A DNA stretch of 49,483 nucleotides from Puniceicoccus vermicola (GTDB lineage Bacteria > Verrucomicrobiota > Verrucomicrobiia > Opitutales > Puniceicoccaceae): NCBI RefSeq assembly GCF_014230055.1, contig NZ_JACHVA010000117.1, positions 1-49,483 of the forward strand, in the 5' to 3' direction. The notes beneath the pieces were generated by a model. That model did not search any database. It was not told the origin of the DNA and saw only the letters and a program-made list of their open reading frames with translations. The translations under genes and the position numbers were made by a program. This document shows positions 1-49,483 of this stretch, piece by piece. Numbering within the stretch: the stretch's first letter is position 1; the number at the start of each line of letters is the position of its first letter.

Positions 1-912
1 TACTACCATGTGATGAGTCGAACGGTGAATGGGGAGGCTCTCTTTGGGGATCGGGAGAGGGAGGTTTTGCGGAAGATGATTTGGCAGGTGGCTGATTTCT
101 CGGGGATTCGGGTGGTTACCTATGCGGTGATGAAGAACCACTTCCATGTTTTGGTGGAGGTGCCGGCGGAGGTGAGTATTTCGGATGAGGAGTTGGTGCG
201 TCGGTATCGTCGGCTCTATCCGAAGCCTACGCCTTGGAATCCGATGCGGGCTGAGGTTTTGGAGGGGCACCTTCGGGATCATACTTTGGAAGGGATGGAC
301 TTGCGGAAGAGTCTGTTGCGACGGATGGGGGATGTTTCCTGGATGATGAAGACCCTCAAGCAACGATTCACGCTTTGGTTTAATCGGTCGCGGGATCGTT
401 TTGGACCGCTTTGGTGTGAGCGGTTTAAGAGTGTTCTGGTGGAAGGGGATCGTTGGGCGCTGCGGACGGTGGCTGCCTATATTGACTTGAATGCGGTGCG
501 GGCGGGGTTGGTTGAAGATCCTAAGGATTATCGATTTTGTGGGTATGCCGAGGCGATTGGAGGGGGGCGGATGGCTCGGGCTGGTCTTTCGGTTGTGGAC
601 AAGGATCTGGCTGGGTATCGCCAGACTTTGTATGGTGCCGGGGCCGGGGAGAAGGATGAGAAGAAGTCGATCTCTCGGGAAGAAGCGGTGCGGGTTTTGG
701 AAGAGGAGAAGGGAAAGTTGCCCCTGTCTGTGGTTTTACGATGCCGGGTCCGGTATTTTACCGATGGAATGGTGCTGGGATCGCCCTCGTTTGTGGAGGA
801 ACAGGTGCAGCAGGATGCGGGGAAGCGTCCGAAGCGGGCGCATGTCATGACGGGAACCGACTGGGGAGGCTTGGCAGTTGGGACGGGGTTGCGGGCGAAG
901 TTGTTCCGCTGA
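1..912 (+). CDS. REP-associated tyrosine transposase (RAYT, Y1 family), 5' end outside window
   Basis: The reading frame is open from base 1 and reads YYHVMSRTVNGE, so the true start lies upstream. A GTG at 10 is only an internal codon. RAYTs are single-domain HUH/Y1 nucleases related to IS200/IS605 transposases that act on REP palindromes. Visible here are the HUH motif in MKNHFHVLVEV, the block TLKQRFTLWFN, and FGPLWCERFKSVL. The expected nucleophile is the Tyr in AAYIDLNAVRAG. A C-terminal extension of about 110 residues follows the Y1 domain. The stop lies 6 nt from the convergent stop of the hydrolase gene at 919. The part from 388 onward is repeated in inverted orientation at the right end of the window. 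The family call is firm. Activity cannot be judged, and I saw no clear REP array beside it. Confidence 0.9.
   Translation, partial: YYHVMSRTVNGEALFGDREREVLRKMIWQVADFSGIRVVTYAVMKNHFHVLVEVPAEVSISDEELVRRYRRLYPKPTPWNPMRAEVLEGHLRDHTLEGMDLRKSLLRRMGDVSWMMKTLKQRFTLWFNRSRDRFGPLWCERFKSVLVEGDRWALRTVAAYIDLNAVRAGLVEDPKDYRFCGYAEAIGGGRMARAGLSVVDKDLAGYRQTLYGAGAGEKDEKKSISREEAVRVLEEEKGKLPLSVVLRCRVRYFTDGMVLGSPSFVEEQVQQDAGKRPKRAHVMTGTDWGGLAVGTGLRAKLFR
388..912 (+). repeat. Inverted repeat arm (partner at 48959-49483)
   Basis: Bases 388-912 align without gaps to the reverse complement of 48959-49483 (525 nt each). My hand alignment gives no mismatch over 388-695. It then gives 2 mismatches in 696-730, 7 in 731-790, 8 in 791-850 and 16 in 851-910. 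The stop codons differ (TGA here, TAA in the other copy), and the flanks beyond the stops are unrelated. Both arms are RAYT coding sequence. The right copy runs off the window, so the repeat may extend further to the 5' side. Confidence 0.95.
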
Positions 913-918
913 TGGTGA

Positions 919-1671
919 TTATTTTAGGAATCTGAGAATTGCTGACGCCAAATCTTCGGGATTTTCTAGATGTGGGGAGTGTCCTGCATGGGGGACGATG
1001 GAGAGATGAGAGTTTTGGAGGCGATCGCTCATTTCTGATGCAATCTGATTGAATTTCGAATCGGTTTCCCCGACGCAGATAAGAGTGGGGATCTTGATGT
1101 TGATGAGTTTATCCCAGAGGGAAGGGAGGGCTCCGGTGCCGTGATGCTCCAAAGAATGAATTAGTCCTTGGGCTTTGTTTTGTCTTCTTCGCTCGAGGAG
1201 CGCGTCGCGTTTTGGCGCTGGCAGCTGGTCGAGAGTTTGGAGCACGGGTTGTTTCCACCACTGATCAAGGAACGAGGAGATGCCTTCCTGATGAAGAAGG
1301 TCGATCCATCGCTTGTCTGCTCGTCTTCGATCTTTTCGTTCCTGTAGGGTCGGTAGACCTGGGCTTGTGCTGATCAGGACTAGCTTCTCGAAGGCGCTTT
1401 GGTTGCGGATAGCGAGATGCAGGAGTAATCGTCCGCCCATGGAATAGCCTATTCCGATTTGTGGGCTTCCGGAAAGGTTGAGGAGTTGATTCTCCAGTGC
1501 TTCCCATCGGAAATCTTCGGCCGGTGCGTCGGCATGGATTCCGTGTCCTGGAAGGTCGGGGCAGGTCCAGGAGCCACCCACACAAGAAGAAAGGGCGGAA
1601 TAATCCGCCCCTTCTCCAGTAAAACCGTGCAACGCGAGGATTCGGGTTGCCGATGAAAGTAGTTGGCTCAA
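919..1671 (-). CDS. Alpha/beta hydrolase, MenH-like
   Basis: A 250-residue alpha/beta hydrolase. The N-terminal LALHGFTGEG is the oxyanion-hole region, in the form seen in MenH (2-succinyl-6-hydroxy-2,4-cyclohexadiene-1-carboxylate synthase of menaquinone synthesis). The nucleophile elbow is GYSMGG (Ser near residue 95). The catalytic His is in HAGHSPHLENPEDLA near the C-terminus. The start is a TTG whose last two bases fall in the tpiA stop codon (TTGA overlap), so translation is probably coupled to tpiA at the end of the pgk-tpiA operon. No other men gene is in the window. A general esterase or hydrolase of the same fold is the alternative, so the substrate is uncertain. Confidence 0.7.
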   Translation of the reverse strand: MSQLLSSATRILALHGFTGEGADYSALSSCVGGSWTCPDLPGHGIHADAPAEDFRWEALENQLLNLSGSPQIGIGYSMGGRLLLHLAIRNQSAFEKLVLISTSPGLPTLQERKDRRRADKRWIDLLHQEGISSFLDQWWKQPVLQTLDQLPAPKRDALLERRRQNKAQGLIHSLEHHGTGALPSLWDKLINIKIPTLICVGETDSKFNQIASEMSDRLQNSHLSIVPHAGHSPHLENPEDLASAILRFLK

Positions 1672-2444
1672 CTCGTTTGCTTGGCAGCGGCTTCGACAAT
1701 GCCGACGAAGGAGCGGGCTACGAGAGCTGCTCCCCCGATGAGGCCTCCGTCGATGTCGGGCTGGGCGAGAAGTTCGTCAGCATTTTCCGGCTTCATCGAT
1801 CCGCCGTATAGGATGCGGATCTTGTCGGCCTTTTCTTCGCCGACGAGCTCGGCGAGAACGGAACGGATCGCTTTGTGAACTTCCTGTGCCATTTCGGGAG
1901 TGGCGGTTTTGCCGGTTCCGATGGCCCAGACGGGTTCGTAGGCGATGACGAGGTTCTCGGCTTGATCAGCAGTGACGCCTTCGAGTCCTTTGCGGACTTG
2001 GCCCGAGACGATGTCGATCGTCTTCTCGGCTTCGCGCTCTTCGAGGGTTTCCCCAACGCAGAGGATCGGCTTCAGGTTGTTGGCGAGAGCCGCGAGCACC
2101 TTCTTGTTGATGAAGGCGTCGTCCTCGGCGAAGAGGGCGCGGCGTTCGCTGTGACCTAGGATCACGTGCGTGACGAAGAGGCTGCGGAGCATTTCAGCGG
2201 AAACTTCGCCGGTGTAAGCTCCGGAAGCTTCCGGGTTCATGTTCTGCGCGCCCAACTGAATGTTGGATTCGTTGATTGCTTTTCCAACGCTTTCGAGGGC
2301 GGTGAATGGAGGGCAGATGACGACGCCGACGGAGGTTTCGTTTCCGAGTTGGGAAACGATGTCTTCGGTCAGCTCAACGCCTTCACTGGCGTTTTTGTTC
2401 ATCTTCCAGTTTCCGGCAATCAGATATTTGCGGGACTTGCTCAT
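1668..2444 (-). CDS. tpiA: Triosephosphate isomerase
   Basis: Interconverts dihydroxyacetone phosphate and glyceraldehyde 3-phosphate in glycolysis and gluconeogenesis (cytosolic TIM barrel). The protein has 258 residues, normal for the family. Catalytic residues are visible: Lys14 in AGNWKMN, His98 in LGHSERR, and Glu170 in AYEPVWAIGTGKTATP. The phosphate-binding loops ILYGGSMKPENA and GLIGGAAL are near the C-terminus. It lies 20 nt downstream of pgk and overlaps the following hydrolase gene by 4 nt, so the three are almost certainly one transcript. Confidence 0.98.
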   Translation of the reverse strand: MSKSRKYLIAGNWKMNKNASEGVELTEDIVSQLGNETSVGVVICPPFTALESVGKAINESNIQLGAQNMNPEASGAYTGEVSAEMLRSLFVTHVILGHSERRALFAEDDAFINKKVLAALANNLKPILCVGETLEEREAEKTIDIVSGQVRKGLEGVTADQAENLVIAYEPVWAIGTGKTATPEMAQEVHKAIRSVLAELVGEEKADKIRILYGGSMKPENADELLAQPDIDGGLIGGAALVARSFVGIVEAAAKQTS

Positions 2445-2464
2445 AATTTTTTCAGTTTGATGGA

Positions 2465-3664
2465 TTACTCTTGGTCGAGTGCGGCAACGCCAGGAAGGGT
2501 CTTGCCTTCGAGGAATTCGAGGCTGGCTCCGCCGCCGGTGCTCATGAAGGTCACCTTATCGGAGAACCCGCTCTTCTTGATCGCTTTGACCGAATCTCCA
2601 CCACCGATGATGGAGGTTCCGCTGCTGGAGGCTACTGCATCGGCAACCGCGAAGGTTCCTTTGCTGCATTCTGAGATCTCGAAGATCCCCATTGGGCCGT
2701 TCCAGAGGATGGTCTTGGCGCTCGCGATTTCTTCGGAGAAGGCCTTGATGGTTTCGGGGCCGATGTCGACGCCTTCCCAGCCATCGGGGATGTTGCCGGA
2801 AATCGTGTCGGTTTCGGCGACGGACTTTTCCTTAAAGTCCAAGCCCTTGGCGATCAGGTTGTCAGTCGGGAGGAGGAGCTTGACGCCCTTCTCAGCGGCC
2901 TTGTTGATCGCGGCTTTGGCGGTCTCGACTTTGTCGATTTCGCAGAGGCTGTCGCCGACGGTGCGGCCGTTAGCGAGGGCGAAAGTGTAGGCCATCGCGC
3001 CGCCGATGAGCATTGTGTCGGCTTTATCGAGGAGGGAGTCGATGACGGCGATCTTGTCGCTGACTTTGGCTCCTCCGAGAATGACGACGAAAGGATGTTC
3101 CGGGTTTCCGGTTTTCTCCCCGAGATAGGCGAGTTCCTTTTCGATCAGGTAGCCAGCCACTTTAGGTGAAAGAAAATCGCAAACTCCTGCGGTCGAGGCG
3201 TGGGCGCGGTGAGCGGTGCCAAAGGCGTCGTTCACGTAGGCTTCGGCGATCGAGGCGAGTTTTTCCGTGAAGGCCGGATCGTTCTTTTCTTCGCCTTCGT
3301 GGAAGCGGAGGTTTTCGAGAAGAAGAATTTGGCCGGGTTCAAGCGCTTCGGCAGCGGCTTTTACCTTGTCACCGATGCAGTCATCCGTGAAGGCGACGAG
3401 CTTGCCGAGTTTGTTGCTCAGTTCTTTGGCGACGGGTGCGAGGCTCATTTCAGGAACACGCTTGCCCTTCGGACGACCAAGGTGGCTACCGAGGATGATC
3501 TTGGCACCCTGCTCGATGAGTTTGTTGATGGTCGGGAGAGCCGCGACGATCCGACTGTCATCGGAGATGGTGCCGTTGCTATCAAGCGGAACATTGAAAT
3601 CAACGCGGACAAAGACCCGCTTTCCCGCAAGATCGACCGAATCGATGGTTTTTGCTTTCGACAT
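2465..3664 (-). CDS. pgk: Phosphoglycerate kinase
   Basis: Transfers phosphate from 1,3-bisphosphoglycerate to ADP. The protein has 399 residues from the ATG at 3664 (MSKAKTIDSVDLAGKRV). The in-frame ATG 60 nt further upstream would add 20 residues that do not match the family, so it was not used. Recognisable are RVDFNVPLD and GSHLGRPKG in the N-terminal substrate domain, LLLENLRFHEGE, and the C-terminal nucleotide-binding stretch IIGGGDSVKAI followed by FMSTGGGASLEFLEG. It sits between the gap terminator (3735-3780) and tpiA. The terminator suggests that pgk-tpiA-hydrolase has its own promoter in about 3665-3735, but I found no convincing -35/-10 pair there. Confidence 0.98.
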   Translation of the reverse strand: MSKAKTIDSVDLAGKRVFVRVDFNVPLDSNGTISDDSRIVAALPTINKLIEQGAKIILGSHLGRPKGKRVPEMSLAPVAKELSNKLGKLVAFTDDCIGDKVKAAAEALEPGQILLLENLRFHEGEEKNDPAFTEKLASIAEAYVNDAFGTAHRAHASTAGVCDFLSPKVAGYLIEKELAYLGEKTGNPEHPFVVILGGAKVSDKIAVIDSLLDKADTMLIGGAMAYTFALANGRTVGDSLCEIDKVETAKAAINKAAEKGVKLLLPTDNLIAKGLDFKEKSVAETDTISGNIPDGWEGVDIGPETIKAFSEEIASAKTILWNGPMGIFEISECSKGTFAVADAVASSSGTSIIGGGDSVKAIKKSGFSDKVTFMSTGGGASLEFLEGKTLPGVAALDQE

Positions 3665-3734
3665 AATAGTTTGAACTTCTGGTTTTGGAAATTTCTGAAA
3701 GGGAGGTCGAGTCGACCTCTTCATTGTATCTAAA

Positions 3735-3780
3735 GAGAAAAAAGGCCGTCACGGAATTGGAAAATCACCGTGACGGCCTG
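3735..3780 (-). terminator. Rho-independent terminator of gap
   Basis: On the minus strand, perfect 12-bp arms (AGGCCGTCACGG at 3743-3754 with its complement at 3768-3779) enclose a 13-nt loop. The hairpin is followed by a run of Ts, the reverse complement of GAGAAAAAA at 3735-3743. It begins about 57 nt after the gap stop codon. It separates gap from pgk transcriptionally even though the genes are adjacent and co-directional. Confidence 0.92.
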
Positions 3781-3836
3781 AAATCTTAGCACACCTTGAT
3801 CGTCTGAATTAGATCAAGGTCACTGGACACTGTCGT

Positions 3837-4895
<1,059 letters not shown>

Positions 4896-4909
4896 TTATC
4901 TGTTTAGCT

Positions 4910-4938
4910 GATTATCAGAGAAAGTCTCTTTCAATCAA
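4910..4938 (-). promoter_or_regulatory. Candidate promoter for gap
   Basis: On the minus strand, TTGATT (4933-4938) and ATAATC (4910-4915) are separated by 17 nt, about 50-75 nt upstream of the gap start codon. The spacer contains a small palindrome (AGAGA, 3-nt loop, TCTCT). The hexamers are only a moderate match to a sigma-70 consensus and the region is AT-rich, so a chance match is possible. Confidence 0.25.
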
Positions 4939-5030
4939 CAGATCACAGCGCCACAAGGCAAGAGAATAACGCTGGGATTTGTCGTCAGAGTAACTTTCCC
5001 GACGCAGAGTGAGACACAATGATACGACTT

Positions 5031-7469
5031 TTAGGTTCTCCAGAGTCCGCAGGAGAGAGCGGGTAGATAGATCCCATTCGCATTGATTCTGTGTAGTGCT
5101 CCTTCGAGTCCTCCCCGGTTCACCCTTTCCTGGTCGGCGATCTGTATCCATTCGTGCGCCGGACTCCGATGCGGAAGAGGGATCATCGCTGGCTCCAGGT
5201 GTGGGTTGATTGCAAAGAGCATCTGATCCTCTCCGTCAGCTTGATCAGCGTTGTAGAGGCAGGCGATGGCCGAAGAATTTTCCGGTCCGGAAAAAGAGAG
5301 GTAGTTGTCGCGGTGCTTGCCCGGACGGAGAAGGCGGCCGACTGGGGAAAGACGGAGGCGTGTCCACTGGGCAAAATAGTTGGCGGTGCCGGAGTAGTAG
5401 GTGCGCCGTTCGTAGTCGATGGCGTTCAGGTCTCCCCGTTGGTAGGTGTTGTGGATACCTCCTTTGGTTCGGAGTGCGTCCTGTCCAGCAGAGATCATGG
5501 GGATGCCGAGGGACGCGAAGAGGAAGGCCGCCATTAGGTGGGTGCGTCGCCGATCGGAAGGAGTTGGGCTCCACCCTTCGTGGTCGGGGTTTTCGGTGAT
5601 ACGGTCGAGCCAGCAGTAGTCGTCGTGAGATTCGGAGTAATTGACCGTCTGAGCTGGCCACTCCGTGCGGCTGTGGGGTGAGCCGGCGAGGAAGTAGCAG
5701 GCGGCGTCGCGATTGCTGGTGCCGCGGACATATTCAGAAAGAAAGTCTCGGTATCCGTCATTCCATGACGCCCAACCAGTGTCTTTGAGGGCGTCGGCGA
5801 GGTGTCCGCGAAAGCTCCACGGTTCGGAGATCAGAATGAGGTGGGGGAAGCGTTCCTTGAGGGCGGCCTCAATCGCCATGAGTGTAGGCTTGCCCACGAG
5901 GTCCGCGAGGTCGAAGCGGAAGCCGTCCACTCCGTACTGTTCGACGAGGTGTATGAGGCTTTCAATGATGATCCGACGCACCATCGGGGCATCCGTGCGA
6001 AGGTCATTTCCGCAGCCACTCCAGTTCATCAGGTAGTGGTGGGTGTTTAGGTGGAAATAGTAATACTTGTCGAGAAAGAGAAGATTGTTGGGCTCGCCGA
6101 TGTGGTTGTAGACGACGTCGAGAATGACGGTGAACTCCTGCTCGTGCATGGCGCGGACGAGGTCGCGGAATTCTTCTACTTGGCTGGCCTTCTCCGGATG
6201 CTTGGCATAGGTGCTTTCGGGGGAGAAGTAGTTCACTGGCATGTAGCCCCAGTGGTATTCTTCTTTGCTTTGGCTGTCGAATTCCTGAATCGGCTGAAGC
6301 TCGACCGCGTTGATCCCGAGCTCGTGCAAGTAAGAATGTCCACTGCGGACCCACTTTGCCAGTCCGCTGTATCCGAGGCGGTCCTCTTCTTTCATCGGGT
6401 CGGGGACTCGGGCGAGGAGATCGCGCAGATGGCATTCGCAGATGACGAGATCATCCCAGCGGGGTGGGGTGAATCCCGGATCGACGCCTCCTTTGGGAAA
6501 AAATGAGTCCCCGAGAATAATACCTGGCCCGGAGCGGGAGTAGGCCGCCTTCGCGTAGGGATCCAGAATGGCCATATCCGGGTTGAATCGGGTCGAAGTA
6601 TCCGGGCTCTCGCCGTGGACCCGATAGTGATAAAACCATTTTTCGAGATTCCGCCCTACGGATCCTTCCCAGATCCCGTCGGTGGGGCCTGCGAGCTCGA
6701 GCTTCTCCGGGTTGCTCATGGAGGGGTCTTGCTGGAATTCGACCACCACCCGGTTGGCCCGGGGAGCGAAGATTCGGAAAGTCGTCCCCTTACGGCTTGG
6801 GAGAGCCCCAAGTTCGGCATCCGAGTGGAGCTCGAGAAAGGTATGGGTCGGGGGAAGGTGCCGTATCTCTTCGCCTTCTTCTGAGGACCAGATCACCTGT
6901 TCCTGTCCGTCCGTTTCGTAATTCTCGCCGACGGCAAAGGTGAAGATGTGTTGCCCGGTTCTATCGGGATGAAACTCGAGGTTGCAGGCGCCGTTTTCGT
7001 CGAACACGGCGTTGGGGGCGCTTTGAGAGACGTCGAGCCAGGCTCCGTCGCCCGCCTGAAATTTGAAGGTGAAGGTCTGGCTGATGTCGATTTTATCCTC
7101 GGGAATACGGAGAGCGGCAATTTCGATCCCGTTCAAGCGGGTCCGTTGTAGTCGCCATTGTTTTCCTTCTTCGAGGGGGTTCCAATCGTTGAAAGATCCG
7201 GCGACGTAGACGCCTTTTTCGGCGAGCTCAGAAAGTCCTCGTTCGGGAAGCTCGAAAGTGAAAAGGAGCTTTTTGCGAAAGCGGATATACCCGGCCATCT
7301 GGCCGTAGAGGAGCGGGTCGGTCCGCTCCAGACTCTGGAAGGGTCTCATCGGTGGGCCAAAAAAGAGAGGTGGTTTCTCTTTCCGGCTGACCCAGTCGCG
7401 CGTTAGTACGACGAGTCCGGTTTGACTGGATTCCCAGTAGGCTTGAAGGATCTTCGGTTCGCCGCTCAC
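5031..7469 (-). CDS. GH13 alpha-amylase-family glycosidase, pullulanase/isoamylase-like, with two N-terminal CBM48-type modules
   Basis: An 812-residue protein that most resembles starch/glycogen debranching enzymes cleaving alpha-1,6 linkages. Residues about 65-180 look like a glycogen-binding E-set module (VYVAGSFNDWNP at 88-98). Residues about 222-330 look like a second, CBM48-type module (TFRIFAPRANRVVV). The barrel follows with DVVYNH (451-456), nucleophile Asp520 in GFRFDLA, acid/base Glu549 in LISEPW, and Asp616 in YSESHDDYCW. GIPMISAGQDALRTKGG followed by GDLNAIDY resembles pullulanases more than branching enzymes. I see no signal peptide, so it is probably cytosolic. It stands alone between ilvB and gap on the same strand. 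Exact specificity (pullulanase, isoamylase or a relative) is undecided. Confidence 0.85.
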   Translation of the reverse strand: MSGEPKILQAYWESSQTGLVVLTRDWVSRKEKPPLFFGPPMRPFQSLERTDPLLYGQMAGYIRFRKKLLFTFELPERGLSELAEKGVYVAGSFNDWNPLEEGKQWRLQRTRLNGIEIAALRIPEDKIDISQTFTFKFQAGDGAWLDVSQSAPNAVFDENGACNLEFHPDRTGQHIFTFAVGENYETDGQEQVIWSSEEGEEIRHLPPTHTFLELHSDAELGALPSRKGTTFRIFAPRANRVVVEFQQDPSMSNPEKLELAGPTDGIWEGSVGRNLEKWFYHYRVHGESPDTSTRFNPDMAILDPYAKAAYSRSGPGIILGDSFFPKGGVDPGFTPPRWDDLVICECHLRDLLARVPDPMKEEDRLGYSGLAKWVRSGHSYLHELGINAVELQPIQEFDSQSKEEYHWGYMPVNYFSPESTYAKHPEKASQVEEFRDLVRAMHEQEFTVILDVVYNHIGEPNNLLFLDKYYYFHLNTHHYLMNWSGCGNDLRTDAPMVRRIIIESLIHLVEQYGVDGFRFDLADLVGKPTLMAIEAALKERFPHLILISEPWSFRGHLADALKDTGWASWNDGYRDFLSEYVRGTSNRDAACYFLAGSPHSRTEWPAQTVNYSESHDDYCWLDRITENPDHEGWSPTPSDRRRTHLMAAFLFASLGIPMISAGQDALRTKGGIHNTYQRGDLNAIDYERRTYYSGTANYFAQWTRLRLSPVGRLLRPGKHRDNYLSFSGPENSSAIACLYNADQADGEDQMLFAINPHLEPAMIPLPHRSPAHEWIQIADQERVNRGGLEGALHRINANGIYLPALSCGLWRT

Positions 7470-7585
7470 GCCTTTACAGCAACCAGCTGGTAGGCGGTTG
7501 TCAACTGGACATGCTGAGAATTGCGGTGGGTTGAAACGTTTTCGGTACGCTTCCCCACTTCAGGGAAACGAGCGCGGAGCAAAGT

Positions 7586-7625
7586 GAGTGATGACCTGAG
7601 GTCGTCAGGTGCTCGGGGATCACTC
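7586..7625 (-). terminator. Bulged hairpin overlapping the ilvB stop codon
   Basis: On the plus strand, GAGTGAT (7586-7592) pairs with ATCACTC (7619-7625). Inside this, ACCTGA (7594-7599) pairs with TCAGGT (7605-7610) around a 5-nt loop. An asymmetric bulge of about 8 nt against 1 nt separates the two stems. The outer arm includes the ilvB stop codon. No T-run follows on the minus strand, so it is not a classical intrinsic terminator. It may mark an RNA 3' end or be fortuitous. Confidence 0.35.
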
Positions 7626-9410
7626 TGTCAGGATTTCCTTCGCGGACTTACCTTGGGGAATCATCGGAAGAACGTGCTCGGTGTAGGGGACCACTACGTC
7701 GAGGAGGTAGGGGCCATCATGGTCGAGCATCTCTCGGATCGCTTCGCGGAGATCTTCCTTGCGGATCACACGGCGACCTTTGACGCCAAAACCTTCGGCG
7801 ATCTTCACAAAGTCGGGATAGAGACCGTCGATGTTCTCGGGGCTTCCGATGTTTTCTGGATCGCCGAGGATCGTTTGGCCGCGGCAGCCCTGATAGAAAC
7901 GGTCTTCCCATTGCACAACCATACCGAGGTGCTGATTGTTCAGGAGGAGGCACTTCGCGTTGATCTTTTCGATCTTGGCGGTAGCGAGCTCCTGGACGTT
8001 CATGAGGAAGGAGCCGTCACCGTCAATGTCGATGACTTCCTTGTCCGGGAACGCCGTCTTGGCGCCCACAGCGGCTGGGTATCCGAAGCCCATCGTCCCG
8101 AGCCCGAGAGAGCTGATGTAGGTCCGGGGTTCTTTAAAGCGGTAAAACTGGGCCGCCCACATTTGGTGCTGGCCGACTCCGGTCGTAATAATCGCGTCCC
8201 CCTTGGTTTCTTCGTAGAGGGTCTTGATCGCCTCCTGTGGGAGGATGTGAGGGCTTTCTTTGAAGGTGAAAGGGTATTCCTTCTTCCAGCCGTCGAGCTT
8301 GGCCGTCCATTCGGAAAGATCGGGCTTCTCGAACTTGGTGGAGTCGACCAATTCATTCATCCGCTCGAGGGCGTGGCGGATCTCTCCGAAGATTGGGAAG
8401 TGGGCCTTCTTGTTCTTGTGGTGCTCGGAGCGGTCGAGGTCGAAGTGGATGATCTTTGCGTCCGGCGCAAATTTTTCAACTTTACCGGTGATGCGGTCGT
8501 CGAAACGGGCGCCGGCGCAGATGAGGAGATCGCTTTCGCAGACTGCCCAGTTACCAGCGACAGTCCCGTGCATGCCAAACCAGTAAAGAGAGAGTGGATG
8601 ATCCGGATCCATGCAGCCGAGGCCCATGAGGGTGGAGGCTACTGGGACGCCGGTCTTCTCTGCGAACTCGCGAAAAGCCTTCGTGGCGTCGCTGCTGATG
8701 ATGCCTCCGCCTGTGTACAGGACCGGGCGCTTGGCCTTCTGGATGAGACCGAGAACCTGGAGCAGATCATCGTCCGATGCAATCGGAGGCTCCGGGTAAC
8801 CGGGGAGATGCAGCTCGAGGGGGAACTTGGGCTTAAAGACCTCCTGTTGAATATCCTTGGGGATATCGATGAGGACTGGCCCTGGGCGGCCGCTTTGGGC
8901 CACGTGAAAAGCTTCTTTGATGACGGTCGGGAGCTCTTCGGCGGTCAGGACCATGTAGCTGTGCTTGACGACAGGCATGGAGATCCCCAGCACGTCGGTT
9001 TCCTGAAAAGCGCTCTTCCCGATTAAAGTCTGGTAAACCTGTCCGGTGATCGCGACGAGCGGAACGCTATCCATATAGGCGTCGGCGATGCAGGTGATCA
9101 AGTTGGTCGCTCCGGGGCCGCTGGTGGCCATGCAGACGGAGGCTTTTCCTGTCGCACGAGCATGACCGTGGGCCATAAATCCTCCGCCCTGCTCGTGGCG
9201 CGGGAGGATCGTGCGAATCTTTTTGGAGCGGACGAGTGCTTGGTGCAGTTCGAGAGAAGCTCCGCCAGGATAGGCAAAGACTGTGTCGATTCCCTCCCGT
9301 TCGAGGCAGGAGACGACGACGTCGGCACCCATCATTTCAGGTCCTTCCTCATACTGAGGTTGGAACGGAAGAACGGTTTCCGGCGATGGCTTTGCTGTTT
9401 TAGTGGACAT
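7620..9410 (-). CDS. ilvB: Acetolactate synthase, large (catalytic) subunit
   Basis: Thiamine-diphosphate enzyme that condenses two pyruvates to acetolactate (valine/leucine) or pyruvate with 2-oxobutyrate (isoleucine). From the ATG at 9410 it has 596 residues. A further upstream ATG at 9512 would overlap the start of the divergent ymdB gene and add a non-family tail, so it was rejected. Visible: [14 protein letters not shown], the catalytic Glu in [20 protein letters not shown], the FAD/domain stretch [10 protein letters not shown], and the ThDP/Mg motif starting [19 protein letters not shown] with [16 protein letters not shown]. No small regulatory subunit (ilvN) lies next to it: downstream is the GH13 gene. 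It is divergent from ymdB, with 95 bp between the start codons. Confidence 0.95.
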
Positions 9411-9469
9411 GGTGGTAGGGAAAAGGGTGGAAGGAAATCGGGGTTGGCGCTGAGAGGCAAGCATTTCAT

Positions 9470-9488
9470 CCTTCCCTTTCGGGGAAGG
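9470..9488. other. Small hairpin in the ilvB/ymdB divergent region
   Basis: CCTTCCC (9470-9476), loop TTTCG, GGGAAGG (9482-9488). It would lie in the leader of whichever divergent transcript covers it, 17 nt before the ymdB ATG. Pairing of the purine-rich right arm could mask part of the ymdB ribosome-binding region. Chance is a realistic alternative. Confidence 0.3.
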
Positions 9489-9505
9489 GAGTGAGTCAAT
9501 GAGGG

Positions 9506-10309
9506 ATGCCACGCATTTTGTTTTTGGGCGACATCGTTGGTCGCCCCGGTCGTCAGATTCTTCAACAGCGCCTACGCGAGGTTCGCCAGACCCGTCAAAT
9601 CGATCGAGTTATCGCGAATGGGGAGAACGCCGCGGCGGGAGCGGGGATCACGGGGAAGTTGGCTCGTGAAATCCTGGACGCCGGTGTCGACGCCATCACT
9701 CTCGGTGACCATGTCTGGGATCAGCGGGGATTTGCCGACGAGATTGGGAACCTTGATAAGGTGTGCCGTCCAGCCAATCTGGACTCATCCTGCCCGGGTA
9801 GGACTCATTTGATCGTCGATGGGGGAGGGTTTCGACTGGGGGTCTTCACCGTGCTCGGCCGCGAGTTCATGAAGATCAAGTCGAGCTGTCCCTTCCGGGA
9901 AGCCGAGCGCCTGGCCGCTGAGTTACGACCCAAGGTCGATGCTCTCCTGGTAGAAATTCATGCCGAGACCACCTCGGAGAAGATCGCGATGGCCTGGATG
10001 CTCGAGGGTGTCGCCACGGCAGTCGTCGGCACCCACACGCACACTCCCACAGCGGATGCACGCGTCCTCCCGCGAGGAACTGCGGCGATTACGGATGTCG
10101 GGATGACCGGTCCATACCGATCGGTGCTCGGGCGAGAGGTGGATCCCGTACTCGGGCGTTTCCTCGATGGTATGCCCCGAAAGTTTACGGTTGCTCAGGA
10201 GGATGTTTGGATGCGCGGAGTCCTGATCGATTTCGACGAAACGGGCCGTGCCACCTCGATCGAGCTCTTGGCCGTGCCGGATACGGCTAGCGAAGTAGGG
10301 CTACTCTAG
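9506..10309 (+). CDS. YmdB-family metallophosphoesterase (2',3'-cyclic-nucleotide phosphodiesterase)
   Basis: A 267-residue protein of the YmdB/TIGR00282 family, dinuclear-metal phosphodiesterases shown in Bacillus to hydrolyse 2',3'-cyclic nucleotides. Metal-ligand motifs run in the family order: [11 protein letters not shown] (Asp9), [31 protein letters not shown] and [13 protein letters not shown]. The length is normal. The gene is divergent from ilvB and convergent with holA. The two stop codons share the palindrome CTAG at 10306-10309, so there is no space for a terminator outside the coding regions. The cellular role in this organism is not shown by the context. Confidence 0.92.
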
Positions 10310-11421
10310 CGCCGTTTGGGCGTGGGAGCGAGGCAGCGGACCGCGAGTTCGCGGAAGACGGCCTCGTGGTCGTTGGGGCGATTGACCATCTCGCGGAAGG
10401 TATCCACGAAGGCGGTCTGGAAATCGAAGAGACGGCGCAGTGGGATGCGGCGGGCGGCCTCAGCGAGGTTGCCCAAATAGAAAGGATTCTGGGCGAAAAC
10501 GTTGACTGGAGTTTTTTTGGATGTGTCTCCATACCACGGTTCGGCCCAAGCCGCTGCTTCCTTGAGGCTGGCCGCATCGACGCGGCGTCCACTGGCTTTC
10601 AGCATTCCGCTGTCGGAAAGGACACGCGCCTGAATCATGAGCCGATTGCGGTTCATTAGGTTGGAGAGGAGAGGGCGTCCCTCCTTCTGATTAAAGAAAT
10701 GACGACGGAGCGCTTCGAGTGCGTCTCCTAAATTGCCACGGAAGAACTTGTCGGCCGCTTCGAAAAACTCGGGTTCGCCGAATTCAGGAACCTCCTCGGC
10801 GACCTGTTTCTCGGTGATCTCCTTTTTGCCCTCGGGGAGGGCCGTGATCAGCTTGCGGATTTCCTCAACCGCCATCCGGATTTCTCCGTTCAGCTTGGCA
10901 CGGAGAACTTCAAGGGCCATACGGGAAAGGGTGACACCGGCGGATTTGCACTCGTCTTCAACGACCTGCTGAAAAGCGGCGGCTCCGGCCTTCTTCGCAT
11001 CGATCCCCTCAAATCCCGTTTGGGTGGATACCCATTTGTAAAAAGAACGCCGCCGATCAACTGGAGCTCCGGAAATGAGAATCTTCGATTCGCTGCCCGC
11101 CATACCTTTGAGGAGCTCCTGAAGTCGTTCCACTTCCTGTTTGGCTCCGGCACTCTGGCCAAGGCGCCCATCTCCGAGGAAAGTCAGATTGCGCAACCAG
11201 ACGGTCTTGGCCCCGCCCCCGAAAAGAGAGTCGGTCTGCGCGGATTCGGCAAATCGGGTGACCGCGGTCACTGCCTCATCGACAGTCTGAGCCCGCCCAT
11301 CGACGATCTCGACGGAGTATTCATCCACCGCTTCTTCTTTCCACGGCTTGAAAATTTCTCCTGCGCGACGGTCGACGAGGAATTCGTCATCGCCCAGAAC
11401 CATTCGGAGAGAATCAGACAT
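10306..11421 (-). CDS. holA: DNA polymerase III subunit delta
   Basis: Clamp-loader delta subunit that opens the beta sliding clamp. The protein has 371 residues from the ATG at 11421 (MSDSLRMVLGDDEFLVDRRA). A start further upstream would only translate the end of coaC in another frame. The N-terminal LGDDEFLVDR stretch is typical of HolA. So are the middle-domain segments AVEEIRKLITALPEGKKEIT and FFEAADKFFRGNLGDALEAL. The start overlaps the coaC stop by 8 nt (ATGTCTGA), implying coupled translation. Primary conservation in this family is low, but the order of these segments and the length fit. Confidence 0.88.
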   Translation of the reverse strand: MSDSLRMVLGDDEFLVDRRAGEIFKPWKEEAVDEYSVEIVDGRAQTVDEAVTAVTRFAESAQTDSLFGGGAKTVWLRNLTFLGDGRLGQSAGAKQEVERLQELLKGMAGSESKILISGAPVDRRRSFYKWVSTQTGFEGIDAKKAGAAAFQQVVEDECKSAGVTLSRMALEVLRAKLNGEIRMAVEEIRKLITALPEGKKEITEKQVAEEVPEFGEPEFFEAADKFFRGNLGDALEALRRHFFNQKEGRPLLSNLMNRNRLMIQARVLSDSGMLKASGRRVDAASLKEAAAWAEPWYGDTSKKTPVNVFAQNPFYLGNLAEAARRIPLRRLFDFQTAFVDTFREMVNRPNDHEAVFRELAVRCLAPTPKRR

Positions 11422-11998
11422 CTTTTTCGGATAGCAGTGAGGTTGCGGCTGCGATGATTTCTTCGACGGGAGCCAGGCGTCCTTTGCCTTCGTAGCCGCA
11501 GGCCAGCATGCCCTCTGCGGGCTCGACAAAGTGATGACCCCGATTGCGGAGAGTTTTCAAATTTTCCTCGGTGGCCGGATGGGTGAGCATTTTCCCGTTC
11601 ATCGCGGGAGCGATCAGGACCGGAGCGCGGGTAGCCAGATAAATGGAGGTGAGGAGGTCGGGAGCAAGCCCTTGAGCGAAGCACGCCAGAGTGTGGGCCG
11701 TGGCCGGGGCGACCAAAAAGAGATCGGCGTTGTCCGCGAGCTCAATATGGCCGGGCTGCCAACCTTCGGCCTCCTTCCAAAGATCCCAAGCGACCGGATT
11801 TCGGGCGAGAGTCTTCAGGGTCAACGGAGTGATGAGTTGGGTGGCCTCCTTAGTCATCACCGGAAACACCGACGCGCCCAGTTTGGTGAGTTGGCTCGTG
11901 ATGTCCGCCGCACGATAGGCGGCAATACTTCCGCAGACCCCGAGGATGATGGTTTTCCCGGCCACGGGAGAGGGCGCACTGTTTTCCAGATTGGTCAT
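11414..11998 (-). CDS. coaC: Phosphopantothenoylcysteine decarboxylase (stand-alone CoaC flavoprotein)
   Basis: FMN-dependent decarboxylation of phosphopantothenoylcysteine in coenzyme A synthesis. The protein has 194 residues, so it is only the CoaC half of the usual bifunctional CoaBC. No CoaB (synthetase) domain follows, because the next gene is holA. Motifs: GVCGSIAAYRA for FMN phosphate binding, the conserved His84 in GHIELADNAD, PAMNGKM at 131-137 (the substrate-binding PxMNxxM motif), and Cys167 in ACGYEGKGRL, the active-site Cys position. CoaB must be elsewhere in the genome. Other HFCD-family flavoproteins such as UbiX relatives or lantibiotic decarboxylases are less likely because of the PAMN and ACG motifs. 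Confidence 0.85.
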   Translation of the reverse strand: MTNLENSAPSPVAGKTIILGVCGSIAAYRAADITSQLTKLGASVFPVMTKEATQLITPLTLKTLARNPVAWDLWKEAEGWQPGHIELADNADLFLVAPATAHTLACFAQGLAPDLLTSIYLATRAPVLIAPAMNGKMLTHPATEENLKTLRNRGHHFVEPAEGMLACGYEGKGRLAPVEEIIAAATSLLSEKDV

Positions 11999-12225
11999 GG
12001 TTATTCGAGTCCTTTTACGATGAGTAATTGACGATTGGCCGCAACGGAGAAAACGAGATGTCTGATGTCAATTATTAAACCATGTTAAAATATTGGCAAC
12101 ATCAAGGGTTCTGGTTTGTTTTTGGAAATGCGACAAGCGAGGGTTTTAATATGTATGGGTAAGCGGCTAAATATCCTTCCTGGGGGGAGGTTGCAATCTT
12201 CAGGGATACGACTTCGTTGCGTATT

Positions 12226-12858
12226 ATGAGAAATCTTTTCCTGCTGGTCATTGGCTGCTTGGGAGCAGCTTTGGCTGTTTCTTTAATTTTCCCCCACGCT
12301 TTTCACTTTATGAAATCAGAATCTTGCAACGATGGTGCCTGCGGAACGCCGAGCGGAAATGTGGCCGCTGGCCGGGCTGAGGTGGTTCAACTTTCCGAGA
12401 GCCAGTGGGAGGAGGTTTTGACTCCTGCACAATTTCAAGTCCTCCGGGATCACGGAACTGAACGCCCTTTTCAGAATGCTTACTGGGACGAGAAACGACC
12501 GGGAATTTACGTCTGTGCGGCGACGGGGACTCCTCTTTTTTCGAGCGAGGATAAATTTAAGTCGGGAACTGGGTGGCCTAGCTTCACTCAGCCGATCGAA
12601 GAGGGAGTTGTCGGCGAAGAGGTGGATACTTCCTACGGCATGCGCCGGGTCGAGAATTACTGCGTGGATTGCGGCGGGCATCTTGGGCATGTTTTCGAAG
12701 ACGGCCCTGCTCCGACCGGTTTGCGTTACTGCATGAATTCGACGGCAATGGAGTTCATCCCTGCAGAATCAGTCGAAGCGATTCCGGCCTTGGTGGAAGA
12801 GCAGAAGAAAGTCGCCGCCAAGCGAATTTCCGAGCTTCAGGCTCTGGGAAATTCTTGA
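12226..12858 (+). CDS. msrB: Peptide-methionine (R)-S-oxide reductase, membrane-anchored or exported
   Basis: Reduces methionine-R-sulfoxide in proteins. From the ATG at 12226 it has 210 residues. An in-frame TTG at 12217 would only add three residues. Residues 4-21 are hydrophobic and indicate export or anchoring. VIGC at 8-11 matches a lipobox, but the hydrophobic run continues beyond the Cys, so a plain membrane anchor is at least as likely. The MsrB domain spans about 56-180, with FKSGTGWPSF at 111-120 and the catalytic Cys169 in LRYCMNS. The zinc site looks incomplete: the first pair reads CAAT (Cys97, Thr100) where zinc-type MsrBs have CxxC, while the second is CVDC (146-149). A basic/acidic helical tail follows. 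It converges with the AsmA-like gene, 18 nt apart. Confidence 0.93.
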   Translation: MRNLFLLVIGCLGAALAVSLIFPHAFHFMKSESCNDGACGTPSGNVAAGRAEVVQLSESQWEEVLTPAQFQVLRDHGTERPFQNAYWDEKRPGIYVCAATGTPLFSSEDKFKSGTGWPSFTQPIEEGVVGEEVDTSYGMRRVENYCVDCGGHLGHVFEDGPAPTGLRYCMNSTAMEFIPAESVEAIPALVEEQKKVAAKRISELQALGNS

Positions 12859-12876
12859 TCCGGACGGGGAGTTTTC

Positions 12877-15561
12877 CTACCAGCTGCGCGGATCGAGGTA
12901 GAGTCGCCAATCGAGGTCGTCGAGCTCCCCCCAGATCCGGAATTCGAAGACTCGCCCAAACGGTTTGAGAAGCATTCCGATTTGGGCCAGAATGGGGAAC
13001 TTGACCGAACCCAATAGCTGCATCTGGGCGTTGAAATCGATGGATTTTTTCGCCATCTCGTAGATTCCAGAGGAGATCAGTTGGGAGCTGGGGCTCTTGA
13101 GAGTCAGATTGGGGAATTCTACGAGTCCACGATTGAGGAGGAAAGTGGAGGAGGCACTTTCGAATTGGAAGGATCCTAACGTGACGGGCAAGGGAAGCTC
13201 TTCTGAAATGCGGGAGAGAATGCCGAGGAGGCGAACGTTGGCGAGGTTTGGCGTGATGAGATTGAACTCGCCGGCCCCGATGAGGCTTTCGGGAGATTCA
13301 AGATCGCCCGAGAATTCGATGGAGAAATCCAGCTTGTGGTCCTCCGGGTCTTGGTCCTTTCCGTGATCGATTCGGTCGCCGACGGTTTTTTTGAGTTGAG
13401 GGACTGCGTCGACGACATGGGCGGGGATGCCGTCGGTAAAAGTGAGTTGAATTGAGTTGCGCCCTTGAGCGGCGCTATCGGGTCTATTGACGATCCATCC
13501 TCTACCGGTTCCTCCTCCGAGCCCAAAGGTGACGGGATCCAGGCGGAGGGTGTCGATCGAGAAAACCGCGGAAAGTTCGAGGTATTCCAGTTGGATGTCG
13601 CGAAAGGTCAGAGGTTGGTCTGTCGAAGCATCGACTTTTAGGTAGTCGCCGGGGGAGTCTTTCCCTTCGATCGGTGGATAGAGAGTTCCTTGAATTTTCA
13701 GATCGGGTGCGCCGATTAATTTGAATTGTGCGAAATGGTCCTCCAGGCTCTCCCCGAAGAGTGGGGCTATTTTGTCGAAGTCCATGGAGGTCTTCAGGTC
13801 GTATTCACGAGAATACACCTCTCGTGTCTCCATATCCAGGAGGACGGCGTAGTAGCCGGAGGCCATGCCTTCCGGGCGGTAGGCATGAAGATCGAGGAGT
13901 TCGAAAAGGTAAGGGAGATTTCGTAAGCGCGCGTAGCCGCGATCGACATGCATTTCTTTGAGGAGAATATTGCGAAACCGAAGGCCCCCGAAAATCTCCC
14001 GTTCATCGTGGTGATCCCAGTCTCCAATGATGGCGAGGTCAGCATAGGGAATTTCGTAAAATTCGAAATCTTTCCAGACTGTGTCCCACCAATCCCTCAT
14101 CCACCCGCTGATGTCCATGGGCAGAAATCCCCCTTTGATCGTGAACTCAAATTCGTTGGAGATAAAATCGTGTCGATAGGTGCCTTGGAGGTGATACTTT
14201 TCCTTTTGCACCGAGAGGTCATCTACTTCGAGGACAAGGTCTCGGGGCAGAATGTTTCCATCGGCTTCAGCGTAGATACCAGTGAACCCCATGATATCGA
14301 AGGCTTCGGTCTCCGCGTGGTATTGAATCGTTTCCGGGATCAGTTCTCCTTTCTGGAAGCTCGTTCTCAGATCAAGGTAGACCCCTTGGTCAAAGGCAAT
14401 GTGATGCTCCCTGGCAAGTGCTGGAACGGCGGGGTGCTTAATGGCGGCATCGATGGGGAGAGTGCCGGTGGCTCTCAAGGTTCCGCTTCTGCGGAGAAGG
14501 TTGACTGTGCCGCCTAGTGCAAAGGGACTCCCGTATAGGCTGGTCTGTCCAGAAAGGGTTGCCGTAAATCCAAGGCCCATATCGATGGAGAGAGTGGGAT
14601 TCTCAAGATTTACGTAATCATTGGAGATTTCGGCGGCGGAAAGTCGGATGTCGGCTCCTGCGATGAAGGCTGCTGAGGAAAGGGTTCCGGGAGGGTCTAG
14701 CCGTAGGTTCGGATTGCTCAGTGTTGCGTCTTCTCCGTAGTAGGCTTTCTCCGACCGAAGTTGGATGGGGCCAAGTTTTAAAAAGTTCTGCGAAACAGTC
14801 ATTGAGGAGGTGAGGCGAACCTCCTTTTCGAGTCTTGCACCGAATGGGAGTTCGACGCGGTCCGCAGAGAGGGAGAGATGGGCCAAGGTTTTTGCGTCCT
14901 CAGTGGCGGAGAGCCGGATGGACAGAAAGGGGTTCTTGAGACGCTGGAGTTCGGATTCCAGGCGGTAGATTTTTTCGAGGATGGGAGGAAGAGGGTCTTC
15001 GGCGTCAACAATTTCATCACTTTCGATCTTACGAATCGACTTGGGCAATGCTCCCGAGGCCGAAATTTCGAGGCCTTCTTCCCAATAAATTCGGGCGTCG
15101 TCGAGTCGCCAGGTATTGTCCTCGCGAATGATGTTGAGTGCTTCGAGAGTGAGAACCGATTCGGAGATGCCGAGGGGCTCGCGGAGGTCGAACAGTTCCA
15201 CATTTTTTGCTTTGAACTGTTCGGGGTTGAAAATGCCAAATACGATGGAGGGGAGGTAGAAGTCGACTTGGATCGACTCGGCGCGGGCGATCTCGCGTCC
15301 ATTGAAGTTTCGAATTTGCAGGTCTTCGAGTTCGATTGTTCCGTCCTCATTCAAATTCGCTGCGCCCACCGAGACTTTATAAAGGTCACCGATTCTGTGG
15401 TTGATGGCCTTCTCCACCCAGGGGGCGGGAATCATTAAATCGCGATGGAGGGAGAGGAAGAGAACCAGTGGAATCTGGATGACTAGGAGAACTCCAAGGA
15501 GGGCGGTGAAGACCCAGAGCAGGCAGCCGACCCACTTGCACTCGCGCTGGCGACAGAACAC
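12877..15561 (-). CDS. AsmA-like inner-membrane-anchored protein
   Basis: An 894-residue protein with one N-terminal transmembrane helix (about residues 11-36) followed by a large beta-rich periplasmic region. The C-terminal part resembles the AsmA-like C-terminal domain: an LGSFQFESASSTFLLNRG segment, then NLTLKSPSSQLISSGIYEM and a closing FRIWGELDDLDW. AsmA-family proteins are thought to be bridge-like or scaffold proteins in lipid transport to, or assembly of, the outer membrane. The start is GTG at 15561, supported by GGAGAGG six nt upstream. It is the last gene of the ABC/GldG/DUF4340 operon, 13 nt after the DUF4340 gene. Substrate and partner are unknown. Confidence 0.75.
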   Translation of the reverse strand: MFCRQRECKWVGCLLWVFTALLGVLLVIQIPLVLFLSLHRDLMIPAPWVEKAINHRIGDLYKVSVGAANLNEDGTIELEDLQIRNFNGREIARAESIQVDFYLPSIVFGIFNPEQFKAKNVELFDLREPLGISESVLTLEALNIIREDNTWRLDDARIYWEEGLEISASGALPKSIRKIESDEIVDAEDPLPPILEKIYRLESELQRLKNPFLSIRLSATEDAKTLAHLSLSADRVELPFGARLEKEVRLTSSMTVSQNFLKLGPIQLRSEKAYYGEDATLSNPNLRLDPPGTLSSAAFIAGADIRLSAAEISNDYVNLENPTLSIDMGLGFTATLSGQTSLYGSPFALGGTVNLLRRSGTLRATGTLPIDAAIKHPAVPALAREHHIAFDQGVYLDLRTSFQKGELIPETIQYHAETEAFDIMGFTGIYAEADGNILPRDLVLEVDDLSVQKEKYHLQGTYRHDFISNEFEFTIKGGFLPMDISGWMRDWWDTVWKDFEFYEIPYADLAIIGDWDHHDEREIFGGLRFRNILLKEMHVDRGYARLRNLPYLFELLDLHAYRPEGMASGYYAVLLDMETREVYSREYDLKTSMDFDKIAPLFGESLEDHFAQFKLIGAPDLKIQGTLYPPIEGKDSPGDYLKVDASTDQPLTFRDIQLEYLELSAVFSIDTLRLDPVTFGLGGGTGRGWIVNRPDSAAQGRNSIQLTFTDGIPAHVVDAVPQLKKTVGDRIDHGKDQDPEDHKLDFSIEFSGDLESPESLIGAGEFNLITPNLANVRLLGILSRISEELPLPVTLGSFQFESASSTFLLNRGLVEFPNLTLKSPSSQLISSGIYEMAKKSIDFNAQMQLLGSVKFPILAQIGMLLKPFGRVFEFRIWGELDDLDWRLYLDPRSW

Positions 15562-15574
15562 AGTAAGCCTCTCC

Positions 15575-17635
15575 TCAGCCGGCAGGTTCTTTGTTCTGAC
15601 CGGAGCCTACACTTTCGGGAGTGGGCAGCACGGGTGTGAGGTTGAGTTCAGACTCCCCTGGAGAGGTTTTGTCGGGGGTTGCAGATTCGGGCGATGATTG
15701 CAGTTCGTCCTGAGAATTTTCCTTTTCGGCCTCTTCTTCGATCTGGGGAGCCGTTTTCTGGGCGGCTTCCAGTGCGGCTTCCTCATCATATTCGTCGGGT
15801 AGGGGCCGAGTCGGGAAAAGGTCTTCCCAGGCCTCAATAATCGTTTGCGGGAGGGTGAAGGTCACGTCCTTCTCCTCGGAGCCGCCTCCTTGGAGAGTGC
15901 CTTCAATCCGTTCGGTGAGGTAGTATTTTTTGGTGACGACAGTGGAGTCGCCACTGCCGGGAAGGACGACTTCCGCCTCCAGTAGGTATCGCCAAGGAAT
16001 GGTTCTGTCGGCTTCGATTTTGAGTCCGTCGGTGAAAGTTGGCGAAAGGTAAGAATCTACCCGGAAGTTACGCAGCTGCTTGAGGAGGGTAACGAAAGAG
16101 GTTTTGGGTGGCTGGTCCGGATCGTCGAGCTCACCGAACGTCCAGGATTTTCCACCCTCGCCCAGCGTGCGATCAAGGAGAATTTTCTCTGTATCGAGAT
16201 CCCTGACCACAACCGAGCGGATCTGCCCAGTGTCGGGAATTTGGTCGAGGAGCCGGAAACGATAGGCGAGAGCGGAGACTGGCAGGTCGCGGATGATGTC
16301 CATCGGCACAGCGTAGACGAAGGGTTGGCCCTCAACCTTGGCGTAAATGAGCCGGGTGTCCGGGTCTAGGTCGCCGAGAAGGAGTTTATGGTTGTTTTCG
16401 CCGATGATTTCCACGGTGCGCTGTGGGTCATTGAGTCCGTATTCCCGGAGGTCCGAGTCGGAGGGCGCGTCGCTGATAAATTTTTTAGCGCGGAGGGTGA
16501 TGAGAGATTCGACGGTTTTCGTCAATACGCCGGGATCGGCTGGGTAGCGCACGGGTTCGACCTCTGCGCCGGAGGCGCTGACCTGCCAGGTCTGGTTTTC
16601 GAGTTTCTGCAGGCTGATCGTCCGGTCTCCCGATCCGATTTGGAGACTGGTGACGAGGGGGACGCGGAAGAGGAAAAAGGACTTCTCGCGAAGGTTGGTC
16701 AGAGCGTCGTTGAGTGTGAGGAATGCTTCTTCGGGAACGGTGACCACGGTGGGAATGCCTTCGATCTTGCCGTAGGCGTTGCCTTCTTGGTCCGGAACCG
16801 GTTTGCCGAGTAGAAAGGTTCTACGGGTGCCGCCATCTTCAAGGGAAATTCTCATCCGGGGCTCGACGAGTCCCGATTCGCTTGGAGAAATCTGAGTTTC
16901 GGGGATGAGGGAGACGACCGATGTTTCCAGAATTCGCTGGAGGCGGGAGTCGACGGCAGGTGCGCTGGCGCGGGTCTGGATCGGAGCTTCAAACATCCAT
17001 CCGTCCTCAATTGCGGCGAGCCGAATTTGGAGGCTCCGACCGTTACCTGGCTGGAGGGAGATCTCCTTGATCCCAAAGAAGTCCATGGTGAAGAGGTTGC
17101 GGCTCCGGAGGTCCTGCAGGTCGAGGGCCACGGAGCGGACGACTTCCTCATCGACGACGAAGACTTCCTCGCCTGAAGGTCCGAGCAAGTAGAAGCGTCC
17201 GCCGACATCGGTGGGCGATCCGATCTTGATGGTCGTTGTTTTTCCATCACGAACGAATGAGATGACGAGAACCGGGGTATCGAGGCCGTAGTCGGCGAGG
17301 GTCTGGTTGTTTCGCTCGATGTCCTCCATTGTGAAGCGGATATCTTTGCGGAGAAAAAGGAGTGCGCGAAAGATGCGGTCGATCGCGTTGGGATTGGCTC
17401 GCCAGACGATGGGCTCTTCGAGCATCCAGGAATCGTTGCGGCGGGTGAGCACTCGGCGTTCCGGAACGGCTTCCCCCGTGATTTCGATGCGGGAGCTTTC
17501 TGCAATCGAAGAAGCCAGAACCGGTTCGGCCCGTCGTTGTTCCGGGGCCCCGTCGTTGCCGGCTTCGAGGTAATAGATAACTCCGAAGGCCAAGAGGTTC
17601 AGCAGGCCGAGGAAAACTGTCAGTTTTAGTCTCAT
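15575..17635 (-). CDS. DUF4340 domain protein, membrane-anchored
   Basis: A 686-residue protein with an N-terminal membrane anchor (LTVFLGLLNLLAFGVIYYLE) and repeated DUF4340-type beta segments. Examples are the SSRIEITGE...WMLEEPI and DLRSRNLFTMDFFGIKEISLQ units, and again near residues 330-450 with LITLRAKKFISDAPSDSDL and YGLNDPQRTVEI. The final 70 residues are acidic and low-complexity, probably disordered. DUF4340 proteins commonly accompany GldG-type ABC cassettes, as here: it starts 3 nt after the gldG-like stop and is followed 13 nt later by the AsmA-like gene. Molecular function is unknown. A periplasmic accessory role to the ABC complex is an inference from the gene order. Confidence 0.82.
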   Translation of the reverse strand: MRLKLTVFLGLLNLLAFGVIYYLEAGNDGAPEQRRAEPVLASSIAESSRIEITGEAVPERRVLTRRNDSWMLEEPIVWRANPNAIDRIFRALLFLRKDIRFTMEDIERNNQTLADYGLDTPVLVISFVRDGKTTTIKIGSPTDVGGRFYLLGPSGEEVFVVDEEVVRSVALDLQDLRSRNLFTMDFFGIKEISLQPGNGRSLQIRLAAIEDGWMFEAPIQTRASAPAVDSRLQRILETSVVSLIPETQISPSESGLVEPRMRISLEDGGTRRTFLLGKPVPDQEGNAYGKIEGIPTVVTVPEEAFLTLNDALTNLREKSFFLFRVPLVTSLQIGSGDRTISLQKLENQTWQVSASGAEVEPVRYPADPGVLTKTVESLITLRAKKFISDAPSDSDLREYGLNDPQRTVEIIGENNHKLLLGDLDPDTRLIYAKVEGQPFVYAVPMDIIRDLPVSALAYRFRLLDQIPDTGQIRSVVVRDLDTEKILLDRTLGEGGKSWTFGELDDPDQPPKTSFVTLLKQLRNFRVDSYLSPTFTDGLKIEADRTIPWRYLLEAEVVLPGSGDSTVVTKKYYLTERIEGTLQGGGSEEKDVTFTLPQTIIEAWEDLFPTRPLPDEYDEEAALEAAQKTAPQIEEEAEKENSQDELQSSPESATPDKTSPGESELNLTPVLPTPESVGSGQNKEPAG

Positions 17636-17638
17636 GGG

Positions 17639-19123
17639 TTAGCGTCGGATGATTGCGACCAGGATGCCAATCAGCGCCAGTGCCGCTGCGGGAGTGATGA
17701 GCCAGAGGAGAAGGTTCCGCAGTTCGGTCTGGCTGAGGATGATCATATAGCCACGGATATCCTTGGCGGCGATGTTGATCTCACTGCCTTGATCCATGCA
17801 CCAGTTCAGAGCACTGAGAAATAGGAGTCGGTTGCCGAAGGCGTCGATTCGCGAGTTGGTGATGAAATCAGCATTTCCAATGACGAGGATGCGTCCGCCT
17901 TGAACGGCCGAGAGATCGAAGTCGAAGGAAGTTTCGGCCTGCCGCTGCGAGGCCACAGCGATGGGAACGGGACCTTTTAAGTCTGCCCCTTCATCGAAAG
18001 AAATCGTAGATCCGGGGCGGAGCTCGCTCTCGGCCCAGCTCTGTTGGGAGCTCAAGAGAATGGTTTCGAGCTTGAGCGTGTCAGGATTGCGGGCCTCTTC
18101 CGGAGCGGGGAGGATGGGGCGGGGCAGTCCGAATAGAACTGTGACCCCCATATTCCTGAGGAAATTTCCGACCGGGTGGTCGGTAAAATCGCGGATGATG
18201 AGGTCGCCGGTGGCCGATTGGAAATCGGGGCCAACGTCGACCACGATCCGGTCGTCGATGCGGATACCCCATTCGAGTGCCAGTTCTTCGAGTCCGGTTG
18301 TTTCGCCAGGTTCCAGGAGGGCGAGAAGACTTCCGTTCTCCTCAGAGAGATAGTCCCGCAGCAGGCTCGCCTCTCTCTCGCGGAAACGGGTGGCTGGGGC
18401 GGTAATGACGACGGCTCCAGCATCCTCGGGGATACGCGCGTAATTGGTCAGCTCGATCGCTTCGACCGAGAATCCTCGTTCCTGGAGAAACGAGTTCAGG
18501 CGTGAGAGACCTTTGAGGGGGTCGACACTGTCGAGATCGAATTCGCCTTGGCCGACGAGGAAATAGACGACGCTGTTGCTCTGGCGTGTAACTTGAAGAA
18601 TCGCGGAAAGGAATTCCGATTCCCCGCGGAAGGATCGCATCTTCCCCTCTTCGAAAGTGTAGAGGGAGTCGATCGAGATTTGCTTCAGGCGATTGCCGGA
18701 AGTGATGAGAATCGAGTTTTGGGTAGAGATGTTGTATCGACCGAGGATTTCCCGGGCTCGGTTACGCTGCCGGAAGACATCAATGAACTCCACGTTGATG
18801 TTGCCGTTTCCATCCGTGTCCGAAAATAGCTGGATGTTGGACAGCAGCTTCCGCAGGTCCCGAAGAACCCGACGATTGGTTTCGTCGGTTTCGATGTCGG
18901 GGATGATGATGTAAATATCGACGGGTTTCTCGACTGAAGAAAGGTAGGCCTCCGTTTCGGGCGAGAGGGAGAACTTGCGATCCTGAGTGAGGTCGCGTCG
19001 TTCAAAGTGGCCGGAGCCCAAGTGGTTGATCGCTGCGATCAGGCTGATGCAGAGCAAGACTTGCAGGAAGGCATTGAGGCGCCGCCAACGATTCGTACGC
19101 CGAAAATCATCGCGTGTAGTCAT
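17639..19123 (-). CDS. GldG-like ABC-type auxiliary transport protein
   Basis: A 494-residue protein with a membrane helix near the N-terminus (about residues 17-35) and another at the very C-terminus (LLLWLITPAAALALIGILVAIIRR region). Between them lies a soluble GldG/ABC_transp_aux domain: DLTQDRKFSLSPETEAYLSS is the characteristic opening, then PVDIYIIIPDIETDE, and VVYFLVGQGEFD further on. GldG and the permease GldF work with the ATPase GldA in Bacteroidota gliding. Related cassettes without gliding genes are widespread and of unknown cargo. The gene overlaps the permease stop by 4 nt (ATGA), so a stoichiometric complex with the two upstream products is likely. Confidence 0.85.
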   Translation of the reverse strand: MTTRDDFRRTNRWRRLNAFLQVLLCISLIAAINHLGSGHFERRDLTQDRKFSLSPETEAYLSSVEKPVDIYIIIPDIETDETNRRVLRDLRKLLSNIQLFSDTDGNGNINVEFIDVFRQRNRAREILGRYNISTQNSILITSGNRLKQISIDSLYTFEEGKMRSFRGESEFLSAILQVTRQSNSVVYFLVGQGEFDLDSVDPLKGLSRLNSFLQERGFSVEAIELTNYARIPEDAGAVVITAPATRFREREASLLRDYLSEENGSLLALLEPGETTGLEELALEWGIRIDDRIVVDVGPDFQSATGDLIIRDFTDHPVGNFLRNMGVTVLFGLPRPILPAPEEARNPDTLKLETILLSSQQSWAESELRPGSTISFDEGADLKGPVPIAVASQRQAETSFDFDLSAVQGGRILVIGNADFITNSRIDAFGNRLLFLSALNWCMDQGSEINIAAKDIRGYMIILSQTELRNLLLWLITPAAALALIGILVAIIRR

Positions 19124-19884
19124 GCTTTTCTTTCAACGAGAATGACGGAGAAAATGAGGAAGAAAATCGAGCCCGACAGATAGTAAACGAACGGGCGGGA
19201 GTCGATGATCCCGGCACTAAAGTCGAGGAGGTGCTCGAAGGTCTGAAGATATTGGAAAAGGCTGTTCAGGCTGCCAACCGGGCCCGTCTCGGGCAGGGGC
19301 ACTTCGAGTAGGAGACGGCTTCCGGCGATGAGAAGGAAGAGGCCGGTGAAGCAGAGCATCCCCGCGACCAGTTGCGATCGGGTGAGGCTGGAACAAAAAA
19401 TCCCGAGAGCGATGAAGAGGGTGCCGCTCAGGGCGACAAAGAGATAGCCTCCAAGGAGGGAGGCGGGATCGAAGAGGATGGTTCGCGCCTGATCGACCGA
19501 GGTCATTTCACTCGCGAGCAGCGGGAAAGCGATGGTGCAGCTCCAAAGGAAGAGATAGAAGAGATAGATCGCGCAAAACTTCGCGAGGACGACGACAACC
19601 GGTCCGGTTGGGGTCGTGAGGAGTGTTTGCAGGGTCCCGAGTCGGCGCTCTTCGGCCACGCTCCTCATTGTCAGTAGGGGGACGACGAAAAATGCGGGAA
19701 TCCAGAAAACCCGAAAAAACTGGGTAGCCGGGGTGTCTTCTTGCGGCGCGAGGGTGAAGCTTTTCAGGATTGCCCAGTAAATCAGCCCCATCAGCAGAAG
19801 AAAGAGAACCCCTGCGACATAGCTCGACGGAGAAAAGAGAATGACCCGGATTTCGTGCCGGAGAAAGTTGATGAAATTTCTCAT
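19120..19884 (-). CDS. ABC-2 type permease, GldF-like
   Basis: A 254-residue membrane protein from the ATG at 19884 (MRNFINFLRHEIRVILFSP). A longer upstream frame lies inside the ATPase gene and was rejected. About six hydrophobic segments are visible, starting with SYVAGVLFLLLMGLIYWAIL. RSVAEERRLGTLQTLLTTP is the conserved cytoplasmic element of ABC-2 permeases that contacts the ATPase. The start overlaps the ATPase stop by 4 nt, and its own stop overlaps the GldG-like start by 4 nt. It would form the membrane channel of the cassette. Whether it exports or extracts a substrate is unknown. Confidence 0.88.
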   Translation of the reverse strand: MRNFINFLRHEIRVILFSPSSYVAGVLFLLLMGLIYWAILKSFTLAPQEDTPATQFFRVFWIPAFFVVPLLTMRSVAEERRLGTLQTLLTTPTGPVVVVLAKFCAIYLFYLFLWSCTIAFPLLASEMTSVDQARTILFDPASLLGGYLFVALSGTLFIALGIFCSSLTRSQLVAGMLCFTGLFLLIAGSRLLLEVPLPETGPVGSLNSLFQYLQTFEHLLDFSAGIIDSRPFVYYLSGSIFFLIFSVILVERKA

Positions 19885-20903
19885 TCGGAGAGTTCCTCCT
19901 CCATGTCGCGGGGTGCAGCGGAAGGGTCTCCTCCCTCTTTCCACGTCCGCTTCGTGGCGGCGAGGAAGATGTCCTCCAGCGAGGCGCGGCGAATGCGAAT
20001 CTCTTGAATGACGGGTAGATCCGGACCTTGCAGCGATTCGATGATGCGGGGGACGAGGTTCGTGTTGCAGTTGGAGGAAAAGGTGATTCGGCGGACGTTT
20101 CCTTCCGGCTCGCGGTAGGAATCCTGAAGGACGAGGCTATGGTCCACGGTTTTGATCCGTTTCTCGACTTCGGAGAGAGAGCCTTCGACTCGCAGTTCGT
20201 AGGTCTGGCCCGGCGAGAATACCTCCCGCAGCTCGGATCGAGTGCCGGCGGCGACGACCTGCCCGCGATTGAGGATTACCGAGCGGTCACAGACTTTCTC
20301 GATCTCCGGCAGGATGTGACTGGAGATGACGAGCGTCATCCGGCCCCGCAGTTGCTGGATCATTTGGCGGAAACCGAGAATTTGATGCGGATCGAGGCCG
20401 ATCGTCGGTTCGTCAAGGATGACAATCGGGGGTTCCGCGAGAATGGCATCGGCGATACCGACGCGCTGCCGGTATCCTTTACTGAGGTTGCCGATTAGTT
20501 TGCGCTCGGTCCCATGTTTGAGGTCGCAGAGCTCCAGAACCTCGTCGATGCGGGTTTTTCGGATTTTCCGGGAAAGCCCTTTAATCCGGGAGCGGAAGCG
20601 AAGGTATTCAGTCACCCGCATGTCCTCGGGGAGAGGGTTGTTCTCCGGCATGAATCCGATGAGGTGGCGGATCGCGGCTGGTTCTCGGGCGACAGATCGT
20701 CCGGCGACCCAGGCTTCTCCTGATGAGGCGCTCAACAGACCCGTGAGAATGCGCATGGTCGTCGATTTTCCGGCGCCGTTCGGGCCGAGAAATCCGACAA
20801 CTTCTCCCGCACCGACCTCGAAGGAGATCCGATCAATTGCGCGGTTGGGGCCAAATCGCTTCGTTAGGTCGACGGCCCGAATGCTGGGGACTAGAGATAC
20901 CAT
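19881..20903 (-). CDS. ABC transporter ATP-binding protein, GldA/CcmA-like
   Basis: A 340-residue ATPase from the ATG at 20903 (MVSLVPSIRAVDLTKRFGPN). The longer frame upstream runs into the divergent promoter region and beyond and has no family similarity. Walker A GPNGAGKST at 40-48, signature LSKGYRQR at 140-147, Walker B VILDEPTIGLDP at 161-172, and the H-loop His in VISSHILPEIE. The C-terminal 100 residues are the extra domain usual for ABC-2 ATPases of the GldA/NatA kind. It heads the five-gene operon and is divergent from the importer ATPase gene at 21062, with 158 bp between the starts. Confidence 0.93.
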   Translation of the reverse strand: MVSLVPSIRAVDLTKRFGPNRAIDRISFEVGAGEVVGFLGPNGAGKSTTMRILTGLLSASSGEAWVAGRSVAREPAAIRHLIGFMPENNPLPEDMRVTEYLRFRSRIKGLSRKIRKTRIDEVLELCDLKHGTERKLIGNLSKGYRQRVGIADAILAEPPIVILDEPTIGLDPHQILGFRQMIQQLRGRMTLVISSHILPEIEKVCDRSVILNRGQVVAAGTRSELREVFSPGQTYELRVEGSLSEVEKRIKTVDHSLVLQDSYREPEGNVRRITFSSNCNTNLVPRIIESLQGPDLPVIQEIRIRRASLEDIFLAATKRTWKEGGDPSAAPRDMEEELSE

Positions 20904-21061
20904 GGGTTCAAAGTCGGAATTCTTAGAGGATGACTCGGAGAGATTCCACAATATTCCTCGACTATGTCGAATCCTCCGCTGTTCGCGCAAAATCAGGATT
21001 GTCGGGGCCCGATTTGCATTGGGCATTGACTTGGAGGCGTTGCGGGCAAGAACCGAAAGGA

Positions 21062-22135
21062 ATGATCGGCATCGAAGTGCAGGGAGTGGTGAAGCGTTTC
21101 GGGGAAACCGTAGCCCTGGGGGGGATCGATCTCTCGATCGAGCCGGGCGAGCTTTTCTTTCTCCTCGGTCCCAGCGGCTGTGGGAAAACAACTCTCCTGC
21201 GGACCTTGGCTGGTTTTTACTTCCCCGATGAAGGTTCGGTGAAGTTCGGCGATAAGGATGTATCGCGCCTCGAGCCTCATAAACGGCGAACCGGGATGAT
21301 GTTTCAGAGCTACGCGCTTTGGCCTCACATGACGGTTCGGGAGAATGTGGCTTTCGGTTTGAAGCAGCTCAAGGTCGGCAAATCTGATCGTGAAGAGCGT
21401 GTTCGCGAGGCCTTGGCTTCCGTCCAGATGGAGGAATATGGCGAGCGGAAGCCGAATCAGCTCTCGGGCGGGCAACAGCAGCGGGTGGCATTGGCCCGGG
21501 CCTTGGTCGTCCGACCGCGGTGTTTACTCCTCGATGAGCCTCTTTCCAACCTCGATGCTCGGCTGAGGAATGAGATGCGGCTGGAGATTCGCCGGATCTG
21601 CAAAGAATTTGAACTGACGACGGTCTACGTCACTCACGATCAGAAGGAAGCTCTCTCCATCGCCGATCGGATGGCGGTTTTCGAAAAGGGCAAGATCCTT
21701 CAGATCGGCACGCCGGAGCAGGTTTATCGTCGTCCGGAGAGCCGGACTGTGGCGTCGTTCATCGGCGAAGCGAATTTTGTCCCCGGTTCCATTGTGCGGG
21801 CCGGAGTGGGCGAGGCCCTGGTGAAAACTCCCTTGGGAGACCTTACTGGACGACTTTGTGGATTTGATGGGGATCCGGCAGAGGGCAGCTCTGTCACTGT
21901 CTGCATTCGCCCGGAAACGCTGAAGATTTTTGAAATGGATCCGGAAGAAAACAGTATTCCCGGACGGATCGGGGAGTCTGTCTACTTTGGAGAGGTTGCG
22001 CATCACGAGTTTTTTCACGGAGAAGAGTGTATCCGGGTCTCGGAGTTGAATCCTAAGCCGCGATCGGGTTCTCGTCGGGAGGGGCTCTACCTCTACGCCG
22101 ATTCGGAGGATGTCGTAGTTCTTCCGAGCGGATGA
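21062..22135 (+). CDS. ABC importer ATP-binding protein (Fe3+/polyamine/thiamine type)
   Basis: A 357-residue ATPase from the ATG at 21062 (MIGIEVQGVVKRFGETVALG). Walker A GPSGCGKTT at 36-44, Q-loop MMFQSYALWPHMTVRENVAFG, signature LSGGQQQR at 134-141, Walker B LLLDEPLSNLDARLR, and H-loop VTHDQKEAL. The C-terminal third is a TOBE-like regulatory domain (NSIPGRIGESVYFGEVAHHEF). The sequence fits the PotA/FbpC/ThiQ group of import ATPases. A candidate solute-binding protein follows 25 nt later, but no permease gene is present nearby. The cargo is inferred only from the family. Confidence 0.92.
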   Translation: MIGIEVQGVVKRFGETVALGGIDLSIEPGELFFLLGPSGCGKTTLLRTLAGFYFPDEGSVKFGDKDVSRLEPHKRRTGMMFQSYALWPHMTVRENVAFGLKQLKVGKSDREERVREALASVQMEEYGERKPNQLSGGQQQRVALARALVVRPRCLLLDEPLSNLDARLRNEMRLEIRRICKEFELTTVYVTHDQKEALSIADRMAVFEKGKILQIGTPEQVYRRPESRTVASFIGEANFVPGSIVRAGVGEALVKTPLGDLTGRLCGFDGDPAEGSSVTVCIRPETLKIFEMDPEENSIPGRIGESVYFGEVAHHEFFHGEECIRVSELNPKPRSGSRREGLYLYADSEDVVVLPSG

Positions 22136-22160
22136 GTATTCGGAGAGTCGAGGAGTCATT

Positions 22161-23801
22161 GTGTCGGGTTTGAAGACAGTCCTTATCCTCGCGATCATCA
22201 CGGTTGTGGTCGGGCTGCCGTTTCTTTTTCAGAGATCCGAAAAGACGATTGGCGACTCGGACGACGTAGTCGTTGTCATCACACCTCACAACGAGGCGAT
22301 TCGCCGTGAGTTTGAGCGGGGTTTTCGGAAGTGGTATACCCAGCGGACCGGCAGGACCGTTGATGTCGATTGGCGAGTGATCGGGGGGACCAACGAAATT
22401 GTCCGTTACTTGGGTTCCGAATTCGAAAATTCATTCCGAAATTATTGGACCAAGACGCTCGGCCGGGATTGGACTTCCGAGGTTTGGCGGGGTTATGGCG
22501 ATCGTAGAATGGAGGTCCCGGAGAATCCGGCTACGGAGGCTGAAGAGGCCCGGCAGGCTTTTCTGGATTCTGATGTTTCAGTGGGGATCGATGTGTTCTT
22601 CGGTGGGGGGAGCTACGATTTTATCAAGCAGGCCGAGATCGGAACCCTCGTTCCTTGGCGGGATGGGGCAACTTTGGCGGAAATGTTTCCCGATGAGGTT
22701 TATCCTCAAAATTTTGTCGGCGAGGTCTTCTGGGACCCGGAAGGGCGCTGGATCGGGGCAGTTCTCTCCAGTTTTGGGATTATCTATAATGTGAATTCTC
22801 TGGAACGGCTGGGAATCGAAGAAGCGCCTACGAAGTGGAGTGATCTGGCCGATCCTCGGCTGCTCGCTGAGGTGGCTTTGGCCGATCCGACCAAGAGCGG
22901 CTCGATTACCAAAGCCTTTGAGATGATCGTCCAGGAGCAGATGGACATTCGGGTGGATCAGTTGCTCGAGGAGGGGCTGACTCCGGGCGAAGCGGAGGCG
23001 CAGGGAATTTCCGCCGGGTGGATGGATGCGATGCAGCTGATTCAGAAGATCTGCGCCAATGCCCGCTACTTTACCGATTCGGCGACCAAGGGTCCCGCCG
23101 ATGTGGCGAGTGGCGATTGTGCGATCGGGATGTCGATTGACTTTTATGGACGTTTCCAGTCGGAGATTGTCATTGCCCGCGGGGGAGGCGAGCGTTTGCG
23201 CTTCACCACTCCCGAGGGGGCCTCAACCCTGTCGGCGGATCCGATCGGGATCCTCCGTGGTGCTCCCAATCCGGAGGTGGCGGACCTGTTTCTGGAGTAC
23301 GTTCTATCGGAGGACGGGCAGCGTTTGTGGGGATATCGTGTCGGTGCCGAGGGTGGCCCCGTGGAATATGCACTCCGCCGGAGTCCGGTCCTGCGTCCCA
23401 TTTACGAGGGGAGCAGTCGGTTGAATCTTTCCGAGCCCGAGGTGAATCCCTACGAGAAGGTGCGCGATTTTGTCTATCGGCCGCAATGGACCGGGAGACT
23501 TTTTACCCCCCTGCGGTTCCTGATCCGGGTGGCTTTTATCGATCCGCACGATGAATTGGTTGAGGCTCGGAAGGCGATCATTGGAGCATTGGAGAGAGGC
23601 GATATCGAGGCGGCTGAAAAGGCTGAAGCCGTTTTCTCCAATTTGGATTCGATCCGTTTCGATGAGGTGGCGGGAAACATTGCCGAGACTTTGCGCACGG
23701 GAGATAAGATCGAAGAAGTCCGGCTTTCCCGTGAGTTGGCCGACTCTTTTCGTCGGCAATACCGCCAAGCCAAACGGATAGCCGATGGCCGAACCGACTG
23801 A
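22161..23801 (+). CDS. ABC transporter extracellular solute-binding protein, Fe3+-type
   Basis: A 546-residue protein starting at GTG 22161, supported by GAGGAG six to seven nt upstream. The N-terminal hydrophobic stretch VLILAIITVVVGLPFLF is a membrane anchor or signal peptide without an obvious lipobox. The body resembles periplasmic binding proteins of the AfuA/FbpA/spermidine cluster: VVVITPHNEAIRREFERGF, DVFFGGGSYDFIKQA, GIIYNVNSL, and FLEYVLSEDGQRLWGYRVGAEGG. It is longer than usual binding proteins (about 340 residues). The extra length comes from an insert around residues 100-135 and a helical C-terminal extension of about 110 residues. It is co-transcribed with the ATPase. No permease follows. 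Confidence 0.85.
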   Translation: MSGLKTVLILAIITVVVGLPFLFQRSEKTIGDSDDVVVVITPHNEAIRREFERGFRKWYTQRTGRTVDVDWRVIGGTNEIVRYLGSEFENSFRNYWTKTLGRDWTSEVWRGYGDRRMEVPENPATEAEEARQAFLDSDVSVGIDVFFGGGSYDFIKQAEIGTLVPWRDGATLAEMFPDEVYPQNFVGEVFWDPEGRWIGAVLSSFGIIYNVNSLERLGIEEAPTKWSDLADPRLLAEVALADPTKSGSITKAFEMIVQEQMDIRVDQLLEEGLTPGEAEAQGISAGWMDAMQLIQKICANARYFTDSATKGPADVASGDCAIGMSIDFYGRFQSEIVIARGGGERLRFTTPEGASTLSADPIGILRGAPNPEVADLFLEYVLSEDGQRLWGYRVGAEGGPVEYALRRSPVLRPIYEGSSRLNLSEPEVNPYEKVRDFVYRPQWTGRLFTPLRFLIRVAFIDPHDELVEARKAIIGALERGDIEAAEKAEAVFSNLDSIRFDEVAGNIAETLRTGDKIEEVRLSRELADSFRRQYRQAKRIADGRTD

Positions 23802-23904
23802 GGCCTCGACGGACGCCGGTTTTCGGGAGAGATCCATCGGCCCTTTGCTGTATTAACCGAGATAATCCTCGTCAGAAGTGTCTCCTGAGGTCTAGAAACC
23901 TCGG

Positions 23905-24420
23905 ATGCTATTCTTCGCTTCAGCTTGGGGTATTCTTGGAGTCCTGGCGATTCTGTCTTGCGCTGTGTATCGGTTGCTTCCGCTCGCACTGACGGCCTTC
24001 CATGAGCATTCATTCGGAGCTTTGGAATGGATCGTATTGATCGTCTGGATGGCCTTCATGATTTATGCCGAGGGATATAAGGGGTTTCACAAAGCCTTCT
24101 CGCCCCGGGTAGTGGCCCGCGCCCGCGCATTGCGCAAACGTCCGCGTCCACTCGCCTGCATCCTCGCTCCTTTCTACTGCTTTGGATTCTTTTACGCGAC
24201 TCGGAAGCGCAAGATCGTTTCGTGGTCGGTGGCTCTGGGAATCGTCGGGTTGATCGTCGCCGTCCGGTTTCTCAATCAACCTTGGCGGGGAATTATCGAT
24301 TGTGGGGTGGTTGTCGGCCTCGGTCTGGGGATGCTCTCGATCCTCTATCATACCCTTCGGTGGATTGCCGGTGCGCCTAGCGATCATCCAGCGGATCTTC
24401 CGGAGCCTGAGTCCCAGTAG
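23905..24420 (+). CDS. Small integral membrane protein of unknown function
   Basis: A 171-residue protein with about five hydrophobic segments (near residues 3-25, 40-57, 84-99, 107-123 and 131-151). A basic loop lies between the second and third (FSPRVVARARALRKRPRPLA), and RKRKIVSW follows the third segment. The C-terminus is short, Pro- and Glu-rich. It has no EAA loop and is too small to be the missing ABC permease of the preceding importer genes, from which it is separated by about 100 nt. I do not recognise the family. A bidirectional terminator follows at 24462-24495. Confidence 0.6.
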   Translation: MLFFASAWGILGVLAILSCAVYRLLPLALTAFHEHSFGALEWIVLIVWMAFMIYAEGYKGFHKAFSPRVVARARALRKRPRPLACILAPFYCFGFFYATRKRKIVSWSVALGIVGLIVAVRFLNQPWRGIIDCGVVVGLGLGMLSILYHTLRWIAGAPSDHPADLPEPESQ

Positions 24421-24461
24421 TTCTGGCTCACTTTCTTTGCTCGTAGCGTCGGACACGGGCA

Positions 24462-24495
24462 CAAAAAAAGCGGAGGTTGCCCTCCGCTTTTTTTG
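24462..24495. terminator. Bidirectional rho-independent terminator
   Basis: Perfect 15-bp inverted repeat: 24462-24476 and 24481-24495 with the 4-nt loop TTGC. The GC core is GCGGAGG/CCTCCGC, flanked by seven A on the left and seven T on the right. It therefore gives a hairpin plus T-run on either strand. It lies exactly between the convergent membrane-protein gene (ending 24420) and the outer-membrane protein gene (ending 24519) and can serve both. Confidence 0.95.
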
Positions 24496-24518
24496 TGAAA
24501 AAGAGATCAGATGATTTT

Positions 24519-25193
24519 TTAGAACATGTAGGAAGCGGAGAGCTCGAGGGATTGGTAGTCGTAGCTGTCCACGGGAACGTTCTGGTTGAAAAGGGTGAAG
24601 TTTGAGTTCTCCGGAAGAGTGTAGCGGTAGGCGAAGTCGAAGCGAAGGTGCTCGATCGGCTCATAGGAGATGCCAGCGAGGAACTGATAGGTGAAGAGCC
24701 ACTTGTCGTTCGAGTCCGAAACGGTTCCGCCGGGGCCGGAGATCTTGACCTTTTGATGCAAGTTGGTTGCACCGATTCCACCACCCGCGTAGAGACCCCA
24801 GTTGGTTTCCAACGAATCCAAAACGTCGTAGTAGACGTTCAGGGCGTAGGTGTAGTTCTCGGCATTGTTCTTCGTGTAGTAGGTGCCGGTTCCGAGGTTC
24901 GATCCGGTTGCGGCGGCCGACTGGGCTCCGGTGGCCTGGCTGGTCACGCTGGAGTCAGGCTCGAAGTATTGGAATTCAAATTCAAAGTGCCAGCCGTTGG
25001 TCGGGACTTTGTAGCCGATGTTTGCGATGGCACCGATGCCGTCTTCCGGGTTGCTTTCGCCGCCCGAAATAATTGAGGTGATGGAGCTATCGGACTCCGG
25101 GAAAAAATATCCGACGCCTGCGCCGAAGTAAATTTGCCCGAAGGCAGTCGATCCTGTCGCAAGCAGAAGGGGAAGAAGAACGGATTTTTTCAT
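24519..25193 (-). CDS. Outer-membrane beta-barrel protein (OmpA/porin-like fold)
   Basis: A 224-residue protein from the ATG at 25193 (MKKSVLLPLLLATGSTAFG, a clear Sec signal peptide of about 19-20 residues). The mature part consists of alternating, aromatic-rich strands (WHFEFEFQYFEPDSS, YTYALNVYYDVLD, WGLYAGGGIGATN, LRFDFAYRYTLPE). It ends in SLELSASYMF, a typical C-terminal aromatic signature for insertion by BamA. The size suggests an 8-stranded barrel. Function is unknown: structural or small-porin roles are both possible. On the coding strand a TTGACA sequence occurs at 25235-25240, but I could not find a matching -10 element. Confidence 0.82.
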   Translation of the reverse strand: MKKSVLLPLLLATGSTAFGQIYFGAGVGYFFPESDSSITSIISGGESNPEDGIGAIANIGYKVPTNGWHFEFEFQYFEPDSSVTSQATGAQSAAATGSNLGTGTYYTKNNAENYTYALNVYYDVLDSLETNWGLYAGGGIGATNLHQKVKISGPGGTVSDSNDKWLFTYQFLAGISYEPIEHLRFDFAYRYTLPENSNFTLFNQNVPVDSYDYQSLELSASYMF

Positions 25194-25369
25194 GGTTACG
25201 TAGAGGTTCGGAGGTTGGCTGGCGGAGCCATTATTGTCAAACAGGTTTCCCTGCAAGTCGATTGGCGGCAGTTTTGTGAAGATTTCGTTGGATAACTCGG
25301 TATGTTTGTCGGAACTGCTTCGTTTGCAGTTGCTTCCGGTCCGTCAATTGCTTTTATCTCAGGTCCAAG

Positions 25370-25981
25370 ATGGAGTTATCTGGTCAGCATTCAATTGAAA
25401 ATGCCTACCGGATTCTTGTTCTCAATCGGGTATGGCAGCCGGTTAACATCGTGGGTGTTCGACGGGCTGTGGCGTTGCTTTTTCAAGACAATGCTCAAGT
25501 CATCAATCCCAATCAGGGGAATTATGAAATGCTTTCTGCCGAAGAATGGGTGGAGCGCTCGATGACTCATCCTCCTCGGGCCGATGAGCCCTCGATCCGC
25601 TCGGTTCGATTGGACTTACGGCTGCCGCAAATCTTATTGCTGCGAGAATTTGATCGTGTTCCTGTCCAGGATACGAAATTGAATCGAAGGAACATTTTTG
25701 AACGCGATCAATACCGGTGCCAATATTGTGGAGAGATTTTTCCCGAAGCGAAACTCAACTTGGATCATGTCATTCCGCGCGACCGCGGCGGGCGGACCAG
25801 TTGGGAAAATTTGGTGACTTCGTGTATCGAGTGCAACAGTCGCAAGGCCAACCGACTTCCCCATCAGGCGGGATTGGTGCTGCGACGTCAGCCTTTGCGA
25901 CCGAAGCATCGACCGTTTCTATCCGTATTGCACCGCAACGGGTCGAGAGAGGTCTGGAAACCGTTTATCGGAAAAGCCTGA
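25370..25981 (+). CDS. HNH endonuclease family protein
   Basis: A 203-residue protein. The C-terminal half is an HNH nuclease with a zinc-binding frame: YRCQYCGE (Cys117, Cys120), LNLDHVIPRDRGG (His133), SWENLVTSCIECNSRK (Asn147, Cys152, Cys155, Asn156). The N-terminal half (ILVLNRVWQPVNIVGVRRAV and EEWVERSM) matches a widespread stand-alone HNH protein of unknown role, found in many bacteria outside mobile elements. No intron, phage or restriction gene is adjacent. It precedes the ATP-grasp/alpha-E gene by 46 nt on the same strand, so the two may share a transcript. The family call is secure and the role is not. Confidence 0.88.
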   Translation: MELSGQHSIENAYRILVLNRVWQPVNIVGVRRAVALLFQDNAQVINPNQGNYEMLSAEEWVERSMTHPPRADEPSIRSVRLDLRLPQILLLREFDRVPVQDTKLNRRNIFERDQYRCQYCGEIFPEAKLNLDHVIPRDRGGRTSWENLVTSCIECNSRKANRLPHQAGLVLRRQPLRPKHRPFLSVLHRNGSREVWKPFIGKA

Positions 25982-26027
25982 TGCATTCGCATATCGTTCC
26001 TCCGAGAGGCGAGCGGATGTCTGAAAG

Positions 26028-28475
26028 ATGACGGCTAGCCCTGATCAGATGAATCTACCCGTAGTGGCGGGTGGGTTTCCTCCGGATATTCTCACTTCCC
26101 GGGCTCGTGGCCTGAAGAGGATCGCTTCCGAGATTCGGCACCACTTCTCCCTGGCTTCCGATGAAGGAAATGCGGGAGGGTGGGATTTGGATATCTTTCC
26201 GCGTCTCCTCTCAGCCCCCGAATGGGAGCAGATTCGGGATGGAGCTGTGCAGAGAATGGAGGCCTTTAGCCGCTTTACGGCGGATGTCTACGGGAAGCAG
26301 CGGATCGTTTCTGAAGGAATACTCCCGGCTGACGTGCTGCTCGGAGTCCCCGGTTATTACCGAGAGCTTTTGGGTAAAGGAGGGCCGGAGAATTTCGGGT
26401 TTCTCTTTGGGGCGATGGATTTGATTCAGGGAGAAAGTGGAGATTGGTCCGTATTTGAGAACCACTTCTCCTTTCCCCCGGGGATTTCCCACGTCATCCA
26501 GAACCGGAGAATGTTGGCTCAGGCCTTTCCGGAAGTCTTCGAAGGACACTCCGTGGCCCCGGTCGCCGGTTTTGGCAGTGAGCTGGTTGAGGCCTTGCGC
26601 GGGAAGAAGGCCAGTCGGGATCAGCGGATTGTCCTGTTGACCCGCGGCGATACCCTTCGGCCTCATTTTGACGATTCGTTTCTCGCTCGTCACATGGGGA
26701 TCGTCTCGGCGAGGCCGGCGGATTTGATTGTCCGCGATGGGCGCGTTTTCCTGAAGACGATTGATGGGTTGGAGCGGGTCGATGTGATCATGCGCAAGGT
26801 GGAAACCAATGCCGTTGACCCGATTACGTTCGTGGAAAATCCCGATCGGGGTGTCCCTGGGCTGGTTCATTGCGTCCGCCGAGGAACAGTAAGAGTGGAA
26901 AACGTTCTCGGGGCGGAGGTCGCCGACAACCGGGCGTTGCTGCCGTTTAGTGATGCGATCATTCGCTTCTACATGAACGAGGAGCCGATCTTGCCGACCG
27001 TTGAAACCTTTCACTGTTTCGACCGGGATCAGTTCGAGTGGGTCTCTTCGCGGCCGGATGAGTTCCTTTTCGATTACGTGGCGACTCCGCGCGTCATGAT
27101 TTCCGCCGATGATATGGGTGCCTCGAACCCTCAGGCTGTCTCGAGTCCTTTGATGAAGGGCCCACCAGAGTGGACGATCGCCCGCCGAAAAGTGAAGGCG
27201 GCACGACTTCCATTGTGGTCGGATGGAGGAACGGCTGAGGCTCCGTTCTTTCTACGAATTTTCGGGATCCTTCGCCCGAGGCCAGTGATTCTCCCCGGCG
27301 GATTGTCTTGGCAGTCGGGGAACGCGAATTCGATTGGTTTCATCGGGGGGATGAAGGACACCTGGGTCATTGATGAGAGGCTGGGACGTGCCACTCACCA
27401 GAACAATGACCTGGAAGAGGACTTGGCCCCGGCGATTCTCTCGGCACCGAGTCGCGTCGCCGATGGTCTGTATTGGATGGCTCGCTACCTGGAGCGGGCT
27501 CGGAATGCGGCTCACCAAGCGGGCCTGTTGGAGAATATCCGTCTCACCGAACTGGGGCCCTCGGATGTGAATTACTATTGGCCTTTGTGGCGTGGAGTCG
27601 CGGCCGCTGCGGACTTTTCCCAGATCGCTGATATTGAGGAAACTCCGGCCAATTTCCCCCGGCTATTTCGCGAGTTTGTCGGGAAGGCAGCCGATCCAGC
27701 GTCGGTCATTTCGAGTCTCTACGCGGCTCGGAACAATATGGATCGTATCCAGGAGTGGGTGACTCCGGAGATGTCCGATGTCTTTTATCAATTGATCGAA
27801 GAAGTTGAGTATGCCCTCCATCGTAAAGGGCGGCTGGCGAACAGACGGAATCTGGATGCTTGCCTCATCGTTTCCCGCGAATATTCACGGTTCCTCGGAA
27901 CGATGGAGAGAACCCTGTCGCATGATTCTGTCTATCGGTTCTGGGTCTTGGGCTCCTCCATTGAGTGGGCCATTGGGTCGACGCTGTTGCTTGAGTCGAT
28001 CATCCCGAGTCGAATCTCGATGCAGAAGCGACATTTGGAGGACGACACCGACCTTACTGCGTTGCTTCGGCTTTTGGGGTGCTTGGATGCTTACCGTCGG
28101 GAATACCGGTCGAGGGCTTATTTGGACCGAGTGATTCGCTTGGTCTGGCGCAACGAGGATCTTCCCGGCTCGTTTCTCTATAATCTTTTCCGTATTCGCG
28201 ACTCCTTACGAGCGATCGAGGATGACACGCCTATGCATTCGAATGCACCGCTCCGGCGCAGAGTGAGTCGCATGATCAATCGGGTAGAGAACTTTCCGAT
28301 TGAGGAAGTTTTCCCCGCGCGGATGGTCCATCTCGATTTTGGCTCTGGGACCGATCAGGTTCATGCCAAAACCTTGAGGAAAGTCAGCTCCGAGTTGGAG
28401 TGGCTGCGGAAGAGCCTGCGGTCACTGCACGGGCAGATCGAAGATCGCTACTTCAATCACCAAGTCGGCCGGTAG
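26028..28475 (+). CDS. Fused circularly permuted ATP-grasp and alpha-E protein
   Basis: An 815-residue protein. Residues about 25-450 are the circularly permuted ATP-grasp domain (DUF404/DUF407, COG2308-like) and about 472-815 the alpha-helical alpha-E domain (DUF403, COG2307-like, beginning SAPSRVADGLYWMARYLERAR). The families were predicted by comparative genomics to be peptide or amide ligase systems. I know of no established biochemical role. Several positions I recall as conserved are altered. The metal/nucleotide loop reads VFENHFSFPPGISHVIQNR (split paralogue at 35681: [19 protein letters not shown]). RRxDD is RKVET at 256-260. The PGGLTRVA loop is PGGLSWQS. The KDTWV element is kept. 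The catalytic capacity of the ATP-grasp half is therefore doubtful. It converges with lpxA. Confidence 0.88.
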   Translation: MTASPDQMNLPVVAGGFPPDILTSRARGLKRIASEIRHHFSLASDEGNAGGWDLDIFPRLLSAPEWEQIRDGAVQRMEAFSRFTADVYGKQRIVSEGILPADVLLGVPGYYRELLGKGGPENFGFLFGAMDLIQGESGDWSVFENHFSFPPGISHVIQNRRMLAQAFPEVFEGHSVAPVAGFGSELVEALRGKKASRDQRIVLLTRGDTLRPHFDDSFLARHMGIVSARPADLIVRDGRVFLKTIDGLERVDVIMRKVETNAVDPITFVENPDRGVPGLVHCVRRGTVRVENVLGAEVADNRALLPFSDAIIRFYMNEEPILPTVETFHCFDRDQFEWVSSRPDEFLFDYVATPRVMISADDMGASNPQAVSSPLMKGPPEWTIARRKVKAARLPLWSDGGTAEAPFFLRIFGILRPRPVILPGGLSWQSGNANSIGFIGGMKDTWVIDERLGRATHQNNDLEEDLAPAILSAPSRVADGLYWMARYLERARNAAHQAGLLENIRLTELGPSDVNYYWPLWRGVAAAADFSQIADIEETPANFPRLFREFVGKAADPASVISSLYAARNNMDRIQEWVTPEMSDVFYQLIEEVEYALHRKGRLANRRNLDACLIVSREYSRFLGTMERTLSHDSVYRFWVLGSSIEWAIGSTLLLESIIPSRISMQKRHLEDDTDLTALLRLLGCLDAYRREYRSRAYLDRVIRLVWRNEDLPGSFLYNLFRIRDSLRAIEDDTPMHSNAPLRRRVSRMINRVENFPIEEVFPARMVHLDFGSGTDQVHAKTLRKVSSELEWLRKSLRSLHGQIEDRYFNHQVGR

Positions 28476-28523
28476 TCCGGGAGCGTGGGACTCGCGGGGG
28501 AATCGCGAGAAGGCTAGCCCGGA
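28476..28523. terminator. Nested hairpin between convergent alpha-E fusion and lpxA genes
   Basis: Outer arms TCCGGG (28476-28481) and CCCGGA (28518-28523) enclose a second stem CTCGCG (28491-28496) and CGCGAG (28504-28509) with a 7-nt loop. The structure starts at the base after the stop codon of the fused gene and fills most of the 57-nt gap to the lpxA stop. There is no T-run on either side, so an intrinsic terminator of the classical type is not shown. Confidence 0.4.
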
Positions 28524-28532
28524 GATGAGGGC

Positions 28533-29306
28533 CTAGCAGACTCCGCGGGTGCTCTGGCGGTAAAAGCTGATGATCTTCGAAAGGATTGGCTCCGAGGCGC
28601 TCGGATGTTCCTCCAGCTTGGCGAGAGATTGGCTGCGGTTGAGTCCTTCGCGGTAGAGAATCTTGAACGCTTGATGAACGAGCGAAATCTCTTCGGCGGA
28701 ATAGCCTGAGCGCTCTAAGCCGATCCGATTGTGGGTGCGGGCTTTGGCCGGGCCTCCTTCGGCGATGAAAAACGGGGCTAAGTCCTGAACCAGTTTGGAC
28801 GACGCCCCGACCATCGAGTGAGAACCGAGGCGGCAGAACTGGTGAATTCCGGCACCCCACCCAACATTGACATGATCTTCGCAGATCACATGCCCACCGA
28901 GGGCTGCATGACTGCTCATGATGAGGTGGTTGCCGATTTGGCAATCGTGGGCGATATGGCTGTAGGCGAGGATCGTATTGTTGTCGCCCAGAACCGTGAA
29001 CTCCTCGTCCTTAGTGGCGAGGTGAACCGTTGAATATTCCCGGAATACGTTGCTGTTTCCAATCTTCAACCCTGGGTGTCCCCCGGTGAACTTGAGATCA
29101 TGGGTTTTGCCACCAATCATGGCATAGGGGAAAACCTCATTGTCCCTTCCCATCTCCGTGTATCCCTCGACGGTGGCATGATGATAGACACGGCAGCCGG
29201 GGCCGAGTCGAACCTCACCACCGATGTAGGCATAGGCGCCGATCTCAGCGGAATCGGAGATTTGCGCTCCGTCTTCAATGACCGCGGTCGGATGAATCGT
29301 AGGCAT
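28533..29306 (-). CDS. lpxA: UDP-N-acetylglucosamine acyltransferase
   Basis: First step of lipid A synthesis: transfer of a hydroxyacyl chain from ACP to UDP-GlcNAc. The protein has 257 residues from the ATG at 29306 (MPTIHPTAVIEDGAQISDSA), 4 nt after the lpxC/fabZ stop. A longer frame upstream would overlap that gene. The left-handed beta-helix hexapeptide repeats cover residues 1 to about 185. The catalytic His lies in ILAYSHIAHDCQIGNH. IGGKTHDLKF is the substrate-binding loop typical of LpxA, and the C-terminal helical part is of normal length. It shows that the organism makes lipid A-type LPS. Confidence 0.96.
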   Translation of the reverse strand: MPTIHPTAVIEDGAQISDSAEIGAYAYIGGEVRLGPGCRVYHHATVEGYTEMGRDNEVFPYAMIGGKTHDLKFTGGHPGLKIGNSNVFREYSTVHLATKDEEFTVLGDNNTILAYSHIAHDCQIGNHLIMSSHAALGGHVICEDHVNVGWGAGIHQFCRLGSHSMVGASSKLVQDLAPFFIAEGGPAKARTHNRIGLERSGYSAEEISLVHQAFKILYREGLNRSQSLAKLEEHPSASEPILSKIISFYRQSTRGVC

Positions 29307-29310
29307 CGAA

Positions 29311-30648
29311 TCAGTGGGCTTCGCCGGCTTCGACGATCGTGAACATGAGCTCAGCGGAAGAAACGACCTTGTCGCCAACTTTGCACTTACCCGCGGCCAC
29401 CGCGAGTTTGTTACCTCGCTTCTTGATTAGACGCACATGGATCGCGATCTGGTCACCGGGCTCAACGGCAGTACGGAACTTCACCTTGTCGCAGCTCATG
29501 AAAAACGCGATCCGGTTCTCGGCCGTAGTGTGGCGTAGCATGAGAATCCCCGCGGCTTGAGCCATCGCTTCGATCTGAAGCACACCAGGCATCACAGGCC
29601 GCCCTGGGAAGTGACCTTGGAAGTAGGGTTCGTTGATCGTGACATTCTTCACCGCGACCAGTTCGTCGTCTGATTTGATCTCGATCACCCGGTCGATCAT
29701 CACAAAGGGATAGCGGTGCGGGATCGTGTCGAGGATCCGGCGAATATCCAGAGCCTTTTCATTCGCTGTGATCGTGGGCTGGCTCGCCGAACGTTTGGTG
29801 GGTTTCTTTCCGGAAGACTCTTCCCTGAGCTTCTCAGCCAAGGCTCGAGTAAGGCCGGCATTGAGAGCGTGACCCGGGCGAACCGCAACGATGTGTGCGT
29901 TCAACGAGCAGCCCAGCAGCGAAATGTCGCCCAGGATGTCCAGAATCTTGTGACGAACGAACTCGTCCTTAAACCGGAGGGGTTCCTTCGAGAGAATCTT
30001 GTCCCCTTTGATCACAATCGCACTGTCGAGACTCCCTCCTTGGATCTTTCCAAGCTTCAGGAGCTCTTCGATGTCTTCGTAAATAGTAAATGTGCGGGCC
30101 GAAGCGATCTGGGCCATGTAGACATCCGGATCGATTTCGAGAGTGAGGTGCTGCGTATGGATCCCGCGGTCATCGGAAGAAGTGCAGGTAATCTTCAGCT
30201 TGTCGGAAGGCAGAGCGATGATGGATCGATTTCCCTCGGTGATGGAAATCGGTTCCTTCAAATTAAATACCTTTCTCTCTTTCGTCTGCTCAATCGGCTC
30301 CGCTTTCTGGATCAGATTGACGAAATGCTTCGCAGATCCGTCGAGGATCGGAGGCTCACTCGCACCCATTTCGATAATCGCGTTATCGACGGCGCAGCCA
30401 CTCAGAGCGCTAAGGATGTGCTCGACAGTGTGAACCTTCGCGTGTCCGGAAGAGAGGGTAGTGCTCCTGACCAGTTCGGTGACCAGAGACACATCCGCCT
30501 TGAGCTCCGGCTTCCCGTAGAGGTCCGTGCGTCGAAACACGATACCAGTGTCTTCCGGTGCCGGCTTAAGAGTAAGGGTAACTTCTTCCCCGGTATGGAG
30601 CGATTTTCCGCTCACCGAGGATTCCCGCAGAATCGTCCTTTGTTTCAT
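29311..30648 (-). CDS. lpxC/fabZ: Bifunctional UDP-3-O-acyl-N-acetylglucosamine deacetylase / 3-hydroxyacyl-ACP dehydratase (LpxC-FabZ fusion)
   Basis: A 445-residue fusion. Residues 1 to about 280 are LpxC, the zinc deacetylase that commits to lipid [11 protein letters not shown] (His73, Glu76, His77), [17 protein letters not shown], and [10 protein letters not shown]. After a short linker rich in Ser/Thr/Lys, residues about 300-445 are FabZ, the fatty-acid dehydratase: [13 protein letters not shown] with catalytic His, and the Glu of [20 protein letters not shown]. The fusion is known from Bacteroidota, Chlorobi and several PVC bacteria. It couples two enzymes that compete for hydroxyacyl-ACP. 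The gene is first in an operon with lpxA and divergent from the RAYT gene at 30782. Confidence 0.96.
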
Positions 30649-30781
30649 TCAGTTTCGGTCTATATTGTGCTTCAAGAAGCAATCAGCCGAATTCGAAGGA
30701 TGCAAGATTCTCTTCGCATCATAATAAGGGACAGAGTTTAATTACTTGACTCAGATTTTCGAATAGCAGAAGCTCTCCCCC

Positions 30782-31750
30782 ATGAGAAAGGGCAGGGTGG
30801 TCTTGAAAGGGGTTGATTCGGTTTTTCACTGCATGAGCCGGACTGTGAATGGTGAGAGGGTCTTCGGTCCGGATCATTTGAAGAAATTTCGGGATGTCCT
30901 TGCGAGGGTTGCTGATTTTTCGGGGGTTTCGGTGATTACTTACTGCCTGATGGAGAATCACTTCCATGTTTTGGTGCGGATTCCTGCGGAGGATCGACCT
31001 TCGGATAAGGAGTTGGTTCGGCGCTTTCGGGTCCTCTATCCCAAGCCCGGGGCGCATCCGGTTCTCTCGCCGGAGAAGTTGGAAGATATTTTGAGTTCGG
31101 GGGGAGATGAGGCTGAACAGTTGCGTGCTGTTTTGATGGCTCGGATGGGGTGTGTTTCCGAATTTATGAAGACTCTGAAGCAGCGCTTTTCGGTGTGGTT
31201 CAATAGTGTTCATCGCCGGTACGGGCCTCTGTGGAGTGATCGTTTTAAAAGCGTACTTCTAGAAGGGGATGAGTTTTCTTTGAAAACGGTCGCTGCCTAT
31301 ATTGATTTGAATCCGGTTCGGGCGGGTATCGTTGCCGACCCGAAAGATTATTCATTCAGCGGATATGGCAGAGCCGTTGCGGGAGGGCGCTTTGAGAGAA
31401 GAGCCTTGGAGGCCCTGGGGGGATGGGTTGGATACCGTTCTACTCTCTTTGGGAAAGGGGGGATCGAGGAAGAATCTCGGGAGGATGGTCAGGAGAGGGA
31501 AGCCGAGGCGGATCCGGCTCCAGTCGGGTTTCGGTCGGCTTCGTTGCTTCAGACGATTCGTCATTTTTCGAATGGGAAGATTCTTGGATCCGAGGGGTTT
31601 GTCCGGCGCATTTTGGATGAGTTTGAGGTGATCCACGAGGGGGTGACGCGTCGCCGATGTCCGGTGGATGTGGGGAATCATAGCGGGCTTTTTTCGGGAA
31701 CACGGGTTCGGCGACCGAAGACTTGTCTCGCAGACAGGGATTCTGTGTAG
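30782..31750 (+). CDS. REP-associated tyrosine transposase (RAYT), second subtype
   Basis: A complete 322-residue protein of the same family as the copies at the window ends, but clearly diverged from them (roughly half the residues identical by eye). HUH motif at 60-62 in MENHFHVLVRI, the expected nucleophile Tyr173 in AAYIDLNPVRAG, plus TLKQRFSVWFN and YGPLWSDRFKSVLLEGD. The N-terminus MRKGRVVLKGVDSVFHCMSRTVNGE looks complete. The C-terminal extension is rich in Glu and Arg. It sits between the lpxC promoter region and dus and ends 17 nt before the dus ATG, so it may be co-transcribed with dus-metX-metW. The upstream AAGGGACAGAGTTTAATTA (30725-30743) resembles sequences I have seen at RAYT borders. 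I recall this from memory and cannot check it here. Confidence 0.92.
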   Translation: MRKGRVVLKGVDSVFHCMSRTVNGERVFGPDHLKKFRDVLARVADFSGVSVITYCLMENHFHVLVRIPAEDRPSDKELVRRFRVLYPKPGAHPVLSPEKLEDILSSGGDEAEQLRAVLMARMGCVSEFMKTLKQRFSVWFNSVHRRYGPLWSDRFKSVLLEGDEFSLKTVAAYIDLNPVRAGIVADPKDYSFSGYGRAVAGGRFERRALEALGGWVGYRSTLFGKGGIEEESREDGQEREAEADPAPVGFRSASLLQTIRHFSNGKILGSEGFVRRILDEFEVIHEGVTRRRCPVDVGNHSGLFSGTRVRRPKTCLADRDSV

Positions 31751-31767
31751 TCCGTCTGATTTCCTGA

Positions 31768-32808
31768 ATGAGTAGAACTTTACCCGACCCAATTGAGGCT
31801 GGAGCGATTCGCACTGCGCTGGCCCCAATGCAGAACGTGACCGATCACGCGTTTCTTCACGTGATCGCGGAGATCGGACCTCCTGACTATTTCTTTACGG
31901 AGTATTTTTCGGTACATTCGACGACTTCGCTCGATGGAGAGACGCTCCGCTCGATCACGGAAAATGAGACGGGGCGGCCAATTTATGCTCAGGTTTTGGG
32001 GAATGATCCTGCGGCTCTGGCCCAGGCGGCCGCTTCGCTGGAAGATTATCCGGTTGCGGGAGTGGATCTAAATCTGGGATGTCCTGCGCCGAAAATTTAT
32101 AAGCGCAACGCAGGTGGCGGATTGATGAGGGATTCTGCTTTGGTCGACGAGATCATTGCAGCGATGCGGGAGAAGGTGAAGGGGAGTTTTTCCGTGAAAT
32201 GCCGTCTGGGGTTTGCGGATGATTCTCCTTTCGACGCCTGTGTGGAATCGGTGGCCCGGCACAATGTCGATTTTTTGACGATCCACGGACGAACGGTGAA
32301 GCAGATGTATCGGGGAGAGGTTGACTATCAGAGTATGAAGCGGGCGGTGGAGCGATTGGATTGCCCGGTTTTCGCCAACGGAAATCTGACCTCTGCCGCG
32401 GTTGCGGTTCAGGTTTTGCAGGATACAGGGTGCCAAGGGGCGATGATTGGGCGTGGGGCGATCCGGAATCCTTGGATTTTCCGCCAGATTCGGGAAAAGT
32501 CGTTAGGAAGAGAGGTTTTTCGCCCCACTTTGCTCGATGTTCGCCAGTATATCGAGCGGCTCAATCAGGCAAAATTCAATCCCAGTGTTGGGGATCGCTA
32601 TCGGATTGCTCATTTGAAGCGCTATCTGATTTTCATTGGGGAAGGGGTCGATCCCGAGGGGCAATTTCTTTTCGATGTGCGCCGGGTGAAGGATGAGTCG
32701 GACCTCTTTCGGGTGTGCGACCAGTATCTAGTCGATGGCGGTAATGGTGCGAAACCTTTTGCGGATGAGCCCTTCCCGGGAGTGACCGCCCGTCCCAATC
32801 AGGAATAG
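31768..32808 (+). CDS. tRNA-dihydrouridine synthase (Dus family)
   Basis: A 346-residue FMN-dependent enzyme that reduces specific uridines in tRNA. TALAPMQNVTDHAFLHVI is the N-terminal FMN-binding strand. The catalytic Cys105 is in GVDLNLGCPAPKIYKRNAGG. VKCRLGF, LTIHGRTVKQMYRGEVDY, VFANGNL and GAMIGRGAIRNPWIF complete the barrel motifs. A helical C-terminal domain follows. The sequence does not let me assign DusA, B or C, and so the tRNA position is not given. It lies 17 nt after the RAYT gene and 63 nt before metX on the same strand. Confidence 0.93.
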   Translation: MSRTLPDPIEAGAIRTALAPMQNVTDHAFLHVIAEIGPPDYFFTEYFSVHSTTSLDGETLRSITENETGRPIYAQVLGNDPAALAQAAASLEDYPVAGVDLNLGCPAPKIYKRNAGGGLMRDSALVDEIIAAMREKVKGSFSVKCRLGFADDSPFDACVESVARHNVDFLTIHGRTVKQMYRGEVDYQSMKRAVERLDCPVFANGNLTSAAVAVQVLQDTGCQGAMIGRGAIRNPWIFRQIREKSLGREVFRPTLLDVRQYIERLNQAKFNPSVGDRYRIAHLKRYLIFIGEGVDPEGQFLFDVRRVKDESDLFRVCDQYLVDGGNGAKPFADEPFPGVTARPNQE

Positions 32809-32871
32809 CCTGATCGATGGACGGAAAACGAAGTTGAACCTTCGTCCGCCTATCCGCATTTTCCAAGGGCT

Positions 32872-34020
32872 ATGAATGACGCAACCCAGCTACTTTCCGA
32901 GAACTCGTCCGACGGCGAGGTGGGGATTGTGCGTCATCATGATTTTCGATCAGACGAAGAGTTTCGATTCGAGTGTGGAGAGACGATTCCTTCGTTTCAG
33001 CTTCGCTACGAGACTTATGGCAATCTGAATAAGGATCATAGCAATGCGATTCTGGTTTGCCATGCACTCAGCGGAGATCACCACTGCGCGGGTGTCTATT
33101 CGTTGCAGGATCGTAAGCCTGGTTGGTGGAATCAAATGATTGGCCCGGGGAAGCCAATCGACACGAACCGTTTCTTCGTTATTTGCAGTAACTGCATCGG
33201 GGGGTGCCAAGGTTCGACAGGGCCGACCAGTATCAATCCTGAGACGGGCTCACCCTATCGGCTTTCCTTTCCGCTTCCGACGATTCGCGATATGGTCGCG
33301 GCGCAGGCCCGGCTGATCGATTTCTTGGAGATCGAGCGCCTCGCTTGTGTGATCGGGGGGAGCATGGGGGGGATGCAGACTCTCCAGTGGGCTATCGATT
33401 TTCCGGATCGGGTAGAATCCATTTTGGCCTTGGCGACGACTCCCCGGCAGAACGACCAGGCAATCGCCTTTAACGCGGTTGGGCGAACGGCGATCCTTCA
33501 GGATCCGGGTTGGCAAAACGGCGAATTTACCTCTGGCGCCGGTCCGGATGTGGGGCTTTCCGTCGCGCGGATGATGGCCCACATCACCTATGTCTCTGAT
33601 GAAGGGTTGGAGCAGAAGTTCGGGCGGGCCCGTAGATTGTTGAATCCAGAACAGACCCTGGAGGAGATCGAATTCGAGGTGGAGAGCTATTTGCGCTATC
33701 AGGGGCAGGTTTTTGTCAGTCGTTTCGATCCGATTACCTATATCTATTTTACGAAGGCTCTCGACCGTTTCGACCTATACGGCAAGTCCGGTTCCCTTGA
33801 GGATGCTTTTGCCAACGTAACCGCACGCGCCTTGGTGATCGGTTTTACCTCCGACTGGTTGTTTCCGCCGGAGCAAAACCGTCGTATCGCCACAGCTCTC
33901 CTTCGGGCGGGGAAAAACGCGTCTTACGCTGAGGTGGATATGAAGTTTGGCCACGATTCCTTCCTGCTTGATTCTCCCGAGTTGAGCCGGTTCATCCGTA
34001 ATTTCCTGATCAACCGATGA
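32872..34020 (+). CDS. metX: Homoserine O-acyltransferase (MetX)
   Basis: Activates homoserine for methionine synthesis with acetyl-CoA (some members use succinyl-CoA, and the sequence alone does not decide). A 382-residue alpha/beta hydrolase-fold protein. Nucleophile Ser164 in VIGGSMGGMQ, Asp in GFTSDWLFPPEQ, His in KFGHDSFLLD. LVCHALSGDHH forms the oxyanion region, and SNCIGGCQGSTGP is a family hallmark. AAGGG lies just upstream of the ATG. The stop overlaps the metW start by 4 nt (ATGA), the usual arrangement of the metXW pair. Confidence 0.96.
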   Translation: MNDATQLLSENSSDGEVGIVRHHDFRSDEEFRFECGETIPSFQLRYETYGNLNKDHSNAILVCHALSGDHHCAGVYSLQDRKPGWWNQMIGPGKPIDTNRFFVICSNCIGGCQGSTGPTSINPETGSPYRLSFPLPTIRDMVAAQARLIDFLEIERLACVIGGSMGGMQTLQWAIDFPDRVESILALATTPRQNDQAIAFNAVGRTAILQDPGWQNGEFTSGAGPDVGLSVARMMAHITYVSDEGLEQKFGRARRLLNPEQTLEEIEFEVESYLRYQGQVFVSRFDPITYIYFTKALDRFDLYGKSGSLEDAFANVTARALVIGFTSDWLFPPEQNRRIATALLRAGKNASYAEVDMKFGHDSFLLDSPELSRFIRNFLINR

Positions 34021-34661
34021 CGGAACGTTTTCCCAAAAGTCCTTTTCTCCGGCGGACGAATAAGCGACGGCAGATCGATTTCGAGATCATGGTCGACTGG
34101 ATCGAGGAGAAGAGCCGCGTGCTCGATCTGGGATGCGGTCGGGGAATTCTCCTTCGCGAGCTCATGGATCGGAAAGAGGTCTACGGGGTTGGAGTCGATT
34201 CGAATCCAGAGAAGATCGCCTCCTGTGTGAAGCGCGGGGTGAACGTTTTTCAGGGCGATGTTTCCAAAGCGATGGACCGCTTTAACCCGAGTTCATTCGA
34301 CTATGTTGTGCTCACCCGAACACTGGAGCTCATCGAGGAGCCCGGAGAGGTGATCCGCCGGGCTTTGGGGGTTGGTCGTTCGGTGATTGTTGGGGCCGTC
34401 AATCGGGGTTACTGGCGCAATCGTATCAGCTTTATGTTACGGGGACGAACGACGCGCAATGCGGTGTACCCGCTGTGGTGGGAGGACTCGCCGTTGTCGA
34501 ACCACTTGTCAGTCGGCGAACTCTATGGGTTCGCCGAGCGCTCGGGCATTGAGGTCCGGCGAGTCGTCTATCTCCGCGGAGACTGGAAAACGCCCTGCAA
34601 TTTCCTCCCGAACTGGTTGGCCGGGTACGCTATTTTCGAGTTACGCAACCGCGCGGAGTGA
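34017..34661 (+). CDS. metW: Methionine biosynthesis protein MetW
   Basis: A 214-residue methyltransferase-fold protein. SAM-binding motif I is SRVLDLGCGRGILLREL (about 34-50), followed by YGVGVDSNPEKIASCVKRGV and the post-motif FDYVVLTRTLEL. MetW supports the MetX reaction and is widely encoded directly after metX, as here with a 4-nt overlap. NRGYWRNRISFMLRGR and the late PLWWEDSPLSNHLSVGE are typical of MetW. A strong hairpin (34662-34691) follows its stop at once. Confidence 0.94.
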   Translation: MTERFPKSPFLRRTNKRRQIDFEIMVDWIEEKSRVLDLGCGRGILLRELMDRKEVYGVGVDSNPEKIASCVKRGVNVFQGDVSKAMDRFNPSSFDYVVLTRTLELIEEPGEVIRRALGVGRSVIVGAVNRGYWRNRISFMLRGRTTRNAVYPLWWEDSPLSNHLSVGELYGFAERSGIEVRRVVYLRGDWKTPCNFLPNWLAGYAIFELRNRAE

Positions 34662-34691
34662 GACGATCCCCCAATTCAGGGGGAAGTCGTC
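34662..34691. terminator. Hairpin between convergent metW and alpha-E genes
   Basis: GACGATCCCCC (34662-34672), loop AATTCA, GGGGGA-AG-TCGTC (34679-34691). All 11 bases of the left arm pair if the AG at 34685-34686 is bulged. It starts at the first base after the metW stop and lies 24 nt before the alpha-E stop. There is no T-run. A second, weaker hairpin preceded by GTAG (34705-34724) overlaps the end of the alpha-E gene. Confidence 0.5.
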
Positions 34692-34715
34692 ATAACCGCG
34701 TAACGTAGGCGAACT

Positions 34716-35678
34716 CTACTCGCCGACGCCGAAGTACGTTTCCTGAATCGCGGCTCCGACAGTATTCAGTCGCGCCTGGAGGTAGTCCAAATACTCGTGG
34801 AGGCCTTGGTCGAAGACATCTTCAACGGAGAGGTAGGTCAGGTCGCTGTAGAGCTTCCCGCATTCTCTTTCGGCATCGTTGGAGAACCGGTCGGCTTCCT
34901 TGTGCGAAATGCGGCGGAGGTATTCACCGAGGCGGGCCAAGGAGTATCGGACTGCCCGTGGGAATTTTGCCGAAAAGAGGAGAAACTCCGTAACCAGCGT
35001 CGGGTCGACATTGGTGACAAAGTTGCGGTGATAAGCCTCGAAGGCGCTGCACGAGCGGAGGACCGCGGTCCATTGAGCGGTATCCACGACCCCACCTACG
35101 TCCCGAATGCTGGGGAGGAGGATGTGGTACTTAATGTCGAGGATGCGGCTCGTCTTGTCCGCACGCTCAATGAATTTGCCCGTCTCCATGAAATAGTAGC
35201 CGAGGCCGCGAACGACGGTCGAGGCCACCATTCCCTGAAAGAGTTGGGAAAAGGTCTGGATCTCCCGGTAGAAGCGGTAGGGCCCTTCTTTCCAAATCTC
35301 GTCCGAACCAGAGTTGCGGAGATCGAGATAGGTATCATTGATGGCCTCGAAGACCTCGCTCGGGATCTGGTCCCGGATAATGCGGGCATTCTGCCGGGCG
35401 GCGATGAGGCAATTGATGATCGAGTTTGGGTTCTCGCGGTCGAAGGTCAGGAAATCCGTCGCTGAGCGCGAGCTGGGCTGGTAGCCAAGAGACTTGAAGA
35501 GGTCCCAGTCTCCGGTGCTGCGGATAATGGGCTCCCAGTGCTCGACCAGACGGGAATCATTGAGATCCTTGAAGTCCGTGAGGATGTTCAGGTTGACGTC
35601 GAGTAGACGTGCGATGTTATCGGCGCGCTCGATATAGCGACCGATCCAATAGAGTGATTCTGCGACTCTCGAAAGCAT
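34716..35678 (-). CDS. Alpha-E domain protein (DUF403)
   Basis: A 320-residue all-helical protein from the ATG at 35678. Its opening MLSRVAESLYWIGRYIERADN is the family signature. An ATG 27 nt upstream would overlap the previous gene and add nine residues outside the family pattern. Later segments include FSQLFQGMVASTVVRGLGYYFMETGKFIERADKTSRIL, in which the GRYIERA-like repeat unit recurs as GKFIERADK. Alpha-E proteins almost always travel with a circularly permuted ATP-grasp, here the gene ending 2 nt upstream, and the two are thought to act as a complex. No transglutaminase-like or Anbu-type peptidase gene, the frequent third partner, is next to it. Biochemical role not established. Confidence 0.9.
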   Translation of the reverse strand: MLSRVAESLYWIGRYIERADNIARLLDVNLNILTDFKDLNDSRLVEHWEPIIRSTGDWDLFKSLGYQPSSRSATDFLTFDRENPNSIINCLIAARQNARIIRDQIPSEVFEAINDTYLDLRNSGSDEIWKEGPYRFYREIQTFSQLFQGMVASTVVRGLGYYFMETGKFIERADKTSRILDIKYHILLPSIRDVGGVVDTAQWTAVLRSCSAFEAYHRNFVTNVDPTLVTEFLLFSAKFPRAVRYSLARLGEYLRRISHKEADRFSNDAERECGKLYSDLTYLSVEDVFDQGLHEYLDYLQARLNTVGAAIQETYFGVGE

Positions 35679-35680
35679 GA

Positions 35681-37120
35681 TCAGGATTCTCCGTACAGGA
35701 CCCACGTATCCTTACTGCCACCACCTTGCGATGAGTTCACGACGAGTGAACCCTTGCGAAGGGCAACGCGGGTAAGCCCTCCGGGTAGGATGGAAATTTT
35801 CTTTCCACATAAAATATAGGGACGAAGGTCGACGTGCCGGCCTTGGATGCCCTCGTCGGTAATCGTCGGGTGACGCGACAAGGAAATGGGAGGCTGAGCA
35901 ATGAAGTTGCGCGGCTTGGCGATGATCAGCTCGCGGAACTCTTCGATCTCTTTTTGGGATGCGTGCGGCCCGATCAACATGCCGTATCCTCCGGCTTCGT
36001 TGGTCGATTTTACGACGAGATCCTTCAAATTGTCGAGGATGTAGCTACGCTCCTTCGGGTCGTCGGCAACAAACGTGTCAACGCTCCCGATGATGGGCTC
36101 CTCCGACATGTAGAAGCGGATCATATCCGGCACGTATTTGTAGATGAGTTTGTCGTCGGCCACACCGGTTCCGATGGTGTTGGCAAGACTGACGTGCCCC
36201 TTCCGGTAGGCGTCCACCAAACCGGCGACTCCGAGCATGGAGTCGGGGCGGAAAACTTCGGGATCGAGGAAGTCGTCGTCGATGCGTCGGTAGATCACGT
36301 CAACGCGCTTCAGCCCCTCGGTTGTGCGCATGTAGACAAAGCTGTTTTCGACGACGAGATCGTTCCCCTCGACGATCTCGATCCCCATGCGGCGGGCGAG
36401 GAGGCTGTGCTCAAAATAGGCGCTGTTGTACACCCCCGGGGTCAAGAGGACCGCGGTGGGATTGTCGACTCCGTCGGGAGCGATGTATTTCAACGTTGCG
36501 AGAAGATCTTCCGTGTATCGTTCGACCGACCGTGTGCCGGTCTGCGGGAAGAAGTGCGGGAACACCTTCTTCATAGCGTCCCGATTTTCAAGAAGGTAGG
36601 AAACTCCGGAAGGAGACCGGGCATTGTCCTCGAGAACGAGGTAATTCCCTTCGTGGTCACGAATGAGATCAGTCCCGCAGATGTGGATGTAGATATCTTT
36701 CGGCACCGGAACATTCATGAACTCCGGCCTGAAGTGGGCGGCGGACTCAATATATTCGCGGGGAATAATACCTTCTTTGATGATGCGCTGCTCGGTGTAG
36801 ATGTCCTTGAGGAACATGTTGAGCGCCTGCATCCGTTGGGTGAGTCCTTTTTCGAGAACTTCCCATTCCTGCCCGGGAATGATCCGAGGGAATAGATCGA
36901 AAGGAAAAATCCGCTCGGTGCCTTGGTCGTCATTGTAAACGGTGAAGGTCACCCCTTGTCGCAGGAAGGCGCGGTCAACCGCCTTTTGCTTTTGCAACAT
37001 CTCATCTGGGGGGAGATCTTTAAGGCGTTCACAAATCGCCTGGTAGTGCGGGCGAACGTTGCCGTCTGCATCGAACATTTCGTCAAAGAAATCTCCGACT
37101 TCGTATGTTGAGAAGTCCAT
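35681..37120 (-). CDS. Circularly permuted ATP-grasp protein (COG2308-like)
   Basis: A 479-residue predicted ATP-dependent carboxylate-amine ligase from the ATG at 37120 ([20 protein letters not shown]). Conserved elements are intact: [19 protein letters not shown] (Glu164-Asp165-Asn166), [15 protein letters not shown] (Arg278-Arg279, Asp281-Asp282), [18 protein letters not shown], and the C-terminal [20 protein letters not shown] with [14 protein letters not shown]. Comparative genomics predicts peptide-bond or amide formation. No substrate is known to me. It is first in a two-gene operon with alpha-E and divergent from the GH15 gene, sharing 120 bp of upstream DNA. Confidence 0.92.
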
Positions 37121-37240
37121 GGTTAATAAAAGCAATTAGCATGCCCTGCGCTCGGTTCCAAACGAAATCTTAGGGCGCATTCGATTTTCGGAGCGAGGGG
37201 TGGGGTTGACCCGACTCTTGATTCCGGCTTTTCTTCTCAT

Positions 37241-39112
37241 ATGACTACCCGAACCGAAGAGGGCAGTGGGATGAATCTCGAAGATTACCCACTTATCGAA
37301 GAGTATGGAATCATTGGAGACCTTTCGACGGTAGCCCTAGTGGGGCCTGGGGCCCGAATCGATTTCCTATGTTTGCCCGAATTTGATTCCCCTTCCGTGT
37401 TCGCAGCCCATGTTGACCGGGAAAAAGGGGGATGCTTCTCGATTACTCCAAAGTTCTCCGAGGTGACGGAGAAGAAAATATATTTTCCCGAAACGAATAT
37501 TTTGCTGTCACGGTTTCTTTCGAAGGAAGGCATCGCCGAAGTCACGGATCTCATGGTGGTCCACGAAAAAGAGTCCAATCAGGCCCTCGTGCGCCGAGCA
37601 AAAGCGGTTCATGGAGCGGTGGAGTTTGAGATGCGCTGTTCTCCCCGATTCGACTATGCGCGCATTGAGCACCGAGTCGAAACGCTGCGGGATGGATGCT
37701 CTTTTCACACCGATGACCTTTCTCTTCGCTTTCGTTCCGATGTTCCGGTTGAGATCGATGGGCAGGACGTCGTTGCGCGCTTTAAGCTAGAGGCAGGAGA
37801 GACGGCGACCTTTGTCCTCGAATCAGCAGAGTGTGAAGAGCGGCCGGAGACGGTTACTGTTTTTTGCTCCCGCGCCTTTAAGGAAACCGCAACCTTCTGG
37901 CGGAAATGGTTGTCCCGTTGCAGTTACAAAGGGCGTTGGCGGGAAACGGTTCAGCGATCGGCTCTCGCGTTGAAGCTGTTGACCTCGCGTCGTCACGGTT
38001 CCGTCGTGGCTGCGCCGTCGTTTGGATTTCCGAATTTTCCGGGAGGAGAGCGTAATTGGGACTATCGCTATACCTGGCTTCGCGATGCCGCCTTTACCAC
38101 CTATGCTTTTATGCGGCTCGGATTCACTGAGGAAGCGGCCGGGTTTATGGGTTGGTTGGAGAAACGGGTGGAATCTCTTGAGGAGGGAAGTCATCTGAAC
38201 GTCATGTATCGCATCGATGGTTCGCCAGTGGAGGGGGAGTTTGCACTCGACCACTTGGAGGGATACCGAAAATCGAAGCCAATCCGGATCGGTTCCACCA
38301 ACAATGATCAGTTTCAGCTGGATATTTATGGGGAGCTGATGGATTCGCTCTATCTTTTTGATAAATTTGGTTCTCCGGTCTCCTATCAGTTGTGGAATCA
38401 AATCTGCAAATTGGTTGATTTTGTCGCAGATCACTGGCGGGAGCCGGATATGGGGATCTGGGAGATCCGAGATGGAAAGCGCGAATTTCTCTATTCACGG
38501 GTGATGAGTTGGGTGGCGTTGGACCGTGGCGTCCGCTTGGCGCTGAAACGATCCCGCCCGGCTCCTCTGGAGCGTTGGATTAAGGAGCGAGATGCGGCCT
38601 ATAATAGTGTCTTTGAAGAGTTTTGGTCGGAAGAAAAGCAGTCGTTTGTCCAGTTCAAGGGGACGGATGCTCTCGACGCCAGCGCCCTGATCATGCCGCT
38701 GGTGCGGTTCATCAGTCCCACAGATCCGAAATGGCTCTCGACTCTCGAAGCCATCCGGCGCGAGTTGACCGAGGATTCGCTCGTTTATCGATATCGGGTG
38801 AACGAGGCCTTTGATGAGCATCTGGAGGGGGAGGATGGGACCTTTTCGATCTGCTCTTTCTGGTACATTGAATGCCTCTCCAGAGGGGGAAATACCCTCC
38901 AAGCCCGTCATTACTTCGAGAAAATGCTCAGTTATTCGAGCCCACTGGGGCTTTTCTCTGAGCAAATCGGGTCCGAGGGGCAGTCTCTCGGGAATATGCC
39001 GCAAGCATTTACCCATCTTTCTTTGATCAGCGCCGCCTTTGAGCTGGATCGCCGACTCGGCGAAGGTTCGGGCGATGACGTCGGATTCACTGGCGCGGCT
39101 CCGCAGCGGTAG
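37241..39112 (+). CDS. Glycoside hydrolase family 15 (glucoamylase/trehalase-like)
   Basis: A 623-residue protein: an N-terminal beta-sandwich of about 225 residues opening with LIEEYGIIGDLSTVALVG, and an (alpha/alpha)6 barrel. Barrel landmarks are FPGGERNWDYRYTWLRDAAFT (about 265-285), general acid Glu408 in PDMGIWEIRDGKREF, and general base Glu574 in GLFSEQIGSEGQSLGNMPQA. This architecture occurs in prokaryotic glucoamylases and in trehalases, so the substrate is uncertain. There is no signal peptide, which suggests a cytosolic enzyme. A second start at 37271 (MNLEDYPLIEEYG) has the purine-rich GAAGAGGGCAGTGGG just before it and may be the real one. The gene is divergent from the ATP-grasp/alpha-E pair. 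Confidence 0.9.
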   Translation: MTTRTEEGSGMNLEDYPLIEEYGIIGDLSTVALVGPGARIDFLCLPEFDSPSVFAAHVDREKGGCFSITPKFSEVTEKKIYFPETNILLSRFLSKEGIAEVTDLMVVHEKESNQALVRRAKAVHGAVEFEMRCSPRFDYARIEHRVETLRDGCSFHTDDLSLRFRSDVPVEIDGQDVVARFKLEAGETATFVLESAECEERPETVTVFCSRAFKETATFWRKWLSRCSYKGRWRETVQRSALALKLLTSRRHGSVVAAPSFGFPNFPGGERNWDYRYTWLRDAAFTTYAFMRLGFTEEAAGFMGWLEKRVESLEEGSHLNVMYRIDGSPVEGEFALDHLEGYRKSKPIRIGSTNNDQFQLDIYGELMDSLYLFDKFGSPVSYQLWNQICKLVDFVADHWREPDMGIWEIRDGKREFLYSRVMSWVALDRGVRLALKRSRPAPLERWIKERDAAYNSVFEEFWSEEKQSFVQFKGTDALDASALIMPLVRFISPTDPKWLSTLEAIRRELTEDSLVYRYRVNEAFDEHLEGEDGTFSICSFWYIECLSRGGNTLQARHYFEKMLSYSSPLGLFSEQIGSEGQSLGNMPQAFTHLSLISAAFELDRRLGEGSGDDVGFTGAAPQR

Positions 39113-39186
39113 AGACTCAAGAATCGGGATTTGGATACTGGTCGGGGGAGTTGTCTCTCCTCAGGAATTTTGCTAGGTTCGTTTCC

Positions 39187-39639
39187 ATGAAGAACGATGT
39201 CCTTGCAGTCGAAGTAAAGGGGGTAATGCCCACCGCAAACGGGTGTGCGGTGTTCCTAGGCAACGAAGAGAAAGTCTTTGTCATCTATGTGGATCAAGGG
39301 ATTGGGAATACCATCTCCATGACGATCAACAACGTGAAGAAGGAACGGCCCATGACGCACGACCTAATCGGCAACATTTTCCAAGGCTTCGGCATCCAAT
39401 TGGAGCGCATCGTCATCAATGATGTCGACGAGGGCACCTTTTATGCCCGGATGATCTTACGAATGGAGAACGAGGTGGACACCAAATTAGTTGAGATCGA
39501 CTCCAGACCGAGCGATTCTCTCGTTTTGGCTCTGCAACAGCAGAAACCGATTTTCGTCGACCGGGAGGTTATGGATAAGGTCGATGATATGACCGAGATT
39601 TTGGAACGGATCGTTAATCAGGAAGGAGACGAGGAGTAG
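39187..39639 (+). CDS. Bifunctional nuclease family protein (DUF151)
   Basis: A 150-residue protein from the ATG at 39187 (MKNDVLAVEVKGVMPTANG). A TTG 36 nt earlier would extend it without family support. The core matches DUF151: CAVFLGNEEKVFVIYVDQGIGNTI, RPMTHDLIGNIFQGFG, and the signature VEIDSRPSDSLVLALQQQKPIFVDREVMD. Some members have nuclease activity in vitro. The name comes from a plant homologue. It lies 3 nt before the large AsmA-like gene, whose ribosome-binding site GAGGAG overlaps its end, so translation is probably coupled. Confidence 0.9.
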   Translation: MKNDVLAVEVKGVMPTANGCAVFLGNEEKVFVIYVDQGIGNTISMTINNVKKERPMTHDLIGNIFQGFGIQLERIVINDVDEGTFYARMILRMENEVDTKLVEIDSRPSDSLVLALQQQKPIFVDREVMDKVDDMTEILERIVNQEGDEE

Positions 39640-39642
39640 TTT

Positions 39643-42600
39643 ATGCGCAAATTTCTTCTTTGGCTCACGGCCCTATTCGTTCTTTTGCTCGTTCTCGTTG
39701 GGGTCCTCCTCATCCCAGCGGCTCAAAAGTCTTTGTTCCTGGCATTTGCCTCCAATGAGGAGCGAACGGTTTCAGTTGACTACATTCATCTAGGGCCTGG
39801 GGGCTTGAAACTCGAAAATCTCGAGTTTGCAGGAAGTGGCATCCTAGCTCGCGTTCCGATGGCCGAAGCGAAGTTTTCTTGGGGTGCTCTCCTCGATAAG
39901 CGTCTCAAGATCCAATATTTGCGCGTAGAAGATCTCTTCGTGAAGATGGAAGAGTCGGAGAAAAAGCAAAAGTCGACCGATGAGTCTAAGGATGAGGGAT
40001 TTGAGGTTCCTCGGGATTTTGAGGGGATTTTGGGGCAATCGTCCCCCATTGAGATTCAGGAACTTTCGGTGACGGGTAAAGTATCGACCCCGACGAATGA
40101 TGAGATGGCGTTTTCGATCTCGGGTGCGGATATCGTTCCGGGTAAGCGAGGATTACTGCAGCTGTCGTTACAACCCAGTGAAGGGGCCCTCGAGACGCTG
40201 CCTCAGGTTGAGATTTCCATTCCAGTTCAGATTGCTCAAGCGGGTGAGTTGGAGAGCATCATGCTGAGCGGCGAGATCGTTTCCCGAGTCAAAGAGGCTC
40301 CGGGAGTTCTGGACCTCAGCGGTTCGGTAAAACCGACGGAGACTGGGGAGGCATACCGGATTGAAATCACCTCCGAAAAATTGCTGAGCGGAGGAGAAAT
40401 TTCTCTGGTAGGGAACTGGGCGAAGGAAGCGAATCAGCTCGGTCTCGAATTGACGGCGAAGGGGGATAATCTGGATTTTCTTCAATCTTTCGTTTCCCAG
40501 CCTTTGCCGGCTGTCTCTTTTCGCGTCAAAGGAATGACTGAACTGAGCCCGGGTGAAGGGTTCCGGAGTGCAGATTTACGTTTCTTAGTAGATGCTGATA
40601 AGGATGTTCTTCCCCAGTTTGGTGAGCCGATTCGAGCGGAAGGAGTCGTGAAGGTCTCCGCTGGAGAGGATAGTTTCACTTTTGAAGAATTTGATGTATC
40701 GGTAGCGCCCCCACAGGATGCGCAGCCGTGGGTGGCACTTCATTTGTTGGAGCCTCAAGTGTTTCGGACGACAGATCCCCTGGAGATTCCCCAGAATCGA
40801 TTTGCATCGGTTGATATTTTTATCCCGAATCAGTTTCTTAACTCGCTGACGGAGGAGTGGAATTTCTCCGACTTTAAAGCGAAAAGTTCTTTTGTCGGGA
40901 GTGAAGACGGGGTTGTTCTCGAGTCTGCCGAACCTTGGGAGGTTTCAGTTCGGCGGGCAGGTGAAATGAGTCAGCCCGTTCAACTGAGCATCTTGCCTCA
41001 CTTGACGTATCAAGACGATGGGCTCAACGCATCCGCGGAGATTCAATTTGAGGGCGAAGGGAAGACGCTGGAAGCCAAGGTCTCTGCGGATGCCGGGATT
41101 GCCAGCCTGCCTGCGGCTTCTTTCAAAGCCTCGCTGAAAGGATACTTCGGCGCCGTTGCCACCTTAGCGCCCAATCCCGAGGACATTCCGAAGGGTCTTG
41201 TCTCATCAGAGTGGACGGGATCGTTCGGAGAGAATTTGGAAGTCTCGGGAGCTTTCTCGGTAACAGAATTGGTTTCCGGTTCGATGGGGCCAGCGGACGT
41301 GAACCTGAAGGTTCGCGAATTCAGCCTCTCTCAACAGGATCCGATGACGGTGAAAGGGATTTTGGATTTGGATTGGGCTTCCCAAGGCCGGGCGAGTTCG
41401 GTCTCCGGCCTTAGTCTGAACGTTGTTCAGCAGGAGAATGACCGTTGGGCTTTGACGGTGGACCAAGGAATGGTTGTCGCCGATCCCCGAGCCTTCAATA
41501 CGACGGAAGCCCCGTCCTCGTCCACAACCGGAGCTTCTCATTCTCCCGCTGATTCGGGGTTGCCTGATGTTGCCTTATTGGAGGGGGCGATGGATCTGCC
41601 TAGCATGCCCATTGATTTGCTCGGTATAAACCTGAAAGGCCGTATATTGATGCCTGAGGGAGATCGCGATTTTGAGATCTCTCTGGCTGATTGGGTTCCA
41701 GCTCAGGAGGGTTCCTTCGCGTTGGATCTCAACTCGGCTGGAAAGCAGGGCGTCAATGCCGTCCATGGTAAAGTTGCAGGGCAGGTCCGATTTGACGAAG
41801 CGGGATTCCCGAACCGGGTGAAAGCTTCCGCATGGTTGAAGGACGTGCCAGTCGGTGAGGAGACGATGCCGCTATACGGTGAACTCACCTTCTCACCGGA
41901 CTCTCCCGTCGACCCGATTGTTTTCTTGCTGAGAACTTCTGAGGACGGTGTGCCGATCCTGCAGGCGAAGGCGACCATTGCCGAAGATCGAGCGACGGCC
42001 ACCGCGGAAGCGGATTTTGCCAATTGGTTGAAGTCTCCTCTCCGGAAGCTAATCCCTAATGTTGCGACCGGACATTTGAAGGCGGATGCCGCTTTGTCGA
42101 GCGAAGGAGTTTCGAGTCGAGTGGTAGTTGATGCGCTGACGCCCTTGGATGGATTTGAAAGTTATGATTTGAATCTCAATGGTATGCTTTCGTCCCTTAC
42201 GCCTTTGTCGGCGAAAGGAGGGTTGGTCCTGAATGATGCGAAGGACAAAAAGAGCGACCTGAATGTAGTTGCTGACGGTGACTTGGAGAAGTCGCTGAAG
42301 TTGAATCTCGAAGGGAATCGTTTGGATCTTGAGGCATTGGAAGGTTTCGCTCGGGTTTGGAGCGGTGCAGGCGGTTCAGACGAAATTTCTGAAAAGACAG
42401 AGCCCGGCCAGACCTCCGGCCCGGAGGGCAATGCCACATGGCCGCTGGAATCGATGCCTTTCGAGGTCGATGGTTCCTTTTCGATCGGGCAGGTCGTCCC
42501 GAAAGATATGCCGTCGATTAAAGCCTTGGACGGTCGGTTCTTCGCGAATACGGAAAAGGCGACCGTCCGGGTTTCCGCGGACTGGCTCGAAAATTCCTCG

Positions 42601-43449
42601 ATGAGTATGGAGGGCAGGCTTGCACGCAATGGAGAAAAGGTTGAAGCGAATGTCGATGCGAAGGTGAATAATCTTCCTACTGGGGAGTTGCTGCAGCAAA
42701 TGAATCCACGGGAGACTCCGGCCATCGAAGGTTTGGCGACCGTAGGAGCTTCCTTTCAGGGGAGTGCAGGTTCATTGGAAGATCTTCCCAATTGGATGGT
42801 CGGAACCTTGCAGGTCGGTGTAAAGGACGGGGTCATCCGATCACTGAAGCCAGAGGCACGTGTGACCAAGTTTGTGAATGCAGGGTCTATCGCGGGTGCT
42901 CTGCTCGGATCTTCGTTGAAACGCCCTGGGGTATCTGCGCTCGGGGAAATAACAAATCTCTTTAAAGAAATTCCCTTTTCCAAGCTGAGCGCAACTCTGG
43001 AGCGAACGGACGAGCGGGAGACTGTGGTCGATTCGATTCTTATGTTGGGGGCCTATTTCTCCATGCAGGGCTCCGGGAAAGTCGAATCGGGAGATCTGGA
43101 TCAGATCCCAGTGACCCCGATGCAATTGCGCCTGAATTTGGGAAGCAAGCCCCCACTAACCGAACCTTTGGGGGTTCTCGCTTTACTGGGACCGAATACG
43201 GACGCCAATGGTTATCGGGAATGGAAACAGCCTATTGAGATGACTGGGACACTGGCTAAGCCCGACGTCGGTGAACTCTGGGGTATGCTGATTGGCGCGG
43301 TGGAAAGAGCGGCAACCATGAGCGAAAAAGATTTGGCGAAGGAACGACAAGCGCAAGGCCTAGAGCCCGCGGAAAAGAAGAAAAAGCCTTCCACGGAAGA
43401 GCAGATCGAGCAGGGTGTGAACAGCATTCTCCAGATGCTCGGGCGATAG
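39643..43449 (+). CDS. Large AsmA-like / bridge-type inner-membrane protein
   Basis: A 1268-residue protein with an N-terminal transmembrane helix (LLWLTALFVLLLVLVGVLLIP) and a long beta-rich periplasmic region. Recognisable AsmA-type features: VDYIHLGPGGLKLENLEFAG near the start, the later PAIEGLATVGASFQGS and LQVGVKDGVIRSLKPEARV, and SGKVESGDLDQIPVTPMQLRLNLGS near the end. Two low-complexity Ser/Thr/Pro linkers (about residues 622-645 and 920-940) divide the body. The C-terminal 70 residues are charged, with KKKKPSTEEQIEQG. Such proteins are proposed to move phospholipid or assist outer-membrane assembly. It is a second AsmA-like gene, distinct from the one at 12877. Confidence 0.7.
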   Translation: MRKFLLWLTALFVLLLVLVGVLLIPAAQKSLFLAFASNEERTVSVDYIHLGPGGLKLENLEFAGSGILARVPMAEAKFSWGALLDKRLKIQYLRVEDLFVKMEESEKKQKSTDESKDEGFEVPRDFEGILGQSSPIEIQELSVTGKVSTPTNDEMAFSISGADIVPGKRGLLQLSLQPSEGALETLPQVEISIPVQIAQAGELESIMLSGEIVSRVKEAPGVLDLSGSVKPTETGEAYRIEITSEKLLSGGEISLVGNWAKEANQLGLELTAKGDNLDFLQSFVSQPLPAVSFRVKGMTELSPGEGFRSADLRFLVDADKDVLPQFGEPIRAEGVVKVSAGEDSFTFEEFDVSVAPPQDAQPWVALHLLEPQVFRTTDPLEIPQNRFASVDIFIPNQFLNSLTEEWNFSDFKAKSSFVGSEDGVVLESAEPWEVSVRRAGEMSQPVQLSILPHLTYQDDGLNASAEIQFEGEGKTLEAKVSADAGIASLPAASFKASLKGYFGAVATLAPNPEDIPKGLVSSEWTGSFGENLEVSGAFSVTELVSGSMGPADVNLKVREFSLSQQDPMTVKGILDLDWASQGRASSVSGLSLNVVQQENDRWALTVDQGMVVADPRAFNTTEAPSSSTTGASHSPADSGLPDVALLEGAMDLPSMPIDLLGINLKGRILMPEGDRDFEISLADWVPAQEGSFALDLNSAGKQGVNAVHGKVAGQVRFDEAGFPNRVKASAWLKDVPVGEETMPLYGELTFSPDSPVDPIVFLLRTSEDGVPILQAKATIAEDRATATAEADFANWLKSPLRKLIPNVATGHLKADAALSSEGVSSRVVVDALTPLDGFESYDLNLNGMLSSLTPLSAKGGLVLNDAKDKKSDLNVVADGDLEKSLKLNLEGNRLDLEALEGFARVWSGAGGSDEISEKTEPGQTSGPEGNATWPLESMPFEVDGSFSIGQVVPKDMPSIKALDGRFFANTEKATVRVSADWLENSSMSMEGRLARNGEKVEANVDAKVNNLPTGELLQQMNPRETPAIEGLATVGASFQGSAGSLEDLPNWMVGTLQVGVKDGVIRSLKPEARVTKFVNAGSIAGALLGSSLKRPGVSALGEITNLFKEIPFSKLSATLERTDERETVVDSILMLGAYFSMQGSGKVESGDLDQIPVTPMQLRLNLGSKPPLTEPLGVLALLGPNTDANGYREWKQPIEMTGTLAKPDVGELWGMLIGAVERAATMSEKDLAKERQAQGLEPAEKKKKPSTEEQIEQGVNSILQMLGR

Positions 43450-43510
43450 GGTGATATTCGAATCGCGGAGAGAGCTGGAAAAACGGCAGTTCTTCCGGTA
43501 GGGTAGTCTT

Positions 43511-44221
43511 ATGGAAAAACCGATCTTAGTTACCGGAGTAAGTTCAGGGCTCGGACGCGGACTAGCCGAAGTGTATCTGGAGAAGGGCTACAAAGTATAT
43601 GGTTGCAGCCGCAGGGCGCCGGAAGAGTTGATCGAAAGAGGTTTGATTCACGAGTCGGTTGATCTTGGGAGCCCCGAGCAAGGGGCGGAGAAGTTTCGCA
43701 AATTGATCCGGGGTGTGGAGGCTTGGGAACTCGTTTATTTGAACGCAGGAAAGCTTGGAGAGATTCGGGATATGAAAGATGCTCCACTGGACGATTTGCG
43801 AGAAACGATGGAGATCAATGTGTGGGCGAATAAATGGATCCTGGATCTGCTTTTCGAGGAGGCCTCCGAAGTGAAACAGGTGATTGGAATTTCCTCGGGT
43901 GCCTCGAAGTCCGGAAGCCGCGGATGGAATGGGTACAGTCTTTCCAAGGCGGCTTTGAATATGCTGATGAAGCTATACGCTGGAGAGCGCCCGGATACTC
44001 ATTTTACAGCCTTGGCCCCGGGCCTTGTTGATTCAGGGATGCAGGACTACTTGACGAATCTTCCTGCCGATGATCGATTTCAGCCGTTGGAGATTCTTAA
44101 GGCAGCGAAGGGCACCGAAAAGATGCCCGACGGGAAGACTTGTGCGGGAATGATCGTGGATCTACTGCCAAAGATTCGAGCAGGAGAGAGCGGGGAATTC
44201 GCGGATATCCGAAAGCTCTAA
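43511..44221 (+). CDS. Short-chain dehydrogenase/reductase (SDR)
   Basis: A 236-residue classical SDR. NAD(P)-binding [12 protein letters not shown] at 8-19, YLNAGKLGE in place of NNAG, the catalytic Ser in [11 protein letters not shown], and YSLSK as the Tyr-x-x-x-Lys motif. An Arg-rich [11 protein letters not shown] after the second strand favours NADP. The substrate is unknown. It lies 61 nt after the AsmA-like gene. Its TAA overlaps the TAG of the convergent phytoene synthase gene (shared bases 44218-44221). Confidence 0.9.
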
Positions 44222-45120
44222 AAGAGGGCGAGCCGAAGTTTTCGGGGGAAGGGGACGTAGTGGCGTCTCCGGATGTCGTAGTCAGCCTTCTCGATTTCGT
44301 TGAGGATCCCACTGTAGACTCGGCCCATGATGCGAGCGGTCCGGGCGCAGGTTCGGTTTCGTAAGTAGGGGAGACCGGTCTCTGCAGATTGGTACCATTC
44401 GCGCGCCATCTGGATGAGATGGTCCAAGTAAGTTTTCCACTTTTCGTCAGGGCCGTTTTTCAGCAATTCCTCAACGCTCAAACCTCGTTTCGCGAGTTCC
44501 TCGGCGGGGAGGTAGATACGATCTTTTTCGTAGTCTTCGCGAATGTCGCGGAGGATGTTCGTCAGCTGCATGGCGAGGCCCATCTCTACGGCACGGGGGT
44601 AGGCATCGGCCGAACTAACCCCGAAGATGCGGCACATCATCAGTCCGACGACGGAGGCGACCAAATAGCAGTATTCCTCCAGTTCCTGTTGGGTCTGGAT
44701 CCGAACCTGCTCCCGGTCCCGGCAGCAGCCCTCAACTAGGTCGTCCAGGAGTTGGATTGGGATGGCTCGCTCGCTGCACGTCCAAGAGAAGGCAGCTGCG
44801 AATCGTTGCGAGTGGTTCCCTTTCAGTAGTTGCTGGTTCTCGGAGAGGAGAACCGATTGAGACGGTGGAGGGGTGTCGGGTTTATGCTCGTCGATTCGGT
44901 CATCAATGTAGCGACAGTAGGCATACACCGAATAGGATTCCTTTCGTTTCTGAGAGCGTAGGAAGTGGGAGGCGAAGTAGAAGCTCTTCGCGTGATGGCG
45001 TGTGATCTCTGCCGAGCAGTCAAAGGAGTGGTTCAGTGAGGAGGGTGGACTCGCCGCCGCTTCCAGGGAATCGACCGGGAGAGGAGGGATCCGTTGGAAA
45101 AGGTGTCGGGGGATCGGCAC
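44218..45120 (-). CDS. Squalene/phytoene synthase family protein
   Basis: Head-to-head condensation of two prenyl diphosphates. A 300-residue protein starting at GTG 45120. Both Asp-rich Mg-diphosphate sites are present: [10 protein letters not shown] (Asp73-Asp77) and [18 protein letters not shown] (Asp192-Asp196). SFYFASHFL at 46-54 is the flap region, and AMQLTNIL is conserved. It could be phytoene synthase (CrtB) or a (dehydro)squalene synthase. No desaturase or hopanoid gene is in the window to decide. It begins 5 nt after the smc stop codon on the same strand, so smc and this gene probably share a transcript. The first 35 residues are Pro/Ser-rich and not conserved. Confidence 0.88.
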
Positions 45121-45125
45121 GAGGG

Positions 45126-48100
45126 TTACTCGGTTGCGATTGCCTTGCCCTGCAGTTCGCCCTCAGCAAATTCCGCCTTCTGGGTGCTGTGGTTGAATCG
45201 CATGGAGACCAAGCGGGATACTCCCTTTTCCTGCATGGTAACCCCGAAGACCGAGTTCGAGGCAGCGATCGTTCGCTTGTTGTGGGTGATGATCAGGAAT
45301 TGGGAGAATTCGGTGAAGCTTTTGAGCATCTCCGTGAAGCGGCCGATGTTGGCGTCGTCGAGGGGAGCGTCGAGTTCGTCGAGGACGCAGAATGGGCTCG
45401 GCTTCACCATGTAGATCGCGAAGAGAAGAGCAACTGCGGCCATGGTTCTTTGGCCTCCGCTGAGGAGACTGAGGGTAGCCGTGCGAACACCGGGAGGCCG
45501 GGCTTTGATCTCGATGCCGGAGTCCAGAATGTCTTCCGCTTCGATCAACTCGAGATCGGCAGTGCCACCATTGGTGAGATGGTCGTAGGTGTATTTGAAG
45601 TTTTCGCGGATCTTGTCGAAGGTCTTCTGGAAGAGAGTCTGCGACGTTTCGTTGATCTCGTCGATGGCGCGGAGGAGTTCTTCCTTGGAGTTCCAGAGAT
45701 CCTGGCTCTGAGCCTTGAGGAATTCGTAGCGTTCTTTGAGGTCTTTGTATTCCTCGATGGCGACGAGATTTACGGCACCCATGGATGAGATTTTGTCGCG
45801 AAGTTTTTTCGACTCATCTTCCACCGCGGTCCAATCCGTGTTCTGGTATTGGCTGAGATCTTCTTCGGAAGGCGAGCCTCGGCGGTCGACCGGGTCCAGG
45901 TCGAGGTCTTCACCGTCTTCCATATCGTCGAGGGAAATTCGTGATTTGAAATCGCGATCAGCATCCCAGAGCGAACGGCGCCAGTCGATCTTGCGAACGT
46001 CGACAGCGTTTTCGCCGGAGGACTTTTCCAGAATGAACTCCACACGGGAGCGTTGTCGGGTCAGCTCAACTTCTTTGCGGTTTAGCGTCTGATCCAGTTC
46101 TTGCAGGGCCTTGCGGCTGTCGGAAACGGATTCCTCCTTCTTGCTTAAAAATTCTTCGAGCTCCCGGAGTTCCCCGCGCTTGGCTTCGAGCTTTTCCTTC
46201 AGTTCTTTGAGGTTGGTGAGAGCATCCTCGTGGGTTGCCTTCTGCAGCTCGATTTCTTCCGCGGCATCCGCGATCTGAGTGTCCAGTTGATCGATTTCTG
46301 CGGAACGGGATCTGCAGATGGAGTCGATCTCCTGCGTGCGTCGTTGGATTTCTGAAATGCCCTTTTCCACCATTTCCAAGGCCTGCTTTCGGCTGGCATG
46401 GTCGAGGCGTGTATTGGTCCAATCCTCCCGGCGCTGGTCGCGGTCGGCGCGAAGTTTTTCGATCTCCGTCTCCATCTCGCCGATCTGGTTGCGGTTCCCA
46501 TCCAGATTTTGCTCGGCATCGGCGAGGTTCTTGCGGGCGTCGGCGAGCTCCTGTTCGCTCTTGGCGCGGGATTCTTCGAGGGCAGCGAGTTTTTGCTCGG
46601 CCTCTTGAAGGTTGCGGGCGTTTTTCTCGCGATTGTTATGAAGTGCCTTCGCCTCGGCTTCGAGGGTGGCTCGTTCACGGTGAATCTCGTTGCGGCGTTC
46701 GCGACTCTGTTCGAGTTCGGCTTCCAGGTTTTCGATGGATTCCTGGTCGGCTTGGATTTTCTCGCGTTTGCCGTCGAGCTCCTTTTCGAGGGCGGAAATT
46801 TCTTTGTCGATCCGGCGAATCTCCGCTTCACGTCCGAGAAGACTCTTACTGCCCTCAAGGGTCTTCCCTGCTACGAGGAGCCCGTTGGCGCTGAAGACCG
46901 TGCCCTCTTGGGTCACGACTCGGTCAAAACGGGATGACGGGTTCTCCGATTTCCACTGGAGGAAAGCTTCTTCGGATTCAGCAAAATAGCATCCGTCTAA
47001 CAGCGCATTTAGGAGAGGCGCGAAAGCCTCTTCCTTCGGCTTGATGATGGAGAGTGCGGCGGTCAGGCCTTTGACGGAGGATTCGGCGGTGTTCTTGCCT
47101 GGGGTTGAGAGGAGTGCGGTGCGCGGGATGCCCTTGCTCCTCAGGGTTTGCAGTAGCTGCGGGAGTTCGTCCGCATCATTCCAAACGATCGCGTCCACTG
47201 CATTGCCGAGAAGGGCTTCAGCAGCGGCCGTGTGTTCGGAGTCCACTTCAATCAGAGCGGAGACGAGTTTCATGCGGTCGCCAGTGAAAGGCTCGCCCAG
47301 TTTTCCTTTCAGGATCGACTTCGCTCCTTCTCCGAAACCTTCCATGCGGTCCTGCAAATCCTGGAGGACCTGCTTGCGAGCGGCAGTGCGGGCCAACTGG
47401 CGGTCAATCTCCTGGATGTTTGTTTGGGCGGTGCGGAATTCTTCGCGGATCCGGGCCAGGTCGGCCTTTTTTGATTCGAGAATCTGGTCGGCTTCTTCCG
47501 CATCTTTGCGGCGTTGCTCGAGGGTTTGAACGGTTTGGCGTTCGCGTTCGGCGATGCGTTCGGCTTCTTCTTTGGCGGAGTGAACCGTTTCGCCGTGCGA
47601 GGCGTGGCGGACTTCGAAAGATTTCAGGTCAACCTCGAGGGTGGTGCAGCGCGAGCGGAGGCGGGTGATCGAGTTCTCGACTTGAACGACAGCTTCGCGC
47701 TCTTGGCGGAAGGCCGACTCCTTTTCCGAAAGGGCTCGGGCGACAGCTTCAAATTGTTTCTGTTTCTCAGCGGTTTCAGAGTCTGCGTCTCCGAGGAGGT
47801 TCAGCTTCTCTTGGCGGGATTGGCTTTCTTCCGCTCCGCGTTCTTCCAGTTCTTTTTTTTGTTCGGTCAGCCGCTGGATCTCAGCTCGCAGGCGCTGAAT
47901 CCGTTGGCGGTGGTCGCCTTGACGAGTTTCCAGCATCTGAGCCTGACTCTCGGCGCTTTCGGCGGCCGAGCGGAATTTGAAAAGGGTTTCCTGAAGGTTT
48001 TCGATCTCCTGATAGGTCTCGGAGCGGCGGGCGCGTTCCGAGGAGAGACTTTCTTCAAGCTCTTCGATTTTCTTGCGGTGGCCGTTGGCCTCGGTGCGGA

Positions 48101-48851
48101 TCCGTTCGGATTCGGCTTCGATTTCCGCAATAGAGGCGTCGAGTTCGCGAATCTGAAAGGCATAGAGGGCGACCTCAAGGTGGCTCTGGCGGTGGGTCAA
48201 CCGTTTGTAGCGAACGGCCTTTGAAGCCTGGCGCTTGAGGGACCCGATTTGTCGACTGACCTCGTCGATAACATCCGAAACCCGGGAAAGGTTACTGTCG
48301 ACCAAGGCGAGTTTGTTGAGGGTCTCGCGCCGTTGGCTCTTGTAGCGGGTGATCCCCGCTGCTTCTTCAAAAATGGTACGCCGTTCCGCTGGGTTGGTCG
48401 AAAGAATCTGGTCAACTTGTCCTTGAACCAAAAAGGAGTAGGCCACCTGGCCCACACCGGTATCCATGAAGAGCCGCTGAATGTCCTTGAGGCGGGACAC
48501 CTTCCCATTGATCCGGTATTGGCTGGAACCATCACGGGTGACTCGACGGGAAACCTCGACCTCATGAAAACTGGCACCGAGGTCCGCTTCGCAGTCGGAA
48601 AAAGTCAGGCTGACTTCACAGTAGGGGAGCGCTTTGCGCCGCTCGGATCCCCCAAAGATGATGTCCTGCATAGACCCGCCGCGGAGTGATTTGGCACTCT
48701 GCTCTCCGAGAACCCAGCGAATGGAATCGGAAATATTACTTTTCCCGCATCCGTTGGGCCCCACAATGGCAGTCACCCCCGGCTGGAGTTCCAGTCGGGT
48801 AATATCGGCAAAACTTTTAAAGCCGTTGAGAGTGACTTCACGGAGATACAT
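45126..48851 (-). CDS. smc: Chromosome segregation protein SMC
   Basis: A 1241-residue SMC ATPase of the condensin complex with ScpA/ScpB. The start is the ATG at 48851 (MYLREVTLNGFKSFADITRL). Residues further upstream do not fit the family. N-terminal head with Walker A GPNGCGKSN at 31-39 and GGSERRKALP. Long coiled coil about 170-490. Hinge about 500-670 (EPFTGDRMKLVSALIEV, LGNAVDAIVWNDADELP). Second coiled coil to about 1020. C-terminal head with signature LSGGQRTMAAVALLFAI and Walker B FCVLDELDAPLDDAN. The length is normal. scpA/scpB are not in the window. It is followed at 5 nt by the phytoene/squalene synthase gene. Confidence 0.97.
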   Translation of the reverse strand: MYLREVTLNGFKSFADITRLELQPGVTAIVGPNGCGKSNISDSIRWVLGEQSAKSLRGGSMQDIIFGGSERRKALPYCEVSLTFSDCEADLGASFHEVEVSRRVTRDGSSQYRINGKVSRLKDIQRLFMDTGVGQVAYSFLVQGQVDQILSTNPAERRTIFEEAAGITRYKSQRRETLNKLALVDSNLSRVSDVIDEVSRQIGSLKRQASKAVRYKRLTHRQSHLEVALYAFQIRELDASIAEIEAESERIRTEANGHRKKIEELEESLSSERARRSETYQEIENLQETLFKFRSAAESAESQAQMLETRQGDHRQRIQRLRAEIQRLTEQKKELEERGAEESQSRQEKLNLLGDADSETAEKQKQFEAVARALSEKESAFRQEREAVVQVENSITRLRSRCTTLEVDLKSFEVRHASHGETVHSAKEEAERIAERERQTVQTLEQRRKDAEEADQILESKKADLARIREEFRTAQTNIQEIDRQLARTAARKQVLQDLQDRMEGFGEGAKSILKGKLGEPFTGDRMKLVSALIEVDSEHTAAAEALLGNAVDAIVWNDADELPQLLQTLRSKGIPRTALLSTPGKNTAESSVKGLTAALSIIKPKEEAFAPLLNALLDGCYFAESEEAFLQWKSENPSSRFDRVVTQEGTVFSANGLLVAGKTLEGSKSLLGREAEIRRIDKEISALEKELDGKREKIQADQESIENLEAELEQSRERRNEIHRERATLEAEAKALHNNREKNARNLQEAEQKLAALEESRAKSEQELADARKNLADAEQNLDGNRNQIGEMETEIEKLRADRDQRREDWTNTRLDHASRKQALEMVEKGISEIQRRTQEIDSICRSRSAEIDQLDTQIADAAEEIELQKATHEDALTNLKELKEKLEAKRGELRELEEFLSKKEESVSDSRKALQELDQTLNRKEVELTRQRSRVEFILEKSSGENAVDVRKIDWRRSLWDADRDFKSRISLDDMEDGEDLDLDPVDRRGSPSEEDLSQYQNTDWTAVEDESKKLRDKISSMGAVNLVAIEEYKDLKERYEFLKAQSQDLWNSKEELLRAIDEINETSQTLFQKTFDKIRENFKYTYDHLTNGGTADLELIEAEDILDSGIEIKARPPGVRTATLSLLSGGQRTMAAVALLFAIYMVKPSPFCVLDELDAPLDDANIGRFTEMLKSFTEFSQFLIITHNKRTIAASNSVFGVTMQEKGVSRLVSMRFNHSTQKAEFAEGELQGKAIATE

Positions 48852-48958
48852 TCTGAGAAAGAGTGTAGGAAAAGGCGCTGGAGGCCGTATCGGCAATCAA
48901 ATTTTAGAACACAGCAACAGGGACAAGCTTTCGGACGGCGGCAGATAGGAGGAGGATT

Positions 48959-49483
48959 TTAGCGAAATAGCTTCGTTCTTAGCCCAGTTCCGACGGCCAA
49001 GCCGCCCCAGTCGGTCCCACTCATCGCATGCGCCCGTTTGGGACGCTTCCCCGCATCTCCCTGCACCTGCTCCTCCACAAATGAGGGCGATCCCAGCACC
49101 ATCCCGTCGGTAAAATAACGCACCCGGCACCGCAAAACCACAGACAGGGGCAATTTTCCCTTCTCCTCTTCCAACACCCGCACCGCTTCTTCCCGAGAGA
49201 TCGACTTCTTCTCATCCTTCTCCCCGGCCCCGGCACCATACAAAGTCTGGCGATACCCAGCCAGATCCTTGTCCACAACCGAAAGACCAGCCCGAGCCAT
49301 CCGCCCCCCTCCAATCGCCTCGGCATACCCACAAAATCGATAATCCTTAGGATCTTCAACCAACCCCGCCCGCACCGCATTCAAGTCAATATAGGCAGCC
49401 ACCGTCCGCAGCGCCCAACGATCCCCTTCCACCAGAACACTCTTAAACCGCTCACACCAAAGCGGTCCAAAACGATCCCGCGA
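48959..49483 (-). CDS. REP-associated tyrosine transposase (RAYT), 5' part beyond window end
   Basis: The C-terminal 174 codons of a RAYT of the same subtype as the gene at 1-912. The frame is open to the last base (SRDRFGPLWCERFKSVLVEGD), so the start and the HUH motif lie outside. The Tyr of AAYIDLNAVRAG is present. Against the left copy it is identical in DNA over 49176-49483. Toward the stop it carries mostly synonymous changes, with amino-acid changes such as QQDAG to QGDAG and HVMTG to HAMSG. It is upstream of smc on the same strand, with 107 nt between. Its 3' flank contains AGGGACA in inverted orientation (48910-48916). Confidence 0.9.
   Translation of the reverse strand, partial: SRDRFGPLWCERFKSVLVEGDRWALRTVAAYIDLNAVRAGLVEDPKDYRFCGYAEAIGGGRMARAGLSVVDKDLAGYRQTLYGAGAGEKDEKKSISREEAVRVLEEEKGKLPLSVVLRCRVRYFTDGMVLGSPSFVEEQVQGDAGKRPKRAHAMSGTDWGGLAVGTGLRTKLFR

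Follow-up and report, generated by a model that had tools for sequence, protein, structure and literature searches.

What drives phospholipids to the outer membrane is an open question. The leading carriers, the AsmA-like proteins, have no known energy source. In E. coli and P. aeruginosa, genetic evidence points to a role of AsmA-like proteins in the outward transport of glycerophospholipids (PMC10900882). In Veillonella parvula, the AsmA-like protein TamB and the ABC transporter Mla were proposed to act antagonistically and not in one path (PMC10665443). Here, an operon of Puniceicoccus vermicola is described that combines an ABC unit of another type with an AsmA-like protein. No description of this operon was found in the literature searched, which contained few subscription papers.

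The analysis was based on a stretch of 49,483 nucleotides (contig NZ_JACHVA010000117.1), referred to as the window. At base level, the minus strand was found to carry, in this order, the genes for an ABC ATPase, an ABC-2 permease, a GldG-like protein, a DUF4340 protein and an AsmA-like protein (Table 1). The spacing that had been reported in the preliminary description was reproduced in every detail: the ATPase/permease and the permease/GldG junctions overlap by 4 nt each (ATGA), the GldG stop codon is followed after 3 nt by the DUF4340 start, and 13 nt separate the DUF4340 stop codon from the GTG of the AsmA-like gene, with the GGAGAGG motif 6 nt upstream of the GTG. The ATPase has an intact Walker A motif (GPNGAGKS), signature (LSKGYRQR) and Walker B motif (IVILDEP), and the permease scored 38.8 bits with the Pfam profile ABC2_membrane_3 (cut-off 31.6) and has six to seven membrane helices predicted from hydropathy. 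Intact ATPase motifs together with an ABC-2 permease identify the pair as an ABC-2 type ABC transporter. A permease of the LptF/LptG type was sought in the operon and is absent from it, the only permease being ABC-2; LptF/LptG-type genes are present on other contigs of the same genome. The window also contains a gene for LpxC fused to a FabA/FabZ-like domain (29311-30648, minus strand), and thus lipid A synthesis is encoded here.

Table 1. Positions of the operon genes and of the ribosome-binding site spacer in the window.
Feature	Position	Strand	Remarks
ABC ATPase, GldA/DrrA type	19881..20903	-	340 aa; Pfam ABC_tran 4e-29
ABC-2 (GldF-like) permease	19120..19884	-	254 aa; Pfam ABC2_membrane_3 8e-10
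GldG-like protein, ABC_transp_aux, GIFT-type domain as in IFT52	17639..19123	-	494 aa; Pfam 1e-19
DUF4340 protein	15575..17635	-	686 aa; Pfam DUF4340 2e-52
Spacer with GGAGAGG, ribosome-binding site of the AsmA-like gene	15562..15574	-	13 nt
AsmA-like protein	12877..15561	-	894 aa; GTG start

The best NCBIfam profiles of the first three proteins were GldA, GldF and GldG, and this is the point in favor of the operon encoding the GldAFG transporter of gliding motility or type IX secretion. All three proteins stayed far below the equivalog cut-offs, however (TIGR03522 270 of 402.6 bits, TIGR03518 102.8 of 288.5 bits, TIGR03521 60.7 of 389.9 bits). A second GldA-GldF-GldG-like cassette of the same genome, on contig C83 (L097, G000:C83:36000-50000, positions 5050-8605), is the closer relative, with 154 versus 103 bits for GldF and 88 versus 61 bits for GldG; no AsmA-like gene was seen beside it in the stretch read. 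In addition, no gene for gliding or type IX secretion was detected in the set of window ORFs on which Pfam was run, in line with what the preliminary description had stated. A role in gliding or type IX secretion is therefore highly improbable, and, judged from the profile scores, the Gld names denote distant kinship only.

The GldG-like protein, which matches IFT52 of the GIFT-domain family, has a membrane helix at each end and a middle part that is predicted to be periplasmic. Sugar binding has been proposed for GIFT domains (PMC7226087). The DUF4340 protein scored 178.5 bits with PF14238, above the cut-off, and contains three repeats detected by Pfam, an N-terminal membrane helix and a C-terminal tail of low confidence. 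Its structural model (mean pLDDT 82) did not match any solved fold convincingly. The fold searches returned sliding clamps at a TM-score of 0.11 and one thioesterase-like domain (Z 8.3, rmsd 3.7, 114 residues), and homology was accepted for none of them; in addition, neither the DUF4340 profile nor the permease matched the sequences of solved structures. DUF4340 was hardly mentioned in the literature searched. In Verrucomicrobium spinosum one DUF4340 gene was found by TraDIS to carry an essential region (PMC12283558). Each of six related genomes contains two DUF4340 genes, a long and a shorter one, and therefore the essential gene was not assigned to the operon described here.

According to hydropathy, the GldG-like, DUF4340 and AsmA-like proteins lie largely outside the membrane, and a periplasmic orientation was assumed from their families. 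The envelope location that had been suggested for these parts is thus in agreement with the predicted helices, one at the N-terminus of the DUF4340 and the AsmA-like protein and one at both ends of GldG, and the operon gives DUF4340 a place in the cell envelope. The large periplasmic parts of GldG and DUF4340, held by membrane helices, and the lack of a substrate-binding protein or a soluble periplasmic carrier among the five genes would also suit a mechanical coupling comparable to the mechanotransmission of FtsEX or MacB-type systems. In that case ATP would be used to move GldG/DUF4340 and thereby to gate or re-position periplasmic proteins, including the AsmA-like protein, and no substrate would be moved. 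As the permease matches ABC-2 exporter families and not the FtsX/MacB type, this explanation is unlikely.

The assignment of the last protein as AsmA-like was supported by its predicted fold and a C-terminal motif. With Pfam, the window protein matched YhdP over its C-terminus at 18 bits, below the cut-off of 46; among 22 orthologues, YhdP was matched by 16 and AsmA by 2 (E of 0.01 or less). A single membrane helix was predicted at the N-terminus, where hydropathy peaks at positions 20-38 and the model has a helix from 9 to 39. The AlphaFold model (mean pLDDT 82, pTM 0.62) is predicted to contain about 54 strands, and 56% of the residues beyond position 40 are in strands. The hydropathy alternation along the strands was 2.43, compared to 1.60 (sd 0.18) in shuffled sequences, as would be expected of a sheet with one greasy face, and amphipathic strands of other folds show the same. 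A Foldseek search placed ApoB100 and LptD on top and TamAB lower, all with TM-scores of 0.21 or less, and these weak matches mainly indicate a large beta-sheet. The list obtained with VIA-align consisted mostly of outer-membrane barrels with Z of about 6-9, values usual for models that lack a clear match; kinship with such barrels was rejected in favor of a generic beta-sheet. The profile of the AsmA-like protein did not match the sequences of solved structures. The protein is thus modelled as one inner-membrane helix followed by a long amphipathic beta-sheet with a weak likeness to ApoB100, LptD and TamB. A second AsmA-family protein is encoded in the same window, 24 kb from the operon (39643-43449, plus strand, 1268 aa). 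It scored 30.3 bits with PF05170 (cut-off 29.8), has a DUF748-like N-terminus, and its gene adjoins a gene with a bifunctional-nuclease domain.

That the operon serves envelope transport is a supported hypothesis. Its direct basis comprises the order and conservation of the genes, their domains, and the topology and fold predicted for the proteins. From these we infer that the proteins form a complex, in which direction they work and that the substrate is of a lipid type. The ATPase and the ABC-2 permease would form an inner-membrane ABC unit, and the GldG-like and DUF4340 proteins would be its membrane-anchored periplasmic partners. Together they would load or gate a lipid or a lipid-linked glycan. 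The AsmA-like protein would be an inner-membrane-anchored beta-sheet groove, in principle long enough to cross the periplasm, which would then pass the substrate toward the outer membrane. The structural model, with its N-terminal helix, richness in strands, alternating hydropathy and matches to ApoB100, LptD and TamAB, speaks for such a groove, while the low TM-scores of these matches and the second AsmA-family protein in the window speak against this reading. In our judgment, the chances are evenly balanced that the operon is ancient within the Verrucomicrobiota and serves the envelope with the described division of labor.

The source organism belongs to the same class of Verrucomicrobiota as Verrucomicrobium and to a different order. 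A profile search detected the AsmA-like gene in 71 of the 87 genomes of the order of the source organism, and in 63 of these 71, as counted by hand from match tables, it followed GldG or DUF4340 downstream and shared their contig and strand. The exceptions were G008, G014, G015, G018, G020, G040, G054 and G081, and a contig break could explain the case of G020. The 2.3-Mb single-contig genome G080 of the order yielded no match to AsmA-like, DUF4340, GldG or LptF/LptG; it was not counted as a loss because a data problem is likely. Twenty linked regions of the order were read gene by gene, and 19 of them contained all five genes in order, while the ATPase was not detected in the remaining one. 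In a sample of the class, from which fourteen linked regions were read gene by gene, linkage was found in 53 of 108 newly sampled genomes having both genes; these represent 25 families, 23 of them from other orders. In other classes of Verrucomicrobiota, 23 genomes from 10 families were linked (again counted by hand; fifteen loci read gene by gene). The AsmA-like and GldG profiles had been built from the order of the source, so that absence elsewhere is less certain. Because the gene order recurs in tens of families, the five-gene arrangement is far beyond chance.

The presence of the AsmA-like gene in the operon of related genomes, on which the preliminary description had made its proposal depend, was thus found across the phylum. 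This linkage on one strand, seen in 63 of the 71 genomes within the order, in 23 families from other orders of the class and in 10 families from other classes, argues for a common machine, and so does the gap between DUF4340 and the AsmA-like gene, which had a median of -4 nt and was within 30 nt in 44 of 51 linked loci (with gene starts set mechanically to the longest ORF). In a tree built with FastTree from 82 AsmA-like proteins, which was used only for the clustering of linkage and cannot tell gain from loss, linkage required about 9 changes, compared to 25 in shuffles, and linked rows occurred in all main parts of the tree. This fits an old linkage that was lost several times.

The main rival to a common machine is the co-regulation of separate functions. 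The core of ATPase, permease, GldG and DUF4340 would have an envelope task of its own, for example the export or positioning of a glycan, a lipoprotein or a lipid, the AsmA-like protein would supply phospholipid independently, and the operon would serve to match the amounts. The separable distribution of the genes is compatible with this. Three Verrucomicrobiaceae regions of the class sample contained the core without an AsmA-like gene, and none was seen behind the core in 21 named loci, mostly of Verrucomicrobiaceae and several of them cut by contig ends; not a single Verrucomicrobiaceae locus that was read had the AsmA-like gene in the operon. The AsmA-like profile did not match in eleven reduced genomes of 0.8-1.0 Mb, all of which carry LptF/LptG-type genes. 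One of these reduced genomes (G009) keeps ATPase-permease-GldG-DUF4340, and in three (G031, G061 and G074; loci L098, L184 and L099) GldG-DUF4340 were kept and no permease was recognised alongside. An AsmA-like gene hidden behind DUF4340 was considered for the reduced genomes and rejected, the next genes encoding pyruvate-ferredoxin oxidoreductase, MnmA and a MurG-like protein. The gene that precedes GldG in L184 encodes a RodZ-like helix-turn-helix.

A large clade of other orders has the AsmA-like gene away from the core. Among the genes adjoining unlinked AsmA-like genes, no candidate for a conserved substitute partner occurred in more than 3 loci. At one unlinked locus (L173 of G238), an ORF for a 224-aa ABC ATPase of another type lies 23 nt before the AsmA-like gene (2133-5278, minus strand). 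Genome G015 has retained permease-GldG, DUF4340 and AsmA on three separate contigs. These cases, namely the core without AsmA in cis or without the whole family and the frequent unlinked AsmA-like genes, all weigh against a common machine and for co-regulation, and the retention of the scattered genes in G015 also speaks for co-regulation. In contrast, G090 (L165, L182) has the DUF4340-AsmA pair on one contig and ATPase-permease-GldG, followed by RecJ, on another, and this pairing away from the ABC genes favors the machine. The tight spacing has also been conserved for very long, beyond what co-regulation usually needs. Taken together, co-regulation is a realistic possibility, short of an even chance. 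Since core genes occur without AsmA in reduced genomes and AsmA is unlinked or scattered elsewhere, the AsmA-like protein is a frequent but non-obligate partner of the core. In genomes that lack it or encode it elsewhere, the core must work by itself or together with a different AsmA-like protein.

If the ABC unit and the AsmA-like protein do work together, it is tempting to speculate further that an ATP-driven lipid or glycolipid bridge across the envelope was ancestral to the Verrucomicrobiota, in which the GldAFG-type ABC unit would energise the AsmA-like groove via GldG and DUF4340. This stronger version is rather doubtful. If true, it would provide, to our knowledge, the first example of an AsmA-like bridge with a dedicated pump, and it would bear on how AsmA-like transport is powered. 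The operon is a good candidate for a predicted pump-coupled lipid bridge, and its phylum-wide combination of an AsmA-like protein with an ABC unit offers a concrete and genetically testable candidate for powered lipid transport.

In its layout, the operon is analogous to the lipopolysaccharide bridge Lpt, in which an ABC transporter is coupled to a periplasmic beta-groove bridge, but the protein families differ, and the genome has LptF/LptG-type genes elsewhere. As in the GldA-GldF-GldG of Flavobacterium, an ATPase, a permease and a GIFT-domain protein are encoded as a three-gene cassette. In contrast to that system, DUF4340 and AsmA-like genes are added, the scores are below the equivalog cut-offs, GldG is shorter (494 aa versus a 552-position model), and gliding genes were not seen in the window. 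The AsmA-like protein resembles the E. coli and P. aeruginosa proteins TamB, YhdP and YdbH in its N-terminal inner-membrane helix and its elongated beta-rich groove, both predicted, and a YhdP/AsmA-type C-terminus occurs in orthologues; PMC10900882 describes no ABC partner for that group, and the window protein remains below the full Pfam cut-offs. The genetic evidence on the outward transport by this group is consistent with a machine of the kind proposed here. A further point in its favor is the mlaEFD-tolC-tamB operon of the diderm V. parvula, a precedent for an operon that unites genes of an ABC lipid transporter with one for an AsmA-like protein (TamB); there the partners are the MlaE permease, the MCE protein MlaD and TolC, whereas the window has an ABC-2 permease, a GldG-like and a DUF4340 protein (PMC10665443). 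The combination of an ABC transporter with an AsmA-like protein in one operon thus has a precedent, and the set of partners is new within the literature searched.
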